Positions 1 through 64,000 of a stretch of 64,000 nucleotides of DNA are shown here, in pieces. The notes beneath the pieces were generated by a model. It did no database searches. It had not been told where the DNA came from and saw only the letters and a list, made by a program, of their open reading frames with translations. The translations under genes and the position numbers were made by a program. Location: the NCBI RefSeq assembly GCF_019753045.1, contig NZ_JAIELN010000005.1:62001-126000 (forward strand), in the 5' to 3' direction. This DNA comes from Hyphomicrobium sp. GTDB lineage: Bacteria; Pseudomonadota; Alphaproteobacteria; Rhizobiales; Hyphomicrobiaceae. How positions within the stretch are numbered: position 1 is the first letter of the stretch; each line of letters starts with the position of its first letter.

Positions 1-397
1 TTCGGTCGTGCCGATCGACAGGCCGGAATGGCTCGGCAGGGTCCCTCTTCCGCATCGTTCGCTTGTCCGGCATCAACTCATCCGGCCCGACGGCGCGACA
101 CGCCGCGAGATCGAAACCGCCAATCGCCAGTCACCGTTCTGCCCAACCATTCGCGAGGCCCGGATCGTGCGATCGGCGCGGCGGCAATTCCGCGTCTATG
201 AGGGCGGCCTCAGCACTTCGGCGAAGACGGATAATCTTTAGGACGGACATAACCTTACCCCGAGCCTATCGATTTTGATGCGCTGATTAGAACTTCATTA
301 AGGAGGTCTTCGGCATAGTCGTTCTGGGCAGCGTTCATGTGTTGACACCGCGGATAGCGCCCAATGAACCCACCCCGTTCAGTCCCAAGGGTCGGCT
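1..397. other. Left edge, no gene supported
   Basis: No protein family is recognisable here. One plus-strand reading frame is open from the window edge to a TAG at 239-241, so the 3' end of a gene starting outside the window is possible, but its translation resembles nothing I know and is rich in Arg and Pro as shadow frames often are. The rest, 242-397, is probably the leader and promoter of the PilZ gene; an AAGGG stretch lies just before its ATG. Confidence 0.3.
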
Positions 398-1027
398 ATG
401 TCCGTGCATTCGAGCATCATCCGGGAAGTCCTGCAGCAGACTGATGCGCTAAAGGCGGGAGACTTGCGCAAGCATCGCAGGGTTCCGCTTTCGCTTTCCG
501 GCCGCTTTATGCGCCCTGACCGCACCGAATACACATGCCAGCTCAAGGACATCTCGGTCGGCGGCGCCGCGATCAGAACGACGGACGTGCCCGAAATTGG
601 TGAGCGCGTCGTCGTCTACCTCGAGCATCTCGGCGGCCTTGAAGGCGTCGTCGCGCGAATTACGTCCGACGGCTTTGCATTTGCTTTTAAAGTCACTGAG
701 CACAAACGCGAGAAGCTCGCGGCTCAAATCATGTGGCTGGTCAACAAGGACGACTTCCCCGATGAGGTCGGCCGGCTGCATGAGCGCATAGGAACTCGCG
801 GAAGACGGACGACGTTGAGGGTCGAGGAGGGCGTCATAATTGACGTTGAATTGCTCGATGTTTCAGCATCTGGCGCTTCTATCGGCACTCCGGCACGGCC
901 GCCGATCGGAAGCCTCGTAATTGCTGGAAAAACCCGGGCGATCGTTCGGCGTCACCACGGACACGGCATTGGTTTACAATTTCTGTCGCTGCTTTCGCCT
1001 GAGGCGTTGCGCGACAGATTCCCCTGA
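398..1027 (+). CDS. Tandem PilZ domain protein
   Basis: A 209-residue soluble protein with two PilZ-like domains. The first carries the complete cyclic-di-GMP signature: R24-xxx-R28 followed by D51-x-S53-x-x-G56. The second, from about residue 134, is degenerate: a basic RGRR stretch followed by a D-x-S-x-x-G motif in the order expected, near residues 150-158. PilZ domains bind c-di-GMP and relay it to motility, polysaccharide or adhesion machinery. No effector domain is attached, so this is probably an adaptor; the target cannot be read from the neighbours. The start is ATG with an AAGGG ribosome site. Binding by the first domain is likely; by the second it is uncertain. Confidence 0.85.
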   Translation: MSVHSSIIREVLQQTDALKAGDLRKHRRVPLSLSGRFMRPDRTEYTCQLKDISVGGAAIRTTDVPEIGERVVVYLEHLGGLEGVVARITSDGFAFAFKVTEHKREKLAAQIMWLVNKDDFPDEVGRLHERIGTRGRRTTLRVEEGVIIDVELLDVSASGASIGTPARPPIGSLVIAGKTRAIVRRHHGHGIGLQFLSLLSPEALRDRFP

Positions 1028-1186
1028 ACAATACGCGTTGGTTGTGTGATGCCTCAAATCGCCCGCCGAGTTGCCAAAATCCTAAAGTTCAATTTGGATG
1101 TAACTTTAGTGCGAATGCCACGGCGGGCATTCATGCTAAAAGCAGCTGTCTCGCGTACTGTATCGTACCGTGTTCGAGGGCGTATC

Positions 1187-1867
1187 ATGAAGTACGGTAG
1201 CGTAGCCATTTACTTGGCAGTTGGACTATTTGCGGCAGTAATGCCGGCGGCAGCGCAGCAGGTAGCGGTGGTCAGCCCCGCGACGCGAGCTCCGGAATTT
1301 ATGCGGGTATACGGAAGTTCCCAACCGCCATATGGCTTTGTGGCTTTCTGTGATCGCATGCCTCAGGAATGTGTCGTCACCTCACCGGATGACGCGCGTT
1401 ACCAGGCAACACCTCAGGCCTTGAGCGAGCTCGACGAGATCAATCGGGCGGTCAATCATGAGATTGAGCCTGCGACCGACCTCGAAGTTTACGGCGTTGT
1501 CGAATACTGGACGCTGCCGAAAACACGCGGCGATTGCGAAGATTACCAGCTTCTTAAGCGTCATCGTCTCATCGCGCGGGGCTGGCCGTCCTCATCGCTT
1601 CTTATGACGGTCGTTCGCGACGAAAAGAACGAAGGGCACGCCGTACTTACGGCCCGCACGACGCAAGGCGATTTCATCCTCGACAACAAGGTCGATGTCG
1701 TCCGGCTGTGGAACCAGACGCCTTATCACTACGTGATGCGGCAGTCGTACATGGATCCGAAGGTTTGGGTATCGCTCGATCCGAACGACGCCGCGACGCC
1801 TTCTGCGCTGTCGGGTGTTCAGTCGGTTAACCAGGGCATCATCGAGACGACGCCGGGGTATCGCTGA
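1187..1867 (+). CDS. Transglutaminase-like cysteine peptidase (BTLCP)
   Basis: A 226-residue secreted protein of the bacterial transglutaminase-like cysteine proteinase family (DUF920). I start it at ATG 1187, where a signal peptide begins (hydrophobic residues 8-20, Ala-rich cleavage site near 23) and a GAGGG site precedes; an upstream in-frame GTG at 1046 would add 47 residues lacking signal character. The catalytic triad is visible: Cys117 in GDCEDY, His151 in GHAVL and Asp166 in FILDN. In relatives such as LapG this fold cleaves adhesins in the periplasm under c-di-GMP control. The preceding PilZ gene is suggestive, but no adhesin or LapD-like receptor is in the window, so the substrate is unknown. 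Confidence 0.85.
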   Translation: MKYGSVAIYLAVGLFAAVMPAAAQQVAVVSPATRAPEFMRVYGSSQPPYGFVAFCDRMPQECVVTSPDDARYQATPQALSELDEINRAVNHEIEPATDLEVYGVVEYWTLPKTRGDCEDYQLLKRHRLIARGWPSSSLLMTVVRDEKNEGHAVLTARTTQGDFILDNKVDVVRLWNQTPYHYVMRQSYMDPKVWVSLDPNDAATPSALSGVQSVNQGIIETTPGYR

Positions 1868-1963
1868 TTGGACTATAGTGGAGAAAGAACTTCGCAGGCC
1901 GGGCATAAAACCGATCTTTGGCCGTTCCCCCGGCCTTTCCCCCCGATCGAGTCCGACCTGTTT

Positions 1964-2007
1964 GCGGGCCGCGCGTCTTCCCCCGAGACGCCGGCCCGCT
2001 TTTTTTT
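1964..2007 (+). terminator. Rho-independent terminator
   Basis: A GCGGGCC / GGCCCGC outer stem and a GCGTCT / AGACGC inner stem close on a C-rich loop, followed by eight T (2000-2007). It lies between the BTLCP gene and the convergent carbonic anhydrase gene and would end the rightward transcript. The T8 is followed directly by nine G, a homopolymer junction prone to sequencing error. Confidence 0.8.
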
Positions 2008-2060
2008 GGGGGGGGGCCGGTTCCTGCAAACTCGGTCAACGAGCTTTTAACGTCGGAATT

Positions 2061-2591
2061 TCAGGTTTGCGGCGTGAGGCCGGCCGCGTAGTGCTTCCAC
2101 TTTTCGACGTAGCGCCGCGCGCCGCCGCCGAAGCGATGAGCTTCTTCGTCGCTCAGCTGACGAACGACTTTGCCGGGCGATCCCAAAACCATTGAGCGGG
2201 GGGGGATTATTTTGCCTTCGGGTATCAGCGCACCGGCGCCGATCACGCATTCCTCGCCGATCTCTGCACCGTTCAAAATGATGCTGCCGATGCCGACGAG
2301 GCTGCCGCGGCCGATGGTGCAGCCATGCAACATCGCCATGTGACCGACGGTGCAGTCTTCGGCAATGGTGAGCGGGAAGCCTGGATCGGTATGCAATACG
2401 CAGCCGTCCTGCACGTTCGAGCGCGCGCCCACGGTGATCAGTTCGTTATCGCCGCGGAGCACTGCGCCGAACCAAACGCTCGCGTCTTCCTCGAGCTTCA
2501 CTTTGCCGAGGAGAACGGCGTTGGGGGCGACCCAGAACACGCCGTTTGCCGGCCTGCTCACGCCTATGCCATCGAATTTATAAAGGGGCAT
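2061..2591 (-). CDS. Gamma-class carbonic anhydrase family protein
   Basis: A 176-residue left-handed beta-helix protein built of hexapeptide repeats, the usual length for the YrdA/PaaY/gamma-CA family. The three zinc ligands are present as His67 (VLHTD), His84 (VGHM) and His89 (MLHG), and an N-terminal Arg-Gly-Asp-Asn element (residues 46-49) matches the family. Metal binding and CO2 hydration are possible, but many members have no measured activity. It is the last gene of a leftward run cysE / DUF3126 / this gene, 12 bases after the DUF3126 stop. Co-transcription with cysE, another hexapeptide-repeat enzyme, is a common arrangement without established functional meaning. Confidence 0.9.
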
Positions 2592-2603
2592 TCTGATCGG
2601 GCT

Positions 2604-2819
2604 CTAGACGCCTTCGAGGTCCATATCGAGGATCGCCATCTGAAATTGATAGGACGTCTCGCCCTCTTCGACTTCACGATAAAGCGTCGCGACGAACTCG
2701 CCATTGATGAAGACTTCTGCCATGTCGTCTTTCTTCGGCTGCGGCTTGATTTCGAGGCTGGTGGCGCCGAACGTTTTGCGCAGATACGACTGCAGGCGTG
2801 CGAGTTCTTCTTTCTTCAA
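2604..2819 (-). CDS. DUF3126 family protein
   Basis: A 71-residue acidic protein matching the small alphaproteobacterial DUF3126 family in length and pattern: N-terminal helix with a KKEEL...LRKTFG stretch, then a two-strand segment with FINGEFVATLYR. The function of the family is unknown. It sits 21 bases after cysE and 12 bases before the carbonic-anhydrase gene on the same strand, so one mRNA is likely. No signal peptide or membrane segment is present. Confidence 0.8.
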   Translation of the reverse strand: MKKEELARLQSYLRKTFGATSLEIKPQPKKDDMAEVFINGEFVATLYREVEEGETSYQFQMAILDMDLEGV

Positions 2820-2840
2820 TGTCTTTCTCCTGAACGAATT

Positions 2841-3668
2841 TCAGAGGCCGCCGAAATCATCAACCCAACCCTGCTCCATTGAGCGGGCGGGTTCGGCGCA
2901 ACCTGCGCTGCCGACGATTTTCGCGGGCACTCCGGCGACGGTTACGTTGGGCGGCACTTCGGCGAGAACCACCGATCCGGCAGCCACGCGCGAGCAACGC
3001 CCGACTTTGATATTACCAAGGATCTTTGCCCCCGCTCCGACCAGCACATTATCGCCGATCTTCGGGTGGCGGTCACCAATCTCTTTGCCGCTGCCGCCAA
3101 GTGTCACCGCGTGCAGGAACGAGCAGTTGTCGCCGACGACGGCTGTCTCGCCAACGACGAAACCCGTTGCGTGATCGAGCATGATGCCCTTGCCGAACTG
3201 TGCGGCCGGATGAATGTCGACCGCGAACATTCGCGACGACTGGCTTTGCAGATAGAGCGCAAAATCGTAGCGGCGGCTCTTCCACAGCGCATGCGCGAAG
3301 CGATATGTGACGAGGGCATGGAAGCCCTTGAAGTACAACAGCGGGTCGAGATAGCGCGTGCATGCCGGATCGCGATCGTAGACCGCCTGAAGATCGGCAC
3401 GGAAAATTGCGCCGATGCCCGGATGCTCGGCTATCACGCTTTGGAATGTTTGCGAGATCAACCCTGCATCCACGTCGGTGTGGTTCAACCGCTGGGCGAG
3501 CCGATGGCAGACAGCGTCTTCCAGCATCTGGTGGCTGAGAACGGTCGCGAAGATGAAGCTGCCGAGCGCCGGCTCGGTCTTCATCGCGGCTTCGGCCTCG
3601 GCGCGGATCTGCGCCCAGATCGGGTCGACGATTTGGACCTTTGACGTCGCTGTCTTTGTGTTCGACAC
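2841..3668 (-). CDS. cysE: Serine O-acetyltransferase
   Basis: A 275-residue CysE that transfers acetyl from acetyl-CoA to L-serine, the first step of cysteine synthesis. The N-terminal helical domain (about 15-150) is followed by a left-handed beta-helix of hexapeptide repeats. Catalytic elements are conserved: Asp151 in DIHP, His166 in LDHATG and His201 in GDRHPK. The C-terminus ends DDFGGL; many CysE proteins end in Ile, which docks into cysteine synthase, so the terminal Leu could alter that complex. Translation appears to start at a GTG (3666-3668) behind an AGAGG site. It leads the cysE / DUF3126 / gamma-CA run. Confidence 0.93.
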   Translation of the reverse strand: MSNTKTATSKVQIVDPIWAQIRAEAEAAMKTEPALGSFIFATVLSHQMLEDAVCHRLAQRLNHTDVDAGLISQTFQSVIAEHPGIGAIFRADLQAVYDRDPACTRYLDPLLYFKGFHALVTYRFAHALWKSRRYDFALYLQSQSSRMFAVDIHPAAQFGKGIMLDHATGFVVGETAVVGDNCSFLHAVTLGGSGKEIGDRHPKIGDNVLVGAGAKILGNIKVGRCSRVAAGSVVLAEVPPNVTVAGVPAKIVGSAGCAEPARSMEQGWVDDFGGL

Positions 3669-3901
3669 GTCTTGCCTCTAACACGGAATGAGGGCCTGGA
3701 GACCCGCGTATGCACACGCGAACCGGTCCAAATTAGCAACAGGCGAATTAACGCCAGCGTAAACCCCGGTCAATCGATCGGGCGATTAACATATACACTT
3801 TCTCGCCGCCGCGTGCATCTGCCGCCCTGGCCCCGGTTTGCGGGCCGTTTTATTGCGCCTTAGATGGCCGCCGGAATACCGGAATAGAAGGATCAAGACG
3901 C

Positions 3902-4705
3902 ATGGCTCAGGCCGCGGAAGTCGCCAACCCGACGCTGCGATATGTCAAGGACGGGGGCATTGGCTGGATCACGGCCGACAATCCGGCACGGATGAACGCG
4001 CTCACGGCCGCCATGTGGGAGGCTATTCCAGGTGCAGTCGCGGAAGCCGTTGCCGATCCAGACGTCCGGGTCGTCATTTTGCGCGGCGCGGGCGACAGGG
4101 CCTTTTCGGCCGGCGCCGATATTTCCGAATTCGAAAGTTCCAGGACCGGGAATGCCGCCCAGATCTACGACACGTTGAACGACAACGCCTTCAACGCCCT
4201 CATCGACTGCGCCAAGCCGACGATTGCCATGATCCATGGATTTTGTCTCGGCGGCGGACTTGGCCTTGCTCTCTGCTGCGATATGCGGATTGCGGACGAT
4301 GCGAGCCAGTTCGCCATTCCGGCGGCCAAGCTTGGGATTGGCTACAATGCACGCTGGGTGCGGCCGATCCTTGCCGCTATCCCGGCGGCGCGCGCCAAGG
4401 AACTCTTATTCACTGGACGCCGTTTCCGCTCCGCCGATGCAGAGGCGATGGGCCTCGTTTCGCAACTCGTGACGACGGCCGAACTCGAGGCGACCGTCAG
4501 GGCGCTGGCGCTGGAAATTGCCGCGAACGCGCCTTTGTCCGTTGCGGCCGCGAAGCAGGTGATCGACGAAATCTCACGTCATCCCGAGAATCCCGATATG
4601 GACCGCCTCGATGCCGCCGTCGCTGCCTGTTTCGAAAGCGAAGACTATGCCGAAGGCCGCCGGGCATTTCTTGAAAAGCGCAAGCCAGTATTCAAGGGCA
4701 AATGA
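3902..4705 (+). CDS. Crotonase-fold protein lacking both catalytic glutamates
   Basis: A 267-residue enoyl-CoA hydratase/isomerase superfamily protein. The CoA-binding and oxyanion-hole elements are present (SAGADI near 69-74 and the GGG at 117-119). Aligned by eye to rat crotonase, the two hydratase glutamates are absent: Glu144 corresponds to Gly121 (GGGLGLAL) and Glu164 to Ala141 (IPAAKLG). It is therefore unlikely to be an ordinary hydratase; decarboxylase, hydrolase or ligand-binding roles are possible. A deacetylase gene begins within 14 bases of its stop, so the two may share a transcript, though their functions are not obviously connected. Confidence 0.85.
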   Translation: MAQAAEVANPTLRYVKDGGIGWITADNPARMNALTAAMWEAIPGAVAEAVADPDVRVVILRGAGDRAFSAGADISEFESSRTGNAAQIYDTLNDNAFNALIDCAKPTIAMIHGFCLGGGLGLALCCDMRIADDASQFAIPAAKLGIGYNARWVRPILAAIPAARAKELLFTGRRFRSADAEAMGLVSQLVTTAELEATVRALALEIAANAPLSVAAAKQVIDEISRHPENPDMDRLDAAVAACFESEDYAEGRRAFLEKRKPVFKGK

Positions 4706-4718
4706 TTTGACCGAGCGC

Positions 4719-5822
4719 ATGACCTGGTTTCGCATTCTTGGTTCCGTGGCCGTCGTCTCCTTGACGGCGACGGCTGCATGGGCAGGCGACAAGACATTGC
4801 TCGAGGCGTGTTTTTCGCCGTCTGCACTCGCAGCCGTTCAGGGCGAAGAGACGATCACAAAGGGCAATCGATCTTTCGATGCTCAGATCAAAATCAAGGG
4901 CTTTACGCCTGCCTCTCCCGTTGCCGATGCGCTCCGCGGCGCGATCCGTCGCGTCAACCTTCCGCCCGGCGAGAAAGCGATTGCGCTGACGTTCGACCTT
5001 TGCGAGCAACGTGGAGAAATCGCCGGTTACGACGGGCGAATTTTCGACTATTTGCGGCAGCAGGGCGTCAAGGCAACGTTCTTTGCGGGCGGAAAGTGGA
5101 TGGTTTCACATCAGCAGCGCACCGCACAGCTGATGGCCGATCCATTGTTCGAAATCGGCAATCACACCGAAACGCATGCGAACCTTCGCCTGTTGCAACC
5201 CGCTGCCGTGAACCAGCAGGTGCTCGCTCCGCAAAAGGCATATGAAGACGCACGCAGCCGCTTCGGTGCGCAACAATGCGTTGCGTCGTCATCGCCGGAC
5301 TCGATGAGCCGCATTCCAGTGCAACCGACGCTTTTTCGCTTTCCCTATGGGGCCTGCAATGATGCGTCGATGAAAGCCGTCAACGATGCGGGCATGCTTG
5401 CGATCCAATGGGACGTCGCCACGGGCGATCCCGATCCGCATGAATCCGCTGCCCGGATTGCGCAAGCGATGGTGAACGAAGCGAAGCCCGGCTCGATCAT
5501 CGTCAATCACGCGAACGGGCGGGGCTGGCACACTGCCGAAGCGCTCGCGATCGCTATTCCGAAGCTGAAGGCCAAGGGCTATAAATTCGTGACGGTCAGC
5601 GAATTGATGACAATGGGCAAACCAGTGATCACGTCCGAATGCTACGATCGCAAGCCCGGCGACACCAATCGCTACGACTTCCTCGGCGCTCTGCAGCATC
5701 CGCTGAATTCGACGGCCAAGAACGCCTCCGACAAGAACGGGGCGACCGCCGCCGCTTCGTCCCCGTCCAAATCAAAGACAGCCAAAAGCACTTTGCAGAA
5801 CCCCCTGGCGACCGATAACTGA
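4719..5822 (+). CDS. Secreted polysaccharide deacetylase (NodB fold)
   Basis: A 367-residue exported protein with a signal peptide (hydrophobic 5-20, AWA site at 20-22) and a NodB domain from about residue 85. Motif 1 is T91-F-D93-L-C-E rather than TFDDG, so the usual second Asp, a metal ligand, is Leu; motif 2 is H149-T-E-T-H153. The segment GYDGRIFDYL and the later FRFPYGA are typical of a branch of the family. The substrate is unknown. The tail after about 330 is rich in Ser, Ala and Lys. An in-frame TTG at 4707 behind AAGGG is an alternative start. The gene ends one base before the GNAT start. Confidence 0.85.
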   Translation: MTWFRILGSVAVVSLTATAAWAGDKTLLEACFSPSALAAVQGEETITKGNRSFDAQIKIKGFTPASPVADALRGAIRRVNLPPGEKAIALTFDLCEQRGEIAGYDGRIFDYLRQQGVKATFFAGGKWMVSHQQRTAQLMADPLFEIGNHTETHANLRLLQPAAVNQQVLAPQKAYEDARSRFGAQQCVASSSPDSMSRIPVQPTLFRFPYGACNDASMKAVNDAGMLAIQWDVATGDPDPHESAARIAQAMVNEAKPGSIIVNHANGRGWHTAEALAIAIPKLKAKGYKFVTVSELMTMGKPVITSECYDRKPGDTNRYDFLGALQHPLNSTAKNASDKNGATAAASSPSKSKTAKSTLQNPLATDN

Positions 5823-5823
5823 G

Positions 5824-6321
5824 ATGACGGGAGCCGACACACTGCCGGTCTCCCCTCGCGCGGTGACGTTCGAGCCGATGACGGCCGAGGCGGCGCAAAG
5901 CCTCGGAGCGGCGCTGGCGCAAATCGATCCGTGGGCGCGCTACGAGTACACGGGCGAGACGCTCGCCGCGTTCCTTGCGGGCGAGGAGCCGGGTGCACAG
6001 CGTTTCCAGATCATCGTCGATGGCGTGCTCGCGGGTGCAATTGTCATCCGGAGCAATTGGCTCCGGGGATCCTATCTGCAGTTTCTCGGAATCCTGCCGG
6101 CGTTCCATCGCCAGGGCGTCGGGCGCTCAGCGCTATTGTGGTTCGAGCGCGGCTCCGAGGCGAGCGGCGCCCGCAATCTCTGGGTCGTCGCTTCCGATTT
6201 CAATGCCGGCGCGCAGGCCTTCTACGAACGGCATGGCTTCGCTCGCATCGGGATAATCGACGGGCTCGTTGCCGACGGCGCCGGAGAAATTCTTTTTCGA
6301 AAACGGCTAACGATTGGTTGA
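5824..6321 (+). CDS. GNAT family N-acetyltransferase
   Basis: A 165-residue Gcn5-related acetyltransferase. The acetyl-CoA pyrophosphate loop is visible as HRQGVGRSAL, preceded by the strand LQFLGILPAF, and the C-terminal FYERHGFARIG motif is present. The ATG lies one base after the deacetylase stop, which implies translational coupling. The acceptor is not identifiable from sequence; the pairing with a deacetylase hints at an envelope-sugar substrate, but this is speculation. Confidence 0.85.
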   Translation: MTGADTLPVSPRAVTFEPMTAEAAQSLGAALAQIDPWARYEYTGETLAAFLAGEEPGAQRFQIIVDGVLAGAIVIRSNWLRGSYLQFLGILPAFHRQGVGRSALLWFERGSEASGARNLWVVASDFNAGAQAFYERHGFARIGIIDGLVADGAGEILFRKRLTIG

Positions 6322-7001
6322 GGCGGCGAACGCAGCGCGGCTGAGTTGCCTGGACCGCTAACGAGCCGTTGATACCTCTGAGCCTCCTTGCCGGCGTACG
6401 CCACTAACGTCGTGGTGAATGCAAGCAATTAATTTTGGATCGTTATTGTGCGGCGCATCTCAACCATTCCGCAGTTATGACGGGATGCGATCCATCCTCA
6501 TGCTCATCGCGACAACCGCGCATTTGCAGGGCTTTTTGAAGAGAGCGCCCCATCGCCACGAGAGCTGCGGTCTTTGCTTATGGTTTCAGCCGTCGGCGAT
6601 GCGCGGAGATTATTCGATTCAACGGTGACGCCGCTTCTGCGACGCAAAATGCTTTTTGCTTGTCAGCGATGTCGGCTGTTGCATAGCTTCCGGCGGACGC
6701 TTCGAAGAAAGCGAGACGAATTCCAAGGCCTTCACAAGGGGGGGCCAGTGGCAAGGCTCTGCAGGGCGAATTAACTCTCTTGCGGTATGATTGTCGTTTG
6801 GATTTCGTGGAACTGGTCGTGCTCGGGACCCATTGAGAGCGACCGTCTGGAGGAAATGCCTGAAACAGTAATCCCACGCACGATGCTCCAAGGAGCCAAC
6901 GAGACGGGGGACTATTTCTGGGATGTCTGGCGCGAGCCAAACGACCATACGGCGCGGGACCGAAAAGCGGACCGCGCCGATTTTTTTGGCCAGACGAGCC
7001 C
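6322..7001. other. 680-base gap without a supported gene
   Basis: Several overlapping open frames exist on both strands (for example 6419-6628 plus and 6578-6940 minus), but none has a recognisable family, a clear ribosome site or a composition distinct from the other frames. Nothing resembling a tRNA, small-RNA terminator or repeat was seen. It separates the rightward GNAT gene from the end of the leftward methionine operon. Confidence 0.4.
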
Positions 7002-9713
7002 TCAGGCGGCCGCGGCTCTGGCGGACCGTTCGTAGTTCAAAACGGGGGCGAGCCAACGCTCCGCTTCTTCGACAGTCCATCCCTTGCGAGCCGCGTAATC
7101 CTCGACCTGATCCCGCTCCACCTTGCCAACACCGAAATAGTGGCTTTCGGGATTTGCGAAATAAAGCCCCGAAACGGATGAACCGGGCCACATCGCGTAG
7201 CTCTCGGTCAACGTGATGCCGGTGGTCTTTTCAACGTCCATCAGCTTCCAGATGGTCGCCTTCTCCGTATGGTCGGGCTGGGCCGGATAGCCCGGCGCCG
7301 GGCGGATGCCTTGGTACTTCTCGAGGATCAAATCCTCGGCCGAAAGTTTTTCGGATTTCGCATGGCCCCACAGCTCCTTGCGAACCTTTTCATGCATGGC
7401 TTCGGCAAACGCCTCCGCCAAACGATCGCACAGCGCCTTCGCGATGATGCGGTTGTAGTCGTCGGTCTTTTTGATGTGACGCTCGATGGCTTCTTCTTCG
7501 CCAAGGCCCGAAGTCACGGCGAAAGCGCCTATGTAATCGGCGATCCCCGTTTCCTTCGGTGCGATGAAATCGGAAAGCGCCACGTGAGCGCGGTTGCGCG
7601 TCGGATCGCGGGCGATCTGCTGACGAAGGGTATGCAGCGTCGCCATCCCTGCGGCGCGCGTTTCGTCCGCATAGAGCGCAATATCGTCGCCGATGCTGTT
7701 CGCCGGCCAGAAGCCGACAATGCCAGATGCCGTTACCCATTTTTCGGCAACCATGCGCTTCAGCAGCGCTTGGGCGTCGTCAAAGAGCTTCTTCGCTTCT
7801 GCGCCGACTTTATTGTCGGTCAAGATTTGCGGGTAGCGGCCCGCGAGTTCCCATGTCTGGAAGAACGGCGTCCAATCGATATAGGGAACGAGCGCCGCGA
7901 GGTTGAAATTCGCGAAGGTGCGCGTGCCGAGGAAGCTCGGCTTTACCGGCTTAAACGCCTGCCAATCGATCTTGAACTTGTTGTCGCGAGCAGCCTTGAG
8001 AGTGATGCGCTGTTTGCGCGCTTCGTTGGCGAGATGGGACTCGCGAACCTTGGTGTACTCGGCTTGGATGTCCTGAACGTAAGGCGTTTTATCGGTATCC
8101 GACAGCAGCTTCGAGACCACGCCAACGGCACGGCTGGCGTCGAGAACGTAGACGGCCTGCCCACGGTTGTAGTTCGGATTGATCTTGACGGCCGTGTGCA
8201 CTTTGCTGGTCGTCGCGCCGCCAATCAACAGCGGCATCGAGAAGCCTTCGCGCTCCATCTCACCTGCTACGAAGCACATCTCGTCGAGCGACGGCGTGAT
8301 GAGACCGGACAGGCCGATCATGTCGACCTTTTCCTTCTTCGCCGTCTCGAGGATTTTCGCGGCGGGCACCATGACGCCGAGATCGATGACTTCGTAGTTG
8401 TTGCACTGGAGCACAACGCCGACGATGTTCTTACCGATGTCGTGGACGTCACCCTTGACCGTCGCCATCAGGATTTTGCCCGCGGCAGGCTTCTGGTCGA
8501 GGCCCGAGGCTTTCTTCTCGGCTTCGAGGTAGGGCTGCAGGTAAGCAACAGCCTGCTTCATGACGCGCGCCGATTTCACGACCTGCGGCAGGAACATCTT
8601 GCCGGCGCCGAAGAGATCGCCGACGACGTTCATGCCGGCCATCAGCGGGCCTTCGATGACGTGCAGCGGCTTTTCCGCCTTGGCGCGCGCCTCTTCCGTG
8701 TCGACCTCGATGAAGTCGGTGATGCCGTGAACGAGCGCATGGGTTAGCCGCGCTTCGACGGGCGCCTCGCGCCATGTGAGATCTTTTTCCTTCGCCTTCG
8801 CGCCGCCGCCGTCGCCTTTGAATTTCGGCGCGGCTTCGAGCAAGCGATCGGTTGCGTCAGCTCGGCGATTGAGGATCACGTCCTCGCAGAGTTCGCGCAG
8901 CTCCGCCGGAATGTCGTCATAGAGCGCGAGCTGACCGGCGTTGACGATGCCCATATCCATGCCAGCCTGAATGGCGTGGTAGAGGAACACCGAGTGCATC
9001 GCCTGGCGCACCGGCTCGTTGCCACGGAAGGCGAACGACAGGTTGGAAACGCCGCCCGAGATATGGACGAGCGGCATCTTCTCCTTGATCTGACGCGCGG
9101 CTTCGATGAAGGCGATGCCGTAGCTGTTGTGCTCTTCGATGCCGGTCGCGACGGCGAATATGTTCGGATCGAAGATGATGTCTTCCGGCGGAAAGCCGAC
9201 TTTCTCCGTCAGGAGTTTATAGGCGCGCTCGCAGATCGAAACCTTGCGCTCTATCGTGTCGGCTTGGCCCTCCTCATCGAATGCCATGACGACGACGGCC
9301 GCGCCGTAGCGCAACACCTTGCGTGCATGCTCGAGGAATGCGCCTTCGCCTTCCTTCATCGATATCGAATTGACGATAGCCTTGCCCTGCACGCACTTGA
9401 GGCCCGCTTCGATGACGCTCCATTTGGAACTGTCGATCATGATCGGAACGCGGCTGATGTCGGGTTCAGACGCGATCAGATTGAGGAACGTCGACATCGC
9501 CTGCTCGGAATCGAGCAAGCCTTCGTCCATGTTGACGTCGATTATCTGGGCGCCGGCTTCCACCTGCTGGCGTGCGACGGTGAGAGCTCCCGAATAGTCG
9601 TTCTGCTCGATCAGCTTCCGGAACTTGGCTGAACCCGTAACGTTCGTGCGTTCACCGACGTTGATGAAGGACTGTGCTGCGTTGGCTGTGGTCATTGTGC
9701 TCTGTTCACCCAT
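7002..9713 (-). CDS. metH: Methionine synthase, C-terminal part (pterin, B12 and reactivation domains)
   Basis: This polypeptide carries MetH without its homocysteine domain. It opens with the pterin-binding start [12 protein letters not shown], then the cobalamin cap and B12 domain with D-V-H-D-I-G (near residue 420), then the AdoMet-dependent reactivation domain with the R-x-x-x-G-Y motif in GIRPAPGYP. It completes methyl transfer from methyltetrahydrofolate through cobalamin to homocysteine with its partner encoded just upstream. ATG 9713 overlaps the upstream stop by 8 bases; ATG 9695 (MTTANAAQ) is an equally good start. The combined length of the two parts is close to that of one-piece MetH (about 1230 residues). 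Confidence 0.92.
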
Positions 9714-10767
9714 GAACGAACGGTTCGAGACCGGAGAGGCGTAGGCGCGGCTCGTGCTTCGGGAGCGCACGCGGCTTATAGGATTTCGCGTGGCTTGCTA
9801 TGTGCGCGATGTGGTCGGGCGTCGAGCCGCAGCAGCCGCCGATGACGTTTATCAAACCATCGGCAAGCCAAGGCTCGACCTTGCAGGCCATCTCGTCGGG
9901 GCCTTCGTCATACTCGCCCATTGCGTTCGGCAGGCCGGCATTCGGGTAAGCCGAGATACGCACGTCAGCGACATGCGAGAGCTCGGCGATGTACGGCCGC
10001 ATCAACTCGGCTCCGAGCGCGCAGTTGAGCCCGATCGAAAACGGCTTCAGGTGCCGCATCGAGTACCAGAAGGCTTCGGCCGTTTGCCCAGACAGAGTCC
10101 GGCCCGAACGATCCGTGATCGTTCCGGAAATCATGATCGGCAGCTCGAGATCTTTTTCCTCGAAGACTTCCAAGGTCGCGAAGCCCGCGGCCTTGGCGTT
10201 CAAAGTGTCGAAGATCGTCTCGATCAGAATGATGTCGGAACCGCCGTCGATCAGTCCCCTCACCTGCTCCTTGTAGGCTTCGCGCAACTCATCGAAGCTG
10301 ACGTTGCGATAGCCCGGATTGTTGACGTCAGGTGAAATCGACGCCGTGCGATTGGTCGGCCCGACGGCGCCCGCGACGAAGCGCGGCTTCTCCGGCGTCT
10401 TTTTCGTCCATTCGTCAGCCGCGCGACGAGCAAGCTTCGCCGCCTCGACGTTCATTTCATACGACAGCTCTTCCATGTGGTAGTCGGCCATGGAAATGCG
10501 CTGCGCATTGAACGTGTTGGTCTCGATGATGTCGGCGCCGGCTTGCAGATACTTACCGTGGATCTCCTGGATGATCTCCGGCTGCGTCAGCACGAGCAGA
10601 TCGTTGTTGCCCTTGATGTCCTTCGAATGATCAGCAAAGCGCTCGCCGCGATAATGTTCTTCGCCGAGCTTGTATCGCTGGATCATCGTGCCCATCGCAC
10701 CGTCGATGATCAGGATGCGTTCGCTTGCGGCCTTTTCAAGCGCGGCCCAACTTGGTTTGCGTCTCAT
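9706..10767 (-). CDS. metH: Methionine synthase, homocysteine-binding part
   Basis: A 353-residue homocysteine S-methyltransferase domain equal to the N-terminal module of MetH. It begins near [10 protein letters not shown] and carries the zinc cysteines Cys249 (GLNCALG), Cys312 and Cys313 (GGCCGST). It ends in [11 protein letters not shown], where one-piece MetH runs through a linker into the folate domain; here a TGA at 9706-9708 ends the chain and the second part starts 8 bases earlier in another frame. Both halves have every catalytic residue, so the split looks functional rather than decayed. It lies 25 bases after metF. Confidence 0.92.
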
Positions 10768-10792
10768 ATCACGCCTCGACTTTCCTGAAATT

Positions 10793-11707
10793 TCACGCCG
10801 CGTCCGCGTTCGCCGCCCTGACAGAGCGCAAGCCCAGCAGATGGCAAATTGCGTAGACGAGATCGGCGCGGTTCAACGTGTAGAAGTGGAATTTCTTGAT
10901 GCCCTCGTCGACGAGGTCCATCACTTGCTCGGTCGCGACGGCCGCTCCCACGAGATGGGAGGTGGCGCTGTCGTCTTCCAGCCCTTCGAAACGGCGAGCG
11001 AGCCAGGACGGCACGCTCGCGCCCGCGCGCTTCGCGAAGCCCGCGACCTGCTTGAAGTTATGGATCGGCACGATGCCTGGAGAGATCGGGACCCAGATGC
11101 CTGCAGCACGGGCGCGCTCGATGAAGCGCAGGAAGTGCGTGTTATCAAAGCCGAACTGCGTGATGATGCGATCGGCGCCGGCATCGACCTTGGCTTTCAG
11201 ATTTTCGATATCCGCCTCGATCGACGGGCTTTCGGGATGCGTCTCGGGATAGCCCGCAACCGAAATTTCAAAATCCGCGATGGCCTTCAATCCCGCGACG
11301 AGGTCGGCTGCGTTTTTGTAGCCGCCCGGATAGGGCTCGTACTTCGCGCCGGTTCCTTGTGCCGGATCTCCGCGCAGGGCGACGATGTGGCGAACGCCCT
11401 CCTCCCAATAGGTCTTGGCTACGGCGTTGACCTCTTCCTTCGTGGCGTCGACGCAGGTGAGATGCGCGGCGGGCTTCAAGGGCGTCTCTTTGATGAGGCG
11501 GGTGACCGTCGCGTGCGTGCGCTCGCGCGTCGATCCGCCTGCGCCATACGTCACTGAGACGAATTCGGGGCCGAGCGGCGCGAGGCGCGTGATCGAAGAC
11601 CACAGCGTCTCTTCCATTTTTTCGGTCTTCGGCGGGAAAAATTCGAAGCTGACGAGGATGTCGCCCGATCCCAGCAGCTTGCTTTTGCGTTCATTGGTTT
11701 GTGCCAT
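10793..11707 (-). CDS. metF: 5,10-methylenetetrahydrofolate reductase
   Basis: A 304-residue MetF, an FAD-dependent TIM-barrel enzyme that makes 5-methyl-THF for MetH. Family landmarks include [11 protein letters not shown] near the N-terminus (catalytic Glu), [26 protein letters not shown] and the QFGFD motif. I place the start at ATG 11707, which overlaps the TGA of the preceding regulator gene by one base (TGATG) and follows a GAGGGGG ribosome site; a TTG codon just upstream would add one residue. The overlap implies translational coupling with the regulator. It is the second gene of the methionine operon. Confidence 0.95.
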
Positions 11708-12717
11708 CAACCTGCCCCCTCGCGCACTTCTTCTGCAGGTGCGCCTATTCTTGCGACCGATGCCTGCGCCGCGGGACGTTCCGCCAGCCAGATCGTAACG
11801 GTCAGGATTTCTTCGCTGTCGCCGTCCTTAGGTTTCAGATCCTCGGTCGACTTCGGAACGAGGCCGGCATCCTTGAGCCAGCCGGTGACCTGTTCGTTCG
11901 GGAAGCCAAGCCGCTCGTGCGCTTCGCGGGATCTCAAGAACTCGAGATCATGCGGGGCGAAGTCGATGATCAGCAGCTTGCCGCCGGGAGCGAGCACGCG
12001 TGCGGCTTCGCGAATGGCGAGTGCCGGATCGGATAAAAAGTGCAGCACCTGATGCATGACTACGACGTCGGCCTGCCGGTCAGCGAGCGAGAGCGAATAG
12101 ATATCGCCGTGCCGCACCTGCGCGTTGAGGCATCCCTTGGACTTCAGATTGGCCTGCGCGTAGTTGAGCATCGCCTGGTTGACGTCGAGGCCAAGACCGC
12201 GCGTGAACCGGTCTGCGAAAAGTTCGAGCGTGCGGCCGGTCCCGGTTCCAAGATCGACGAAGAGGCCGAATGGCCCCTCGCCTATCGCTCGGCGCATGGC
12301 CGCTTCGACGTCGTTTTCGGCGACGTGCAAGGTTCTGATCCGATCCCAATCGGCGGCGTGCTGTTCGAAAAACGCCTGAGCGGTGGCTTCGCGCTCGCGT
12401 TTCAGGGCTTCCGCGCGCTCACGATCTCGCCGGACCGAAGCCTCCGCCGGATCGACGTCCGAGACGAGGCGCAGCGCCAAGCGGCCGCCAGGCTGGCGAT
12501 CGGAAATATGAAAATAGACCCAGCTGCCGTCGCGGAAGCGCTCGATCAGGCCAGCTTCGCACAGGAGCTTCAGATGGCGGCTGATCCGCGGCTGGCTTTG
12601 GCCGAGGATGAGAGTCAGATCCTTGACGTTGAGTTCGCCGCCCGCGAGCAGGAGTAAAATCCGCAGACGCGTCGGCTCGGCCGCTGCTTTGAGCGCGGCA
12701 ACGAGGTCAGCGGTTCG
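11707..12717 (-). CDS. ArsR-type regulator fused to SAM-dependent methyltransferase domain
   Basis: About 336 residues from ATG 12717. The N-terminal 80 residues form an ArsR winged helix (EPTRLRILLLL, SQPRISRHLKLLCEAGLI); the rest is a class I methyltransferase fold with motif I VDLGTGTGR and the SAM acidic residue in GLDVNQAM. Such fusions next to metF/metH match what is known of SahR-like regulators, which sense S-adenosylhomocysteine or SAM; the symbol sahR is plausible but not proven. In-frame ATGs at 12750 and 12738 are alternatives, but 12750 lies inside the palindrome at 12747-12770, which makes it unlikely. The domain may serve as a ligand sensor rather than an enzyme. Confidence 0.85.
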   Translation of the reverse strand, partial: RTADLVAALKAAAEPTRLRILLLLAGGELNVKDLTLILGQSQPRISRHLKLLCEAGLIERFRDGSWVYFHISDRQPGGRLALRLVSDVDPAEASVRRDRERAEALKREREATAQAFFEQHAADWDRIRTLHVAENDVEAAMRRAIGEGPFGLFVDLGTGTGRTLELFADRFTRGLGLDVNQAMLNYAQANLKSKGCLNAQVRHGDIYSLSLADRQADVVVMHQVLHFLSDPALAIREAARVLAPGGKLLIIDFAPHDLEFLRSREAHERLGFPNEQVTGWLKDAGLVPKSTEDLKPKDGDSEEILTVTIWLAERPAAQASVARIGAPAEEVREGAG

Positions 12718-12746
12718 CATTTCGGGCGATCGGTGCATGCACCACA

Positions 12747-12770
12747 ACATATAAAGATATCTTTATGTGT
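12747..12770. promoter_or_regulatory. Palindromic operator at head of methionine operon
   Basis: ATAAAGATATCTTTAT at 12751-12766 is a perfect 16-bp palindrome; flanking ACA/TGT extends it with one mismatch. It lies directly upstream of the ArsR-methyltransferase / metF / metH operon and is the sort of AT-rich dyad bound by ArsR dimers. Autoregulation by the first gene product is the natural inference. Confidence 0.7.
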
Positions 12771-12884
12771 CAAGTAGCCCCGAGGTCAATTTCGTTAATT
12801 GAACGCCGATACGCGGGGGTTAACGGCCTTTTAGCTATATTCGCAATAATGTGCGCCGTTAGGTCTGCGGGGATCGAGTTCGGA

Positions 12885-13505
12885 ATGCGGCGTCAGGATT
12901 TTGAAGTCATTGAGGTTTCGAGCAGCCCCTTCAGGTTGCCGATCGTACTTCGCCAGACCAACTCGAAGCTTTCCCGAGTTCCGGGCCTCGTCTTGATGAT
13001 CATTCTGGCCGCGCTGATCGTCGGCCCGCAGGTGGGCTTCGCGGCCTACGCGATAGCTTCTCCGGAAGTCCGAAGCGCGATGATTGCACAGCCCTTGGTT
13101 GCGATAGAGCTGGCGCTTGCTCTCGTCTTCTGGGTCGGCCTCATCGTTTGGCCGTTGCGCAACATTCTCTTCGCTTTGCTTTCGGACCGGGAGGTCGATA
13201 TCCGCGATGGCGAGGTCAAGGTGATTGACCGGACTGCCTTTTCCAAGACTTTCTGGCGGATGCCGCTGGCAACCTACGAGGGTGTTGCCGTGCGTGTGCG
13301 TTCGTCACTTTCGGGTGTGCGGCAGGAAGCGGTCCTTGTGCATCCAAACAAAAATCGCAGCATCGTTTTGATGGCCGCTGAGCATATCGGGGCGCGAGAA
13401 GTCGAGGAGCTTTGCAATTTGCTGAGCCTTCCTTCTGCTCCGGTCGAGCGCCGTTTTGGTGCCGGTAAGCAGGCCTCGGGCCGAGAAAATGCTGTGGCAG
13501 CGTAG
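12885..13505 (+). CDS. Two-helix membrane protein of unknown function
   Basis: A 206-residue protein from ATG 12885 (an upstream open frame from 12765 runs through the operator and is less likely). Two transmembrane helices, about 31-55 and 70-95, are followed by a cytoplasmic basic domain with alternating beta strands that resembles PH-like membrane-associated domains, and a disordered tail. No catalytic motif is seen and I do not recognise the family. It diverges from the methionine operon but no link to it is apparent. Confidence 0.65.
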   Translation: MRRQDFEVIEVSSSPFRLPIVLRQTNSKLSRVPGLVLMIILAALIVGPQVGFAAYAIASPEVRSAMIAQPLVAIELALALVFWVGLIVWPLRNILFALLSDREVDIRDGEVKVIDRTAFSKTFWRMPLATYEGVAVRVRSSLSGVRQEAVLVHPNKNRSIVLMAAEHIGAREVEELCNLLSLPSAPVERRFGAGKQASGRENAVAA

Positions 13506-13630
13506 CCATCCGGCATCGTTTTGACGTGATTGTTGCCTCTCTAACGCGACGTGAGGCTTGTTTCGAAGCAGTGAGGACGGCAGAGTCTGGTTGAGCAACC
13601 TGCCACTTCCGGTTTTTTCAGGGGACGACT

Positions 13631-14230
13631 ATGCGAGGGTTTGACATGTTGTGGGCATTTTCACGGATCCGCTCCGCTGGTTGCCTTGCCATTTTGGTCG
13701 CTTGCTTTGCCGCCATTTCTGCCGGGGGAGCGTGGGCTGAATCTCCGGCTGTCTACATGCAGCGCGTGCAGAACGAGTTGATCGTCGCGCAGAAGTCCGG
13801 CGGGGTCGCACAGTTTGCCAACGTCCTGCGCCAGCACATGGATGTGCCCGGCATCGGCTTGACGGCCCTCGGTCCTCATGCCCGGACGCTGCCGAAGGAC
13901 GAGCGTCCGACGTATTACAACGGCATGATCAATTTCATCGCCAAGTACGCGGCCAAAGAAGGCCCGAAGTACATGGTCAGAAGCGCTGTCGTGACGGGTC
14001 AGGGCCCTGGTGACGCCGGCGGCACGAATGTCGATAGCCGCATCACGTTGATGACTGGCGAAAGCTACGACATCCGCTGGCTCGTGATGAAATCGGGGTC
14101 AGGCTACAAGGTTCGCGATGCGCAGGTGGTCGGCTTCTGGATGACGTCGTTCCTTGACGATCTTTTCCAGAATTACATCACCGAGAACGGAAATAATCCG
14201 CGCGCCCTTGTATTGGCTCTGAGCCGGTAA
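13631..14230 (+). CDS. MlaC-like periplasmic phospholipid-binding protein
   Basis: A 199-residue exported protein: signal peptide over residues 1-35 (hydrophobic core about 17-32, site near AWA), then an MlaC/Ttg2D-type fold with YMQRVQNEL, a TYYNGMINFIAKYA segment and a closing GYKVRDAQVVGFWM...DLFQNYI stretch. MlaC proteins ferry phospholipids between outer and inner membrane. No mlaABDEF genes are nearby, so this is an orphan copy whose partners would lie elsewhere. The start has a GGGG site five bases upstream. The run ATCGGGCG / CGCCTGAT just downstream can form a hairpin without a T tract. Confidence 0.75.
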   Translation: MRGFDMLWAFSRIRSAGCLAILVACFAAISAGGAWAESPAVYMQRVQNELIVAQKSGGVAQFANVLRQHMDVPGIGLTALGPHARTLPKDERPTYYNGMINFIAKYAAKEGPKYMVRSAVVTGQGPGDAGGTNVDSRITLMTGESYDIRWLVMKSGSGYKVRDAQVVGFWMTSFLDDLFQNYITENGNNPRALVLALSR

Positions 14231-14445
14231 CATCTGCCATCGGGCGGTTTTCGCCTGATGTGCGTGTGCAATTGCCGGTAGTGGTCACGGAATAGCTTGC
14301 AAATCACACTTCCATCGGCCGGCGCCGAGAATTTTGACAAAGGGCCGTACTCATGGTCCTTGTCGAACGGGGACGGGAAATGTCGACGCGCACGTTCTAT
14401 AAGAGCTGTGCGCGTTCTGTCGTGAGTGGGGATTGGAGACGGGCA

Positions 14446-15033
14446 ATGAATTCTCTGAAGTTGCGTTTTGTGTTCGGGATGGCGCTTGCGGTGGGCCTCG
14501 GCACAGCGATGTCGATGTCACCGGTGTCGGCGCAAGATCAACAGCCGCCAGCCGCTGAGAGCGATCAAGCGGCGCCTGCCGCTGAGGGCGGCACGGATAC
14601 CCTCCCGGCCGCGGGGAATGGGTCGGAACAGGCTGCGCCCAGCGCAGAGCCCGCGCAGGACGGCGGGGCATCGGCCCCTGAAGCTCCGGCCGAAGCTGCT
14701 GCGCCGGCCGAACACCAGGAAGCTCCAGCTGCAGCTGAGGGTGCTGAAGCGCCCGCATCAGGAGCATCAGCCGTCTCGGCCAGCGACTTGAAAATCGGAG
14801 CCGCGGTCTATGGCGCCGACGGCGCGAAGATCGGCGAGGTCAACGGCGTCAAATCCGACGATGCCGGCAAGGTTCAGGAAATTCTCGTTACCGACGGCGT
14901 TGCAGCCGGCATCAACGCGAAGGTCTTCGCCATTTCCGGCGACAAGATCACAAGCGTATCCGATGGCGTGAAGCTGTCGCTCAGCTCGGAAGATGCGAAG
15001 AAACTTCCGATCATCGACAACAGCAACGGCTGA
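14446..15033 (+). CDS. Exported PRC-barrel protein with Ala/Pro/Glu-rich linker
   Basis: A 195-residue protein from ATG 14446, chosen for its GGAG site and the signal peptide it exposes (hydrophobic core about 7-20, cleavage near VSA). Residues 25-107 are a low-complexity linker of Ala, Pro, Glu and Gln; residues about 108-190 form a PRC-barrel (LKIGAAVYG, KIGEVNGVKSDDAGK). PRC-barrel proteins of this kind are common in Hyphomicrobiales and are thought to act in the periplasm, with no defined biochemical role. A terminator follows at once, so it is probably monocistronic. Confidence 0.75.
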   Translation: MNSLKLRFVFGMALAVGLGTAMSMSPVSAQDQQPPAAESDQAAPAAEGGTDTLPAAGNGSEQAAPSAEPAQDGGASAPEAPAEAAAPAEHQEAPAAAEGAEAPASGASAVSASDLKIGAAVYGADGAKIGEVNGVKSDDAGKVQEILVTDGVAAGINAKVFAISGDKITSVSDGVKLSLSSEDAKKLPIIDNSNG

Positions 15034-15058
15034 TCAGTTCACAGAATCTTATTTTGGA

Positions 15059-15089
15059 AGCCGCGCTTTTAACCGAAGCGCGGCTTTTT
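15059..15089 (+). terminator. Rho-independent terminator
   Basis: AGCCGCGCTT and AAGCGCGGCT form a stem with a short loop, followed by a run of five T. It lies 25 bases after the PRC-barrel stop codon. Confidence 0.85.
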
Positions 15090-15210
15090 GCTGTGAATTC
15101 TCCGTGTTCAACGGAATTTGCCGGCCGGTTCTCTCGCAATCGGCTCGCCGCTCGCATATGCAGGTCCTCCGACCTCAACCGCATCAGCCGCGTCGGAGAA
15201 TGGAAACGTC

Positions 15211-17079
15211 ATGCGCAGCACTGGCTTCCTTGCCCTTATTTCGTGTGTCTTATCGGTGTTCGCACTCGTCGTTGGCATTGGGGTAGCTGCGGCGGACGAA
15301 GCTCTCGATACGAGCAAGCTCCCACGCGTCCCTGGCACGAAGGACATCTTCGCAAGTCCGTCGTCCACGATTTTCACGGCGCCAGGCGCTGTCACCGAGG
15401 CGGCCGACGGTACCCTCGCAGCGCTCACGGCAGCGGGTTGGCAACCGTATGCGCCAGCCTTCGGCGAGCCGATGAAGAGCCCCACCATGGCAATCGCGAA
15501 CTTGAAGAAAGGCGCGATTGGCCTTTCCGTGTTCATCACCGTCGCGCCGGCACAGAATAACGCGACGAGTGTCACCTATACCCTGGTAGCCATTGCGAAC
15601 GACTTGCCGTTCCCCAAGGATGCGACGGACATCAAATTCGACGGCGACCGTCCGTTCCTCTCGTGCGTGACGGCCGGCAACCTCGCGGCAACATCGGATT
15701 TTCTCCGCACGGAGCTGATCGCGCGCGGCTGGTCGCCATGGTCGGTGAAGGACAACGCCAAGTCGGCCTACGCTGACGAGAAGACCGAGAAGGGCCTCTA
15801 TGCCTACTACGTTCGCGATACCGGCAAACCTCTGATCCTCGTGCTGCAGAGCGCGGATGACGGCAAGACGACCGTGAAGATCGAGGCCGTTCCCCCTGAA
15901 GTCCTGCACCCGGCCGAGAAGAAGGAAGCGGCGAAGGCGTCTGAACCTCCGCCGGCACCGGCAGCCAAACCTCAGGACAAGGTCGGCGATGCCATGGATG
16001 ATCTGGCGGCAAGCATCATCAAACAGGCGCAGCAGTCGGTCGCTGACGCGATGTCGGGCGCAAAGCCCACTGCCCCCGACACGGCCGACAGAGTTTCTGA
16101 CGCGCCCGCGGAAACATTGACCGTTCTCGACGGCAACACAGCGCCCATTCCGGTTCCGTCGACAGCGGCCGACGTCGACTTCGACGGCGCTAGCGGCAAA
16201 CTTGAATTCAATTCGTCATCAAGCGTCAAGCAACTCGCAGCCTTCTACAGGAGCCAGATGAAGATGCTGGGCTGGAAGGAAGAGAAGTCCGTAATCAACC
16301 AGGCGAACATGGTGGTGCTGGCATTCCAGAAGGGCGAGCAGGACGTTTCGCTCACTCTGATGAAGATGGGCGGCGCGGTCAACGTCAGTGCCAGCGGGTC
16401 GGCACTCGAGAAACCGGAGGCGACGGAGGAAGCTGCAGCGAGCAGTGATGCTGCGAGCGCGCCGGTGAATGAGCCGGAAAAGGAGCTTGAAGCCGAAGAT
16501 GCCGGAGGCCTTCCGGTGCCGAAAGAGCATTCGCTAAGCGGTAGCGAGCAGTCGATGTTTCGTCACGGCGCTAATGCCAACGTTCCGGCGAAGCTCACCT
16601 CGGTGCTCACCTTCTATCGTCGAGAGCTCGGCAAGCGCGACTGGAAAGAAGATCCGTCAAAGTCGGTCATCAAGGACGACGCTGCGGAGGTTCACTACGC
16701 GACGGCTGAGGGCCCCGCCGTTCTGAAGCTCGGGCGCGCCAATGGCGAGACTACGGTCGCCCTCAGTGTCCGCGAGGACGATAAGGCGAAGAAATCCGGG
16801 TTGCTGGCGAAGCCGGGGCAGACGAAGCTTCTGATTGGCAACTTCCTCGAGACCGAAGCCGTCATCACCATCGCCGGGAAGACGATCAAGGTTCCAGCCG
16901 GCGCAGGCAGCAAGGGGCCGGACGGGCCAACGCTCGACGTTGCGCCCGGCAAATACCCTTACAAGCTCAAAGGTGGCGCCAGCGGCCCTGCACCCGACGA
17001 TCCGGTCGAGGTCGGCGCCGATGAAATCTGGGGCCTGATGATCGGCCCCGGCGGCGTATTGCCGGTTCAGATGTATTGA
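15211..17079 (+). CDS. Exported protein with four tandem copies of an undescribed domain
   Basis: A 622-residue protein from ATG 15211 with a signal peptide (core about 5-25). By eye it has four copies of one alpha-beta unit, at about 47-130, 139-228, 312-398 and 433-521. Copies share a helix ending in a Gly/Asp-Trp element (AAGWQPY, ARGWSPW, MLGWKEE, KRDWKED), and copies 2-4 are introduced by LPFP, IPVP or LPVP. Ala/Glu/Pro linkers join them. The last 95 residues form a separate beta-rich module (LLIGNFLETEAVITIAGK). I do not recognise a function; a periplasmic binding or scaffold role is conceivable. Confidence 0.75.
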   Translation: MRSTGFLALISCVLSVFALVVGIGVAAADEALDTSKLPRVPGTKDIFASPSSTIFTAPGAVTEAADGTLAALTAAGWQPYAPAFGEPMKSPTMAIANLKKGAIGLSVFITVAPAQNNATSVTYTLVAIANDLPFPKDATDIKFDGDRPFLSCVTAGNLAATSDFLRTELIARGWSPWSVKDNAKSAYADEKTEKGLYAYYVRDTGKPLILVLQSADDGKTTVKIEAVPPEVLHPAEKKEAAKASEPPPAPAAKPQDKVGDAMDDLAASIIKQAQQSVADAMSGAKPTAPDTADRVSDAPAETLTVLDGNTAPIPVPSTAADVDFDGASGKLEFNSSSSVKQLAAFYRSQMKMLGWKEEKSVINQANMVVLAFQKGEQDVSLTLMKMGGAVNVSASGSALEKPEATEEAAASSDAASAPVNEPEKELEAEDAGGLPVPKEHSLSGSEQSMFRHGANANVPAKLTSVLTFYRRELGKRDWKEDPSKSVIKDDAAEVHYATAEGPAVLKLGRANGETTVALSVREDDKAKKSGLLAKPGQTKLLIGNFLETEAVITIAGKTIKVPAGAGSKGPDGPTLDVAPGKYPYKLKGGASGPAPDDPVEVGADEIWGLMIGPGGVLPVQMY

Positions 17080-17138
17080 GGCCAGCCTGGACGGACACGC
17101 TCTCGGACTGGATGTGCGTGTCCGTCTGTCAGCTGGCC
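17080..17138. terminator. Long hairpin between convergent genes
   Basis: GGCCAGC at 17080-17086 pairs with GCTGGCC at 17132-17138, and GACGGACACGC at 17090-17100 pairs with GCGTGTCCGTC at 17116-17126. The two stems stack around a 15-base loop, with a small internal loop. It lies between the repeat protein and ettA, which face each other. It has no clear T run, so its action as a bidirectional terminator is an inference. Confidence 0.6.
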
Positions 17139-17148
17139 TCGGATGGCG

Positions 17149-18807
17149 TCACCGTTCGAAGCGCTTGAACTTGATCCGGTGCGGCTCCACGGCCTGATCA
17201 CCGAGACGGCGCTTCTTGTCTTCTTCGTAGTCGGCGAAGTTGCCTTCGAACCATTCGACGTGGCTGTCGCCCTCGAATGCGAGGATGTGCGTCGCGAGAC
17301 GATCTAGGAAGAAGCGATCGTGCGAGATGACCACGGCGCAACCGGGAAAATCTTCAAGAGCTGCTTCCAGCGCGCCGAGCGTCTCCGTGTCGAGGTCGTT
17401 CGTCGGCTCGTCGAGCAGCAGCAAGTTGCCGCCCTCCTTCAGAAGCTTGGCGAGATGCACGCGGTTGCGTTCGCCGCCGGACAGCATGCCGACCTTCTTC
17501 TGCTGGTCGGCTCCCTTGAAGTTGAACCAGCCGCAATAGGCGCGGCTCGGAACTTCCTTTTTACCGCCGAGCAGCATTTGATCGAGGCCGCCTGAGATCT
17601 CTTCCCAGACCGTCTTCTTGTCGTCCAAATGTGCGCGGGACTGATCGACGTAGGCGATCTTCACGGTATCGCCGAGACGGATCGAACCCTTGTCCGGCTG
17701 TTCGACGCCGGTGAGCATCTTGAACAGGGTCGTCTTACCGGCGCCGTTCGGACCGATGACGCCGACGATGCCGCCTGGCGGCAGCTTGAACGAGAGATCG
17801 TCGATCAGAAGCCGGTCGCCGAATGCTTTGCTTAGGCCCTCTGCTTCGATGACGATGCCACCGAGGCGCGGTCCGGTCGCGATCTGGATGGATGCGCGTC
17901 CGTTTTCCTCGCGGCCGGCTTCATCGGCCAGCTTCTCGTAGGCGGTGATACGCGCCTTCGACTTGGCCTGGCGTGCTTTCGGCGACGATCTGATCCATTC
18001 GAGTTCGCGGGACAGAGCCTTCTGCTTGCCTTCCTCCTGCGCCTTCTCGACCGCCTCGCGCTTGGCCTTCTGTTCGAGCCAGCCGGAGTAGTTGCCCTTC
18101 CACGGCACGCCCTGCCCGCGGTCGAGTTCGAGCGTCCACTCAGTGATGTTATCGAGGAAGTAGCGGTCGTGGGTCACGAGGATGACGCAGCCCGTGTACT
18201 CTTTCAGATAGCGTTCGAGCCAAGCGACGCTCTCGGCGTCGAGATGGTTGGTCGGCTCGTCGAGGAGAAGAATGTCGGGCTTCGACAGCAGAAGTCTCGT
18301 CAGCGCCACGCGACGCTTCTCACCGCCCGAAAGCTTCGTCACGTCAGCGTCGCCCGGCGGCGAGCGCAAGGCATCGAGCGCCTGCTCGACCTGCGCGTCC
18401 AGATCCCACAGGTTCTGCGCGTCGATCTGATCCTGGAGCGCCGTCATCTCATCGGCGGTCTCTTCCGAATAGTTGGCCGCGATTTCGTTGTAACGGTCGA
18501 GAATGGCCTTCTTCTCCGCAACGCCCTCCATGGCATTGCCGAGCACATCCTTATCGGGATCGAGTTCCGGCTCCTGCGGAAGATAGCCGACCTTGATGCC
18601 GTCGGCGGCCCAGGCTTCGCCCGTGAAGTCGTCGATGCGTCCGGCCATGATTTTGAGGAGCGTCGATTTACCTGCGCCGTTGAGGCCGACGACGCCGATC
18701 TTGGCGCCTGGCAGAAACGACAGCGAAATGTCCTTCAGCACCTGCTTGCCGCCCGGGTAGGCCTTGGACAGCTTGTGCATGTGATAGACGTACTGATGTG
18801 CAGCCAT
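17149..18807 (-). CDS. ettA: ABC-F translation factor EttA
   Basis: A 552-residue ABC-F protein with two soluble ATPase domains and no membrane segment. The first Walker A is G41-LNGAGKS, the second GPNGAGKTT near residue 350, and each half has LSGGE and a [14 protein letters not shown] Walker B region. Length, the N-terminal [16 protein letters not shown] and the arm between the domains match EttA, which binds the ribosomal E site and gates entry into elongation according to the ADP/ATP ratio. It is followed leftward by no partner gene. Confidence 0.93.
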
Positions 18808-18999
18808 ACGCGGCGCCTCGTTGGGAGTAAGGTTTAGGGATTGGGGGCCTTCCTACCCGATTGTCGCGACTTCCTCAATTGCATCATTGCGCCCATGTGC
18901 GACGTGCCGCGGCGCGGCTTTTGGGGCGGGCCGGAATGCCTCATCTAGCTGTCGCAAACGGCGCAGGGCACAGAGCAAAATCAGGCTCCGCCTTGACCG

Positions 19000-19749
19000 T
19001 CACCAGGCGGGATTTTTGACGCCGGTAAAGAAATAGACGCCGAGACCGATGGTGAAGACCAGCCATCCCCAGAGGACGTGCTCCATATAGACCGCCGCGA
19101 ACGATCGGGTGCGCTCGTATCGCCACGCCAAGAGCAATCCGATGACGAAAGTTCCTCCGACCGCGATCCAGTTGCGGAAGAGGATGTGGCCAAATCCGAA
19201 TGCCAGGGCGTTGGCGAGGATCAGGCTCCATCGGGAATGAAACAACGGTCCGTAGCGGTGGAAGAAGAATACGCGGTACGCGAACTCCTGAGCCAGCACC
19301 GACGTGAAAGGATAGAGCACCATGATCTTCAGCCAGAGGCCGGGTCGCTCGGCGGCGAGTGCGAACAAGCGCTCTGGCATCATTACCGCGACCAGCGAGC
19401 CGACGAACGCGCTGCCGACGATGAATGTGCCCAGAATCGAGAGTGCGGCCGATCTTGTTACACCGCGGCTCGCTTCCGTTTTCAGGCTGAAGGTGCGATC
19501 GTAATAGAGGAACGCAACGAACGCGATGAGCACCGGCGGCAGCGCGTAAAACAGCGGCACGCCGTAATCGAAAACTGCAATCCGCATCAGCAGTGGGGTT
19601 CCGACGTAGATCAGCCCGAACTCCGTCCAGAGCTGCAGCCTGCGCCGTTCCGAAGGATGAATAACGTCGAGAGATTGCGCGAGCGTTCCGCCAGCGCAGA
19701 GATCGGCAGAACCGGAGACCACATCTTTCGAGGAGAAGGCTGTCGTCAT
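19000..19749 (-). CDS. CPBP family intramembrane protease
   Basis: A 249-residue polytopic membrane protein of the CPBP (CAAX-protease/bacteriocin-processing) family. The motifs are Q154-E155-xxx-R159 (AQEFAYR), His188 in FGFGHILF and His224 in MEHVLWG, with about six hydrophobic segments. The usual motif 1 is EExxxR; here the first Glu is Gln, while the second is kept. Members are glutamate intramembrane peptidases or inactive relatives; the substrate is unknown. It lies 27 bases downstream of the ELM1-like gene, same strand, so co-transcription is likely. Confidence 0.8.
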   Translation of the reverse strand: MTTAFSSKDVVSGSADLCAGGTLAQSLDVIHPSERRRLQLWTEFGLIYVGTPLLMRIAVFDYGVPLFYALPPVLIAFVAFLYYDRTFSLKTEASRGVTRSAALSILGTFIVGSAFVGSLVAVMMPERLFALAAERPGLWLKIMVLYPFTSVLAQEFAYRVFFFHRYGPLFHSRWSLILANALAFGFGHILFRNWIAVGGTFVIGLLLAWRYERTRSFAAVYMEHVLWGWLVFTIGLGVYFFTGVKNPAW

Positions 19750-19776
19750 CTCGTCTGCACCTCTCGCCTCCCCTCG

Positions 19777-20814
19777 TTACGTCTTTGCCTTGACCAGCCC
19801 CGGGAGCATTTCGGCACGCCGGAGCCAGCGTTTCGCTATTTCTGCGGCGATGACATCCGCCGAATGCAACGGTTCATAGGTCCACGACGGCAGCGGTTCA
19901 CCAGATGGGGGCAACGGCCTCGTCGCGCCATAGGACGCGAGGCCAGAGTGGAAACGGTTGAACTTCGCGCTTCCGCCGGAAGGGGAAAAAATAAAGATCG
20001 GCCGACCCGTCGCTGCCGCCTCGCACGTCATGCTGACGCTGTCGGCGGTGATGACGAACATATCCGCGTGGGCGACAAAATCGGGATATGGGTTCTGCCC
20101 TTCGCCATCCCAGAAAAAGGCGCGCTCGGCCGCCACCGAGTTTTTGATCCGAGCTGCGAGCCGCTCGGGGGTTCTCCTGGAGGTTGTAATCATCAGCCCT
20201 GCACCGCTTGCCGCGAGCCCCGCCAACGCGTCCACCAAGCGCTCCTCATCGGCCGGCGAATACCGGTAATAGCCGTTCGGACCGCCGATCAGGCAGGCAA
20301 TGCGGGGCTTCGGCAGCCCGGCGATCCTCGGCGGCGGGTTGGTGTGGAGTGCGCGCAGCCGCGCGGGCGAGAAGCGATGCGGGGCCGTCAGAGTCGAGAT
20401 GACGTTCGGGCCCCGGCGCCGATCGTGCGCGGGGACCCATATGAGGTCGGCGCTATTCGCTCCCGTCCGGGGGTCCATCAGGATGACGGTATATGTCTCG
20501 AGGCCGGCGCGCCGGCGCAGGGCGCGGATGTAAGGTATCGTCGTGCGGCCCGTGGCGAACGCAAACGCCGGCCACGGCGGGTCGAGACGCAGCCTGTCGC
20601 CATTGGGCGCCTCGGGCGGCAGCGGGCCCCAGGGAGCCATAAACTTGTAGATGCCCGCTATGTCGACACGTTGAATTTCGGCCTGCAGACCGAGCGCCTC
20701 GACGACGCCCAGGACTTGAGCTTCGTGGCCCGCCTTGCCATCGGAGAAGATCCAGGCCGTTTGCCCCTGGAACATGCCTGAATATGGAGCTGAAGGCGGG
20801 TCGCTACGTGCCAT
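19777..20814 (-). CDS. ELM1/GtrOC1-like glycosyltransferase-fold protein
   Basis: A 345-residue protein of the mitochondrial-fission ELM1 family (formerly DUF1022), known across alphaproteobacteria and plants. Family marks are the start WIFSDGKAGHEAQ, an APHR...LIGGPNGYY segment and the late VTADSVSM / SGGSAKFNRFH region, all compatible with a GT-B fold. Plant ELM1 recruits dynamin in mitochondrial fission; the bacterial role is unknown and may involve lipopolysaccharide sugars. It diverges from the Lrp gene, with 135 bases between them that must hold both promoters. Confidence 0.85.
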   Translation of the reverse strand: MARSDPPSAPYSGMFQGQTAWIFSDGKAGHEAQVLGVVEALGLQAEIQRVDIAGIYKFMAPWGPLPPEAPNGDRLRLDPPWPAFAFATGRTTIPYIRALRRRAGLETYTVILMDPRTGANSADLIWVPAHDRRRGPNVISTLTAPHRFSPARLRALHTNPPPRIAGLPKPRIACLIGGPNGYYRYSPADEERLVDALAGLAASGAGLMITTSRRTPERLAARIKNSVAAERAFFWDGEGQNPYPDFVAHADMFVITADSVSMTCEAAATGRPIFIFSPSGGSAKFNRFHSGLASYGATRPLPPSGEPLPSWTYEPLHSADVIAAEIAKRWLRRAEMLPGLVKAKT

Positions 20815-20949
20815 GATGGATTAACTTATGGGCTCCTCGTGTCGGCTACGCCGCGGCTGCCGACGATCTTGTTAAAGAAATAAGCGAAACTTCGTGCGCC
20901 CTTCTACATTCCTGATATTACTCAAATCTCCCTGTAGTGGCGCGGCTCC

Positions 20950-21438
20950 ATGGCAATTGAACTCGACGAAACGGACTGGCGGATCTTGCGAGAGCTGCAA
21001 GCCGACGGACGAATTACCAATATCGCTCTCGCCAACCGCATCGGTTTATCGGCTCCGCCCTGTCTGCGCCGCGTACGCGCGCTGGAAGAAGCCGGACTTA
21101 TCGCAAGCTATACTGCTCTCGTCGATGAGGTAAGGCTCGGTTATGCGCTGACGGCGTTTGCGATGGTGAGGCTCCATAACCAGGCGGAGTCCGATCTCCG
21201 TTCATTCGAAAACAGAATTCTCGGCTGGCCACTCGTCCGTGAGGCCTACATGCTGTCCGGCGAAAGCGACTTTATACTGAAGTGCATTGCTCGCGACCTA
21301 CAACGGTTCCAGAGCTTCGTGCTCGATGAATTGACCGCGGCACCCAACGTCGCCAGCGTCAAAACCTACCTTACGATCCGCCGAGCAAAACGGGAGCCCG
21401 GGGTACCGATCACAGTGGCGGGACCAGACGGGACTTGA
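20950..21438 (+). CDS. Lrp/AsnC family transcriptional regulator
   Basis: A 162-residue regulator with the N-terminal HTH (DETDWRILRELQADGR, NRIGLSAPPCLRRVRALEEAGLI) and a C-terminal RAM ligand domain with GESDFILKC. The architecture and length are standard for feast/famine regulators that bind amino acids. The target is unknown; the gene 25 bases downstream on the same strand encodes a secreted protein and may be in its operon. Confidence 0.9.
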   Translation: MAIELDETDWRILRELQADGRITNIALANRIGLSAPPCLRRVRALEEAGLIASYTALVDEVRLGYALTAFAMVRLHNQAESDLRSFENRILGWPLVREAYMLSGESDFILKCIARDLQRFQSFVLDELTAAPNVASVKTYLTIRRAKREPGVPITVAGPDGT

Positions 21439-21463
21439 CAGAAGCGGGTATTGCGGAGGGCCG

Positions 21464-22027
21464 ATGGCAACCTTTTCTGATCTGGCGCTTCGGATTGGAA
21501 GACCGCTCATAGTCTCGGTTGTCAGCATATTGCCTTCGGCCGCCGCCACGTCGGACGATCTCTACAATAGCTATTTCGCGAATGTGCTCGACGGCGCACC
21601 CTGCTTTGCCCGGACGTATGACGAAGCCCATCTCAAAGATCATCCGGATCAGCGCGTCCGCAAAATCGAGATCGACCTTTCGAAGAAGAATTCGGACGGT
21701 ACGCCGAACTCCGCCGACCGGTTTGAAATCGGGTTCGGGCTCATGCTGACGAGCGGCCCCGAATGGTATGGACAGGCCGCGAGCTGCAAAACCAACGATG
21801 CCGATTTCGAGTGCTTTCTCGAAGGCGACGGCGGCGTGTTTCGCCTCTCGCCTCAAAACGGCGGCGGGCTCCGCCTAGAGACCGGAGAAAGCGGGATCGC
21901 GCTACAAGGCGGCGCAGGCGACATCGAACTCTCCGGAAAAGCCGGAGAGGATCGCGCTTTCGATCTTACTCAATCGAAGGAAGAGTGCCGGTCCGCTTCT
22001 GCGTTCTTCGAAGGCGGCAATGAGTAG
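21464..22027 (+). CDS. Secreted hypothetical protein
   Basis: A 187-residue protein with an N-terminal hydrophobic segment (about 11-27, AAA at its end) that looks like a signal peptide, and four or five cysteines in the mature part. The mature domain is acidic and Gly/Asp-rich with no motif I recognise. It follows the Lrp gene by 25 bases and converges on greA, with 46 bases between the stops. Confidence 0.6.
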   Translation: MATFSDLALRIGRPLIVSVVSILPSAAATSDDLYNSYFANVLDGAPCFARTYDEAHLKDHPDQRVRKIEIDLSKKNSDGTPNSADRFEIGFGLMLTSGPEWYGQAASCKTNDADFECFLEGDGGVFRLSPQNGGGLRLETGESGIALQGGAGDIELSGKAGEDRAFDLTQSKEECRSASAFFEGGNE

Positions 22028-22073
22028 CCAGCCTGTGGAGCGAGAAGCGCGAGCCTGAGCCCGTGGCTGGGGC

Positions 22074-22547
22074 TTAGCCCCAGTTCACCTGCAATACTTC
22101 AAGCGTACGCGTCCCCTTGGGCGTCGTGACGTCAACACTTTCGCCCTTGGATTTGCCGATGAGCGCGCGCGCGATGGGAGACGAAATGGAAATTCTGCGG
22201 TTGCGCAGATCCGCTTCCGTGTCGCCGACGATCGTATAGGTGACCTTGTCGCCCGAATCTTCGTCCTGCAGCGTAACCGTCGCGCCGAACTTGATCGTGT
22301 CGCCGGAGAGCTTCGTAATATCGATGACTTCGGCGCGGTTGATCTTGTCTTCGATCTCAGCAACGCGCGCTTCGTTGAGGCCCTGCTGCTCCTTCGCGGC
22401 ATGATATTCCGCGTTCTCGGAGAGGTCGCCATGGGCGCGTGCCTCGGCGATCGCGGCGATAATGCGCGGGCGCTCAACAGCCTTCAGGCGGTGCAGTTCA
22501 TCCTCGAGGTTCTTGTAACCCTCAAGCGTCATCGGCACCCGTTCCAT
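22074..22547 (-). CDS. greA: Transcript cleavage factor GreA
   Basis: A 157-residue GreA that rescues backtracked RNA polymerase. The start [11 protein letters not shown] at 22547 fits the family and has a GGAG site; an ATG three bases earlier is also usable. The N-terminal coiled coil carries the acidic tip ([16 protein letters not shown]) and the C-terminal FKBP-like domain ends in VNWG. The stop codon lies in the loop of a perfect 7-bp hairpin (CTGGGGC TTA GCCCCAG, 22067-22083). It follows carB by about 140 bases; a second Gre-type gene is at 36943-37401. Confidence 0.95.
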
Positions 22548-22688
22548 CATGTTCTCCAAAGTCTTTCGAACGGCTAGATCATTGCGGGGAAGATCCCCCC
22601 AACACACGGTAACAGTAGAATTGGCAAATAGGTACGCAGCGACGCCCGGCCGCGCCTTTCAGCGCGTTCCGAACACTCGACGTAAGGC

Positions 22689-25964
<3,276 letters not shown>

Positions 25965-26113
25965 GCGGCGCAGGGATTTGGCCGAAGCTCGCGATATCGC
26001 GGTCGGCTCAGGATTGGATCAGAGGTCGGGCTAAGGGGGCCTTATAGGCAATGCGCCCCGCGGGGGAAACCCCGAAAATTTTTCGTTCGGTCGTTCTTCG
26101 CGGATAAGCGCGT

Positions 26114-27340
26114 TTATCCCTTTTTCACCTTGTCACGTTCCTGTGCATCGGAACTCGGAAGAAAGACGGTCAACAGACCCAGAAACGGCAGGTAAGAGCA
26201 GATCTGGTAGACATAATCTATGCCGCGCGCATCGGCGACGACGCCTAAGACGGCCGCTCCGATGCCCGCCATACCAAACGCGAAGCCGAAAAAGATACCC
26301 GCGATCATGCCGACCCGGCCCGGCACAAGTTCTTGTGCGAAGACGACGATTGCCGGGAAGGCCGAGGACAGGATGAGGCCAATCACCACAGACAGCGCAA
26401 TCGTCCAGGTGAGGTTGGCATACGGCAGCGCCAGCGTGAACGGCAGACAGCCGAGGATCGAGAACCAAATCACCATCTTAGAGCCGAATCGATCGCCGAA
26501 CAGGCCGCCGAGAATAGTGCCTGCGGCGCACGCTCCGAGGAATGCAAACAGCATCAACTGGGACTGCTGCACGGAGACGCCGAAGGTATGGATGACGTAG
26601 AAGGTGTAGTAGCTCGTCAGGCTCGCCATGTAGACGTTTTTCGAGAAGACCAGGATGGCGAGAACCGTCAGGGCGACTGCCGTCCGGCGGCGCGAATGGA
26701 TGAGCCCCGCAGGCAGAAACTCTTTGCTGACCTTGCCCCGCGCGGTCGTTCCCCACTCGCTGACTTTCCAGAGTATCGCCATCCCGGCGAGCGCGATCGC
26801 GCCGAACCAGGCGATGCTCTGCTGGCCGCGCGGCAACACGATGAACGCCGCGAGTAACGGTCCCAGCGCGGTACCAAAATTGCCGCCGAGCTGAAACAGC
26901 GATTGTGCAAAGCCATGCCGCCCGCCAGATGCGAGCCTCGCGATGCGGGAGGATTCCGGGTGAAAGATCGCGGAGCCGATGCCGACGCAGGCGGCGCCCA
27001 CGATGAGGACGGCATAGCTCGTCGCGTACGCCAGCATCATGAGTCCGATGAACGTCGACCCCATGCCGATGGTGGTCGAATAGGGAACGGGGCGCCTGTC
27101 GGTGAAGTGGCCGATGAAGGGTTGCAGCAGCGACGCCGTTACCTGGAACGCCATCGTGAGAAGCCCGATCTGCCAAAAATCCAGGCCATAATCGTGCTTC
27201 AGCATCGGATAGACGGCTGCCAGCAGCGACTGCATCACATCGTTGAGCAGATGACAGAAGCTGACTGCGATCAGGACAGTAAGGGAAGCCGTTGCCATCG
27301 GCGTGCGCAGCGCCGAGCGTGACGATTCTATCGTGCTCAT
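26114..27340 (-). CDS. MFS transporter, fosmidomycin-resistance (Fsr) type
   Basis: A 408-residue transporter with about twelve hydrophobic segments. The N-terminal pattern FCHLLNDVMQSLLAAVYPMLKHDYGL and HFTDRRPVPYS is typical of the Fsr branch of the major facilitator family, proton-driven exporters of small drugs. The natural substrate is unknown. The gene lies upstream of carB on the same strand, 149 bases away, with no obvious functional link. Confidence 0.85.
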   Translation of the reverse strand: MSTIESSRSALRTPMATASLTVLIAVSFCHLLNDVMQSLLAAVYPMLKHDYGLDFWQIGLLTMAFQVTASLLQPFIGHFTDRRPVPYSTTIGMGSTFIGLMMLAYATSYAVLIVGAACVGIGSAIFHPESSRIARLASGGRHGFAQSLFQLGGNFGTALGPLLAAFIVLPRGQQSIAWFGAIALAGMAILWKVSEWGTTARGKVSKEFLPAGLIHSRRRTAVALTVLAILVFSKNVYMASLTSYYTFYVIHTFGVSVQQSQLMLFAFLGACAAGTILGGLFGDRFGSKMVIWFSILGCLPFTLALPYANLTWTIALSVVIGLILSSAFPAIVVFAQELVPGRVGMIAGIFFGFAFGMAGIGAAVLGVVADARGIDYVYQICSYLPFLGLLTVFLPSSDAQERDKVKKG

Positions 27341-27472
27341 TGAAATCTCCGGCGCTGCTTCTAGCGCCGAAGAGGGCCTCGGTCATAGGCCAAACCGGGC
27401 ATACCAGCCATCTCAGCAAGCATGGTCGGTATCACAGCGAACATGTGCGCAAAGACGGAAGGTAATCGAGAC

Positions 27473-28186
27473 CTATTTGCCAGAGGATGGGTCGGCGGCG
27501 GGCGTCTCCGCAGCGGGCGAAGCTGCGACGTCCTTCGGGGGATCGATCTTCATGTCGAGCGGGAACGTATAGCTCGTCTTGAAGATCGGCTTGTCCTCGT
27601 GTCCCGGCGCCAGAAGCATGTTGCTGGCCGGCAGGCCCGTCAGCGCGTCGACGTAGAACATCCGGTACGCCTGGTTCGGATCGGCGGTAGAGCCCTTCTC
27701 CATCTCCGAGTCGAGCCGGTACGACAGGACATCGCGGCCGTCGATGGTCGTGCGGCCCTTGCAGGCGTAGCTGCCGACATCCGTCTGCTGCGTCACGACG
27801 GAGTCCTGCATCTGCTCCTTGATCTGGGTCGCGACCTTCGGCGGCACCGGCTTCCAGCCGGTATCATCCTGCTTCGACCACGCTTCATTGCCGACGAGGA
27901 TCAATTCCGTCGTCTTGTTGGTCAGCTTCGCGGTTACGGTCTGGTGCATGCGATCGGGAAGAACGTAATCGACCTGCATCGTCGACGGGCCGCTCTCGGT
28001 CAGCATATGAGTGTCCATGCGGAACCACGACGACTTCCGCAACTTTTGCAGCGCGGCGGAAACTTCATCGCTGCAGGGATTGGCGTTGGGCTTTGCTCCC
28101 GGAGCCGCCCCGGGCGTCGGGGCTTGCGCCAGAACGTTGCTGGAGAAGGCGGCGACGGTGACGAGGGCAAGCGCGATGCGGCGCAT
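27473..28186 (-). CDS. Exported LolA-like hypothetical protein
   Basis: A 237-residue secreted protein: signal peptide over residues 1-20 (AFSSNVLAQA), Pro/Ala-rich stretch, then a beta-rich domain that begins with a CSDEV...L.KLRKSSWFRMD segment and contains VDYVLPDRMHQTV. It is a paralogue of the protein upstream (28238-28864). The pattern of long strands and 'YVDALTGLPA' resembles LolA/LppX-type lipoprotein-carrier folds. The C-terminal tail is low complexity (Ala, Pro, Asp). Function unknown. Confidence 0.65.
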   Translation of the reverse strand: MRRIALALVTVAAFSSNVLAQAPTPGAAPGAKPNANPCSDEVSAALQKLRKSSWFRMDTHMLTESGPSTMQVDYVLPDRMHQTVTAKLTNKTTELILVGNEAWSKQDDTGWKPVPPKVATQIKEQMQDSVVTQQTDVGSYACKGRTTIDGRDVLSYRLDSEMEKGSTADPNQAYRMFYVDALTGLPASNMLLAPGHEDKPIFKTSYTFPLDMKIDPPKDVAASPAAETPAADPSSGK

Positions 28187-28237
28187 AGGACTATCCTGAA
28201 TAATGCCGGGCCTAACTAATGCCGGATGCGGCTGGAT

Positions 28238-28864
28238 TTAACGGAGCTTTTGCACGGGAGCGTTCGTGGGCGCAACGATGTCGATATCGGTCGGGTAGGA
28301 ATACTTGACCTTCAAAACGGGGGTTGCCCCGTCCGCGCGGGACGCCACGACGTTGAAGGCCGGAAGTCCGCTCGTGGGATCGACATAGATCGTCCGCGCC
28401 ATGATCTTCGTATGATCAGCTTCGGGCGGAGATTTGTCCGCGGTGCGATAGGCGATGAGATCCTGGCCCTCAAACTTCGCGGGGCCGAGGCATTCGAAAT
28501 CGCCAAGCCCCTTGGGCGGCGCGTACACGGCCTGGTTCACCTCGGCGACGATCGATTGGGTAAACTGGGGCAGAAGCTCTTCCATGGCGCCGCTCGTTCC
28601 GGCGAAGGCGCGGTCGCCGACCAGCATCGTTTGCTGCTCGCCCGGCATGGCAGGAGACGTCACCGTCTGCAGCATCCGATTGGGCGGCATGTAGTCTATC
28701 CGCATATGCGCCTCGCCCTCAGCCGTCGGCTGGCTGAATTCGACGCGGAAAGCCTTCGACGCGCGCTGCTTCTCAAAAGCTGATAGAACATCGTTCGTGC
28801 AGTCGGCGGCGAAGGCCGGTGTCGCTACGGCGAGCGAGAGGACGGCTAAGCAAAGCGCGCGCAT
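28238..28864 (-). CDS. Exported LolA-like hypothetical protein, paralogue of neighbour
   Basis: A 208-residue protein with a clear signal peptide (MRALCLAVLSLAVATPAFAA). The mature part shares with the next gene a Cys near the N-terminus, an 'MRIDYMPPNRMLQTV' segment, a second Cys in FECLGPAKFEGQD and the closing 'YVDPTSGLPAFNV'. The two are 51 bases apart on the same strand and appear to be a tandem duplication. A periplasmic lipid- or ligand-binding role is possible; nothing specific is visible. Confidence 0.65.
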   Translation of the reverse strand: MRALCLAVLSLAVATPAFAADCTNDVLSAFEKQRASKAFRVEFSQPTAEGEAHMRIDYMPPNRMLQTVTSPAMPGEQQTMLVGDRAFAGTSGAMEELLPQFTQSIVAEVNQAVYAPPKGLGDFECLGPAKFEGQDLIAYRTADKSPPEADHTKIMARTIYVDPTSGLPAFNVVASRADGATPVLKVKYSYPTDIDIVAPTNAPVQKLR

Positions 28865-28979
28865 CGATTTCCTCCAGATTTTTTCCTTGCGTTATACCCA
28901 GATCGGCACGTGAAGCGATCTTAAAGTTCAGCAAGGTTGATTTGTGGAATCGTCTATTTGGGGCGCGCCCTGAGCGGGA

Positions 28980-30047
28980 CTATTTTTTGAGCATCTTCTC
29001 GCAAGGGTCGCCGCGCTCGGTGCGAGCAGTGAACACGACGAAATCGGCAGCCGGCTGGCCATCAGGTCCGCGTGGTATGTAGGACTGGGCGTCGTCGTTG
29101 CCGTCTTCGACCTCGATGAACATGACTGAGACGACCTGCTTCTCCGGCGTGCGCTTGCGAACATACCAGGGCACACCGCGATCCGTCCGCGCGTGGCCTG
29201 TGCCGGCGATCAGAAAGGCCGCGCCATTGGTTTTCCCGGCCGCGATAACCGCATCTGCCAGATGCGCATCGCGATAGCGCTGCGCGAAGGCCATACCGCC
29301 GAATGCTTCTTTCGGAAGCGCGCCACAATGGGAGACCTCGATTTCCTTCTCCGAGGCTGCGTCGACCTTTTCGCCCAGGGGCACATCGAGGCCCAGCCGC
29401 GAACGGTCCTCAGAGGCGAGCGCGCCCTCCCCTTCCTTGGCGGCCTTCCTGATATCGGCGCGAGCGACATCGCCGGCATAGATCGGCAAATCGAGCGCAA
29501 TCGCGGCGCTGAAGAGAGGTTCGTAGACATTCTTCGGCCACTGGGACTTATCCCAATCGACGAGGCGCTTCAGATCGTCGACGGTACGCGTCTCGGACGT
29601 TGCACTTGCTGACAGCGCCCTGAAACTCGCGACGCCCGTTTCCTGATCGGCGCGAAGTTGTTCGAAGACGATCGCGGGGCGCTTCGCAGACGAAGTGTCC
29701 GTAAATTCGGCGAGAGCCGCAGATTGCAGAAGATGATGCTCGGCGTTGTCGTGCGTCTCACCGAGGATCAACGCGCCGCCGGATGACATCGCGGCGGACG
29801 CGGCCGTTCTCAGACGCATCCACGGATGGGTCGCACACGAACCATCTTTGGCTTCGGCCCTCGCCGGAGCGGTGGCCAGAATTTGTCCGCAAAGAGGGTG
29901 CGAACAGGTTTTGGCCTGTCGCGCGATCTCTTGCAGGAATGGGCCTTGCTCAAACGCACAAGCCTGTGCGTCCGATCCGAATGACAGCGCCGAAAGAACG
30001 GCCGCGAGCAGGCTTCCGACGCCTCTCGCCCCCTCGGACTTTTTCAC
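28980..30047 (-). CDS. ChaN-like haem-binding family protein
   Basis: A 355-residue secreted protein with an N-terminal hydrophobic stretch (about 10-27) and a ChaN/cofactor-binding domain. Family signatures are LILGETHDNAEHH near residue 95 and GTGHARTDRGVPWYV near 290. ChaN of Campylobacter is an iron-regulated haem-binding lipoprotein; here there is no lipobox, and haem binding is inferred only. It starts 3 bases after carA, so it is translated from the carA transcript although it has no apparent role in carbamoyl phosphate synthesis. Confidence 0.75.
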   Translation of the reverse strand: MKKSEGARGVGSLLAAVLSALSFGSDAQACAFEQGPFLQEIARQAKTCSHPLCGQILATAPARAEAKDGSCATHPWMRLRTAASAAMSSGGALILGETHDNAEHHLLQSAALAEFTDTSSAKRPAIVFEQLRADQETGVASFRALSASATSETRTVDDLKRLVDWDKSQWPKNVYEPLFSAAIALDLPIYAGDVARADIRKAAKEGEGALASEDRSRLGLDVPLGEKVDAASEKEIEVSHCGALPKEAFGGMAFAQRYRDAHLADAVIAAGKTNGAAFLIAGTGHARTDRGVPWYVRKRTPEKQVVSVMFIEVEDGNDDAQSYIPRGPDGQPAADFVVFTARTERGDPCEKMLKK

Positions 30048-30050
30048 CGG

Positions 30051-31250
30051 TCAGTGCTCCCGGCTCGCCGACAATCCCTTTTGCTTGCGCATCATGTTGA
30101 CGAAGCGCGTGAACAGATAGTGGCTGTCCTGCGGGCCGGGCGAGGCTTCCGGATGGTGCTGCACGGAGAACACGGGCTTGCCTTCGAGTGCCAAGCCGCA
30201 GTTCGAACCGTCGAACAACGAAACGTGCGTTTCAACGACGCCGCTCGGAAGGCTTTCGCGATCGACAGCGAAGCCGTGGTTCATCGAAACGATCTCGACC
30301 TTGTTCGTCGTAAAGTCCTTCACCGGGTGATTGGCGCCATGGTGGCCTTGATGCATTTTCTTCGTCGTCGCGCCGAGCGCGAGGCCGAGCATCTGATGGC
30401 CGAGGCAAATGCCAAACACCGGCTTGCCGCTATCGACGAGCTTCTTGATTTCAGGCACCGCGTATTCGCCGGTCGCTGCGGGATCTCCCGGCCCGTTCGA
30501 CAGGAAGACGCCGTCCGGGTTGCGGGCAAGTACGTCCTCAGCTTTTTCCGTTGCCGGAACGACGGTCACCTTGCAGCCCGCTGACGCGAGGCAGCGAAGG
30601 ATGTTGCGCTTCAGGCCGTAGTCGATGGCGACGACGTGGAATTCAGGGTTTTCGTTACGCTCGAAGCCTTTGCCCCACACCCAGCGCTGCTCATCCCAAG
30701 AGTAGCTCTGGCCACTGGTGACTTCGGGAACGAGGTCGAGACCCAGAAGGCCGTGCCAGGCCTTCGCCTCGGCCTTCAAGGCGTCGATGTCGAACTTGCC
30801 GGATGGATCGTGCGCGATGACGCCGTTCGGCATGCCCTTCTCGCGGATGCGCGCCGTCAGCGCTCGCGTGTCCACACCCGAGATGGCGATGATGCCGCGG
30901 GCTTTCAGCCACTGATCGAGATGCTCGGCGGCGCGGTAATTCGAAGGCTGGGTGATGTCGGCGCGCAAGATGCAGCCCCGGACACCGGAACGGGAGGCGA
31001 GGTTGGACGTCTCGGTGTCTTCCGGATTGGCGCCAACGTTGCCGATATGCGGGAAGGTAAACGTAATGATCTGTCCGGCGTAGCTCGGGTCGGTCAGGAT
31101 TTCCTGATAGCCGGTGATCGCGGTATTGAAGCAAACCTCGCCGACGGCGGTGCCCGTCGCACCGAGACCACGGCCCGCTATGACTGTGCCATCGTCAAGC
31201 ACGAGGCGCGCGGTCAGAGGCACTTCTGTCCAGGGTTCAGGTGCGGTCAT
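30051..31250 (-). CDS. carA: Carbamoyl-phosphate synthase small subunit
   Basis: A 399-residue CarA. The C-terminal class I glutamine amidotransferase has its nucleophile Cys in FGICLGHQ, with His and Glu in [10 protein letters not shown]; the N-terminal domain has [19 protein letters not shown]. It supplies ammonia from glutamine to CarB. The gene is separate from carB and is divergent from yqeY; the ChaN-like gene follows after 3 bases. Confidence 0.96.
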
Positions 31251-31423
31251 CTGTCATCCATTGAATGGGTCTTCGAGCAACGGCTCAAATCGCGCCGGAA
31301 CCTAGGGGAACCGCCATTCAACGTCAATTATGGTTCCCCCCCTAAAACTTATGTCCTGCAACGCTTGCCGGGAGATACATGCACCTCGTAAACCAATCCC
31401 TCAGTTTCAAGGAGACGTTACCC

Positions 31424-31861
31424 ATGCGCGCCAAGATCAGCGCCGATCTCAAGACGGCAATGAAAGCCGGTGACAAGCCAAAGGTCGCGACACTCAGGCT
31501 CATCAACGCCGCCATCCAAGCCGCGGAGATCGAAACGCGTAAGGAGCTCGATGACGCGGGCGTCCTCGCCGTCATGACGAAGATGGTGAAACAACGCCGG
31601 GATTCCATCGCGCAGTACACAAGCGGCGGCCGTCCCGATCTTGCAGCCACCGAGCAGTCGGAAATCGATATCATCGAGGCCTATCTTCCGAAGCAGATGG
31701 ACGAAGCCGCCGTCACCGCGGCGGTCGCCGACGCAATCAAGGAAACGGGGGCCGCGTCCGCCAAAGACATGGGCAAGGTCATGGGCGTGCTCAAAGCCAA
31801 GTACGCGGGCCAAATGGATTTTCAGAAGGCGAGCGCCGCAGTCAAAGCAGCGCTTGGCTGA
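31424..31861 (+). CDS. GatB/YqeY domain protein
   Basis: A 145-residue YqeY-type protein resembling the tRNA-binding tail of GatB. ATG 31424 has a GGAG site with a 9-base spacer; an upstream in-frame ATG at 31379 lacks one. The sequence starts MRAKISADLKTAMKAGDK and contains TLRLINAAIQAAEIE and the QQTDEAA-type element seen as PKQMDEAAV. The role is unknown, perhaps in tRNA-dependent amidation. It is commonly found just upstream of dnaG, as here. Confidence 0.9.
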   Translation: MRAKISADLKTAMKAGDKPKVATLRLINAAIQAAEIETRKELDDAGVLAVMTKMVKQRRDSIAQYTSGGRPDLAATEQSEIDIIEAYLPKQMDEAAVTAAVADAIKETGAASAKDMGKVMGVLKAKYAGQMDFQKASAAVKAALG

Positions 31862-32043
31862 GCCCACCCGGTTGAAGCCGCGCGATCTGCTCAAATGCGG
31901 CTCTGTGGAAAGCGGGTATGGTTTGCCGCGACAAGGCATTGAAGCGCCGTGCTTCTAGGCGAATCACCTATTCAGTTGCGTGCCGGGGCGAAGCCGAAAG
32001 CGCCTCGGCATAGGAGTCCGCTTCATCGAGGCCCGCTACGCCG

Positions 32044-34011
32044 ATGCGCTTCAGCCCGAACCTTCTGGATGAAATCCGCTCCCGGCTGCTCGTGAGCCAG
32101 GTTGTCGGCCGCAAGGTTGTGCTGAAGAAATCGGGCCGTGAATTCAGGGGCCTCTCACCCTTCAAGGCGGAGAAATCGCCCTCGTTTTTCGTGAACGATC
32201 AGAAGGGCTTCTACCATTGCTTCGCGTCCGGCGAGCATGGCGACATCTTCACATTCCTGATGAAGACGGAGGGGCTTGAGTTCCCGGAGGCGGTCGAGCG
32301 GCTCGCGGCTGAAGCCGGTGTGCCAATGCCGAAGGCCGCCGAACGCAATGTCGAGCAGGAAGACCAGCGCGAGAGGCTTTACCGGCTGCTCGAAGCTTCG
32401 GCGGCGTTCTTCGAGGCCAGCTTGCGTGCCGGGATCGGTTCCGAGGCCCGCGGCTATCTCGAGAGGCGCGGACTGGCGCAGGAGACGATCCAGACCTTTC
32501 GGCTCGGTTTCGCGCCGAACTCGCGCTCAGCTCTCAGCGCGCACCTCAAGGGCAAAGGGTTTTCGGCTGCCGACATGGCGACCGCGGGCATGCTCATTTC
32601 CGGGGACGACATTCCCGAACCCTACGACCGTTTCCGCAACCGGGTGATCTTTCCCATCCTTGATTTGAAAGGTCGTGTCATTGCGTTCGGCGGCCGGGCG
32701 CTCGACAAGGAGGCGCCGGCCAAATACCTGAACTCTCCGGAAACGCCCCTCTTCCACAAGGGCCACATCCTCTTCAACGCCGCGCGTGCCCGGACCGCAG
32801 CCCACGACAAAAACAGGGTCATCGCAGTCGAGGGCTATATGGATGTCGTGGCGCTTGCCGAGGCCGGCTTCGTTGAATCCGTTGCGCCTCTTGGAACTGC
32901 ACTCACCGAAGACCAGTTGAAACTCCTGTGGCGTTTTGCACCAGAACCGCTGTTGTGCTTCGATGGCGATGGCGCCGGCCGCAAAGCGGCTGACCGGGCC
33001 GTCGAAATCGCGCTCCCATTGGTAAAGCCTGGCTTCAGTGTCGCCTTCGCCTTTCTGCCAGACGGTCTCGACCCGGATGATCTCATTCGCCAGCGGGGCG
33101 CGGGCGCCATGACCGAGGTTCTGGAGAAGACGCGCCCGCTCATCGACGTTCTTTGGGACCGGGAGGTGAAAGCCCAGCCGATCGGCACACCGGAACAGCG
33201 GGCGGCGCTCGAGGCACGTCTCAAAGCGCTGACCGAATCGATTCAGGACGCGACAGTTCGCAGCTACTACTCGCGAGAGCTACGCGATAGGTTGTATCAA
33301 CTTGGACGGGAAAGGTTTTCGGCACAAGCGCGAGGCGCCGGCGGGCCATCCGTCCAGGCCTCGTACGCCCGGCCGGTGGCGGCCCCAGACTGGCGTGGAC
33401 GCGAGCGCTATCGGCTCAGCGGGCCCGAGAAGCGCTTTCCAAAAAAGCCGGCTTACCCTGGTGCAATGACGGCCAGCCCGGAGCTTGTAAGTCATTTTCA
33501 GAGCATATTACCGCGCGAGGCTCTTATTCTGAAAACACTTATTAACCATCCATGGCTGATTGATGAGCATTCGGAGGCTGTTGCGGTCATCGAGTTCGCC
33601 TCCCCTGCGATTTCAGCGCTTCGCGATGAGATTTTAGCGGTGCATGCGCGCCAAAATTCCCTTGACAGCGCAACTTTACGAACCCAATTGAGCAAATCGG
33701 GGGTTGCAAAGGTGGTGGACCTCGTCGCGCGAACGATTACGCACAAAAGCGACCGTTTTGCCGAGCCAGATGCCTCCGCCACCGATGTCGAAGCCGCCTG
33801 GCACCATATTCTTGCGCTTCAGCAGCGACAGGCCGAGCTTGGCCTTGCCCTGAAGAACGCCGAGGAGGCTTGGTATCGGGATTGCACGGAAGACGCAGAA
33901 AATCGCCTTCTCGACATCAAGCGCCAGATCGCCCGCGAAACGGCGGCAGAACAAATGGACGAGTTCGATCAACCCGACGACGACAATTCAGACTTCAAGC
34001 GCGCCGGATAG
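32044..34011 (+). CDS. dnaG: DNA primase
   Basis: A 655-residue primase. The N-terminal CHC2 domain (about 36-62) has lost its zinc ligands: the usual CPFH is SPFK and CFGCG is CFASG, a change shared with rhizobial primases. The TOPRIM core is intact, with VEGYMDVVAL near residue 260 and CFDGDGAGRKAADRA near 305. The C-terminal domain that binds DnaB helicase follows a variable linker around 430-490. The gene is followed by rpoD, the classical macromolecular-synthesis order without rpsU. Confidence 0.95.
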   Translation: MRFSPNLLDEIRSRLLVSQVVGRKVVLKKSGREFRGLSPFKAEKSPSFFVNDQKGFYHCFASGEHGDIFTFLMKTEGLEFPEAVERLAAEAGVPMPKAAERNVEQEDQRERLYRLLEASAAFFEASLRAGIGSEARGYLERRGLAQETIQTFRLGFAPNSRSALSAHLKGKGFSAADMATAGMLISGDDIPEPYDRFRNRVIFPILDLKGRVIAFGGRALDKEAPAKYLNSPETPLFHKGHILFNAARARTAAHDKNRVIAVEGYMDVVALAEAGFVESVAPLGTALTEDQLKLLWRFAPEPLLCFDGDGAGRKAADRAVEIALPLVKPGFSVAFAFLPDGLDPDDLIRQRGAGAMTEVLEKTRPLIDVLWDREVKAQPIGTPEQRAALEARLKALTESIQDATVRSYYSRELRDRLYQLGRERFSAQARGAGGPSVQASYARPVAAPDWRGRERYRLSGPEKRFPKKPAYPGAMTASPELVSHFQSILPREALILKTLINHPWLIDEHSEAVAVIEFASPAISALRDEILAVHARQNSLDSATLRTQLSKSGVAKVVDLVARTITHKSDRFAEPDASATDVEAAWHHILALQQRQAELGLALKNAEEAWYRDCTEDAENRLLDIKRQIARETAAEQMDEFDQPDDDNSDFKRAG

Positions 34012-34127
34012 GCGTGTGGTTTGCATACCCGCTTCGGCGAGCTGCAGCATGCGGCGGTTCGAAGCCTAGCCTTTGTGAGATTTAGCCTCTCTCGTGCGGG
34101 AGCGGCGCAGACGACAAGGAACCAAGG

Positions 34128-36104
34128 ATGGCACGCGCCCAGCAGGCAGTCCAAAAGACGGAAGACAAAGACCAGGCCGCCGACGCCCCAGAACGCGACA
34201 GCCCGTTACTCGACCTGTCGGACCAGGCTGTTAAGCGTCTTCTGAAGACAGCGAAGGCGAAAGGCTACGTCACGCTCGATCAGCTGAATTCGGTTCTGCC
34301 GTCGGAAGAGGTTTCTTCCGACCAGATCGAGGACCTTTACGCCACGCTGTCCGACATGGGCATCACGGTCGTAGAGACCGAAGAAGGCGAGGAAAAGGAA
34401 GAAGCAGCCGAAGAGCTGGCCGAGGATGAAGAGGGCCGCGCCCTCGTCACTCAAAATAGCAGCTCGCTCGTCAAATCCGACACCAAGTCGGAGCCCGCCG
34501 AGCGCACCGACGATCCCGTCCGCATGTATTTGCGCGAAATGGGCTCGGTCGAGCTTTTGTCGCGCGAGGGCGAGATCGCGATCGCAAAGCGCATCGAGGC
34601 CGGTCGCGAGGCGATGATCGCAGGTCTCTGCGAAAGCCCCCTCACCTTCCAGGCCATCATCATTTGGCGGGACGAGCTCAACGACGGCAAGATTCTTCTT
34701 CGCGACATCATTGATCTCGAAGCAACATATGAAGGCCCCGAGGCCAAGGAAGTTTCGGCAATTCCGGGCGAAGGTCCGGCTGAGTCCGATTCCGAGACCC
34801 CGTCCGGCGAAGGCGAGGACGAGGACGAGTTCGAGAACGCCATGTCGCTTGCCGCGATGGAAGCGGAACTGAAGCCGAAGGTTCTCGAGACCTTCGACCA
34901 GATCGCCGCGACCTACAAAAAGCTTCGCAAGCAGCAGGACAAGAAGCTCGAACAGCAACTCGTCGGCGATCAGGGCTCGCGCCAGCAGCAGAAAGCGTAC
35001 GAGAAGATCCGCGACGAGATCATCGTCGACGTGAAGTCGCTATCGCTCAACAACAACCGTATCGAAAGCCTCGTCGAGCAGCTTTACGCGATCAACAAGC
35101 GCCTCATCGGCCTTGAAGGACGTTTGATGCGCCTGGCGGACAGCTACGGCGTGCCGCGTCAGCATTTCATCGACGAATACTACGGCAACGAACTCGACCA
35201 GACATGGCTCGACCGTGTTGCCAACAACGGCAAAAAGTGGGGCTCGTTCGTCAAGACCGAACGCGGTCAGGTCGAGCAGATCCGTGGCGAGATCCATCAG
35301 CTCGCGACCGAGACGGGTCTCGAAATTCCGGAATACCGCCGCATCGTCAAAGCCGTTCAGAAGGGCGAGCGCGAGGCACGGCAGGCGAAGAAGGAAATGG
35401 TCGAGGCCAACCTGCGTCTCGTCATCTCGATCGCCAAGAAATACACGAACCGCGGTCTGCAGTTCCTAGATCTCATCCAGGAAGGCAACATCGGCTTGAT
35501 GAAGGCCGTCGATAAGTTCGAGTACCGCCGCGGTTACAAGTTCTCGACCTACGCGACGTGGTGGATCCGGCAGGCGATCACGCGCTCGATCGCTGACCAA
35601 GCGCGAACGATCCGTATTCCCGTGCACATGATCGAGACGATCAACAAGATCGTGCGCACGTCGCGGCAGATGCTGCACGAGATCGGTCGCGAGCCGACAC
35701 CGGAAGAGCTGGCTGAAAAGCTCGCGATGCCGCTCGAGAAGGTGCGCAAGGTTCTGAAGATCGCCAAGGAGCCGATCTCCCTCGAGACGCCGATCGGCGA
35801 CGAAGAGGATTCACATCTCGGAGACTTCATCGAGGACCGCAACGCGGTGCTGCCGATCGAAGCGGCGATCCAGTCGAACCTCAGGGATACGACGACGCGC
35901 GTTCTGGCTTCGCTGACGCCTCGCGAGGAGCGTGTTCTGCGCATGCGCTTCGGCATCGGCATGAATACCGATCACACGCTGGAAGAAGTCGGCCAGCAGT
36001 TCTCGGTGACGCGCGAACGTATCCGTCAGATCGAGGCGAAGGCTCTGCGAAAGCTGAAGCATCCGAGCCGGTCGCGGAAGCTTAGGAGCTTCCTGGATAA
36101 CTGA
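34128..36104 (+). CDS. rpoD: RNA polymerase primary sigma factor
   Basis: A 658-residue sigma-70. An acidic region 1.1 and a long non-conserved region precede region 1.2 and region 2 (from about residue 405): [44 protein letters not shown]. Region 3 ([12 protein letters not shown]) and region 4 with the -35-binding helix [15 protein letters not shown] close the protein. It recognises housekeeping promoters. It lies 116 bases after dnaG and is followed by a strong terminator. Confidence 0.97.
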
Positions 36105-36108
36105 TTGA

Positions 36109-36134
36109 AAGGGCCGCGAAAGCGGCCCTTTTTA
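36109..36134 (+). terminator. Rho-independent terminator of rpoD
   Basis: AGGGCCGC and GCGGCCCT pair around a GAAA tetraloop (36119-36122), followed by T5. It ends four bases after the rpoD stop. Confidence 0.9.
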
Positions 36135-36395
36135 TTTCCTTGCCCGTAGCGCCCGCTCCGGTTCGCCCATGAACCTTTGGGTTCGTGCGCGGTAAACCAT
36201 AACGTATACGCATTGCTGACCGTTGCTCCGCGCTCGAGCGCCGTATTTGGTGCCTCGCCGGCGCTTGGCAATTCTTGAAGAAGCCTACATTCTCGCGAAA
36301 GCTGCCGCAGGGAGCTTGGTAGCCACGGCCTTCGATCACCCACGCTCCCCAATAAACGTCTTACGCGGCCGCCAAATAAAAAATGGAGGAGCGAA

Positions 36396-36899
36396 ATGAC
36401 CCAAACACAGGAGAAGACCGCCGACGGCATTCGAAGTGACGACCTTCAAACGATCACTCCGCACTTGGTTTGCGCTGGCGCCAGCGAAGCCATCGACTTT
36501 TACAAGAAGGCTTTTGGCGCGGTCGAAATGATGCGATTGCCGGGTAAGAACGGCAAACTGATGCACGGCGCCATCAAAATCGGCAAAGCGCAGGTGATGC
36601 TCGTCGATGAAGATCCGGAATGGGGATCGCTTTCGCCGTTAGCGCTCGGCGGCAGTCCGGTTACGATCCATCTTTACGTTGCCGACGTCGATGCGTTCAT
36701 CGAGCGAGCGGTGAAAGCCGGTGCGATACCTCTAATACCGATCGCAGATATGTTCTGGGGCGACCGCTACGGCATCATCGAAGATCCGTTCGGTCACAAG
36801 TGGTCCATCGCAACACATCAGCGCGACATGAGCGCCGCCGAAATCGAAGAAGCGATGAAGACGTTCATGCCGTCATCCGGCGCGGGCGATTGCAAATAG
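36396..36899 (+). CDS. VOC superfamily (glyoxalase/PhnB-like) protein
   Basis: A 167-residue protein of the vicinal oxygen chelate family: two beta-alpha-beta-beta units beginning ITPHLVCAGASEAIDFYKKAFGA, and HLYVADVDAFIERAVKAGA and GDRYGIIEDPFGHKWSIATH in the second half. It resembles PhnB-type proteins of unknown enzymology more than glyoxalase I. A GGAG site precedes the ATG. Confidence 0.85.
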   Translation: MTQTQEKTADGIRSDDLQTITPHLVCAGASEAIDFYKKAFGAVEMMRLPGKNGKLMHGAIKIGKAQVMLVDEDPEWGSLSPLALGGSPVTIHLYVADVDAFIERAVKAGAIPLIPIADMFWGDRYGIIEDPFGHKWSIATHQRDMSAAEIEEAMKTFMPSSGAGDCK

Positions 36900-36942
36900 C
36901 GATCAGCGCCTGCGCCGTGATACTTCGAGGCCGTGAGCGGCT

Positions 36943-37401
36943 CTACTCGATCTTCACGATCTCAGCTTCGCCAGTGCCGGCGTGTACGACATCACCGACG
37001 CTCTTCTCCATCAGCGCTTGCGCCAATGGTGAGGTGTAGGAAATCTTGCCCTTCGCCGGGTTCGATTCATCTTCGCCGACCAGGCGGTATTTCTGGATAC
37101 GGCCGTCGTCCCGTTCGAGGGTGACGAGCGATCCAAACGAGACGACCGATGAGCCGGTCGGCGGGTTCTGAACTTCGGCGCTGCCGAAACGCTGGTTCCA
37201 ATAGCGGAAGTCGCGCGAAGCCCGCTGGATCGCATCGCGGTCGCCCGAACGCTGGGCTTCCGCAAGCTCGGCCTGCAGCCTTCCCACCTCGGCCTCGATG
37301 TGAGCCAAGCCTTCCGGCGTTACCAGATTGCGATGCTCAGAGACGAGCTTCTCGGGAAGCTCTTCTACTGCGTCCGATTCTTTGACGAATGCTCTGCTCA
37401 T
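36943..37401 (-). CDS. GreA/GreB family elongation factor
   Basis: A 152-residue Gre-type protein from ATG 37401 (a longer open frame to 37536 overlaps the divergent yjbQ start). The N-terminal coiled coil is shorter than GreA's but keeps LVSEHRNLVTPEGLAHIEAEVGRL and the FRYWNQRFGSAEV tip; the C-terminal domain has SYTSPLAQALMEKSVGD. It may act as a second cleavage factor or as a GreB/Rnk-like relative. Distinct from greA at 22074-22547. Confidence 0.85.
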   Translation of the reverse strand: MSRAFVKESDAVEELPEKLVSEHRNLVTPEGLAHIEAEVGRLQAELAEAQRSGDRDAIQRASRDFRYWNQRFGSAEVQNPPTGSSVVSFGSLVTLERDDGRIQKYRLVGEDESNPAKGKISYTSPLAQALMEKSVGDVVHAGTGEAEIVKIE

Positions 37402-37438
37402 CCCCCTTATATAGGCTCTCTCGGAGGCAGGTACCAGA

Positions 37439-37858
37439 ATGCGGCAACACCAGGAAACGCTGGAAATCAGAACCAATGGTCCGGGCCTCGTAGAATTCAC
37501 GGAAGCGGCGGCCCGGGTCGTCGAAGAGGCAGGCATTTTGACTGGCCTGGCCCATCTTTTCTGCCGCCATACGTCGGCCTCGCTGCTGATCCAGGAGAAC
37601 GCCGACCCGGACGTCCAGCTCGATCTCGCGGCCTTTTTCAGACGTCTGGTTCCGGATGGCGATCCGCTCTTCCTGCATCAGTCGGAAGGTCCGGACGACA
37701 TGGCGGCGCATGTTAAGAGTGCGCTAACCCAGACGACGCTCGCTATCCCAATCGCGGACGGGCGAATGCTGCTCGGCACGTGGCAAGGCATCTACCTGTT
37801 CGAACACCGCCGACGGCCGCATACCCGGCAGGTCGTCATCCACGTGCTTGGATCTTAG
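37439..37858 (+). CDS. yjbQ: YjbQ family protein
   Basis: A 139-residue UPF0047/YjbQ protein, described as a secondary thiamine-phosphate synthase in some annotations. The conserved FCRHTSASLLIQENADPDV, SEGPDDMAAHVKSAL and GTWQGIYLFEHR segments are all present, including the metal-site His residues. Cellular role is uncertain. It diverges from the Gre-type gene with 37 bases between the starts. Confidence 0.9.
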   Translation: MRQHQETLEIRTNGPGLVEFTEAAARVVEEAGILTGLAHLFCRHTSASLLIQENADPDVQLDLAAFFRRLVPDGDPLFLHQSEGPDDMAAHVKSALTQTTLAIPIADGRMLLGTWQGIYLFEHRRRPHTRQVVIHVLGS

Positions 37859-37894
37859 CGCACACGCGTCTCGTGCCCTCACCGATGCGATCGA

Positions 37895-38515
37895 TCAATC
37901 GAGACGATAATTGAAGCTAACCGACACGCGCTCGGACTTCGCGTGATTGACGGGCACCTCGTGGCGGAGCCAGCTTTCCCAGAGCAACAGCGTCCCCGCG
38001 GCCGGAGCGACTGCGACAAACGTCTTGTTCTTCTCTTTTGCCGCCGGCTTGCGCGATGGAGCGGCCATCATCATCGGCAACCGGGGATCTTCGTATTTGA
38101 TCGCGCTCGCATCCTTCGGAACGGCGAGGTAAAGCGTGCCGCTGATCACCGAATGCGGGTGGATGTGCGCGGTGTGAAAGCCGCCCGGCTTCAGGATATT
38201 GATCCATAGGCTGTCGAGGGCGAGGCGCTTCCCCGTCAGCTCGAATTCGAGCGTTTTCGCGAAGGCGCCCGCATGCCGATCCAATACCGCGACGAGATCG
38301 GCAAATGCCGGGTGCCTACCGGGAAGGTCGTTTAGCGAAGCATAGGATGTATATCCTGCATAATCGTTCGCCTTCGACCACGCCTGCCCTGCCCGGTCTT
38401 GGGCGGAGATTTCGCGCGCCGCCTCCCCAAGCTCTTGGATCAGCGACGATGTTTGGCCGCGCTGGAGCTCTTCCCGGTAAATCTGGGTGACGAAAAGCTC
38501 TTGGAGGCGCGCCAT
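37895..38515 (-). CDS. TIGR02466-type 2OG-Fe(II) oxygenase-like protein
   Basis: A 206-residue protein with the double-stranded beta helix pattern of iron/2-oxoglutarate oxygenases: HIHPHS with a preceding HTAH, a distal His in SWLRHEVP and an Arg in ERVSVSFN. The family TIGR02466 is common in marine and soil alphaproteobacteria, often near phage genes; substrates are unknown. The gene stands alone between convergent and divergent neighbours. Confidence 0.75.
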   Translation of the reverse strand: MARLQELFVTQIYREELQRGQTSSLIQELGEAAREISAQDRAGQAWSKANDYAGYTSYASLNDLPGRHPAFADLVAVLDRHAGAFAKTLEFELTGKRLALDSLWINILKPGGFHTAHIHPHSVISGTLYLAVPKDASAIKYEDPRLPMMMAAPSRKPAAKEKNKTFVAVAPAAGTLLLWESWLRHEVPVNHAKSERVSVSFNYRLD

Positions 38516-38647
38516 TGACTACTCCCCGCTGCGCAATCGAAGGTGAAATGTCGCGTTTACCCCAGCACGCTTGCGCATGGAAGGGCCGGTTCCGACCTGC
38601 TAAACACCGCGGCAAATCAATCGCAGAGCCTTTCGGAGAGACAACCA

Positions 38648-39082
38648 ATGTCCGACACTTCGCCTGAATCGCAAGCACGCGCCGCCACGGCGGCCCTGAT
38701 CCGCGAATACTACGCGGCGTTCAATCGCGGCGATACCGACACCATGCTGAACTTCCTGACCGACGACGTGATCCACGACGTCAACCAGGGCGAGCGGCGC
38801 CAGGGCAAAGAGAAGTTTCGCGCCTTCAACGCGCGCATGACGCACAATTACAAGGAAGAGCTGAAGGACATCGTAGTCCTCGTCTCCAAGGACGCGACGC
38901 GCGCGGCCGCGGAATTCAATGTGCATGGAACGTACAAGAACACGGAAGAGGGTTTGCCCGACGCCGTCGGCCAGAAATACGTTCTACCGGCCGGCACGTT
39001 CTTCGCGGTCCGCGACGGCAAGATCGCCCGCGTCACCACCTACTACAATCTGACGGATTGGATCGCGCAGGTCGCGGGCTGA
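38648..39082 (+). CDS. NTF2-like / ketosteroid-isomerase-like protein
   Basis: A 144-residue SnoaL-type protein from ATG 38648, which has a GGAGAG site; an upstream in-frame ATG is not supported. The helix IREYYAAFNRGDTDTMLNFL and the strand VIHDVNQGER are typical of the fold. The catalytic set is not clear enough to name a reaction. It starts a three-gene run with a GNAT and a nitrilase-superfamily enzyme. Confidence 0.8.
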   Translation: MSDTSPESQARAATAALIREYYAAFNRGDTDTMLNFLTDDVIHDVNQGERRQGKEKFRAFNARMTHNYKEELKDIVVLVSKDATRAAAEFNVHGTYKNTEEGLPDAVGQKYVLPAGTFFAVRDGKIARVTTYYNLTDWIAQVAG

Positions 39083-39096
39083 GGCATCGACGAGAT

Positions 39097-39711
39097 ATGG
39101 CGACTAACGCGGGCGACAAGAAGAAGCTCGAAGTCAAATCGGTCACCGGGGAGGACATTCTCAAGGTCCTTCCCGATCTCAGCCGCCTGCGGATGATCGT
39201 GTTTCGCGATTGGCCGTATCTCTACGAGGGCACGCTCGAATACGAGCAAAAGTATCTCGAGAAGTTCGCCAAGGCCAAAGGGGCCGTCGTCATCGCGGCC
39301 TTTGACGGAGACCAAATGGTCGGCGCGTCGACCGGTGCGCCGATGATCGAACATGCGGACGAATTCGGCGAGCCCTTCAGAAAAGCCGGCTACGACATCA
39401 CGAAGATCTTCTATTGCGGCGAGAGCGTGCTGTTGAAGAGCCACCGTGGCCATGGACTAGGGCACGCTTTCTTCGACGGCCGTGAGGCTCAGGCGAAAAA
39501 GCTCGGCGGGTTCACCCATTCGTCATTCTGCCGCGTCGTCCGGCCTGACGATCACCCGTTGAAGCCGGCGGATTATGCCCCACTTGATCCGTTCTGGCGC
39601 AAGCGCGGGTATGCTCCCGTCGACGGGATCATCGCGACCTACGACTGGCAGGACATCGACCAGCCCGGCGAGACGCCCCACAAGATGCAGTTCTGGATGA
39701 AGACCCTCTGA
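39097..39711 (+). CDS. GNAT family N-acetyltransferase
   Basis: A 204-residue acetyltransferase from ATG 39097. The CoA-loop region reads SHRGHGLGHAFF, slightly atypical for GNAT (Q/RxxGxG/A kept as RGHGLG), and FYCGESVLLK lies on the strand before it. Its stop overlaps the start of the carbon-nitrogen hydrolase by one base. The N-terminal half binds an unknown acceptor. The pairing with a nitrilase-type amidase suggests a shared amide or amine substrate. Confidence 0.75.
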   Translation: MATNAGDKKKLEVKSVTGEDILKVLPDLSRLRMIVFRDWPYLYEGTLEYEQKYLEKFAKAKGAVVIAAFDGDQMVGASTGAPMIEHADEFGEPFRKAGYDITKIFYCGESVLLKSHRGHGLGHAFFDGREAQAKKLGGFTHSSFCRVVRPDDHPLKPADYAPLDPFWRKRGYAPVDGIIATYDWQDIDQPGETPHKMQFWMKTL

Positions 39712-40619
39712 TGACAGCGAAGCATCTCAAAGTTGCGAGCTCGCAATATCCGATCGGCCAGCCGAAGACGCTTGCCGAATGGGAGAAGAAGATCGCACTG
39801 TGGGTGAAGAACGGCGCGGCGACCGGCGCGGAACTTCTCGTATTTCCCGAATACGCGGCGATCGAGCAGGCTGCCTGCTTTGGCCCCGAGATCTACGAAG
39901 ATTTGCAGGCAACGCTTACAAAAGTGGCGGAGCTGAAAGAGAGCCGCGTCCAGTTCCATCTGGAGCTCGCGGCGAAGCATAACGTGCATATCCTCGTCGG
40001 TTCTGGACCGACGAAGAAGATCGACGGCCGCTTCGTCAACGCCGCTCAGCTCGTGACCCCCAAAGGTTCGGTCGGCGAGCAGGAGAAGCTCGTGATGACG
40101 CCGTTCGAGCATGGTTGGGGCGTCACCGCAGGCGGTCCAGTGCGCGTGTTCTCGACATCGCTCGGCACCATCGGCATCGCCATCTGCTACGATAGCGAAT
40201 TCCCGCTCATCACGCGGGCAATGGCGGAAGCGGGCGCGGAAGTGCTGCTCGTTCCCTCGTGCACGGAGCGGGTCTCCGGATATCACCGCGTTCGCACCGG
40301 CTCGATGGCGCGTGCGCTGGAGAATACGATTGCCGCCGTCCAGAGCCCGACCGTCGGCGACGCGCCTTGGTCACCCGCGGTCGACTTCAATGCGGGCGCT
40401 GCAGGCGTCTATGTGCCCTCCGAACATGGCGTATCGGATACCGGCGTGCTTGCCGAAGGCACGTTGAACGCCGCCGAGTGGGTGACGGCCAGCATCGACC
40501 TCACCCGTCTCGCGCGCGTTCGCGAGACAGGCGAGATGCACAACTATGGCGACTGGCTGAAGCAGCCCGGCGGCGGAACGACGGCGAAGGTCGCCGTCGA
40601 AGTCGTCAAACTAATCTGA
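39711..40619 (+). CDS. Carbon-nitrogen hydrolase (nitrilase superfamily)
   Basis: A 302-residue enzyme with the Glu-Lys-Cys triad: Glu in FPEYAAIEQ, Lys in EQEKLVMTPFE and Cys in IAICYDSEFP. Such enzymes hydrolyse amides or nitriles; the branch (omega-amidase, carbamoylputrescine-type or other) cannot be named from sequence. It is translationally coupled to the GNAT gene (TGATG overlap). Confidence 0.85.
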   Translation: MTAKHLKVASSQYPIGQPKTLAEWEKKIALWVKNGAATGAELLVFPEYAAIEQAACFGPEIYEDLQATLTKVAELKESRVQFHLELAAKHNVHILVGSGPTKKIDGRFVNAAQLVTPKGSVGEQEKLVMTPFEHGWGVTAGGPVRVFSTSLGTIGIAICYDSEFPLITRAMAEAGAEVLLVPSCTERVSGYHRVRTGSMARALENTIAAVQSPTVGDAPWSPAVDFNAGAAGVYVPSEHGVSDTGVLAEGTLNAAEWVTASIDLTRLARVRETGEMHNYGDWLKQPGGGTTAKVAVEVVKLI

Positions 40620-40626
40620 GTCCGGG

Positions 40627-40645
40627 GGGCGCTATTTCAGCGCCC
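40627..40645. terminator. Hairpin between convergent stops
   Basis: GGGCGCT and AGCGCCC pair around ATTTC. The SIMPL gene stop lies in the loop region and the nitrilase stop is seven bases before the stem. No T run follows on either strand; a role as a shared terminator is inferred. Confidence 0.45.
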
Positions 40646-41360
40646 AGGTGACCGTCACGCGGGCTTCGAGCGTGCTCGTTCCGGCTTCGATCGGAACGGA
40701 CATCTCGGCCTTCGCCAACCGCGGGGCATAGGTCACGGGGCCGCTTGCCTGCGTTTCTTCCGATATCTGCAAGACGTTGCCGACTTCGGCGCCGGCAGCA
40801 CCGGCTAGAAGCTTGGCGCGCCGCAAAGCATTCGCGATGGCTTCCTTGCGGGCATCGTCCTTCAGCGTATCCTCTTTGGAAACCACGAACGACAATCCCT
40901 GAATTTGATTGGCGCCTGCGCTTACGATCTCATCCAGGACCTCGCCCAGTTTATCGAGGGCGCGAACGTACACGACCACCTGATTGGTAACGCGATATCC
41001 CCTGAGCTGCGGCGGTTGTCCGTCCTTGGAATAATCCATTACCGGCTCGACGTTAAAAGCTGCGGTCTGAATGTCCTTCGGATCGATCCCTTTCGCTTTG
41101 AGCTCCGCGATGACTTTGCTCATCGTCTCGCTATTTCCGGTCAAAGCTTCACGTGCGGTCTTGGCTTCCGTCGTGACGCCTGAGGTGATACGCGCGCTAT
41201 CGGGTTCGGCCTCTGCGGTGCCGGTTGCCGAGACCGTGATAGAGCGTTCGATGGGCATCTGCTGGGCCTGCAATCCTGTCGCCTGTGTCATGAGGAACCC
41301 CGTCGCGACGGCGCCCGAGAGCGCCGAAACGAGAAATCGAGAACGCAGAGCTATTGGCAT
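40632..41360 (-). CDS. SIMPL domain protein
   Basis: A 242-residue exported protein from ATG 41360, with a GGAG site and a signal peptide (core about 10-25). A SIMPL (DUF541) domain follows: SITVSATGTAEAEPDSARIT, AFNVEPVMDYSKDGQPPQLRGYRVTNQVVV and ANQIQGLSFVVSKED. Bacterial members form oligomeric periplasmic rings of unknown purpose, sometimes tied to oxidative stress. Single gene. Confidence 0.85.
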   Translation of the reverse strand: MPIALRSRFLVSALSGAVATGFLMTQATGLQAQQMPIERSITVSATGTAEAEPDSARITSGVTTEAKTAREALTGNSETMSKVIAELKAKGIDPKDIQTAAFNVEPVMDYSKDGQPPQLRGYRVTNQVVVYVRALDKLGEVLDEIVSAGANQIQGLSFVVSKEDTLKDDARKEAIANALRRAKLLAGAAGAEVGNVLQISEETQASGPVTYAPRLAKAEMSVPIEAGTSTLEARVTVTWALK

Positions 41361-41552
41361 GTTGGTCTCCTCACCTTTTCCCAGGTCGCTATAAGCGGTT
41401 CGCGGGCAAATGAGGGCAAAATCCTGTATTTCAGCTGAACGCACGGCATTTAGCGCCAGTATGCGCTCTTGGGTTGTCTTGCGACCCTCGGTTCTCCTGA
41501 TATAGCATCCGCGCCAGGCAGCATGAACTCCCGAAGGCACTGAGACCAAGGA

Positions 41553-42317
41553 ATGACTGAAACGCATCTTCGCGAGCGCGCCGCAAACATGGCCGACGAT
41601 TCCGACATTCGTCATTTTTTCGCAACGGACTTTCTCGTCGTCGGATTTTTCACCCCGAACTACGAGCCGGCCGCACGAGCCTTTGCACAAAACCTCGCCG
41701 AGCACCGAATCTCGCATCACCTTTACGCGCGTCCGATCGTCGAAGGCGACTGGTACTCGCAGACCCGCCAGAAGCCGACGGTCCTCGCTCACGCCCGTCG
41801 CGACTATCCAAATGAAAATCTCATTTTCATGGATGTCGATTGCCGGGTCCGCGGTGATATCAGCGGGATACTCAACACGCGCGGCGACGTCGTCATGCGA
41901 ACGAAGGGCACTGCAAAAGGAACGCAGCGTGCGCTGAAGCCGACGACTCGCGTCTTGCTCCTACGCCCGACACCCGGGGCCGACGCCTTCATCGCCGGAT
42001 GGGAGGGCACGTGTCGCAGCGCGGGCCCCGGCCAATCAGCCGAATTCATGCTGATCCATGCGATGTCGGATAGTCCCGAGATTTACTCTGTCGGAACGCT
42101 GCCGATCAGGCTTGCAGGCATAGAACTGCACGATGCTCATCCCGACGCCGTCATCGTGCACGATAGCATTCGCGATCCGACGCGTCCCGCCTGGGCGCTC
42201 CGCCGGGGCGCGCAGAAATATTTCCGCGCGGGCCGCAACGCGGCTTACCGTTTGGCGACCGGCAAAACCTATGATGAACTCTATGGCAAGCGCCGTGCGG
42301 GGCAGAAAATTCAGTAA
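41553..42317 (+). CDS. Putative GT-A-like glycosyltransferase
   Basis: A 254-residue protein with a VVGFFTPNYEPAARAFAQNL start and a metal-binding DxD motif in LIFMDVDCRV near residue 95, the pattern of nucleotide-diphospho-sugar transferases. The acceptor and sugar are unknown and similarity is by motif only. It is the last core gene before the tRNA. Two in-frame ATGs near the N-terminus (41553 and 41589) both work. Confidence 0.6.
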   Translation: MTETHLRERAANMADDSDIRHFFATDFLVVGFFTPNYEPAARAFAQNLAEHRISHHLYARPIVEGDWYSQTRQKPTVLAHARRDYPNENLIFMDVDCRVRGDISGILNTRGDVVMRTKGTAKGTQRALKPTTRVLLLRPTPGADAFIAGWEGTCRSAGPGQSAEFMLIHAMSDSPEIYSVGTLPIRLAGIELHDAHPDAVIVHDSIRDPTRPAWALRRGAQKYFRAGRNAAYRLATGKTYDELYGKRRAGQKIQ

Positions 42318-42401
42318 AGATGTGTCGGCGACAGAATGCCAACGCAGAATCGTCAACCGGGACTGGCCCTTCTGCGAACATCTGTTAAGAGAAACGCGCG
42401 C

Positions 42402-42477
42402 GGGCCCGTAGCTCAATGGTTAGAGCTGACGGCTCATAACCGTCTGGTTCCAGGTTCGAGTCCTGGCGGGCCCACCA
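42402..42477 (+). tRNA. tRNA-Met (CAU), CCA encoded
   Basis: Complete cloverleaf by eye: acceptor GGGCCCG / CGGGCCC, D arm GCTC / GAGC, anticodon stem GACGG / CCGTC with loop CTCATAA (anticodon CAT), T arm CCAGG TTCGAGT CCTGG, A73 and a templated CCA. The G1-C72 pair excludes an initiator; elongator Met is most likely, though an isoleucine tRNA with lysidine would have the same anticodon. It marks the border between core and accessory DNA, so it is the likely integration site. Confidence 0.9.
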
Positions 42478-42524
42478 ATAAAATCAATAACTTATAGGAA
42501 TCTCCCGGACCCTCGGCGGCTTCG

Positions 42525-42545
42525 CTGGGTCCATTCTGGGTCCAT
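42525..42545. repeat. Tandem CTGGGTCCAT repeats beside the tRNA
   Basis: CTGGGTCCAT occurs twice, at 42525-42534 and 42536-42545, one base apart, about 50 bases beyond the tRNA. Short direct repeats of this type next to a tRNA are often arm-type sites for a tyrosine integrase. The integrase in this window is at 52001-53050, so a link is inferred only. Confidence 0.5.
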
Positions 42546-42557
42546 ACCCTGGCAAAA

Positions 42558-42583
42558 AAGGCGCTGACCTAGATCAGCGCCTT
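42558..42583 (-). terminator. Minus-strand rho-independent terminator
   Basis: AAGGCGCTGA and TCAGCGCCTT form a perfect 10-bp stem around a 6-base loop. The A run on its left (42554-42559) is a T run when read leftward, so it stops transcription entering the tRNA from the island. Confidence 0.75.
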
Positions 42584-42683
42584 GAGTTTGCCCGAACCAC
42601 AGAAGCAGAGCCCATCTGCACAGTGATTGCATTTCGTCGGCTAGTTTTATTCGCGTGACTCATCAATGCGTGAATTGCTGACC

Positions 42684-42872
42684 TCACAGAATTAGTTGCC
42701 TGGAATCTCTGCGAAGACGCACTTCGTGCGAGCAATTTTTTCTGCTCGGTGAATTTGGCTTGAGCACCAGCTTGACCATCCTTCCGAATACGAGTCCCTC
42801 ATCAAAGCCTAGCCATCTCGGCCTTTCGTCGTTGCGTTCCTGCCGAAGGTGCTTGGCACTGTCGTCAATCAT
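42684..42872 (-). CDS. Possible small ORF, unsupported family
   Basis: A 62-codon minus-strand frame upstream of the leftward terminator. It is rich in Arg and Lys, resembles no known protein and lacks a clear ribosome site. It could be the remnant of a gene at the island edge; the leftward terminator at 42558-42583 is the only support. The rest of 42478-42886 holds the repeats noted and otherwise nothing recognisable. Confidence 0.25.
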   Translation of the reverse strand: MIDDSAKHLRQERNDERPRWLGFDEGLVFGRMVKLVLKPNSPSRKNCSHEVRLRRDSRQLIL

Positions 42873-42886
42873 CAGGGACGCATCTT

Positions 42887-43993
42887 GTGCCGAAGCTTCG
42901 TCTTGTTCTCACAATCATTGGCTGGCTGCTTGCGATGGCTATCGCTGTCACTGCGTCAAGCACCAGCGTCATCTACGCCTATCGCTATGGGCTCATCCTC
43001 GCAGGCTCAGAGCCACAGCCCTGGTTGACCGGCGCCGCACTCGCAATCGCCGATGTTGTGAAGATTGGCCTGCCCGCGATTATCGTAGCGCTGTGGGCCC
43101 GATCGCACAGCGCAACGGCGCGAACGCTTAGCGTCGTCTTTGCGATGTTGCTTGGCCTTTCACTCTGGTCCTTGACGTCGATCACCGCGATCGAGCGAGC
43201 CGCGAATGACGCAAAGGCTACGAACGCATCACGGATCGAAGCTGATTTGCGCAATGAGCTGGCCGCTGCTGAGAACCGCATTGTCGAACTGGGTTCGCCA
43301 CCTCCCGTGGCGGCGGTGGAGGCCGAGATTGATAGCGTTAAGGCCGATGCCCGTTGGCGAACGACAGCGGCGTGCAACCCGGTCCATATATTCCCATCTA
43401 CCCAGCGCTTCTGCGAGAAGGCGGCGCTAAAGCAAGCGGCGCTGGCCAATGCGAGCGAGGCCGGCGGCCTCAGGGTGCGCATCGACGAGATCAGACGGAA
43501 GCTGACAACTCCACCGCCTGATGTGGCCAAGATCGCTAGCCCCGAGTTGACCACGATCTCTGACGTCTTTGGATGGCGCACCGAGAGTGTCGGCTTTGCT
43601 CGCGCAGTGTTCTTCGCGATCTCGCTCGAACTTCTCGGCGCATTTGTGCCATCTGCCGTCTGGTACTTGCGCCCCACTGTCGGCGCCAGTTCACCCGCAC
43701 CTACGGGAGTGCCGCAACCCGCCAAGGTTGCCGATACGTCCATCAAGCCGAAATCTCCAGCACCGCCGGCTCCCTCGCGCCAGACGGCCAGAACACCTTC
43801 AACCGGAAAACGCGGGCGCAGGCGCGATCCGAACGTACTCGATTTCGTTCGCAAGTTTCGCGAGCGTCACGGGCGGTCGCCGAATATCCCCGAGATGCGA
43901 GCCCAGTTTCCGGATCTCCACAAATCGACACTGTGGCGCGCAACCCAGGCTGCATCTGAGGAGGACGGTCGCCGGCAACTTCTGTCAGCGTAG
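42887..43993 (+). CDS. Membrane protein with C-terminal HTH-like tail
   Basis: A 368-residue protein with a GTG start behind AGGGACG. Three hydrophobic segments (about 7-30, 45-70, 80-100) are followed by a soluble region with coiled-coil character (residues about 105-230), another hydrophobic segment near 242-262, a Pro-rich linker and a basic C-terminal domain (RRRDPNVLDFVRKFRERHGR...STLWRATQAA) of HTH type. I do not recognise the family. It may tether a DNA-binding domain to the membrane. Confidence 0.6.
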   Translation: MPKLRLVLTIIGWLLAMAIAVTASSTSVIYAYRYGLILAGSEPQPWLTGAALAIADVVKIGLPAIIVALWARSHSATARTLSVVFAMLLGLSLWSLTSITAIERAANDAKATNASRIEADLRNELAAAENRIVELGSPPPVAAVEAEIDSVKADARWRTTAACNPVHIFPSTQRFCEKAALKQAALANASEAGGLRVRIDEIRRKLTTPPPDVAKIASPELTTISDVFGWRTESVGFARAVFFAISLELLGAFVPSAVWYLRPTVGASSPAPTGVPQPAKVADTSIKPKSPAPPAPSRQTARTPSTGKRGRRRDPNVLDFVRKFRERHGRSPNIPEMRAQFPDLHKSTLWRATQAASEEDGRRQLLSA

Positions 43994-44349
43994 CGGTTTC
44001 AGAACTCGACGACGATCGGTTGCAGATCGTGGATTGTCAGTCTCACAAAATCTCGGAAGTGAACGCGCCACCAGATGCTTAGGCATTTTGCAACCCAACT
44101 TCTGCAACCGCTACCTAGCGCGAGTGTCGAATAGCAACCCGGTAGGGCGTTTCCATCATCCGCTCTGCATCGCATGGGTTCGATCTCGGCTTGCCAAATG
44201 TATTGGCGCTACCAAGCAATCGCCCACACGGTCTAGAGAAAGCGTACCCAGCGCATCCGTGGCCAGTGCATGCGCTGGGTCACTCCTGCTTCAGATCCCG
44301 GGCAGGCGACCATCTCGCCCCCCTCCACACCAAATGCAAGGAGTTCGGA
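43994..44349. other. 356-base gap containing a GC-rich inverted repeat
   Basis: No gene is supported here; several short frames lack ribosome sites. It contains the perfect inverted repeat described separately at 44246-44280. The sequence between that repeat and the minus gene ending at 44350 is unremarkable. Confidence 0.4.
44246..44280. repeat. 11-bp inverted repeat with 13-base loop
   Basis: ACCCAGCGCAT (44246-44256) and ATGCGCTGGGT (44270-44280) are perfect complements. No T run follows on either strand, so it is not an ordinary terminator; it could be a protein-binding dyad or a structure formed by single-stranded DNA during transfer or replication. Confidence 0.6.
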
Positions 44350-44715
44350 TTATCGCGAAATACCCGTCAGGCGCCGCGCCTCGGTCCAGATTTCTCCAGT
44401 TTCCCATTCCTGGATGGATGAGCCTTTGATCGTGTCGACAATGAGCTTCGCTGCAAAGTCCGCGGCACAGGTACAAGGCAGCGTCATCAGCTCGTTCTTG
44501 ATCGCTTCGGCTCGGCCATAGAAGAGCCGATCCAGCAGCTTGTCCGCGGCATCAATATCAAGGCTGTCATCCACGGCATACTCATGCGCCTCCGCGTTGA
44601 TGGCTTCCCAGGCGCGTAGCAAACGCAGAATTGGTGTCTCGGTAGCGGATCTCATTGAGTTAGCGTTCACGTGAGTTGCCTGGCGTCGAGATGGGATCGA
44701 AACTGCCGTATCCAT
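44350..44715 (-). CDS. Hypothetical protein of mobile-element type
   Basis: About 121 residues from ATG 44715 (44727 also possible). The sequence is helical and acidic in the middle (DDSLDIDAADKLLDRLFY) with a CTC-AADFAAKLIVDTIK segment that resembles small proteins carried by alphaproteobacterial prophages. Function unknown. It diverges from the RHH gene, and the AT-rich segment between them holds the GTAAGCA dyads. Confidence 0.5.
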   Translation of the reverse strand: MDTAVSIPSRRQATHVNANSMRSATETPILRLLRAWEAINAEAHEYAVDDSLDIDAADKLLDRLFYGRAEAIKNELMTLPCTCAADFAAKLIVDTIKGSSIQEWETGEIWTEARRLTGISR

Positions 44716-44789
44716 ATAAACCTCCATTGCTCTATTCCGGTGAGGGTCGGATCAAAGTTGCGATTGTTTGATTTTTATTGAAAGCATAT

Positions 44790-44847
44790 GTAAGCATTTT
44801 ACTCTCATTTGTCAATGAGCGTTGTCAATGGTAAGCAAATTTCTTAC
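44790..44847. promoter_or_regulatory. GTAAGCA dyads (candidate operators)
   Basis: GTAAGCATTTTAC at 44790-44802 and GTAAGCAAATTTCTTAC at 44831-44847 share GTAAGCA and each closes as a short inverted repeat (GTAA/TTAC, GTAAG/CTTAC). The second overlaps the -35 box of the promoter at 44844-44871. They sit between divergent genes, one of which encodes an RHH protein, so autoregulation is likely. Confidence 0.5.
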
Positions 44848-44871
44848 AAGAGGGGTCTGTCCATTTATACT
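44844..44871 (+). promoter_or_regulatory. Sigma-70 promoter of RHH gene
   Basis: TTACAA (44844-44849), a 16-base spacer and TATACT (44866-44871). Transcription from it would begin close to the ATG at 44879 or 44885, giving a leaderless or very short-leader mRNA. Confidence 0.5.
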
Positions 44872-44884
44872 TGACGGGATGCGC

Positions 44885-45067
44885 ATGGCTAAAGAGACAA
44901 AAACCGCAATGCTCGCAATTCGGGTGACGCCTAAGCTGAAGGCTGTGCTCGATCAGCTTGCGGATGCCGAACGCCGCTCGACGGCCACACAGGCCGAAAT
45001 TCTCCTCGAAGAAGGACTCGAAAAGCGAGGTCTTTGGCCGGCTTCAGGCAAGAGAGGCCAAAAATAG
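44885..45067 (+). CDS. Ribbon-helix-helix type regulator
   Basis: A 60-residue protein from ATG 44885 (ATG 44879 adds two residues). It has the RHH layout: strand MLAIRVTPKLKAVL, helices DQLADAERR and TQAEILLEEGLEKRG. Such proteins dimerise to insert a beta ribbon into the major groove and often control mobile-element or toxin-antitoxin genes. No toxin is adjacent. The GTAAGCA dyads just upstream are its likely operators. Confidence 0.65.
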   Translation: MAKETKTAMLAIRVTPKLKAVLDQLADAERRSTATQAEILLEEGLEKRGLWPASGKRGQK

Positions 45068-45220
45068 CGTCCTTTGATCCAATCAGATCACATCATTGTT
45101 GTGGAGCGCGCGGTCCGCAGATGCGCGATTATCTTCGCGTCGTGCTAATGAGTCAGTCTGAGTTGTAGGGAGTTTCACTCATCCGCCAACAAGTGCGAGG
45201 AGGAGACGATTTCTAGTCCC

Positions 45221-46252
45221 GTGCTCAATCCCGAAATCGCCTCACTCGCGCTTGATTACGCAACCTCTCATCCATTCGAGAGGATCGGCGATCATGCTTG
45301 GATTTCTTCGACATCTACAAAGTTGAGACAGAGCCGCGGTCATTTCGCGCTTACTGGGCGAGCACTGTTAATTTTGGGCGCTATTTGGTTCTCGCTTGGC
45401 CTCTATGAGATGATCTTCAATCGACACGAGCCTGTCCAGACAGCGCAACATGCTCTACCGCGAAACGAAAAAACTAACGACGTTGACCGATCCAATAATG
45501 AGCTGGGAACAAGTGTCTCCAACAACGCTGTGGCGCCCGAGGGACGTCCGTGGCCGAAGAAGGGCGTTCAACTGTTTCAATTGCTAGCGGCGCTGGGATT
45601 GCTTGGGAGTTGGCCTTTGATTAAGGCCGGGAGACGGCGCCTTACTATTGCGGACGAGCGGGGCGCAGCCCTGGAAAATACGCTCAGATCGCAGCTTTCA
45701 CTTCACCGCAATGTGGCTCAGCAAGTCGATAGCCGCAAGGAATTCCTTGAGGACAACGTTCTGTGCGAGAGCGCAGAGTGCGCCATTTGGAAATGGGATT
45801 ACCGATTGAATGTTTCGAAGGTGCTCGTCCGGGACTACGATGACCCGATCGTGGACAGGTATCTGCAGGCTGAAATGCGTGCCGAAGAAAGGATTCGCGA
45901 AACATTTCCTGATTTGATCTCGTGTTCGGAAATCTTTCGACAGGGTGTCAGTGCCTTTGAATTTCCTGAGCCTGAAAAGATCGTCACATTCCAAGTGCCG
46001 GGATTGGGCGGGCGACAACTTGAGTTTATTCGGAGAAGCCATATCGAGCGCATTAACGAAAGGCGCTCCGTATACGATGCAGCCATGAGATGCCCGCTTC
46101 CAGGATGGCAGGAAGCACTAGCCTGCCAGCAAGAGCACCTACGCCGCGAAGAGGCCAAAGAAGATGCCGAGCGGGATCACGTGCTCCATGCCAAAGAGGA
46201 ACAGAGGCAAGCGCGCCGGATGGCAGTAACTGTGCACCTGGGAGATATCTAG
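45221..46252 (+). CDS. Membrane-associated hypothetical protein
   Basis: A 343-residue protein with an apparent GTG start; a GAGGAGGAG stretch lies about 15 bases upstream, a long spacer, so the start is uncertain. Two hydrophobic segments (about 45-63 and 117-130) flank an Asn/Ser-rich stretch; the soluble C-terminal 200 residues are charged and end in a coiled-coil-like EEAKEDAERDHVLHAKEEQRQARR. No known domain. Confidence 0.5.
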   Translation: MLNPEIASLALDYATSHPFERIGDHAWISSTSTKLRQSRGHFALTGRALLILGAIWFSLGLYEMIFNRHEPVQTAQHALPRNEKTNDVDRSNNELGTSVSNNAVAPEGRPWPKKGVQLFQLLAALGLLGSWPLIKAGRRRLTIADERGAALENTLRSQLSLHRNVAQQVDSRKEFLEDNVLCESAECAIWKWDYRLNVSKVLVRDYDDPIVDRYLQAEMRAEERIRETFPDLISCSEIFRQGVSAFEFPEPEKIVTFQVPGLGGRQLEFIRRSHIERINERRSVYDAAMRCPLPGWQEALACQQEHLRREEAKEDAERDHVLHAKEEQRQARRMAVTVHLGDI

Positions 46253-46271
46253 TCACCTTGAGGAAACGTCA

Positions 46272-46493
46272 GTGCGCCAAATTCAAAGCGTGCCGTCCCG
46301 CCTCTATAATTTGAGGCATCAATTTTGGGATGAAGGGCAAACTGGCAAGAAACACCCAGCATGCGGCCTCGATCAATCGATGCGTTACCAAGACTCGACT
46401 GTCGTTACGCCGTACGTGCGCGATAGCGGTCCCTTTTTCGCCATGCCCTTCGCCGACGGCCTCACGCCATCAGACGAGAAGACGTGGCACTGA
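46272..46493 (+). CDS. Possible small ORF downstream of membrane protein
   Basis: A 73-codon frame with GTG start and a good GAGGA site 8 bases upstream, 19 bases after the preceding stop. The translation has no recognisable family. The rest of 46253-46618 is AT-rich, with TTGACA at 46499 but no well-spaced -10 box. Confidence 0.3.
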   Translation: MRQIQSVPSRLYNLRHQFWDEGQTGKKHPACGLDQSMRYQDSTVVTPYVRDSGPFFAMPFADGLTPSDEKTWH

Positions 46494-46618
46494 CTGATTG
46501 ACACTTATTCCGAATAATATTGTTGGATTTTATAGGCCGAACTTTGACTTGGTCTGAGCCTCGGCACCTACGCCGATTTTGTCGTCACCCTGATCAACTT
46601 TCTCCAACCGGGTGACGC

Positions 46619-48112
46619 ATGGCCTCGACGCCTTCGCCTTCGCTTCAACTCGAAATCCCAGCGGCTGGCGATTACCGCGGTCAATGGGCCGATGTCATGC
46701 AACGCCTGCTGACGCAGATCGACAAGTCGATCGCGGGCGTGACTACGATCACCACGACCGGCGGCACAATCATTCTGTCGGATACGCAGTATGTCGACAA
46801 TCAATCGCGCCAGTCGACCATCATTGTTTCTGGCGCCCTTACTGCGGACGTTGTGATCGTCGTTCCTGCACGCAACAAGCGCTACGTCCTCGTCAACAAG
46901 ACGACAGGCGGCAAGGCTATCTCGATCAAAAGCCCGACCGGAAGCCCAAAGGAATGTCCCGCGCAGGGTTCAGTCGGAATTCTCCGAGTTGCCGAGGACA
47001 ATTCGATTACCCATGCCGGCCCATATGTGGATATGGCAACCGGTGCCATCACCTCGACGAATTATGCCCTTCAATCGTCGCTTCAGTCCGAGATTAATCG
47101 CGCCAGCGCTGAAGAGGCGACGCTCATCAAGAGGGATGGCTCGCGCTCATTCACTGCCGTCGTTTCTGGCATCACGCCGACGGCAGACGCACACCTTACA
47201 ACGAAGAAGTACGTCGACGACGCGACCGGCCTCCAGGACGCGATCTTCACTACCGGCGGCACGGCGTCAGCCTTCACCGTCACTACCGGCAACAACATTA
47301 CGCCATTCGACAATATGGCGCTGTCTATTCGTCTTCATGCCACGAACAACAAGGATTGCACGCTCTCTGTCGATGGAAGCGCGGCAAAGCCCATTCGCGG
47401 CTTCACCGGGAAATCACTCTCCGCCGGCGTCGGCATCGCTGGCACACCGTATCGCGTGATCTACGTCGCCGCGACGCAGGAATGGATTTTCTCGGGCTTT
47501 TTCCAGAACCCCTATCAGATCCCGATCGGCGGCTTCCTGCCGTTCTGCTCGACCGCCGTTCCGAACAGCAACTTCATCCTGCCATTCGGTCAGGCTCTTT
47601 CGCGAACGACGTATGCAGAACTCTACAATCTCATCGGCACAGCATTCGGAGCTGGCGATGGAGCCAGCACGTTCAACGCTCCGGATCTTCGTGGCCGCAC
47701 GATCTTCGGCCTCGACAACATGGGCGGTGCTGCCGCTGGACGCCTCACGACGATCGCCGGCACGACTGTCGGCGGCGTTGGCGGTGCGGAGACGGTCGCT
47801 CTCGCTCGCTCAAACCTTCCGAACGTGCAGCTCGCCCTCAGCGGCTCGACCAGCGCATCCGGCGATCACCAGCACTTGATGGAGCCGGATTCCGCAAAGA
47901 CCGGTTCTAACGCCGCTACGCCAGGGGGCTTTTACACGTCTTCGGGTGACGCCGGCACGAGAACGCCCGCCAGCAAGTTGACTAACTTGGCCGGCAACCA
48001 CGCGCACAGCGTCAGTGGCGCGACCGAGAGCATGAACGGAGGCGTTGAGCAGACGGCGATCAACAAGCTGCCGCCGGCAATCGTGCTCCCGATGCTTCTG
48101 CGCGTGCTCTAA
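46619..48112 (+). CDS. Phage tail-collar (tail fibre tip) protein
   Basis: A 497-residue structural protein. The N-terminal 300 residues are beta-rich with GGTIIL and ADAHLTTKKYVDD segments typical of tail-fibre shafts. A tail collar domain follows (about 300-370): IPIGGFLPFC, FGQALSRTTYAELYNLIGTAFG and APDLRGRTIFGLDNMGG. The C-terminal part has His pairs in GDHQH and GNHAHS and ends in LPPAIVLPMLLRVL, like the short-tail-fibre receptor-binding tip. It is an isolated tail gene; no capsid, portal or terminase gene is present, so it is a prophage remnant or carried by the island. Confidence 0.85.
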   Translation: MASTPSPSLQLEIPAAGDYRGQWADVMQRLLTQIDKSIAGVTTITTTGGTIILSDTQYVDNQSRQSTIIVSGALTADVVIVVPARNKRYVLVNKTTGGKAISIKSPTGSPKECPAQGSVGILRVAEDNSITHAGPYVDMATGAITSTNYALQSSLQSEINRASAEEATLIKRDGSRSFTAVVSGITPTADAHLTTKKYVDDATGLQDAIFTTGGTASAFTVTTGNNITPFDNMALSIRLHATNNKDCTLSVDGSAAKPIRGFTGKSLSAGVGIAGTPYRVIYVAATQEWIFSGFFQNPYQIPIGGFLPFCSTAVPNSNFILPFGQALSRTTYAELYNLIGTAFGAGDGASTFNAPDLRGRTIFGLDNMGGAAAGRLTTIAGTTVGGVGGAETVALARSNLPNVQLALSGSTSASGDHQHLMEPDSAKTGSNAATPGGFYTSSGDAGTRTPASKLTNLAGNHAHSVSGATESMNGGVEQTAINKLPPAIVLPMLLRVL

Positions 48113-48123
48113 GGAGGTCAAGG

Positions 48124-48213
48124 ATGTTTTCACCCATCCCCCAGGGCCTGCCTCTAGGTGTCGTCGGCAATTGGTCGAATACGCTGCGAAGCGCCAGCAG
48201 GTTTCAGGAGTAG
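48124..48213 (+). CDS. 29-codon ORF coupled to tail-collar gene
   Basis: ATG 48124 lies 11 bases after the collar stop behind a canonical AAGGAGGT (48111-48118) that overlaps that stop. The frame encodes 29 residues (starts MFSPIPQGLPLGVV) and ends TAG 48211-48213. The AGGAG preceding that stop serves the next gene's GTG at 48218. The strong site and chained spacing favour real translation. Homology unknown; it is too short to judge by composition. Confidence 0.55.
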   Translation: MFSPIPQGLPLGVVGNWSNTLRSASRFQE

Positions 48214-48217
48214 AGTT

Positions 48218-48715
48218 GTGTCAGTGGAGTATTCCGGTCTCGGAGACCGCATCAAGCTTCCATCGACGAACCCGACGCGGACGCTGGCGGATGCTCGTCA
48301 AATCCTTCGCGCCAATCTAGAGACAGGCAAACCGAGTTGCTGTCCCGTCTGCGCCCAGGATGCGAAGTTGTACGCACGGAAGTTTCGGGCACCTTGGCTC
48401 AAAGCCCTTCGAGCGCTCGCAGACAGCCTTTATCTCTCGCCTCGCGAGATGGTAGCGATTTGCAAGGCACGCGATTACCCAGCCCTCACCTACTTCGGAC
48501 TGGCGCACCGGAATCCATCGGATGGCATGTGGCGCATCTCACAGCTTGGACGCGATTTCCTTGATGGCCGCGTGACGCTGCCGAGCCACGCGATAATTTA
48601 CAATAAGGAAGTCGTCGGCTTCGATGAGACGAAGCGCATCCATATCTTGGACCTTGATCCGTGCGAGCGCTTCTCACTCGACGAGCTGATGTCGACGAAA
48701 CCGATGGTTGCTTAG
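48218..48715 (+). CDS. Phage-type winged-helix-like protein with CPVC zinc pair
   Basis: A 165-residue protein from GTG 48218 with an AGGAG site 7 bases upstream. It has a CCPVC pair near residue 42 and a helical segment around LKALRALADSLYLSPREMVAICKARDYPALTYFGLA, then WRISQLGRDFLDGRVTLPSHAIIYNKEVVGFD, a layout seen in small alphaproteobacterial prophage proteins with winged-helix character. Function unknown. It is the third gene of a coupled tail-collar cluster. Confidence 0.55.
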   Translation: MSVEYSGLGDRIKLPSTNPTRTLADARQILRANLETGKPSCCPVCAQDAKLYARKFRAPWLKALRALADSLYLSPREMVAICKARDYPALTYFGLAHRNPSDGMWRISQLGRDFLDGRVTLPSHAIIYNKEVVGFDETKRIHILDLDPCERFSLDELMSTKPMVA

Positions 48716-48777
48716 GTTGTTTGTCCCGGACTATCTGCTGACTTGCCATGGCTCAGTCAGTCCACGGCTGCATCCGA

Positions 48778-50604
48778 TCAATCGCCTTCAGCAATAAGCT
48801 CGCCGGTTTCATCGTCAATCTTGGCCTGCTCAAGCGCCGGTCCGAGCAATCTTTTCGTGTCGGCGCTCAATGAATATCGTCGAATGGGTGCAAGGGCCGG
48901 GATACGACCTTGTAGTTCGTGGTGCATCTCGACAAGCCATGGCTTCTCTTCAGCCAGTGACTCCGAGAGCCGTCCAGTTTGATACCGCTCCTGCAAACCC
49001 TCCAGAATTGTTCGCTGGGCTGCAGGCGACGCATCCAGCAGTGTATTGACAAACGTCTTAGGTGTAATCGCCGTCAGTACGGGATCATCGGCACAATCTG
49101 GCTTTGTGTGACTGCCAGACCAGCATACGCGGCCCCGGAATAGCTCTGCGTCCTCCGACATCGCCTCAAGTAGGCTCTTGCCCAGCGCCGGCCACGTCTC
49201 CCTATAAGCTAGACCGGACTGCTCAAAAAAGTAGTCGTAGACCGTCGTAAAGCCGGCCCGGTCGGTATCTTGGAAGCCGAGGCCGAATGCGCCGTGACGA
49301 TAATCGCGAAATGACCATCGGCGAAGCCGTCCTTCTTTCCGGAGATCATCAATATAGGCCTTCCCCTCATCTAGGACCTCAGCCTCGCTCTTTTTAAGTT
49401 CTCCGATCCGTGCCCCCCAGTTTCTCAGCCCGAGAACGTGCAAGATGACGCCTGGATCATCAAATACCCTATGCTGAAACTCTGACTCCAATCTGGCGAA
49501 TGCATTCTCAAACTCAGATGTCTCGCGCAAGAATCCGTGCCAAACTTTACGCCAATTCGGTTCCTCATCCGGCGCAACAAATGCCTCGTCTATAGACAGC
49601 GAGGCATTAGTAGTTGCGGGTTCGATTTTTCCATCACAAAGCGTTTGGATGAGCACTTCGTCGCTTAGGATGGAATCGTGAAGATAGATCCGGGGATAAC
49701 GGTCTTGGGCTATCGAAAGTGGCGTGCCTTTCTGCGCGGGATCTTTTTGTTTGATCATACTGCCTGCAACGATAGTGTCGACGCGCGACGTTAGGTGTTC
49801 CCGTTGCAATCTTCCGGCATTGACTTCTAGGGCGAGCGCGAGAAACAGTTTGAATGCCTGTTCCATCCCGGGTCGTTTTGCCCTGAGATCCGCGGCGATA
49901 ATTTTATAAACCCGCTCCCAGCATCGAAGGGATTGGTCGAGAACACGCAGGCTGTGCGTTTCGGACTGAGCAAAGATGTCCAGGATCGAGTTGAAATTTT
50001 GAGTAAGGAAATCTCTAGCGCCCTCGTCGCCTATGTTTGCAATAAAATGCATAAGAGCCGGAGGCACATCTTCAATCAGCGAGAAGGTAATCCCTATGAC
50101 TTTCTCACGGACACGAAGGTATTTTTCCTTTTCGAGGATCTCGACTTCGTTGGCAATAATGAGGACTCGACGCCCTTCATGCTCGACAAACGTATTGATG
50201 AAGGCGAGGACTTCGTCCGGCGGTAGGACGGCCCGTTCGAGGTCATCAAAAACTATTAAGTCGCAGAAGTTGTCAGGTAGCCAAGAGGTTGCATCGGCGG
50301 CTGTTCCGCTTCCGATACGTCGATAGATGGCCTTTGCAAGCTGGGTACCTAGTTTGGCGTATTTGTTATCTTTGACCGGGGCGAGCGCGGCGAGCAAAGA
50401 GAACGCGATATCGTCGGTTGATTTGGCGCCATACAGACTGACGTAGGCAATTTTTTTGCCGTTTGCCTTCAGCTTCTGCAGATGATTTTTGACGTTAAAT
50501 GATTTGCCAATGCCCCATGGACCATTGACCATCACCGCATAGTGGGGTGGGTGCGAAAGGCCCAGATAGTAGTCGAGATATTCGAATATATGTCCGTTGC
50601 TCAT
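48778..50604 (-). CDS. KAP-like P-loop NTPase
   Basis: A 608-residue soluble protein. Walker A is G28-PWGIGKS35 and Walker B is LIVFDDLERA with D120-D121, both in the N-terminal 180 residues, the arrangement of KAP P-loop NTPases. There is no transmembrane insertion. The long C-terminal part (about 230-608) has no recognised motif and may be a sensor or effector. KAP NTPases are common in bacterial defence loci. It is divergent from the 92-residue and TIR-like genes, with 174 bases holding the dyads between. Confidence 0.75.
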   Translation of the reverse strand: MSNGHIFEYLDYYLGLSHPPHYAVMVNGPWGIGKSFNVKNHLQKLKANGKKIAYVSLYGAKSTDDIAFSLLAALAPVKDNKYAKLGTQLAKAIYRRIGSGTAADATSWLPDNFCDLIVFDDLERAVLPPDEVLAFINTFVEHEGRRVLIIANEVEILEKEKYLRVREKVIGITFSLIEDVPPALMHFIANIGDEGARDFLTQNFNSILDIFAQSETHSLRVLDQSLRCWERVYKIIAADLRAKRPGMEQAFKLFLALALEVNAGRLQREHLTSRVDTIVAGSMIKQKDPAQKGTPLSIAQDRYPRIYLHDSILSDEVLIQTLCDGKIEPATTNASLSIDEAFVAPDEEPNWRKVWHGFLRETSEFENAFARLESEFQHRVFDDPGVILHVLGLRNWGARIGELKKSEAEVLDEGKAYIDDLRKEGRLRRWSFRDYRHGAFGLGFQDTDRAGFTTVYDYFFEQSGLAYRETWPALGKSLLEAMSEDAELFRGRVCWSGSHTKPDCADDPVLTAITPKTFVNTLLDASPAAQRTILEGLQERYQTGRLSESLAEEKPWLVEMHHELQGRIPALAPIRRYSLSADTKRLLGPALEQAKIDDETGELIAEGD

Positions 50605-50626
50605 GCAGCAGCCTTACAAGATCCTT

Positions 50627-50732
50627 CGAATAGGAATTCGCTACGTGTTTGAGCCGGTCAAGAGGATCCGACAAAAATATCCCTTTTGAATTGGTGATTC
50701 GCTTTCGTGTACCGTCAGTGCGAATCGATTCG
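50627..50732. promoter_or_regulatory. Dyads shared by the divergent KAP / TIR genes
   Basis: Three related elements: CGAAT-N4-ATTCG at 50627-50640, GATTCGC at 50696-50702 paired with GCGAATC at 50720-50726, and the perfect palindrome CGAATCGATTCG at 50721-50732. All repeat the GCGAAT/ATTCGC core. They lie between the two divergent starts and look like operators for one regulator. Confidence 0.55.
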
Positions 50733-50778
50733 ATCGGTCAGGTGCTTATGCAGGCGCTAATGCCGTGGAGGGATGAAA

Positions 50779-51057
50779 ATGAGCGGGATCGAGGATTTTG
50801 CTGAACTGGGTCGGATGTTTGGGGATGCTGGGAAAGCTATCGAGGGACTCGATGGCGAACTCGGAACTGTGAGTTTCGACCCTCATGATCCCTCAAGTAT
50901 CGAAAAGGCGATATCCGATCTCGAACGCATAATCGATGAACGCGTGGGCCCGCATTCCAACAACGCGCTTATCACGCAAATCGTTGAGGATCTCAAAGAG
51001 ACCTATCGCCAAGGAATTTTGGACCAAGCTGCAGCGGCGCGATTGAATCCCGAGTGA
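50779..51057 (+). CDS. Small partner protein of the TIR-like gene
   Basis: A 92-residue acidic helical protein from ATG 50779, chosen because a GGAGG site lies 7 bases upstream (an ATG at 50773 abuts the site). It has no known motif. Its stop overlaps the next gene's GTG (GTGA), implying coupled translation. It could be an adaptor, an inhibitor or an antitoxin of the TIR-like protein. Confidence 0.6.
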   Translation: MSGIEDFAELGRMFGDAGKAIEGLDGELGTVSFDPHDPSSIEKAISDLERIIDERVGPHSNNALITQIVEDLKETYRQGILDQAAAARLNPE

Positions 51058-51959
51058 GGAAAATGTCAGACGACCCCGAACTCTTTGACCAAATTAATAA
51101 CGCCGTTTTGGATCTGCAAACGGCAGAATTTCAGTCCTATGAACGTCCGTTACGACGGTTGGGTACGTTGCTGCGGCATGAGGCTTTGGCCAACATCAAT
51201 CAAAGTCTGACCGACGGGCTCGATCTCGACGGATTTCTGAACGAAAGTTTTGCTACACAGGGGGGCATGATTGGAAGTGCGCGCCTAGCATGGCCCGATG
51301 AGCCTAAAAAGGTACTTGGCTTGACGCTGCTGCTCGTTGAGCGGTTTGCGGACTCTCCGGAATGGATTCAGGACTTCGGGCACACGTACTATTACACGGG
51401 CCGTAAGATTATGGGTGACGTGCGCGCAGTCGTGTCGCAATTGATCATTCCCTTTGTTCGGGACTACCGCAGCTATGTCGTACGTCAGGGAAGAATTACA
51501 GCGGTGATGAGAACACCTGCACCGCGTAAGGTGTTCATCGTCCACGGCCACGACCACCAAGCGTTGTGGGAAGTGGCGCGTTTTTTGGAGCACAGTGAAT
51601 TTGAAACTGTCATCCTCCAGGAACGCGCGAGCCAGAGCCGCACGATCATTGAAAAGATCGAGGCAAATCGAGATGTTGGATTTGCGGTAGTGATCTTGAC
51701 CCCCGACGATGAAGGTTGCGCCAAGGGCGAAACTCTGGCACCGCGAGCGCGGCAAAACGTTTTGCTAGAACTCGGGTATTTTATGGCTCATTTGCAGCGT
51801 GAACGCGTGTGTGTGTTGATGCGTGGCCGCGTGGACGTACCGACGGATTTTGCTGGCGTGATTTGGATAGATATGGATACGGCGGGCGGCTGGAAGTTAC
51901 GGCTTGGTCGGGAGCTAAGAGCCGCGGGCTACGAGCTTGATCTCAACAAGGCCGCCTAG
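51054..51959 (+). CDS. TIR-like NAD-hydrolase candidate (CAP12/Pycsar-type TIR domain)
   Basis: A 301-residue protein. The N-terminal half is helical and unknown. The C-terminal half (about 160-301) matches the nucleotide-binding TIR-like domain PF10137: KVFIVHGHDHQALWEVARFL, then VVILTPDDEG and RARQNVLLELGYF, where Glu239 occupies the place of the catalytic NADase glutamate. Members act as NAD-depleting effectors in Pycsar and CBASS systems; no cyclase gene is visible here. An ATG at 51063 is an alternative start. Confidence 0.8.
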   Translation: MRKMSDDPELFDQINNAVLDLQTAEFQSYERPLRRLGTLLRHEALANINQSLTDGLDLDGFLNESFATQGGMIGSARLAWPDEPKKVLGLTLLLVERFADSPEWIQDFGHTYYYTGRKIMGDVRAVVSQLIIPFVRDYRSYVVRQGRITAVMRTPAPRKVFIVHGHDHQALWEVARFLEHSEFETVILQERASQSRTIIEKIEANRDVGFAVVILTPDDEGCAKGETLAPRARQNVLLELGYFMAHLQRERVCVLMRGRVDVPTDFAGVIWIDMDTAGGWKLRLGRELRAAGYELDLNKAA

Positions 51960-52000
51960 AACGGCCAAATTAGTCTGGAATTTTTTGTCCTAAACACTGG

Positions 52001-53050
52001 TCAACCCTCCAGTCGCAGTCCCACCCCACGTCGTCGGCCAGGTCGCAGATTGTTCTTATCGGCCTGCCTGACATAGCGCGCAAGAATGGCCTGCGATCGG
52101 TGCCCGGTCACGCTGGCGATCTCCAACGTGGATGCGCCCGCCTCCGCGGCGCTTGTTGCAAAGCCGTGGCGCAAGGAATGTGCTGCATATCGCGCGCCCT
52201 CAGACTGAGCGAGCTTTTCCGGCACACCACTTTTGACAAGGTGCTCCGCCACGCGTGCCTTCACGATTCGCGCCACATAGTCAGGCGATAGGCGTTCTGG
52301 CTGCAGCCGGTCACCTTTCCTGATTGACCGGAACACGGGTTTGCCGGGCTCGATCCGAGCACTATCGAGCCAGCGATCAATCGCCTTTGCCGCTTCCCTG
52401 TTGTCCTCGCGATTGACGATGATGGGATCATCATCATCGGTCACAGTCTTGCCGCGCACGAGCACTATCCGGAAATCCTTCGCGTTCCGAACGAGGATAC
52501 CGCTTCCCTCAGCCAGCCAATCTAGATCAAGACCGACAAGCTCACTCCGCCGGCGCGCTGCCGCGAAGCCCAGCGCCAACAGAGCAGCATCTCGGACTGA
52601 GACTAGATCGTCACCTAGGCCTTCGATGATGTCGAGGAGCTGGCGCGTCTGAAGCGCAGCGGACTGACTGGGCAACTCGGCCTTCTCTCGCTTGATGCCT
52701 TGAAGCACGCCGCGGAGAGCGGGGTGATGGGTATCGAAGCTCAGCCCCTTCGCAACATGGGCAGCACGGATAGCGGGGATCGCCGTGCGGACCGTTGCGA
52801 TCGCCTGGCCGGTTTCACCGTCCCCTGCTCGCCTACCTCCGCGTCGTCCGCTGTTCGCGCGTTCGGCGACCCAGTTCGCCACCGCCACGGGGGTTGCAGG
52901 ATAGGGAGCGGCGCCCTGCCCTGCGCAATATGCCTCCCAAGCTTTGATTTGAGCGGCATAGGCGCGAAGCGTGTTCGGAGCGAGCGATGCTTTCAGGAAG
53001 TCGAGGGCGTCCTTCGACAGAAGATCAATGCGCGGAATGATGTCTGTCAT
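52001..53050 (-). CDS. Tyrosine recombinase / integrase
   Basis: A 349-residue phage-type integrase from ATG 53050. An N-terminal SAM-like core-binding region (SLAPNTLRAYAAQIKAWEAYC) is followed by the catalytic domain with Arg in ARRRSELVGLD, the H-x-x-R box HSLRHGFAT, GHRS and the nucleophilic Tyr in LARYVRQ. All catalytic residues are present. It is the likely driver of the island's insertion, although it lies 9.5 kb from the tRNA-Met rather than beside it. Confidence 0.88.
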   Translation of the reverse strand: MTDIIPRIDLLSKDALDFLKASLAPNTLRAYAAQIKAWEAYCAGQGAAPYPATPVAVANWVAERANSGRRGGRRAGDGETGQAIATVRTAIPAIRAAHVAKGLSFDTHHPALRGVLQGIKREKAELPSQSAALQTRQLLDIIEGLGDDLVSVRDAALLALGFAAARRRSELVGLDLDWLAEGSGILVRNAKDFRIVLVRGKTVTDDDDPIIVNREDNREAAKAIDRWLDSARIEPGKPVFRSIRKGDRLQPERLSPDYVARIVKARVAEHLVKSGVPEKLAQSEGARYAAHSLRHGFATSAAEAGASTLEIASVTGHRSQAILARYVRQADKNNLRPGRRRGVGLRLEG

Positions 53051-53106
53051 CGCCATGGCGCGCCTCCCCGGCGCCACAAAACGAGATAGGTCCCGATAAC
53101 CATCCC

Positions 53107-53145
53107 TTGTCGGAACCTATTTAGGGACTTTTTCGTCCCCGACAA
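53107..53145. promoter_or_regulatory. Nested inverted repeats upstream of integrase
   Basis: TTGTCG (53107-53112) and CGACAA (53140-53145) pair; inside, GGGAC (53124-53128) and GTCCC (53135-53139) form a second short stem. The element sits between the integrase and the divergent XRE remnant, where a regulator of integration could bind. Confidence 0.4.
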
Positions 53146-53186
53146 TGACGACATCCGTCTTCGGCGGAATCTGCTACCTCGCTCCT

Positions 53187-53473
53187 ATGGATAAGTGGCA
53201 CGGACGCCAGATCACAGCGGCACGAGCACTGGCCGGCTTGACGATCACAGAGCTGGCTACGGCGGCTGGCGTCACTGAGCGGACAATCGGGCGGATAGAG
53301 TCTGCAGGGACGATCACGATTTCCGAGCGCTTGACGCATGGCGCCAACTCTCAACTTAGCAGAAGGTTGTGTCAGCTCTTTTGCAACATGGTGTGCAGCT
53401 GACATCTTGCAGTTCCACGCAAGGCGCCGGGGTTTTCTGGACGCGTCGTTCGAAGCCCCCCTCTCTGACGCCA
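53187..53473 (+). pseudogene. Frameshifted XRE-type regulator
   Basis: The first part from ATG 53187 reads as an XRE helix-turn-helix (WHGRQITAARALAGLTITELATAAGVTERTIGRIES). After about residue 58 the frame diverges; a different frame from 53363 continues with KVVSALLQHGVQL, the expected C-terminal part of such proteins, and ends near 53473. One or more indels near 53350-53365 explain it. A short, truncated product of 71 codons is still possible. Confidence 0.65.
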
Positions 53474-53510
53474 TGAGCCGACCTTCGCAGTGTGAATCAT
53501 GAAATTGCAT

Positions 53511-54167
53511 TCATCTATGCCTAGCGGACGCGTTCACGATCAACTTTGCCAGGGCTTGCCGCAGTTCACGACCTTCGGCTTTAACAGTATCAGCCCACCG
53601 GTCTTTCTCGAATTCACGACCGCGTTGGCCTTGCTTCAGAACTATCGCTCCGAGCACGTTGCCAGACTCGACCAGCTCTTCCATTGGCCACGGAGGAATG
53701 TGCGGGGGATACGGATCCTTCTCTGGCTTCTCCACGAAACTCTCTAGGTTACGCATCGTGAAATTAGCACTTAGACGTTCGCGACACCGCTTCGCAAGCC
53801 GATCCATCATCGATGCGGCGGCATCTCCGCACAATATTCGCGCCTCTTCCAGCTGTCTTTGAAGATTATCCCTCGCCGCTTTAATTTCGGTGTCAAATCC
53901 CTCGAAGTCATCGAAGAATGCACCATACTTGTCCACCATCTCAGAACGTGATCCCTCCTGCATGATGAACAATTGGCGCCGACGAAAAAGCAGCTCTTCG
54001 ACTTCCTGTACTTCGCGCAGAAGCTTTTGAGCAAAGTCTGCTTGACGCCTCGCATCATCTGGTTGCCGCCAGCGGTAAAATGCGAGCATCGCGACTAGCA
54101 ATGTCCCTATAGATCCTATTGCTTGCAGCCAGTCTGTGATGCTTGGATGCTGGAAAATATCCTGCAC
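53511..54167 (-). CDS. Single-pass membrane hypothetical protein
   Basis: A 218-residue protein from GTG 54167, which has an AAGGA site 6 bases upstream. One hydrophobic segment (about 14-32, LQAIGSIGTLLVAMLAFY) precedes a long charged helical region (RRQADFAQKLLREVQEVEELLFRRR and onward) likely to be coiled coil. No known domain. The track's longer frame to 54221 lacks a ribosome site. Confidence 0.5.
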   Translation of the reverse strand: MQDIFQHPSITDWLQAIGSIGTLLVAMLAFYRWRQPDDARRQADFAQKLLREVQEVEELLFRRRQLFIMQEGSRSEMVDKYGAFFDDFEGFDTEIKAARDNLQRQLEEARILCGDAAASMMDRLAKRCRERLSANFTMRNLESFVEKPEKDPYPPHIPPWPMEELVESGNVLGAIVLKQGQRGREFEKDRWADTVKAEGRELRQALAKLIVNASARHR

Positions 54168-54302
54168 ATTCAATCCTTCAGCCTCAAAGAGCAATCGGCA
54201 TTGACGAACAGCCCGCGGCAAAGCCGAAGCCGGAATACATAGAATAAGTAATTTGCAATAGTCGTGTCTCCGCCATTCGGCGCGTGTCGCTAGCTTGGAG
54301 TA

Positions 54303-54731
54303 CTAAATGCCGCCCCTCAGGTTCGTATAGATTGCAAGAACTTCTTCGGCGAGTTCGTCAGACAGGGGCGGATCGACGTTGATCTCAATAGGTCCGTTCT
54401 GACCTCCGACCTTCCGCTCATCCATTTGACCAATCAGCTTCGTGAAGCGCTCCCTTAGATCTTCCGGGAAATCCTTTTCTACATTTAAAATGAGCAGCAT
54501 TCCGTAGACGAATCCAAATCGCTTTCTCAACGGTCCGTCGCCGACTAGGATGTTCAACGCCTCCCAGAATTTCTTGCGCGCATAGGAATTCTGCTCCACC
54601 CGCTGCTCTCCTTTGCTCCCTAATGCCTGAAGCGCATCCTCCCCAGCTTTGCGAAACTGGCAAGTGCAGATCTCGCTAGCGGCATACATTTTTGCGGAGT
54701 CTAATAATGGTGCAAAGGGAAACCGGCGCAC
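54303..54731 (-). CDS. Hypothetical helical protein
   Basis: About 142 residues with a GTG start (ATG 54689 would give 128). The sequence is helical, with KKFWEALNILVGDG and KDFPEDLRERFTKLIGQMDER, and ends in an acidic stretch. No family recognised; the start is uncertain since neither candidate has a clear ribosome site. Confidence 0.45.
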   Translation of the reverse strand: MRRFPFAPLLDSAKMYAASEICTCQFRKAGEDALQALGSKGEQRVEQNSYARKKFWEALNILVGDGPLRKRFGFVYGMLLILNVEKDFPEDLRERFTKLIGQMDERKVGGQNGPIEINVDPPLSDELAEEVLAIYTNLRGGI

Positions 54732-54924
54732 ATTATCGTTTCAACCCAAAACAGGGAGCTAATCCCTGCAAGTGAGCTGCATTCCACATGACTGAGAAGC
54801 CGAAGCCGCCGTTAGATGGCGAGTTAAGGACACGAAGCGGAATGGCAGTGCTGTCGGCACGACTTACGAACTTTGCTCTCGCCAACTAGAACGATCGGGC
54901 AGAGGTCAGCACATCTGAATTGAA

Positions 54925-56004
54925 TCACGACTTCTTCTCTTCGTCCCCTGTGGAGTCGAATTCATACCAATCCGACGCATCTGCCAGTGCCGTCAAATAG
55001 CGAAACCGACTTCTGAGTAGGTCCATCTCCATCTCAGGCCGATAGTCGAGATGCCTCACGGGGCGCAGAAAGACAGAGTGATCAATCACGTCCAGGTCAG
55101 CCTTGATAGCAGCGGCATTGGCAACCTCTGCATCCTTCCAAATAGCCACCGGAGAGTGCTTCGGATCGGCCAAATGGGAAACCTTGGCGTAATGCGCTTC
55201 GAGCTTCTTCTCCAAGGCGGCAATCTGAGACTGCAGCTTGCCAAGGTCGTCTTCCGGGACGAACGAGGCGTCGAGCCGGTTCGGGAAATCCTGTGACGCG
55301 TGTTTCGTGATTTCCGCTTCCAGGAGTTGGATGCACTTGATGACCGCCGCACCAAACTGCTTAGGCCGCTCTAACTCCCACAAGTCACGCACCGAGAAGT
55401 GACCGATGACGCCCCAGCCGATTTCATGCACAAGGGTGTGCCTTATCTCAAAAAGCTCGTCGATAATGTCGTGCAGTGACTTTTTGATCCTTTGGCCCCA
55501 CCGAGATTCATGAAATTCGCAATCGCGTAATACCTTTTCCGCGGTGGCTTTGATATTGAGGCCGTCGAACACTCTTTGGAGTTCCCGGACGTAAGCGGCG
55601 GTGTTGGCCACCCGGATGGACGCGCCAACCAATAGAGGCACGGTGACTTCCTCCATCATCATTTGGCTTAAAGCCTCTTCGCGCGCCGCCTTCACATCGT
55701 CTTTGGTTATGCGTGAAGGGTCGTACGTCAACAGATCCACGACGCGGGAACGCACATGCCACTCCAAGCAGGTGATGAAACCGACCGCGTAATAGTTGAT
55801 TATCTCATAGGTGTAGATGAAGCGGCCAAAAGCTATTCCTTTCTCTTCACACTCTTTCTTGAGCGCAATGAACGAATTTATATCTTCGACCAAACTCTCT
55901 GCGCGAGACAGCGCCGAAAATGCTCTCAAGCTGCGGATGCTGTTTTTCGCGTGGCGAGTCGCGAATTCTATGTGATAATGCTTCTTAGGCGCTGCCTTGG
56001 CCAT
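54925..56004 (-). CDS. HEPN-motif protein
   Basis: A 359-residue protein from ATG 56004, behind a GGGGGG stretch. It is mostly helical. Residues R188-HTLV-H193 in EIRHTLVHE form the Rx4H motif of HEPN ribonucleases, in a helical context with a preceding IDELFEIR. HEPN proteins cleave RNA in toxin-antitoxin, abortive-infection and CRISPR-associated systems; no antitoxin gene is adjacent. The longer frame to 56058 lacks a site. The call rests on motif and context only. Confidence 0.55.
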   Translation of the reverse strand: MAKAAPKKHYHIEFATRHAKNSIRSLRAFSALSRAESLVEDINSFIALKKECEEKGIAFGRFIYTYEIINYYAVGFITCLEWHVRSRVVDLLTYDPSRITKDDVKAAREEALSQMMMEEVTVPLLVGASIRVANTAAYVRELQRVFDGLNIKATAEKVLRDCEFHESRWGQRIKKSLHDIIDELFEIRHTLVHEIGWGVIGHFSVRDLWELERPKQFGAAVIKCIQLLEAEITKHASQDFPNRLDASFVPEDDLGKLQSQIAALEKKLEAHYAKVSHLADPKHSPVAIWKDAEVANAAAIKADLDVIDHSVFLRPVRHLDYRPEMEMDLLRSRFRYLTALADASDWYEFDSTGDEEKKS

Positions 56005-56264
56005 CGCCTTCCCCCCAAAACTTGGCATGCTGATTTCTAAGGCGAAGCTACATCCCAAAACAACCCCGGCGGCGGATTAGTCTTTTGGGAGTTCGCTTTT
56101 CGCGCCGACTCTCGCTCTGTCATCGTCCGGTTACCAGGTGCGCTTCTCACCTATCTCGACCAACGCGCATCGAATTGCTGTTTCGTTTCCGGACGTAATG
56201 ACGCCGCGAAACTATTATGGAATGAACCAGCACCAATATTGAGGCGCTACTTCAGGGTATCACC

Positions 56265-57116
56265 ATGCGTACTCGGTCTCATTCGACATCAGCATTCGAT
56301 CCCCTCGAAGATAAGATTCGAAAACTAGAGGAGGAGCTAGACTCGGCGCGCAGAACTATCATCCGCCTCGTGCCGATCGAATACCAAGAGATTCTTGAAT
56401 CGTTTTACGAGTGTCAGTCGACCCGCGATTTTTGGAGGTGGAAAGAGCTGGCCGCAGAGAAAATTGCCAATAGAGTTCCTGAGAACGCGATAACAGAGTC
56501 CTTTGGAACGCGACGCGCCGATTGCCCTCTTTGTGGAAGATCGACGATGGGTCCGTATGCCGAAGGCTTTGCTATTCCGAGAGGCTTGATTCACCACTTG
56601 ACCGGCTTCGGCAACGCGCACCATTGCGATGTTTCCGAGGCTGCATTCCGGCTCGGCAGAAAATATGTCGAGCGCGAATTTGGAGAGGCCGAGAGAACCG
56701 CTCAGCAAGCCGAAGATGCAGACAAAGCGCGTGTGCTTGCGGCGCGGCGAACGACGGAAACACTGTATAAAGTCCACCCATTCAGTCCGCCGGAACTTGT
56801 GGATGAAGGATCTCGTTCCTGGTTCGGCACTTGTAGAGCAGCCGAGAAGATTTCTTGGGCTGAAGCCAGAGTAATCTCGCTGGGTTTCAGCCGTCATCTC
56901 GATGGAAATGTGCTGTCACTCACGCTGGAGCGCGAAGATCACATTATCTTTGCGGACATTCGCGACGAAAAGAAAATCACGTTCAACATATTCAAGAGCC
57001 CTCCCAAAAAATCGAAGAGACTGAAAAAAGGCAGCTTCGATTTTCTCGACAGCATCAAACACGATCTGCAGTCTAAATTTGAAGAACGGCTGTCCACGGC
57101 ACTGCTATTGTTCTAG
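56265..57116 (+). CDS. Coiled-coil zinc-knuckle hypothetical protein
   Basis: A 283-residue protein with an AGGG site 7 bases before its ATG. Residues 12-33 form a short coiled coil (LEDKIRKLEEELDSARR). A CPLCG pair near 87-90 followed by HH and HHC near 110-121 can bind one zinc. The C-terminal third is beta-rich with a lysine-rich stretch (PPKKSKRLKKG). I do not recognise the family; it may be a nucleic-acid-binding defence component. Confidence 0.5.
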   Translation: MRTRSHSTSAFDPLEDKIRKLEEELDSARRTIIRLVPIEYQEILESFYECQSTRDFWRWKELAAEKIANRVPENAITESFGTRRADCPLCGRSTMGPYAEGFAIPRGLIHHLTGFGNAHHCDVSEAAFRLGRKYVEREFGEAERTAQQAEDADKARVLAARRTTETLYKVHPFSPPELVDEGSRSWFGTCRAAEKISWAEARVISLGFSRHLDGNVLSLTLEREDHIIFADIRDEKKITFNIFKSPPKKSKRLKKGSFDFLDSIKHDLQSKFEERLSTALLLF

Positions 57117-57252
57117 GCCGCGCATTTCATAAGCGTGGCAACGTGACGTATAGGAGCAGTCTGCTCTGCCACTAAAGCGACGCGGTTTACGCACGGCTGC
57201 GAAATGACGCGTAGGGCCAAGAGCGGTCATTCCTGAAACGAGTGGCTAACTA

Positions 57253-58422
57253 CTACTTGTCCGGCACATGCAAGGACATTGTGAAGATGAGCGTACCATC
57301 GACTCCCCGCGCCGAGACCTCTTTCACAGCGCCAAGTGGGGCGTCGTTTTCAAACGTCATAAGAAAGTCCTTTACTGCTCGCATGGCCAGCGTCGGCGTC
57401 GCTTTCGTTGCGGGATAGTTCATGCGGAATTGGCCTTTTCGGTCGAAGCCCTCGCCGCGATTTCTGTAGGTGAATGTCACGTGAACCACGTACTTTGCTC
57501 CTGCCTCAAATGCGCGTTGCTGGTGTGCACGCACCACGGAGTCATCCCATAATGGTTCGGCAAACGTGAACGCGATTTTCTCGGTGATCATCATTGCGAC
57601 CAAGGCGAGTGCTTCGGCCTCCTCCTGCCGGTCTGGATGCCAAGCGCTTGGCTTCTTCAGATTACCGTGAAAGTAGTGGCCGCGTTTTTCCACCAATTCG
57701 CCGATCAAGGATTTTGGGGTGTTGAACGTCGCCAAGAATGCGCGCTCAGGTTCAGAAACTAACCGATCCGCCTTTCCCTTTTGGATCACCATCTCGATCG
57801 CGCCTAAAAATACCTCGTTTTCACTAAGTGCACCCTTGAGAGCCTCGCTCTTGAACTTTCCGCCTCCGTAAAGCGATTCAAATAGCATGAACGAATACCG
57901 GAACGAGTCGATGTATCGCCGGTCGAGCAACTCTCGCCGCGCAAAATCGGTTAGTGTTGCCGTGAAATCCGGGTCGCCTGATGTGAGGTCGGCTGCGAGC
58001 ACCGCACGAGTGATAAAGTCGTAAGTTAGCGTAAGGGGGCGTGGTTGCCTTCTAACGCCCATCGAGAGCAGATCAATTTTGTCTTTCTCCTCATCGCTTT
58101 CGGCGATGTAGCGGATATCCACGGTCTCTATGTCGAGTTCCACATCGAACATGCACTTCAGATAGGAAAGGGTGCGCTTCATTTTGGAGTGGACGGAGGC
58201 TTTATGCATGCAGCGGTCAGTGATGCTTAGCTTTGCCGGTCCTTCGGAAAGCTCCTCCACAAGCGGTGCGCTCGTCAGCGGCTCCCCCGCGATGGACACT
58301 AGGAATGCCTTTGCGAGCTTATCCTCGACCTCAACGGAGAACTCTCCGCCAAGGGCAGCGAATGCCCAGTGGTCATCCAACTCGATCGGACGTGTAAGTG
58401 GGAAGCGAAAGATAATTTTCAT
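57253..58422 (-). CDS. HEPN-motif protein, second type
   Basis: A 389-residue protein. A beta-rich N-terminal half precedes a helical C-terminal half. R247-GHYF-H252 in VEKRGHYFHGN matches the Rx4H HEPN motif, preceded by SLIGELVEKRG. HEPN-containing ApeA-type proteins are known abortive-infection effectors, and the layout (N-terminal domain, C-terminal HEPN) recalls them, though identity is not proven. It stands between the zinc-knuckle gene and the giant NTPase; 113 bases separate it from the latter on the same strand. Confidence 0.55.
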   Translation of the reverse strand: MKIIFRFPLTRPIELDDHWAFAALGGEFSVEVEDKLAKAFLVSIAGEPLTSAPLVEELSEGPAKLSITDRCMHKASVHSKMKRTLSYLKCMFDVELDIETVDIRYIAESDEEKDKIDLLSMGVRRQPRPLTLTYDFITRAVLAADLTSGDPDFTATLTDFARRELLDRRYIDSFRYSFMLFESLYGGGKFKSEALKGALSENEVFLGAIEMVIQKGKADRLVSEPERAFLATFNTPKSLIGELVEKRGHYFHGNLKKPSAWHPDRQEEAEALALVAMMITEKIAFTFAEPLWDDSVVRAHQQRAFEAGAKYVVHVTFTYRNRGEGFDRKGQFRMNYPATKATPTLAMRAVKDFLMTFENDAPLGAVKEVSARGVDGTLIFTMSLHVPDK

Positions 58423-58535
58423 CAGCTACCGCTGGTTTGTCGCTGCGCTCGGGCACAATTTATATGTGCGGCGCTCGTTCCCGGTTCGCGTGCCTGTCGA
58501 TACCGAAGGTTAGGTGGCGCCGAGAAAAGCCCCAA

Positions 58536-61500
58536 TCAAGCAACTAAGCCTTGTACCCGACGAAACGCCTCGTCCTGTTCGAGCGCCGCGCTGCGCCGGT
58601 CTCCAAGGTCGATCAGGGCGTCGAGGATCCTCAACAATCCCCGCGCGCGAGCTACTTCAAGGGGGTAATTCGCCTCTGCCAGGCACTGGATGATGGCAGC
58701 AAGCCGTGCGGGCAAAGACGTCCCAATCCAACTTCCCTTTGCGTATTCGATTGAATCCAACGCCGCCGTGGCTTGTTCGATAAACGCATCAATCGGGTAG
58801 GACGCGCCGGTCCGCTCGCACAAGGTCAGGAAGTTTTGCATGACGAAGGTCGACCAGCCGGTTGCTTTCATCAGCTTCGTCACGTGAGGCATGATGATTG
58901 CGATGCTGCCCCAATCGCCATTGACGAACCGCGCGGCGCCCGGACATTCAGCTTCGACGTTCACAAACAGAAGTGCCCTGATGATGCTCGGCAGATCGTG
59001 GCCGTGCACTTCGCCCGCACGATATCCGTTTGGCGAGAATGTTCTGTCGTCGATCACTCGTTGCACGCAGTCGTCCAGAATCGGCAGCGCATTGGCCGGG
59101 ATATCTTTTGCATCGAAGATATGACGACTTACGACGCTGTCCGCGAACTCTGCGAGTACGCGCAATGCTCCCTCGTTGTCCGGCGAGAACGGTTTGATCA
59201 AGTGTTCTTGAACCCATTGCAGTTCGAAAAACGGTAAGACGCGGGCAAACATGGTGCCCAACGTGTGGTCCCATTGGAAAAGATTCGTTTGTTTGTCCGG
59301 GCGTTTCTTATCGTCCCACGAAGGCATCAACCGCTCGGCGGTCCATCGCGAGAGGTCAACAAGGAGTGGTTCAATCTTCGGGCGGTAAACATCTGACCGG
59401 CACCACTCCTCAAGCGGAAAGTGGGTGAAGAGCTTGGCGGCATATTGACCGTCAAACGAGCGCTTCGGGTTGGTCCAATATTCCCCCTCCCGTCTGTTCG
59501 GCTTCGATGCCTTCACCCAAGCAGGCGGCAAAGGCGTAAACTCCTCCTCGGCTTCGACGCCAAGGGCGTGCAATGCCTTCGCGAGAACTGCCCTGCGTGC
59601 CTCACGATCTGCCGTGTCGTCACGCTCGAAGGTCTTTTCATTGCGGATCGGATCAATGTAGTGCGCAAGGTCGAACGCGAAGTGCGCGGCCACCCACTTC
59701 ACATGCGGGTCTGGGCCAAAATAGAGGGCTTGGAAAGCCATGAGCTGCACATCCTCGTTCGGATGGCTCGCGAGCTGCATCAGGCTGACTGACGATTCTG
59801 AACGGGGCGCGCCGCTCTTGCAGTCGTGGAATAGCGCGGAAATAACATGGAAGGCAGGATGCCATGGAATCTTTGACCCATGGAAATCTTTGGGCTCGCG
59901 CATTTTCACAACGCGCTCCACCGCGGTCCATGCCCATGGCCGATCCGATGAATCGATGTCAGAAAATCGGATAACGCACGCGGCGATAGCGGAGACGCCG
60001 CTTTGGATCGCGTGGGGCCCAACATCGGCGCGCTCATCGAACAGGTCGCTACGGTCGTGCTTCTTAGCGTAGTCGATAGCCTTTTCTAACGTCCATCCCT
60101 CGACAGGCTTCCCCTCATTCAAGGATTTGATTGCCCAATTGAGCACACGGTTTTGGCCCAATGATTCAGTGGCCTTGGCGGCTTTCTCTTGTGTGGCTTC
60201 GGGCAGCGGTTTCGGCGGCTCATAGCCTATGGCGACTTGATCGCCTTCCATATCGTACCGTCGATAATTTTCGATATTGCCGAGACCAGACCAGAGTTCG
60301 GCCTTCTCCTTCAACTCCTGGGTACCCTGGGCGTCTTCGCGTTCTTCTTCGACGATGTAGGGGAGGTTTTCCGGGAAAGCCTCAAGCGCCTTCTTGAAAC
60401 GATCCCGCAGGCTCATGTCACCGCTGATGGCAAAATGCTTCGCGAGTTCGCGCACATCGTGTTTGCGATATTCACGGCTTTCGAGAAACGCCTTCGCCTT
60501 GGCCTTCTCGCCTGTCAATTTCGTGAGGAACCCGAGCCCGAATAGGTCGATGTCCTTCTGCGGCTCTTGGAGAAGGCGCGCCATGTCATGCTCCCAAAGG
60601 CGCTGGCACGTGACGATGGGCAGTGTGGTTTCCGAGACCTCGAACGTTTCGATGGCGAGGCGCAAGCAAAGACCCAGCGATGCGTAACACTCACTGCCTT
60701 CAAGGATTTGCTTGATTACGTCGCTGGCGGAGCGGCCTTTCTCGATCTCCTTGAACGCCCAATAGGCGAGCGAAAGATAGGCGCACTGGAGAAGCTCCGA
60801 GCCAAGCATTCCAAGACCCCAGCCGAAGACGTGCCAATCTCCCCAGAACTCCTGCCGCCCCCACGGGAAATCAAGCACGACAGGGATCGGCGTGCCGCGT
60901 TCGCGGCGGTGGAATCTATGGATTTGATGCCAGCCGGTGGTCGCATGGTTCGTAAGCTTCTTGATGAGGCGAAGTCCTACCGCGGAACTCTTCGTTAGCA
61001 GACTGGCGAAGGGTTCGTGGAGCGCTGACGAAGGGTAGAAATAATGATTGTGGGCTTCGAGGCCGATATTATCCAAATCGAAATCTGACATGCTTGTCGG
61101 GAAGTTGATCGACGACAACGCCATGTTTTGCTGATGCGTGCGTTTCTCTTCGGGAATTGCTCTAAGCTTTTCGCGCCACTTGGCCTGCTCTTCTTCTTCG
61201 CGACGTCGGCGGTCATACTCATCTTGCGGCAACTCCTGCAGGAGTTTGGCCGCAGCGACCTTTTCAACCGCCTCCGGTTCGACTTCCGCCATGATCGGCG
61301 TAAAGCCCACGAGATCGTCGAATGCGGACCGCAGCATGCGCTCGTCGCCAGCAGCACGCTCGAAAAGAGCGACGGCGAACTCGGGATAGCCACGGGCGGA
61401 GCGGAGGATGATGCTACGCAGTCCTATTGCGAGGCTCTTCTGCGCTTCGCTGCCGAGTACGTCCCATTTGCCGCAAGGGCGCGAATAGACCTCGGCATAA

Positions 61501-63839
61501 ATCTCGGCTTCGAGATCGATCAGCCACGCACTGCACGTGGCCAGAATCTCCTTCGAGCGCTTGTTCTTAAAATCAGAGAGAATGTTCTGCCAAACGCCGA
61601 AGACTTCGAGCGCCTGCGGAACGAGACGCGCCGGGAGCGTCTGGTGTCGCGCGATGATCCAATCAATGAAGCGTCCCCATGCTTCCCCGTCCGAAGGCCA
61701 TCCCATGAGATCGGCCATGCTCATAGTGTTCATGCCTTCGATCTTGATGCCCCGTTGCAAAATGATGGGACTTGGCACGGTGTGCTGCGCCTGAAACCAC
61801 ACCAACAGCTTTTCGCACAAGGCAAAGTCGTCGGCCTCCACACGTTGTGTGAACTCCTCGATGGCCTTCTCGAAGGCGTTCGTAAACGGCGGTGCCGTGA
61901 GCCATTCGCGCCGCCATTGGGCACGCAACGAAGAGCTATCAAGCTGGGATAAACCGGCGGTCCATCGACCCGTTTCGGTAAGCGCGTCTTGAGCCAGCAA
62001 ACCCACCACGCGACCAAGCAATGGCGGCTCGCCTGCGGCGGTAAGCGCCGAAGGCCATTTGTCGCCAAGCTCGATGAGCAGGCGGAAGAAAACCCATTCA
62101 AAGAATATATCGTGCGTGAATGACACCATCGCGCCTGCGCGCTCAAGACGCACAATGTGATCCGCCTGAAGCGCTGCCAGTTGCGCGACGGTCTCCGGTT
62201 CGAGAGCGCGGACTAAGATTTCCTTGCCGAGATTACGCACGCCTTTTTCAGCAAGATCGATAAGCGCGCGCTGACGTTGCGGCACCGTTTCAGCCATCGC
62301 GTCGTGTCCGGCACGCAGCCACCACGCGTTGATCAAATCAGCTTCGGTTTTCGGCTCGGCGTCCTGCGGAAGGGCTTTGGCCAGAACCGCTGCAAAAAAC
62401 GGACGCCGGGCGATCTGCTCCACCGCGCGGCTGGGGCTGAAAAGGAGTCGGCGGAGATGAGGCTTAGATTTGGCAAGGAGTTCGGCCTCCTCCTCGGAAA
62501 ACCCCTTGACAGAAACGCTGCCCATACCCTTCGCGGAATAAAACGGTCGGGGAAACCAATTCCGGTAGGCTTCGAGACCTTGATCGCGCGAGCTGGCGAG
62601 TACCTTCCAGTGCTGGAGACTTGGGTCGGCCTCAATGGCGCGGATGAGATCGGTGATGATGTGTTGTTGGTCTGGCCGGATACGATCGATGCCATCGATG
62701 AAGAGGATGGGCGTACCTGAAGCACCGATTTCAGCGAGAAGATCGGGCACGTTGGTGTGGCGCAGACCGAGCGATGTCGCAAACGTCGTCCAGCTCGTTC
62801 CTTGCAACCGGTCGTTTTTGAGAAAGAGGATCGGACCCGACTTCGCCGCGTTGGCTGCAAAGTGCTTCAGTACGGCTGACTTGCCGCAACCCGGCAGGCC
62901 GCCGATGGAAACAACGCGATGCCTCTCAAGCTGCTGCGCGACTTCCGCCTGCAAACCGTCGCGCGCGACATGAAAATCATCAACAGATTCGGAAACATCG
63001 TTGAGGGCATCGAGCGATGCGGTGTTCAGCCGATTGATGTCGTCGCTGAAGTTCGGTGCCACTTTGAGACGCACAGAACCTTTCAGTTGGGCGAGCAAGG
63101 AGGATCGCGTCCATTTGGTTGCGTTTGCTGCGCCTTCGCGCGCGATGCGGCAAAGGCGGTCAAAAAGAAGGATGTCTTGACCGTCCACATTATCTGCGAT
63201 GAGCTCTTGCAGGCGATTGACGATCTCGGCGCGGAGCGCCCCGCCTTCGTCCAAACCTGCCAGGTGGAGCGCTACAAAGTTCCGGTAGAAGCTTACTTCC
63301 TCATCCAGATTTGCTGCGTTGATTACAATCCGTAGGGCTTCTCGTAATTTCTTATCGTCGGCTCCTGCCGTGCCTGTCGGCGCGAAGTATTGTTCGAAGT
63401 CCTTGGCGTCAGGGCTCGCCTTCGCCTTGCCGATCAGCCGCGAAAGGCTTCGGAAGGTCGCATCCGTGACATGCTCAACGACAATCCCGCTCGCGTCCGT
63501 TCCCTTGCCAAAGGTCTCGCATCCTTGCGTCTTCACAGCCGCCGCGATGATCTCTTTGAATTTCTCGTCAGCGCCGCTGATCGTGACGGAGCGTTTGACC
63601 TGAAGATCGATCGCTTTTTTTGTCCCGGCATCGTCCAGCCCGACGATGACGTCATCCATCGGATGGCCGTGACCTTGCCGTTGAACTGCGACGCTAGCGA
63701 CAATGCCGGGCTGGCCAGCCGCGCGCTCATGCCGGAGCAAATGCGCGAGATAATAGGCGACAACCGTGTCTTCATATGTGAACCCCGCACCGCCGGTCAG
63801 TTCGGTGGAGGCTGGTTTCTGATTAAGTGTGTCGTTCAA
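58536..63839 (-). CDS. Giant Cap4-like nuclease / STAND NTPase (Avs-like)
   Basis: A 1767-residue protein, apparently from a TTG start with an AGGA site. The N-terminus (about 15-105) resembles Cap4/DUF4297-type PD-(D/E)xK nucleases: GFTYEDTVVAYYLAHLL, D62-D63 in MDDVIV and Q80-V-K82 in LQVKRS. A STAND NTPase core follows, with Walker A GGLPGCGKS (K320), Walker B LFIDGID (D382, D385) and H576-D577 in SFTHDIFFEWVF. A C-terminal region of about 1150 residues, with a charged stretch near 915-950, could be the sensor. This order matches Avs anti-phage proteins, which bind phage proteins and then cut DNA. Nuclease, ATPase and target are inferred. Confidence 0.7.
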   Translation of the reverse strand: MNDTLNQKPASTELTGGAGFTYEDTVVAYYLAHLLRHERAAGQPGIVASVAVQRQGHGHPMDDVIVGLDDAGTKKAIDLQVKRSVTISGADEKFKEIIAAAVKTQGCETFGKGTDASGIVVEHVTDATFRSLSRLIGKAKASPDAKDFEQYFAPTGTAGADDKKLREALRIVINAANLDEEVSFYRNFVALHLAGLDEGGALRAEIVNRLQELIADNVDGQDILLFDRLCRIAREGAANATKWTRSSLLAQLKGSVRLKVAPNFSDDINRLNTASLDALNDVSESVDDFHVARDGLQAEVAQQLERHRVVSIGGLPGCGKSAVLKHFAANAAKSGPILFLKNDRLQGTSWTTFATSLGLRHTNVPDLLAEIGASGTPILFIDGIDRIRPDQQHIITDLIRAIEADPSLQHWKVLASSRDQGLEAYRNWFPRPFYSAKGMGSVSVKGFSEEEAELLAKSKPHLRRLLFSPSRAVEQIARRPFFAAVLAKALPQDAEPKTEADLINAWWLRAGHDAMAETVPQRQRALIDLAEKGVRNLGKEILVRALEPETVAQLAALQADHIVRLERAGAMVSFTHDIFFEWVFFRLLIELGDKWPSALTAAGEPPLLGRVVGLLAQDALTETGRWTAGLSQLDSSSLRAQWRREWLTAPPFTNAFEKAIEEFTQRVEADDFALCEKLLVWFQAQHTVPSPIILQRGIKIEGMNTMSMADLMGWPSDGEAWGRFIDWIIARHQTLPARLVPQALEVFGVWQNILSDFKNKRSKEILATCSAWLIDLEAEIYAEVYSRPCGKWDVLGSEAQKSLAIGLRSIILRSARGYPEFAVALFERAAGDERMLRSAFDDLVGFTPIMAEVEPEAVEKVAAAKLLQELPQDEYDRRRREEEEQAKWREKLRAIPEEKRTHQQNMALSSINFPTSMSDFDLDNIGLEAHNHYFYPSSALHEPFASLLTKSSAVGLRLIKKLTNHATTGWHQIHRFHRRERGTPIPVVLDFPWGRQEFWGDWHVFGWGLGMLGSELLQCAYLSLAYWAFKEIEKGRSASDVIKQILEGSECYASLGLCLRLAIETFEVSETTLPIVTCQRLWEHDMARLLQEPQKDIDLFGLGFLTKLTGEKAKAKAFLESREYRKHDVRELAKHFAISGDMSLRDRFKKALEAFPENLPYIVEEEREDAQGTQELKEKAELWSGLGNIENYRRYDMEGDQVAIGYEPPKPLPEATQEKAAKATESLGQNRVLNWAIKSLNEGKPVEGWTLEKAIDYAKKHDRSDLFDERADVGPHAIQSGVSAIAACVIRFSDIDSSDRPWAWTAVERVVKMREPKDFHGSKIPWHPAFHVISALFHDCKSGAPRSESSVSLMQLASHPNEDVQLMAFQALYFGPDPHVKWVAAHFAFDLAHYIDPIRNEKTFERDDTADREARRAVLAKALHALGVEAEEEFTPLPPAWVKASKPNRREGEYWTNPKRSFDGQYAAKLFTHFPLEEWCRSDVYRPKIEPLLVDLSRWTAERLMPSWDDKKRPDKQTNLFQWDHTLGTMFARVLPFFELQWVQEHLIKPFSPDNEGALRVLAEFADSVVSRHIFDAKDIPANALPILDDCVQRVIDDRTFSPNGYRAGEVHGHDLPSIIRALLFVNVEAECPGAARFVNGDWGSIAIIMPHVTKLMKATGWSTFVMQNFLTLCERTGASYPIDAFIEQATAALDSIEYAKGSWIGTSLPARLAAIIQCLAEANYPLEVARARGLLRILDALIDLGDRRSAALEQDEAFRRVQGLVA

Positions 63840-64000
63840 GGCGTCCTGCCGGGAATGTCTTTTTGAAAAGGTTTTTTATGCGCGCGAGCAGTATACAGGG
63901 CGCAGGCCCTTTATTTAGGTGGCATTTGGAATCGGGCAAAGGCTTCACAAGCCTCATTCCCCAACGATAAGCCGATCACGCAGCCGGATGACGTAAGAGG
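63840..64000. other. Right edge, no gene seen
   Basis: The 161 bases upstream of the giant NTPase hold no gene start that I can identify; promoter elements for it should lie here. Confidence 0.3.

What the first reader, a model, noticed from the sequence alone, without database searches (positions are those of the whole stretch)
58536..63839. Candidate Avs-like Cap4-STAND NTPase of 1767 residues
Seen: a D62/D63...Q80-x-K82 nuclease-like N-terminus, an intact Walker A/B pair, an HD dipeptide in the expected winged-helix position and a C-terminal region of over 1100 residues with no recognised motif. Known: Avs proteins combine Cap4-type nucleases with STAND ATPases and C-terminal sensors. Inference: a defence protein whose C-terminus detects an unknown phage component.
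Basis: partly seen in the sequence, partly recalled or inferred. Interest (0 to 1): 0.85.

Follow-up and report, generated by a model that had tools for sequence, protein, structure and literature searches.

The report
Nuclease-armed relative of Avs4 sensor
This large bacterial protein looks like an immune receptor that senses a phage part through an Avs4-type sensor and then cuts DNA with a different nuclease domain from the one known in Avs4, so it is a new combination of known defence parts.

Summary
The ORF is real: one intact 1767-aa gene on the MINUS strand (58536-63839, TTG start), changing mostly at third codon positions, with 22 relatives in intact long frames among 27 genome loci fetched. 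The three-part reading holds. (1) The N-terminus has the predicted layout of a PD-(D/E)xK nuclease; D62, D63, Q80 and K82 are invariant in 27 of 27 aligned N-termini of this type. It is Cap4-like, but no Cap4 profile matches it. (2) A STAND/NACHT ATPase follows (K320, D382, H576, D577 invariant in 22 of 22 rows). (3) The C-terminus is an alpha-solenoid homologous to the Avs4 sensor: its profile alone finds only Avs4 (8dgf) with significance in the PDB (E 5.8e-7), and its predicted fold matches Avs4 bound to phage portal best (E 7e-17; next unrelated 5.5e-5). So the likely trigger is the phage portal, not an unknown component. Three relatives carry the ATPase and sensor with other or short N-termini. 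The gene has no conserved neighbour and lies in a 32.4-kb tRNA-Met island with TIR and KAP defence candidates. Best reading: an Avs4-like sensor with a different nuclease, a new variant of a known kind. Portal binding and nuclease activity are inferred.

The parts
58536..63839 (-). whole gene, 1767 aa, TTG start, candidate single-gene defence protein
63090..63839 (-). residues 1-250 (cut chosen by me): PD-(D/E)xK nuclease-like effector domain, Cap4-like motif D62 D63 ... Q80-x-K82
   Evidence: predicted layout helix 22-36, strands 46-52, 64-70, 73-84, helix 92-105, strand 116-123; D62, D63, Q80 and K82 invariant in 27 of 27 rows of this type; no Pfam Cap4 hit
62040..63089 (-). residues 251-600 (cuts chosen by me): STAND/NACHT ATPase with winged-helix HD motif
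   Evidence: Pfam AAA 6.4e-5 over its cut-off, NACHT 1.5e-4 under its cut-off; Foldseek Avs4, Avs3, NLRP9, NLRP3, NLRC4; K320, D382, H576 and D577 invariant
58539..62039 (-). residues 601-1767: alpha-solenoid sensor homologous to the Avs4 portal sensor
   Evidence: AlphaFold2 of residues 596-1767, pLDDT 85; Foldseek Avs4 E 7.3e-17; profile vs PDB Avs4 E 5.8e-7; hhalign vs a full Avs4 E 2.3e-6 over 825 columns

Best explanation
A one-protein, NLR-like antiphage receptor of the Avs kind. Its C-terminal solenoid, homologous to the sensor of Avs4, most likely recognises the phage portal protein made during infection. Recognition lets the central STAND ATPase bind ATP and oligomerise, which brings the N-terminal PD-(D/E)xK domains together so that they cut DNA and stop phage production at the cost of the cell. 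Shown here: architecture, conserved motifs, homology of ATPase plus sensor with Avs4, other N-termini on the same ATPase and sensor in three relatives, placement in a mobile island with other defence candidates. Inferred: portal as ligand, oligomerisation, DNA cleavage, abortive infection.
For: Family profile (22 rows) vs PDB: Avs4 8dgf E 8e-16, in three collinear stretches, of which the middle one is not significant on its own. Profile of residues 596-1767: Avs4 E 5.8e-7, the next hit 2.5. Foldseek of that region: Avs4 7.3e-17, TM 0.62 by query length over 1246 columns; next unrelated 5.5e-5 at TM 0.27. Foldseek of residues 1-620: Avs4 first, Avs3, then animal NLRs. NCBIfam Avs4 model hit by 22 of 22 members scanned. 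Two other large STAND proteins match the ATPase profile (6e-17, 8e-7) but not the sensor profile (E 0.16, 0.03). HDI-x-x-EW is shared with Avs4. Effector residues invariant in 27 of 27. TIR (PDC-S35) and KAP (PDC-S49) defence candidates lie in the same island, and defence genes flank some relatives. Patchy presence: full-length match in 3 of 100 related genomes including this one, in 0 of 21 other genomes of the genus.
Against: Identity to Avs4 is only 12-18% and the Avs4 equivalog score is 65.6 against a cut-off of 1500, so the ligand need not be the same. TM 0.62 with rmsd 7.9 shows a shared fold, not a shared binding face. No contact residues could be mapped. The nuclease is recognised by no Pfam or PDB profile, and no activity is known.
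Confidence: 0.7

Rival explanations
1. Same architecture, but the sensor has shifted to another phage protein (for example the large terminase, as in Avs1-3, or a different structural protein).
For: Sequence identity of the sensor to Avs4 is very low; more than one trigger is reported for an Avs2 and for Avs5 (PMC12724215 and PMC12931631, passages seen).
Against: The sensor fold is nearest to Avs4 by nearly 12 orders of magnitude in E-value; Avs3, a terminase sensor, appears in the search with residues 1-620 but not among the 50 matches listed for the sensor. 22 of 22 members hit the Avs4 model and no other Avs model; whether NCBIfam holds models of Avs1-3 was not checked.
Confidence: 0.22
2. 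A PDC-M54-type candidate defence system with a required second gene, rather than a stand-alone receptor.
For: PADLOC PDC-M54A matches residues 17-593 (E 1.4e-21); a 389-aa gene of unknown family follows on the same strand 113 bp downstream.
Against: The 389-aa protein has no tblastn match (E <= 1e-3) in any of 31 loci of relatives, nor do seven of the eight other neighbours tested; the one match was a 24% integrase hit in L023. Some of those loci hold little flank.
Confidence: 0.05
3. The N-terminal domain is not a DNA nuclease but a PD-(D/E)xK-fold domain with another role.
For: No Pfam nuclease hit and no PDB match by the N-terminal profile.
Against: D62, D63, Q80 and K82 kept in 27 of 27 N-termini of this type, on the strands where such nucleases have their catalytic residues (layout; the rule is recalled); match to the PADLOC model DUF626_VIII at E 1.6e-8 over residues 12-267, which does not itself give a function.
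Confidence: 0.1

Closest known systems
Avs4 (AVAST type 4), PDB 8dgf
   Same: STAND ATPase with HDI-x-x-EW and a C-terminal alpha-solenoid sensor, homologous by sequence profile and by fold
   Different: 12-18% identity; N-terminal effector not matched to that of an Avs4 (E 0.39; Avs4's N-terminus is Mrr-like by recall, with a weak Mrr_cat_2 hit at E 0.098); far below the Avs4 equivalog cut-off
PADLOC candidate PDC-M54A
   Same: effector plus ATPase match over residues 17-593
   Different: the match ends at residue 593; no conserved partner gene found
Avs2 (recalled as Cap4-type nuclease plus STAND plus terminase sensor)
   Same: Cap4-like D...QxK effector in front of a STAND ATPase
   Different: sensor is of Avs4 kind; the only Avs model that any of the 22 members hit in NCBIfam is Avs4
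Cap4 / PF14130 nuclease
   Same: order of motifs GG, F-x-Y, D, Q-x-K lines up in profile comparison
   Different: not significant (best E 0.049 against 0.22 for the best of 15 column shuffles); no Pfam hit

Membership tests
Avs4 (AVAST type 4) | score over the NCBIfam equivalog cut-off | tested here: not met
   65.6 bits against 1500
Avs4 (AVAST type 4) | STAND ATPase plus sensor homologous to the portal sensor | tested here: met
Avs4 (AVAST type 4) | Mrr-like N-terminal nuclease (recalled) | tested here: not met
   N-terminal profile does not match a full Avs4 (E 0.39); no Mrr hit
Avs4 (AVAST type 4) | activation by phage portal protein | not testable with these tools
   needs co-expression or binding assay
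STAND/NACHT NTPase | Walker A, Walker B and winged-helix HD with NACHT-like fold | tested here: met
   the Pfam NACHT score alone (22) is under its cut-off of 26.7
Cap4 nuclease (PF14130) | match to the family profile | tested here: not met
   no hit
Cap4 nuclease (PF14130) | PD-(D/E)xK layout with D...QxK | tested here: met
Cap4 nuclease (PF14130) | significant profile-profile or fold match of the isolated domain | tested here: inconclusive
   hhalign E 0.17 and 0.049; Cap4 6wan rank 37 for residues 1-620; isolated domain not folded
PDC-M54 (PADLOC) | M54A protein with a conserved partner gene | tested here: not met
   partial M54A match, the downstream gene not found in 31 loci of relatives; that PDC-M54 has more than one gene is recalled from its naming, and its partner was not itself looked for outside PADLOC scans of the neighbours

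The most novel reading that the evidence does not exclude
This clade is a distinct Avs type in which one Avs4-kind portal sensor has been rearmed more than once: a Cap4-like nuclease in most members found, and other or short N-termini in L022, L025 and L027, one of them behind a metallo-beta-lactamase gene as (by recall) in Avs1. The sensor is the conserved part and the weapon is exchangeable.
Probability: 0.55. Interest if true: 0.5.

Novelty: new variant of a known kind. Interest (0 to 1): 0.45.

Why it matters
It turns an anonymous 1767-residue protein into a testable claim: portal sensing of the Avs4 kind would reach well beyond proteins that pass the Avs4 family cut-off, and would be coupled to different effectors. 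It also offers a family with 22 intact members fetched here, from several proteobacterial classes and a Desulfovibrio, for mapping which sensor surface is kept.

Tried and rejected
PF14130 in the own genome: none; in 297 genomes of the order: 11 have a match, this one not. phmmer of the single protein against the PDB: nothing up to E 10; profiles were needed. The N-terminal profile alone against the PDB: nothing up to E 10. BFVD fold search of the sensor: no match at E <= 0.001. The 389-aa downstream gene as a partner: rejected. A trypsin-like effector in L022 was suspected by eye; neither Pfam nor the PDB supports it, so it stays a lead. A sigma-70 scan around the start found no site.

Empty site: the left flank of the island is found in the other genomes of the genus, but the right flank has only matches of about 40-65 bases, in 3 of 21 others, so an empty site was not shown.

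Literature: nine searches. Judged from the listings, none of the papers describes this protein family; searches returned none. Of the papers listed, only passages of PMC12931631 and PMC12724215 were seen. The Avs4 structure paper is not held.

Weak controls. Defence context: 113 proteins (112 flanking genes from 25 loci, L010 left out as a near-copy, plus the window's 389-aa protein; only 140-700 aa, nearest three on each side) hit 169 PADLOC families at 1e-10, of which 25 were shown, against 9 families for 34 backbone proteins of the window. Counts per protein were not given and many models overlap. The two STAND proteins used as sensor controls (L086, L087) were fetched because they had matched only around the ATPase, so they are not a blind control. 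L084, another STAND protein, does match part of the sensor.

Full report
What is there. The ORF at 58536-63839 is on the minus strand and encodes 1767 residues from a TTG start. An AGGA lies four bases before the start; no sigma-70-like site was found in the scanned stretch. It is a real, selected gene: relatives at 77-85% identity differ mostly at third codon positions. A scan of genome contigs returned 27 loci; 22 carry an intact long frame, five (L003, L004, L020, L021, L024) are broken or short. Two more sit in viral-contig records, one of them frame-broken. A tblastn search of plasmids found 23 records, six covering at least 80% of the query.

Effector. I cut the protein at 250/251 and 600/601; these borders are mine, set from the alignments and models. 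AlphaFold2 of residues 1-620 on 19 sequences gives pLDDT 86 and, in the first 125 residues, the order helix, three strands, helix, strand expected of PD-(D/E)xK nucleases (the fold name is my reading). D62, D63, Q80 and K82 are identical in 27 of 27 rows of this N-terminal type, including relatives of about 25% identity, and the same D-D...Q-x-K pattern is present in seven further relatives checked, one of them (L034) in the piece before its stop. The label Cap4 is not proven: no PF14130 hit in the window protein or in the N-termini of seven distant relatives (among ten proteins), and hhalign against nine PF14130 domains gives E 0.17 or, with more diverse rows, 0.049, where 15 column shuffles gave 0.22 at best. 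The motifs fall in register in that alignment. PADLOC's DUF626_VIII model matches residues 12-267 at 1.6e-8; that this is a retron VIII protein is recalled.

ATPase. Pfam gives AAA 6.4e-5 (over its cut-off) and NACHT 1.5e-4 (under its cut-off). Foldseek of residues 1-620 lists Avs4, Avs3 and then NLRP9, NLRP3 and NLRC4. K320, D382, D385, H576 and D577 are invariant in 22 of 22 rows of the family alignment.

Sensor. This is the main correction. AlphaFold2 of residues 596-1767 on 22 sequences gives an almost all-alpha solenoid with pLDDT 85. Its best PDB match is Avs4 bound to PhiV-1 portal, E 7.3e-17 over 1246 columns; the next, unrelated solenoid is at 5.5e-5. Without any structure, the profile of this region alone has Avs4 as its only significant PDB hit (E 5.8e-7, the next 2.5), and the full profile gives 8e-16. 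A bona fide Avs4 from another genome (L080; the one genome of 398 over the cut-off) aligns with the family over residues 287-1629 (E 6.4e-14). Two other large STAND proteins match the ATPase profile but not the sensor profile (L086: 6e-17 against 0.16; L087: 8e-7 against 0.03); they had been fetched as ATPase-only matches, so this is a consistency check rather than a blind control. A third, L084, matches part of the sensor (2.1e-9). Published statements seen: Avs1-3 target the large terminase and Avs4 the portal (PMC12724215, passages); Avs1-4 effector nucleases cut phage and host DNA (PMC12931631, passages).

Exchange of effectors. L022, L025 and L027 have the ATPase and sensor (25-36% identity by region) but not the nuclease motif. 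L025 has only about 56 residues before the ATPase; the N-termini of the three show no convincing similarity to each other or to the window's (best E 0.75). In a 40-row tree of ATPase plus sensor they fall among nuclease-bearing rows, L025 with L026 (96), and L022 and L027 with L019 (99); the branches with high support force at least two changes of the label. The tree is of the quick kind and has long branches (L080, L084, L092 and others), and the shuffle test (500 of 500 as low) gives no support with three rows, so this is a lead, not proof. L022 follows a metallo-beta-lactamase gene that matches LmuA and Avs1a models.

Place. The gene lies in an island of 32,437 bp between two exact 41-bp copies of the tRNA-Met 3' end: window 42438-42478, and G000:C2:136834-136874, beyond the window. 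A tyrosine integrase lies next to the far copy. Two of the 21 other genomes of the genus have a second copy of the repeat, exact in G010 and 91% in G001, about 26 and 13 kb from the tRNA site, so the site may be an integration hotspot; an empty site was not shown. The island also holds a TIR protein (PDC-S35, 2.2e-63) and a KAP NTPase (PDC-S49, 1.9e-160). Full-length relatives occur in 3 of 100 related genomes including this one (one of the three has an internal stop), and in 0 of 21 other genomes of the genus; three more of the 100 match around the ATPase only. Around relatives there are integrases, resolvases, relaxases and genes matching Shedu, Septu, JetD, pAgo and BREX models, among ordinary genes such as SmpB and ribosomal L21.

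Verdict. The most likely mechanism is portal-triggered, ATPase-gated DNA cleavage, as in Avs4, with a different nuclease. The ligand and the activity remain to be tested.

Noticed in passing
window 42402-42478 and G000:C2:136834-136874: tRNA-Met with an exact 41-bp repeat of its 3' end 32.4 kb away, marking an integrative island that runs past the window's end; two other genomes of the genus show second copies about 13 and 26 kb from the same tRNA.
   Followed up: partly
G000:C2:104555-104613 and 136931-136990: The stretch shortly after each copy of the 41-bp repeat is alike (87% over about 60 bases); short matches to it also lie in G001, G003 and G015. Unexplained.
   Followed up: no
window 51054-51959 (+) and 50773-51057 (+): CAP12/Pycsar-type TIR protein (Pfam E 8.2e-36, PDC-S35) preceded by a 94-aa ORF that overlaps its start by 4 bases.
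   Followed up: no
window 48778-50604 (-): KAP-family NTPase, near full-length match to the PADLOC candidate PDC-S49 (1.9e-160).
   Followed up: no
window 46619-48112 (+): Phage tail collar domain protein inside the island.
   Followed up: no
window 57253-58422 (-): 389-aa protein with no Pfam, PADLOC or NCBIfam hit, co-directional and 113 bp downstream; not found beside relatives.
   Followed up: partly
L022:898-1908 and 1886-7102: Psychrobacter relative: metallo-beta-lactamase gene (LmuA, Avs1a models) overlapping a STAND gene with an Avs4-kind sensor and an unidentified N-terminus that looks trypsin-like by eye only.
   Followed up: partly
L097:10839-14145: Resolvase followed by two RepB/ParB-type genes in the far part of the island.
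   Followed up: no
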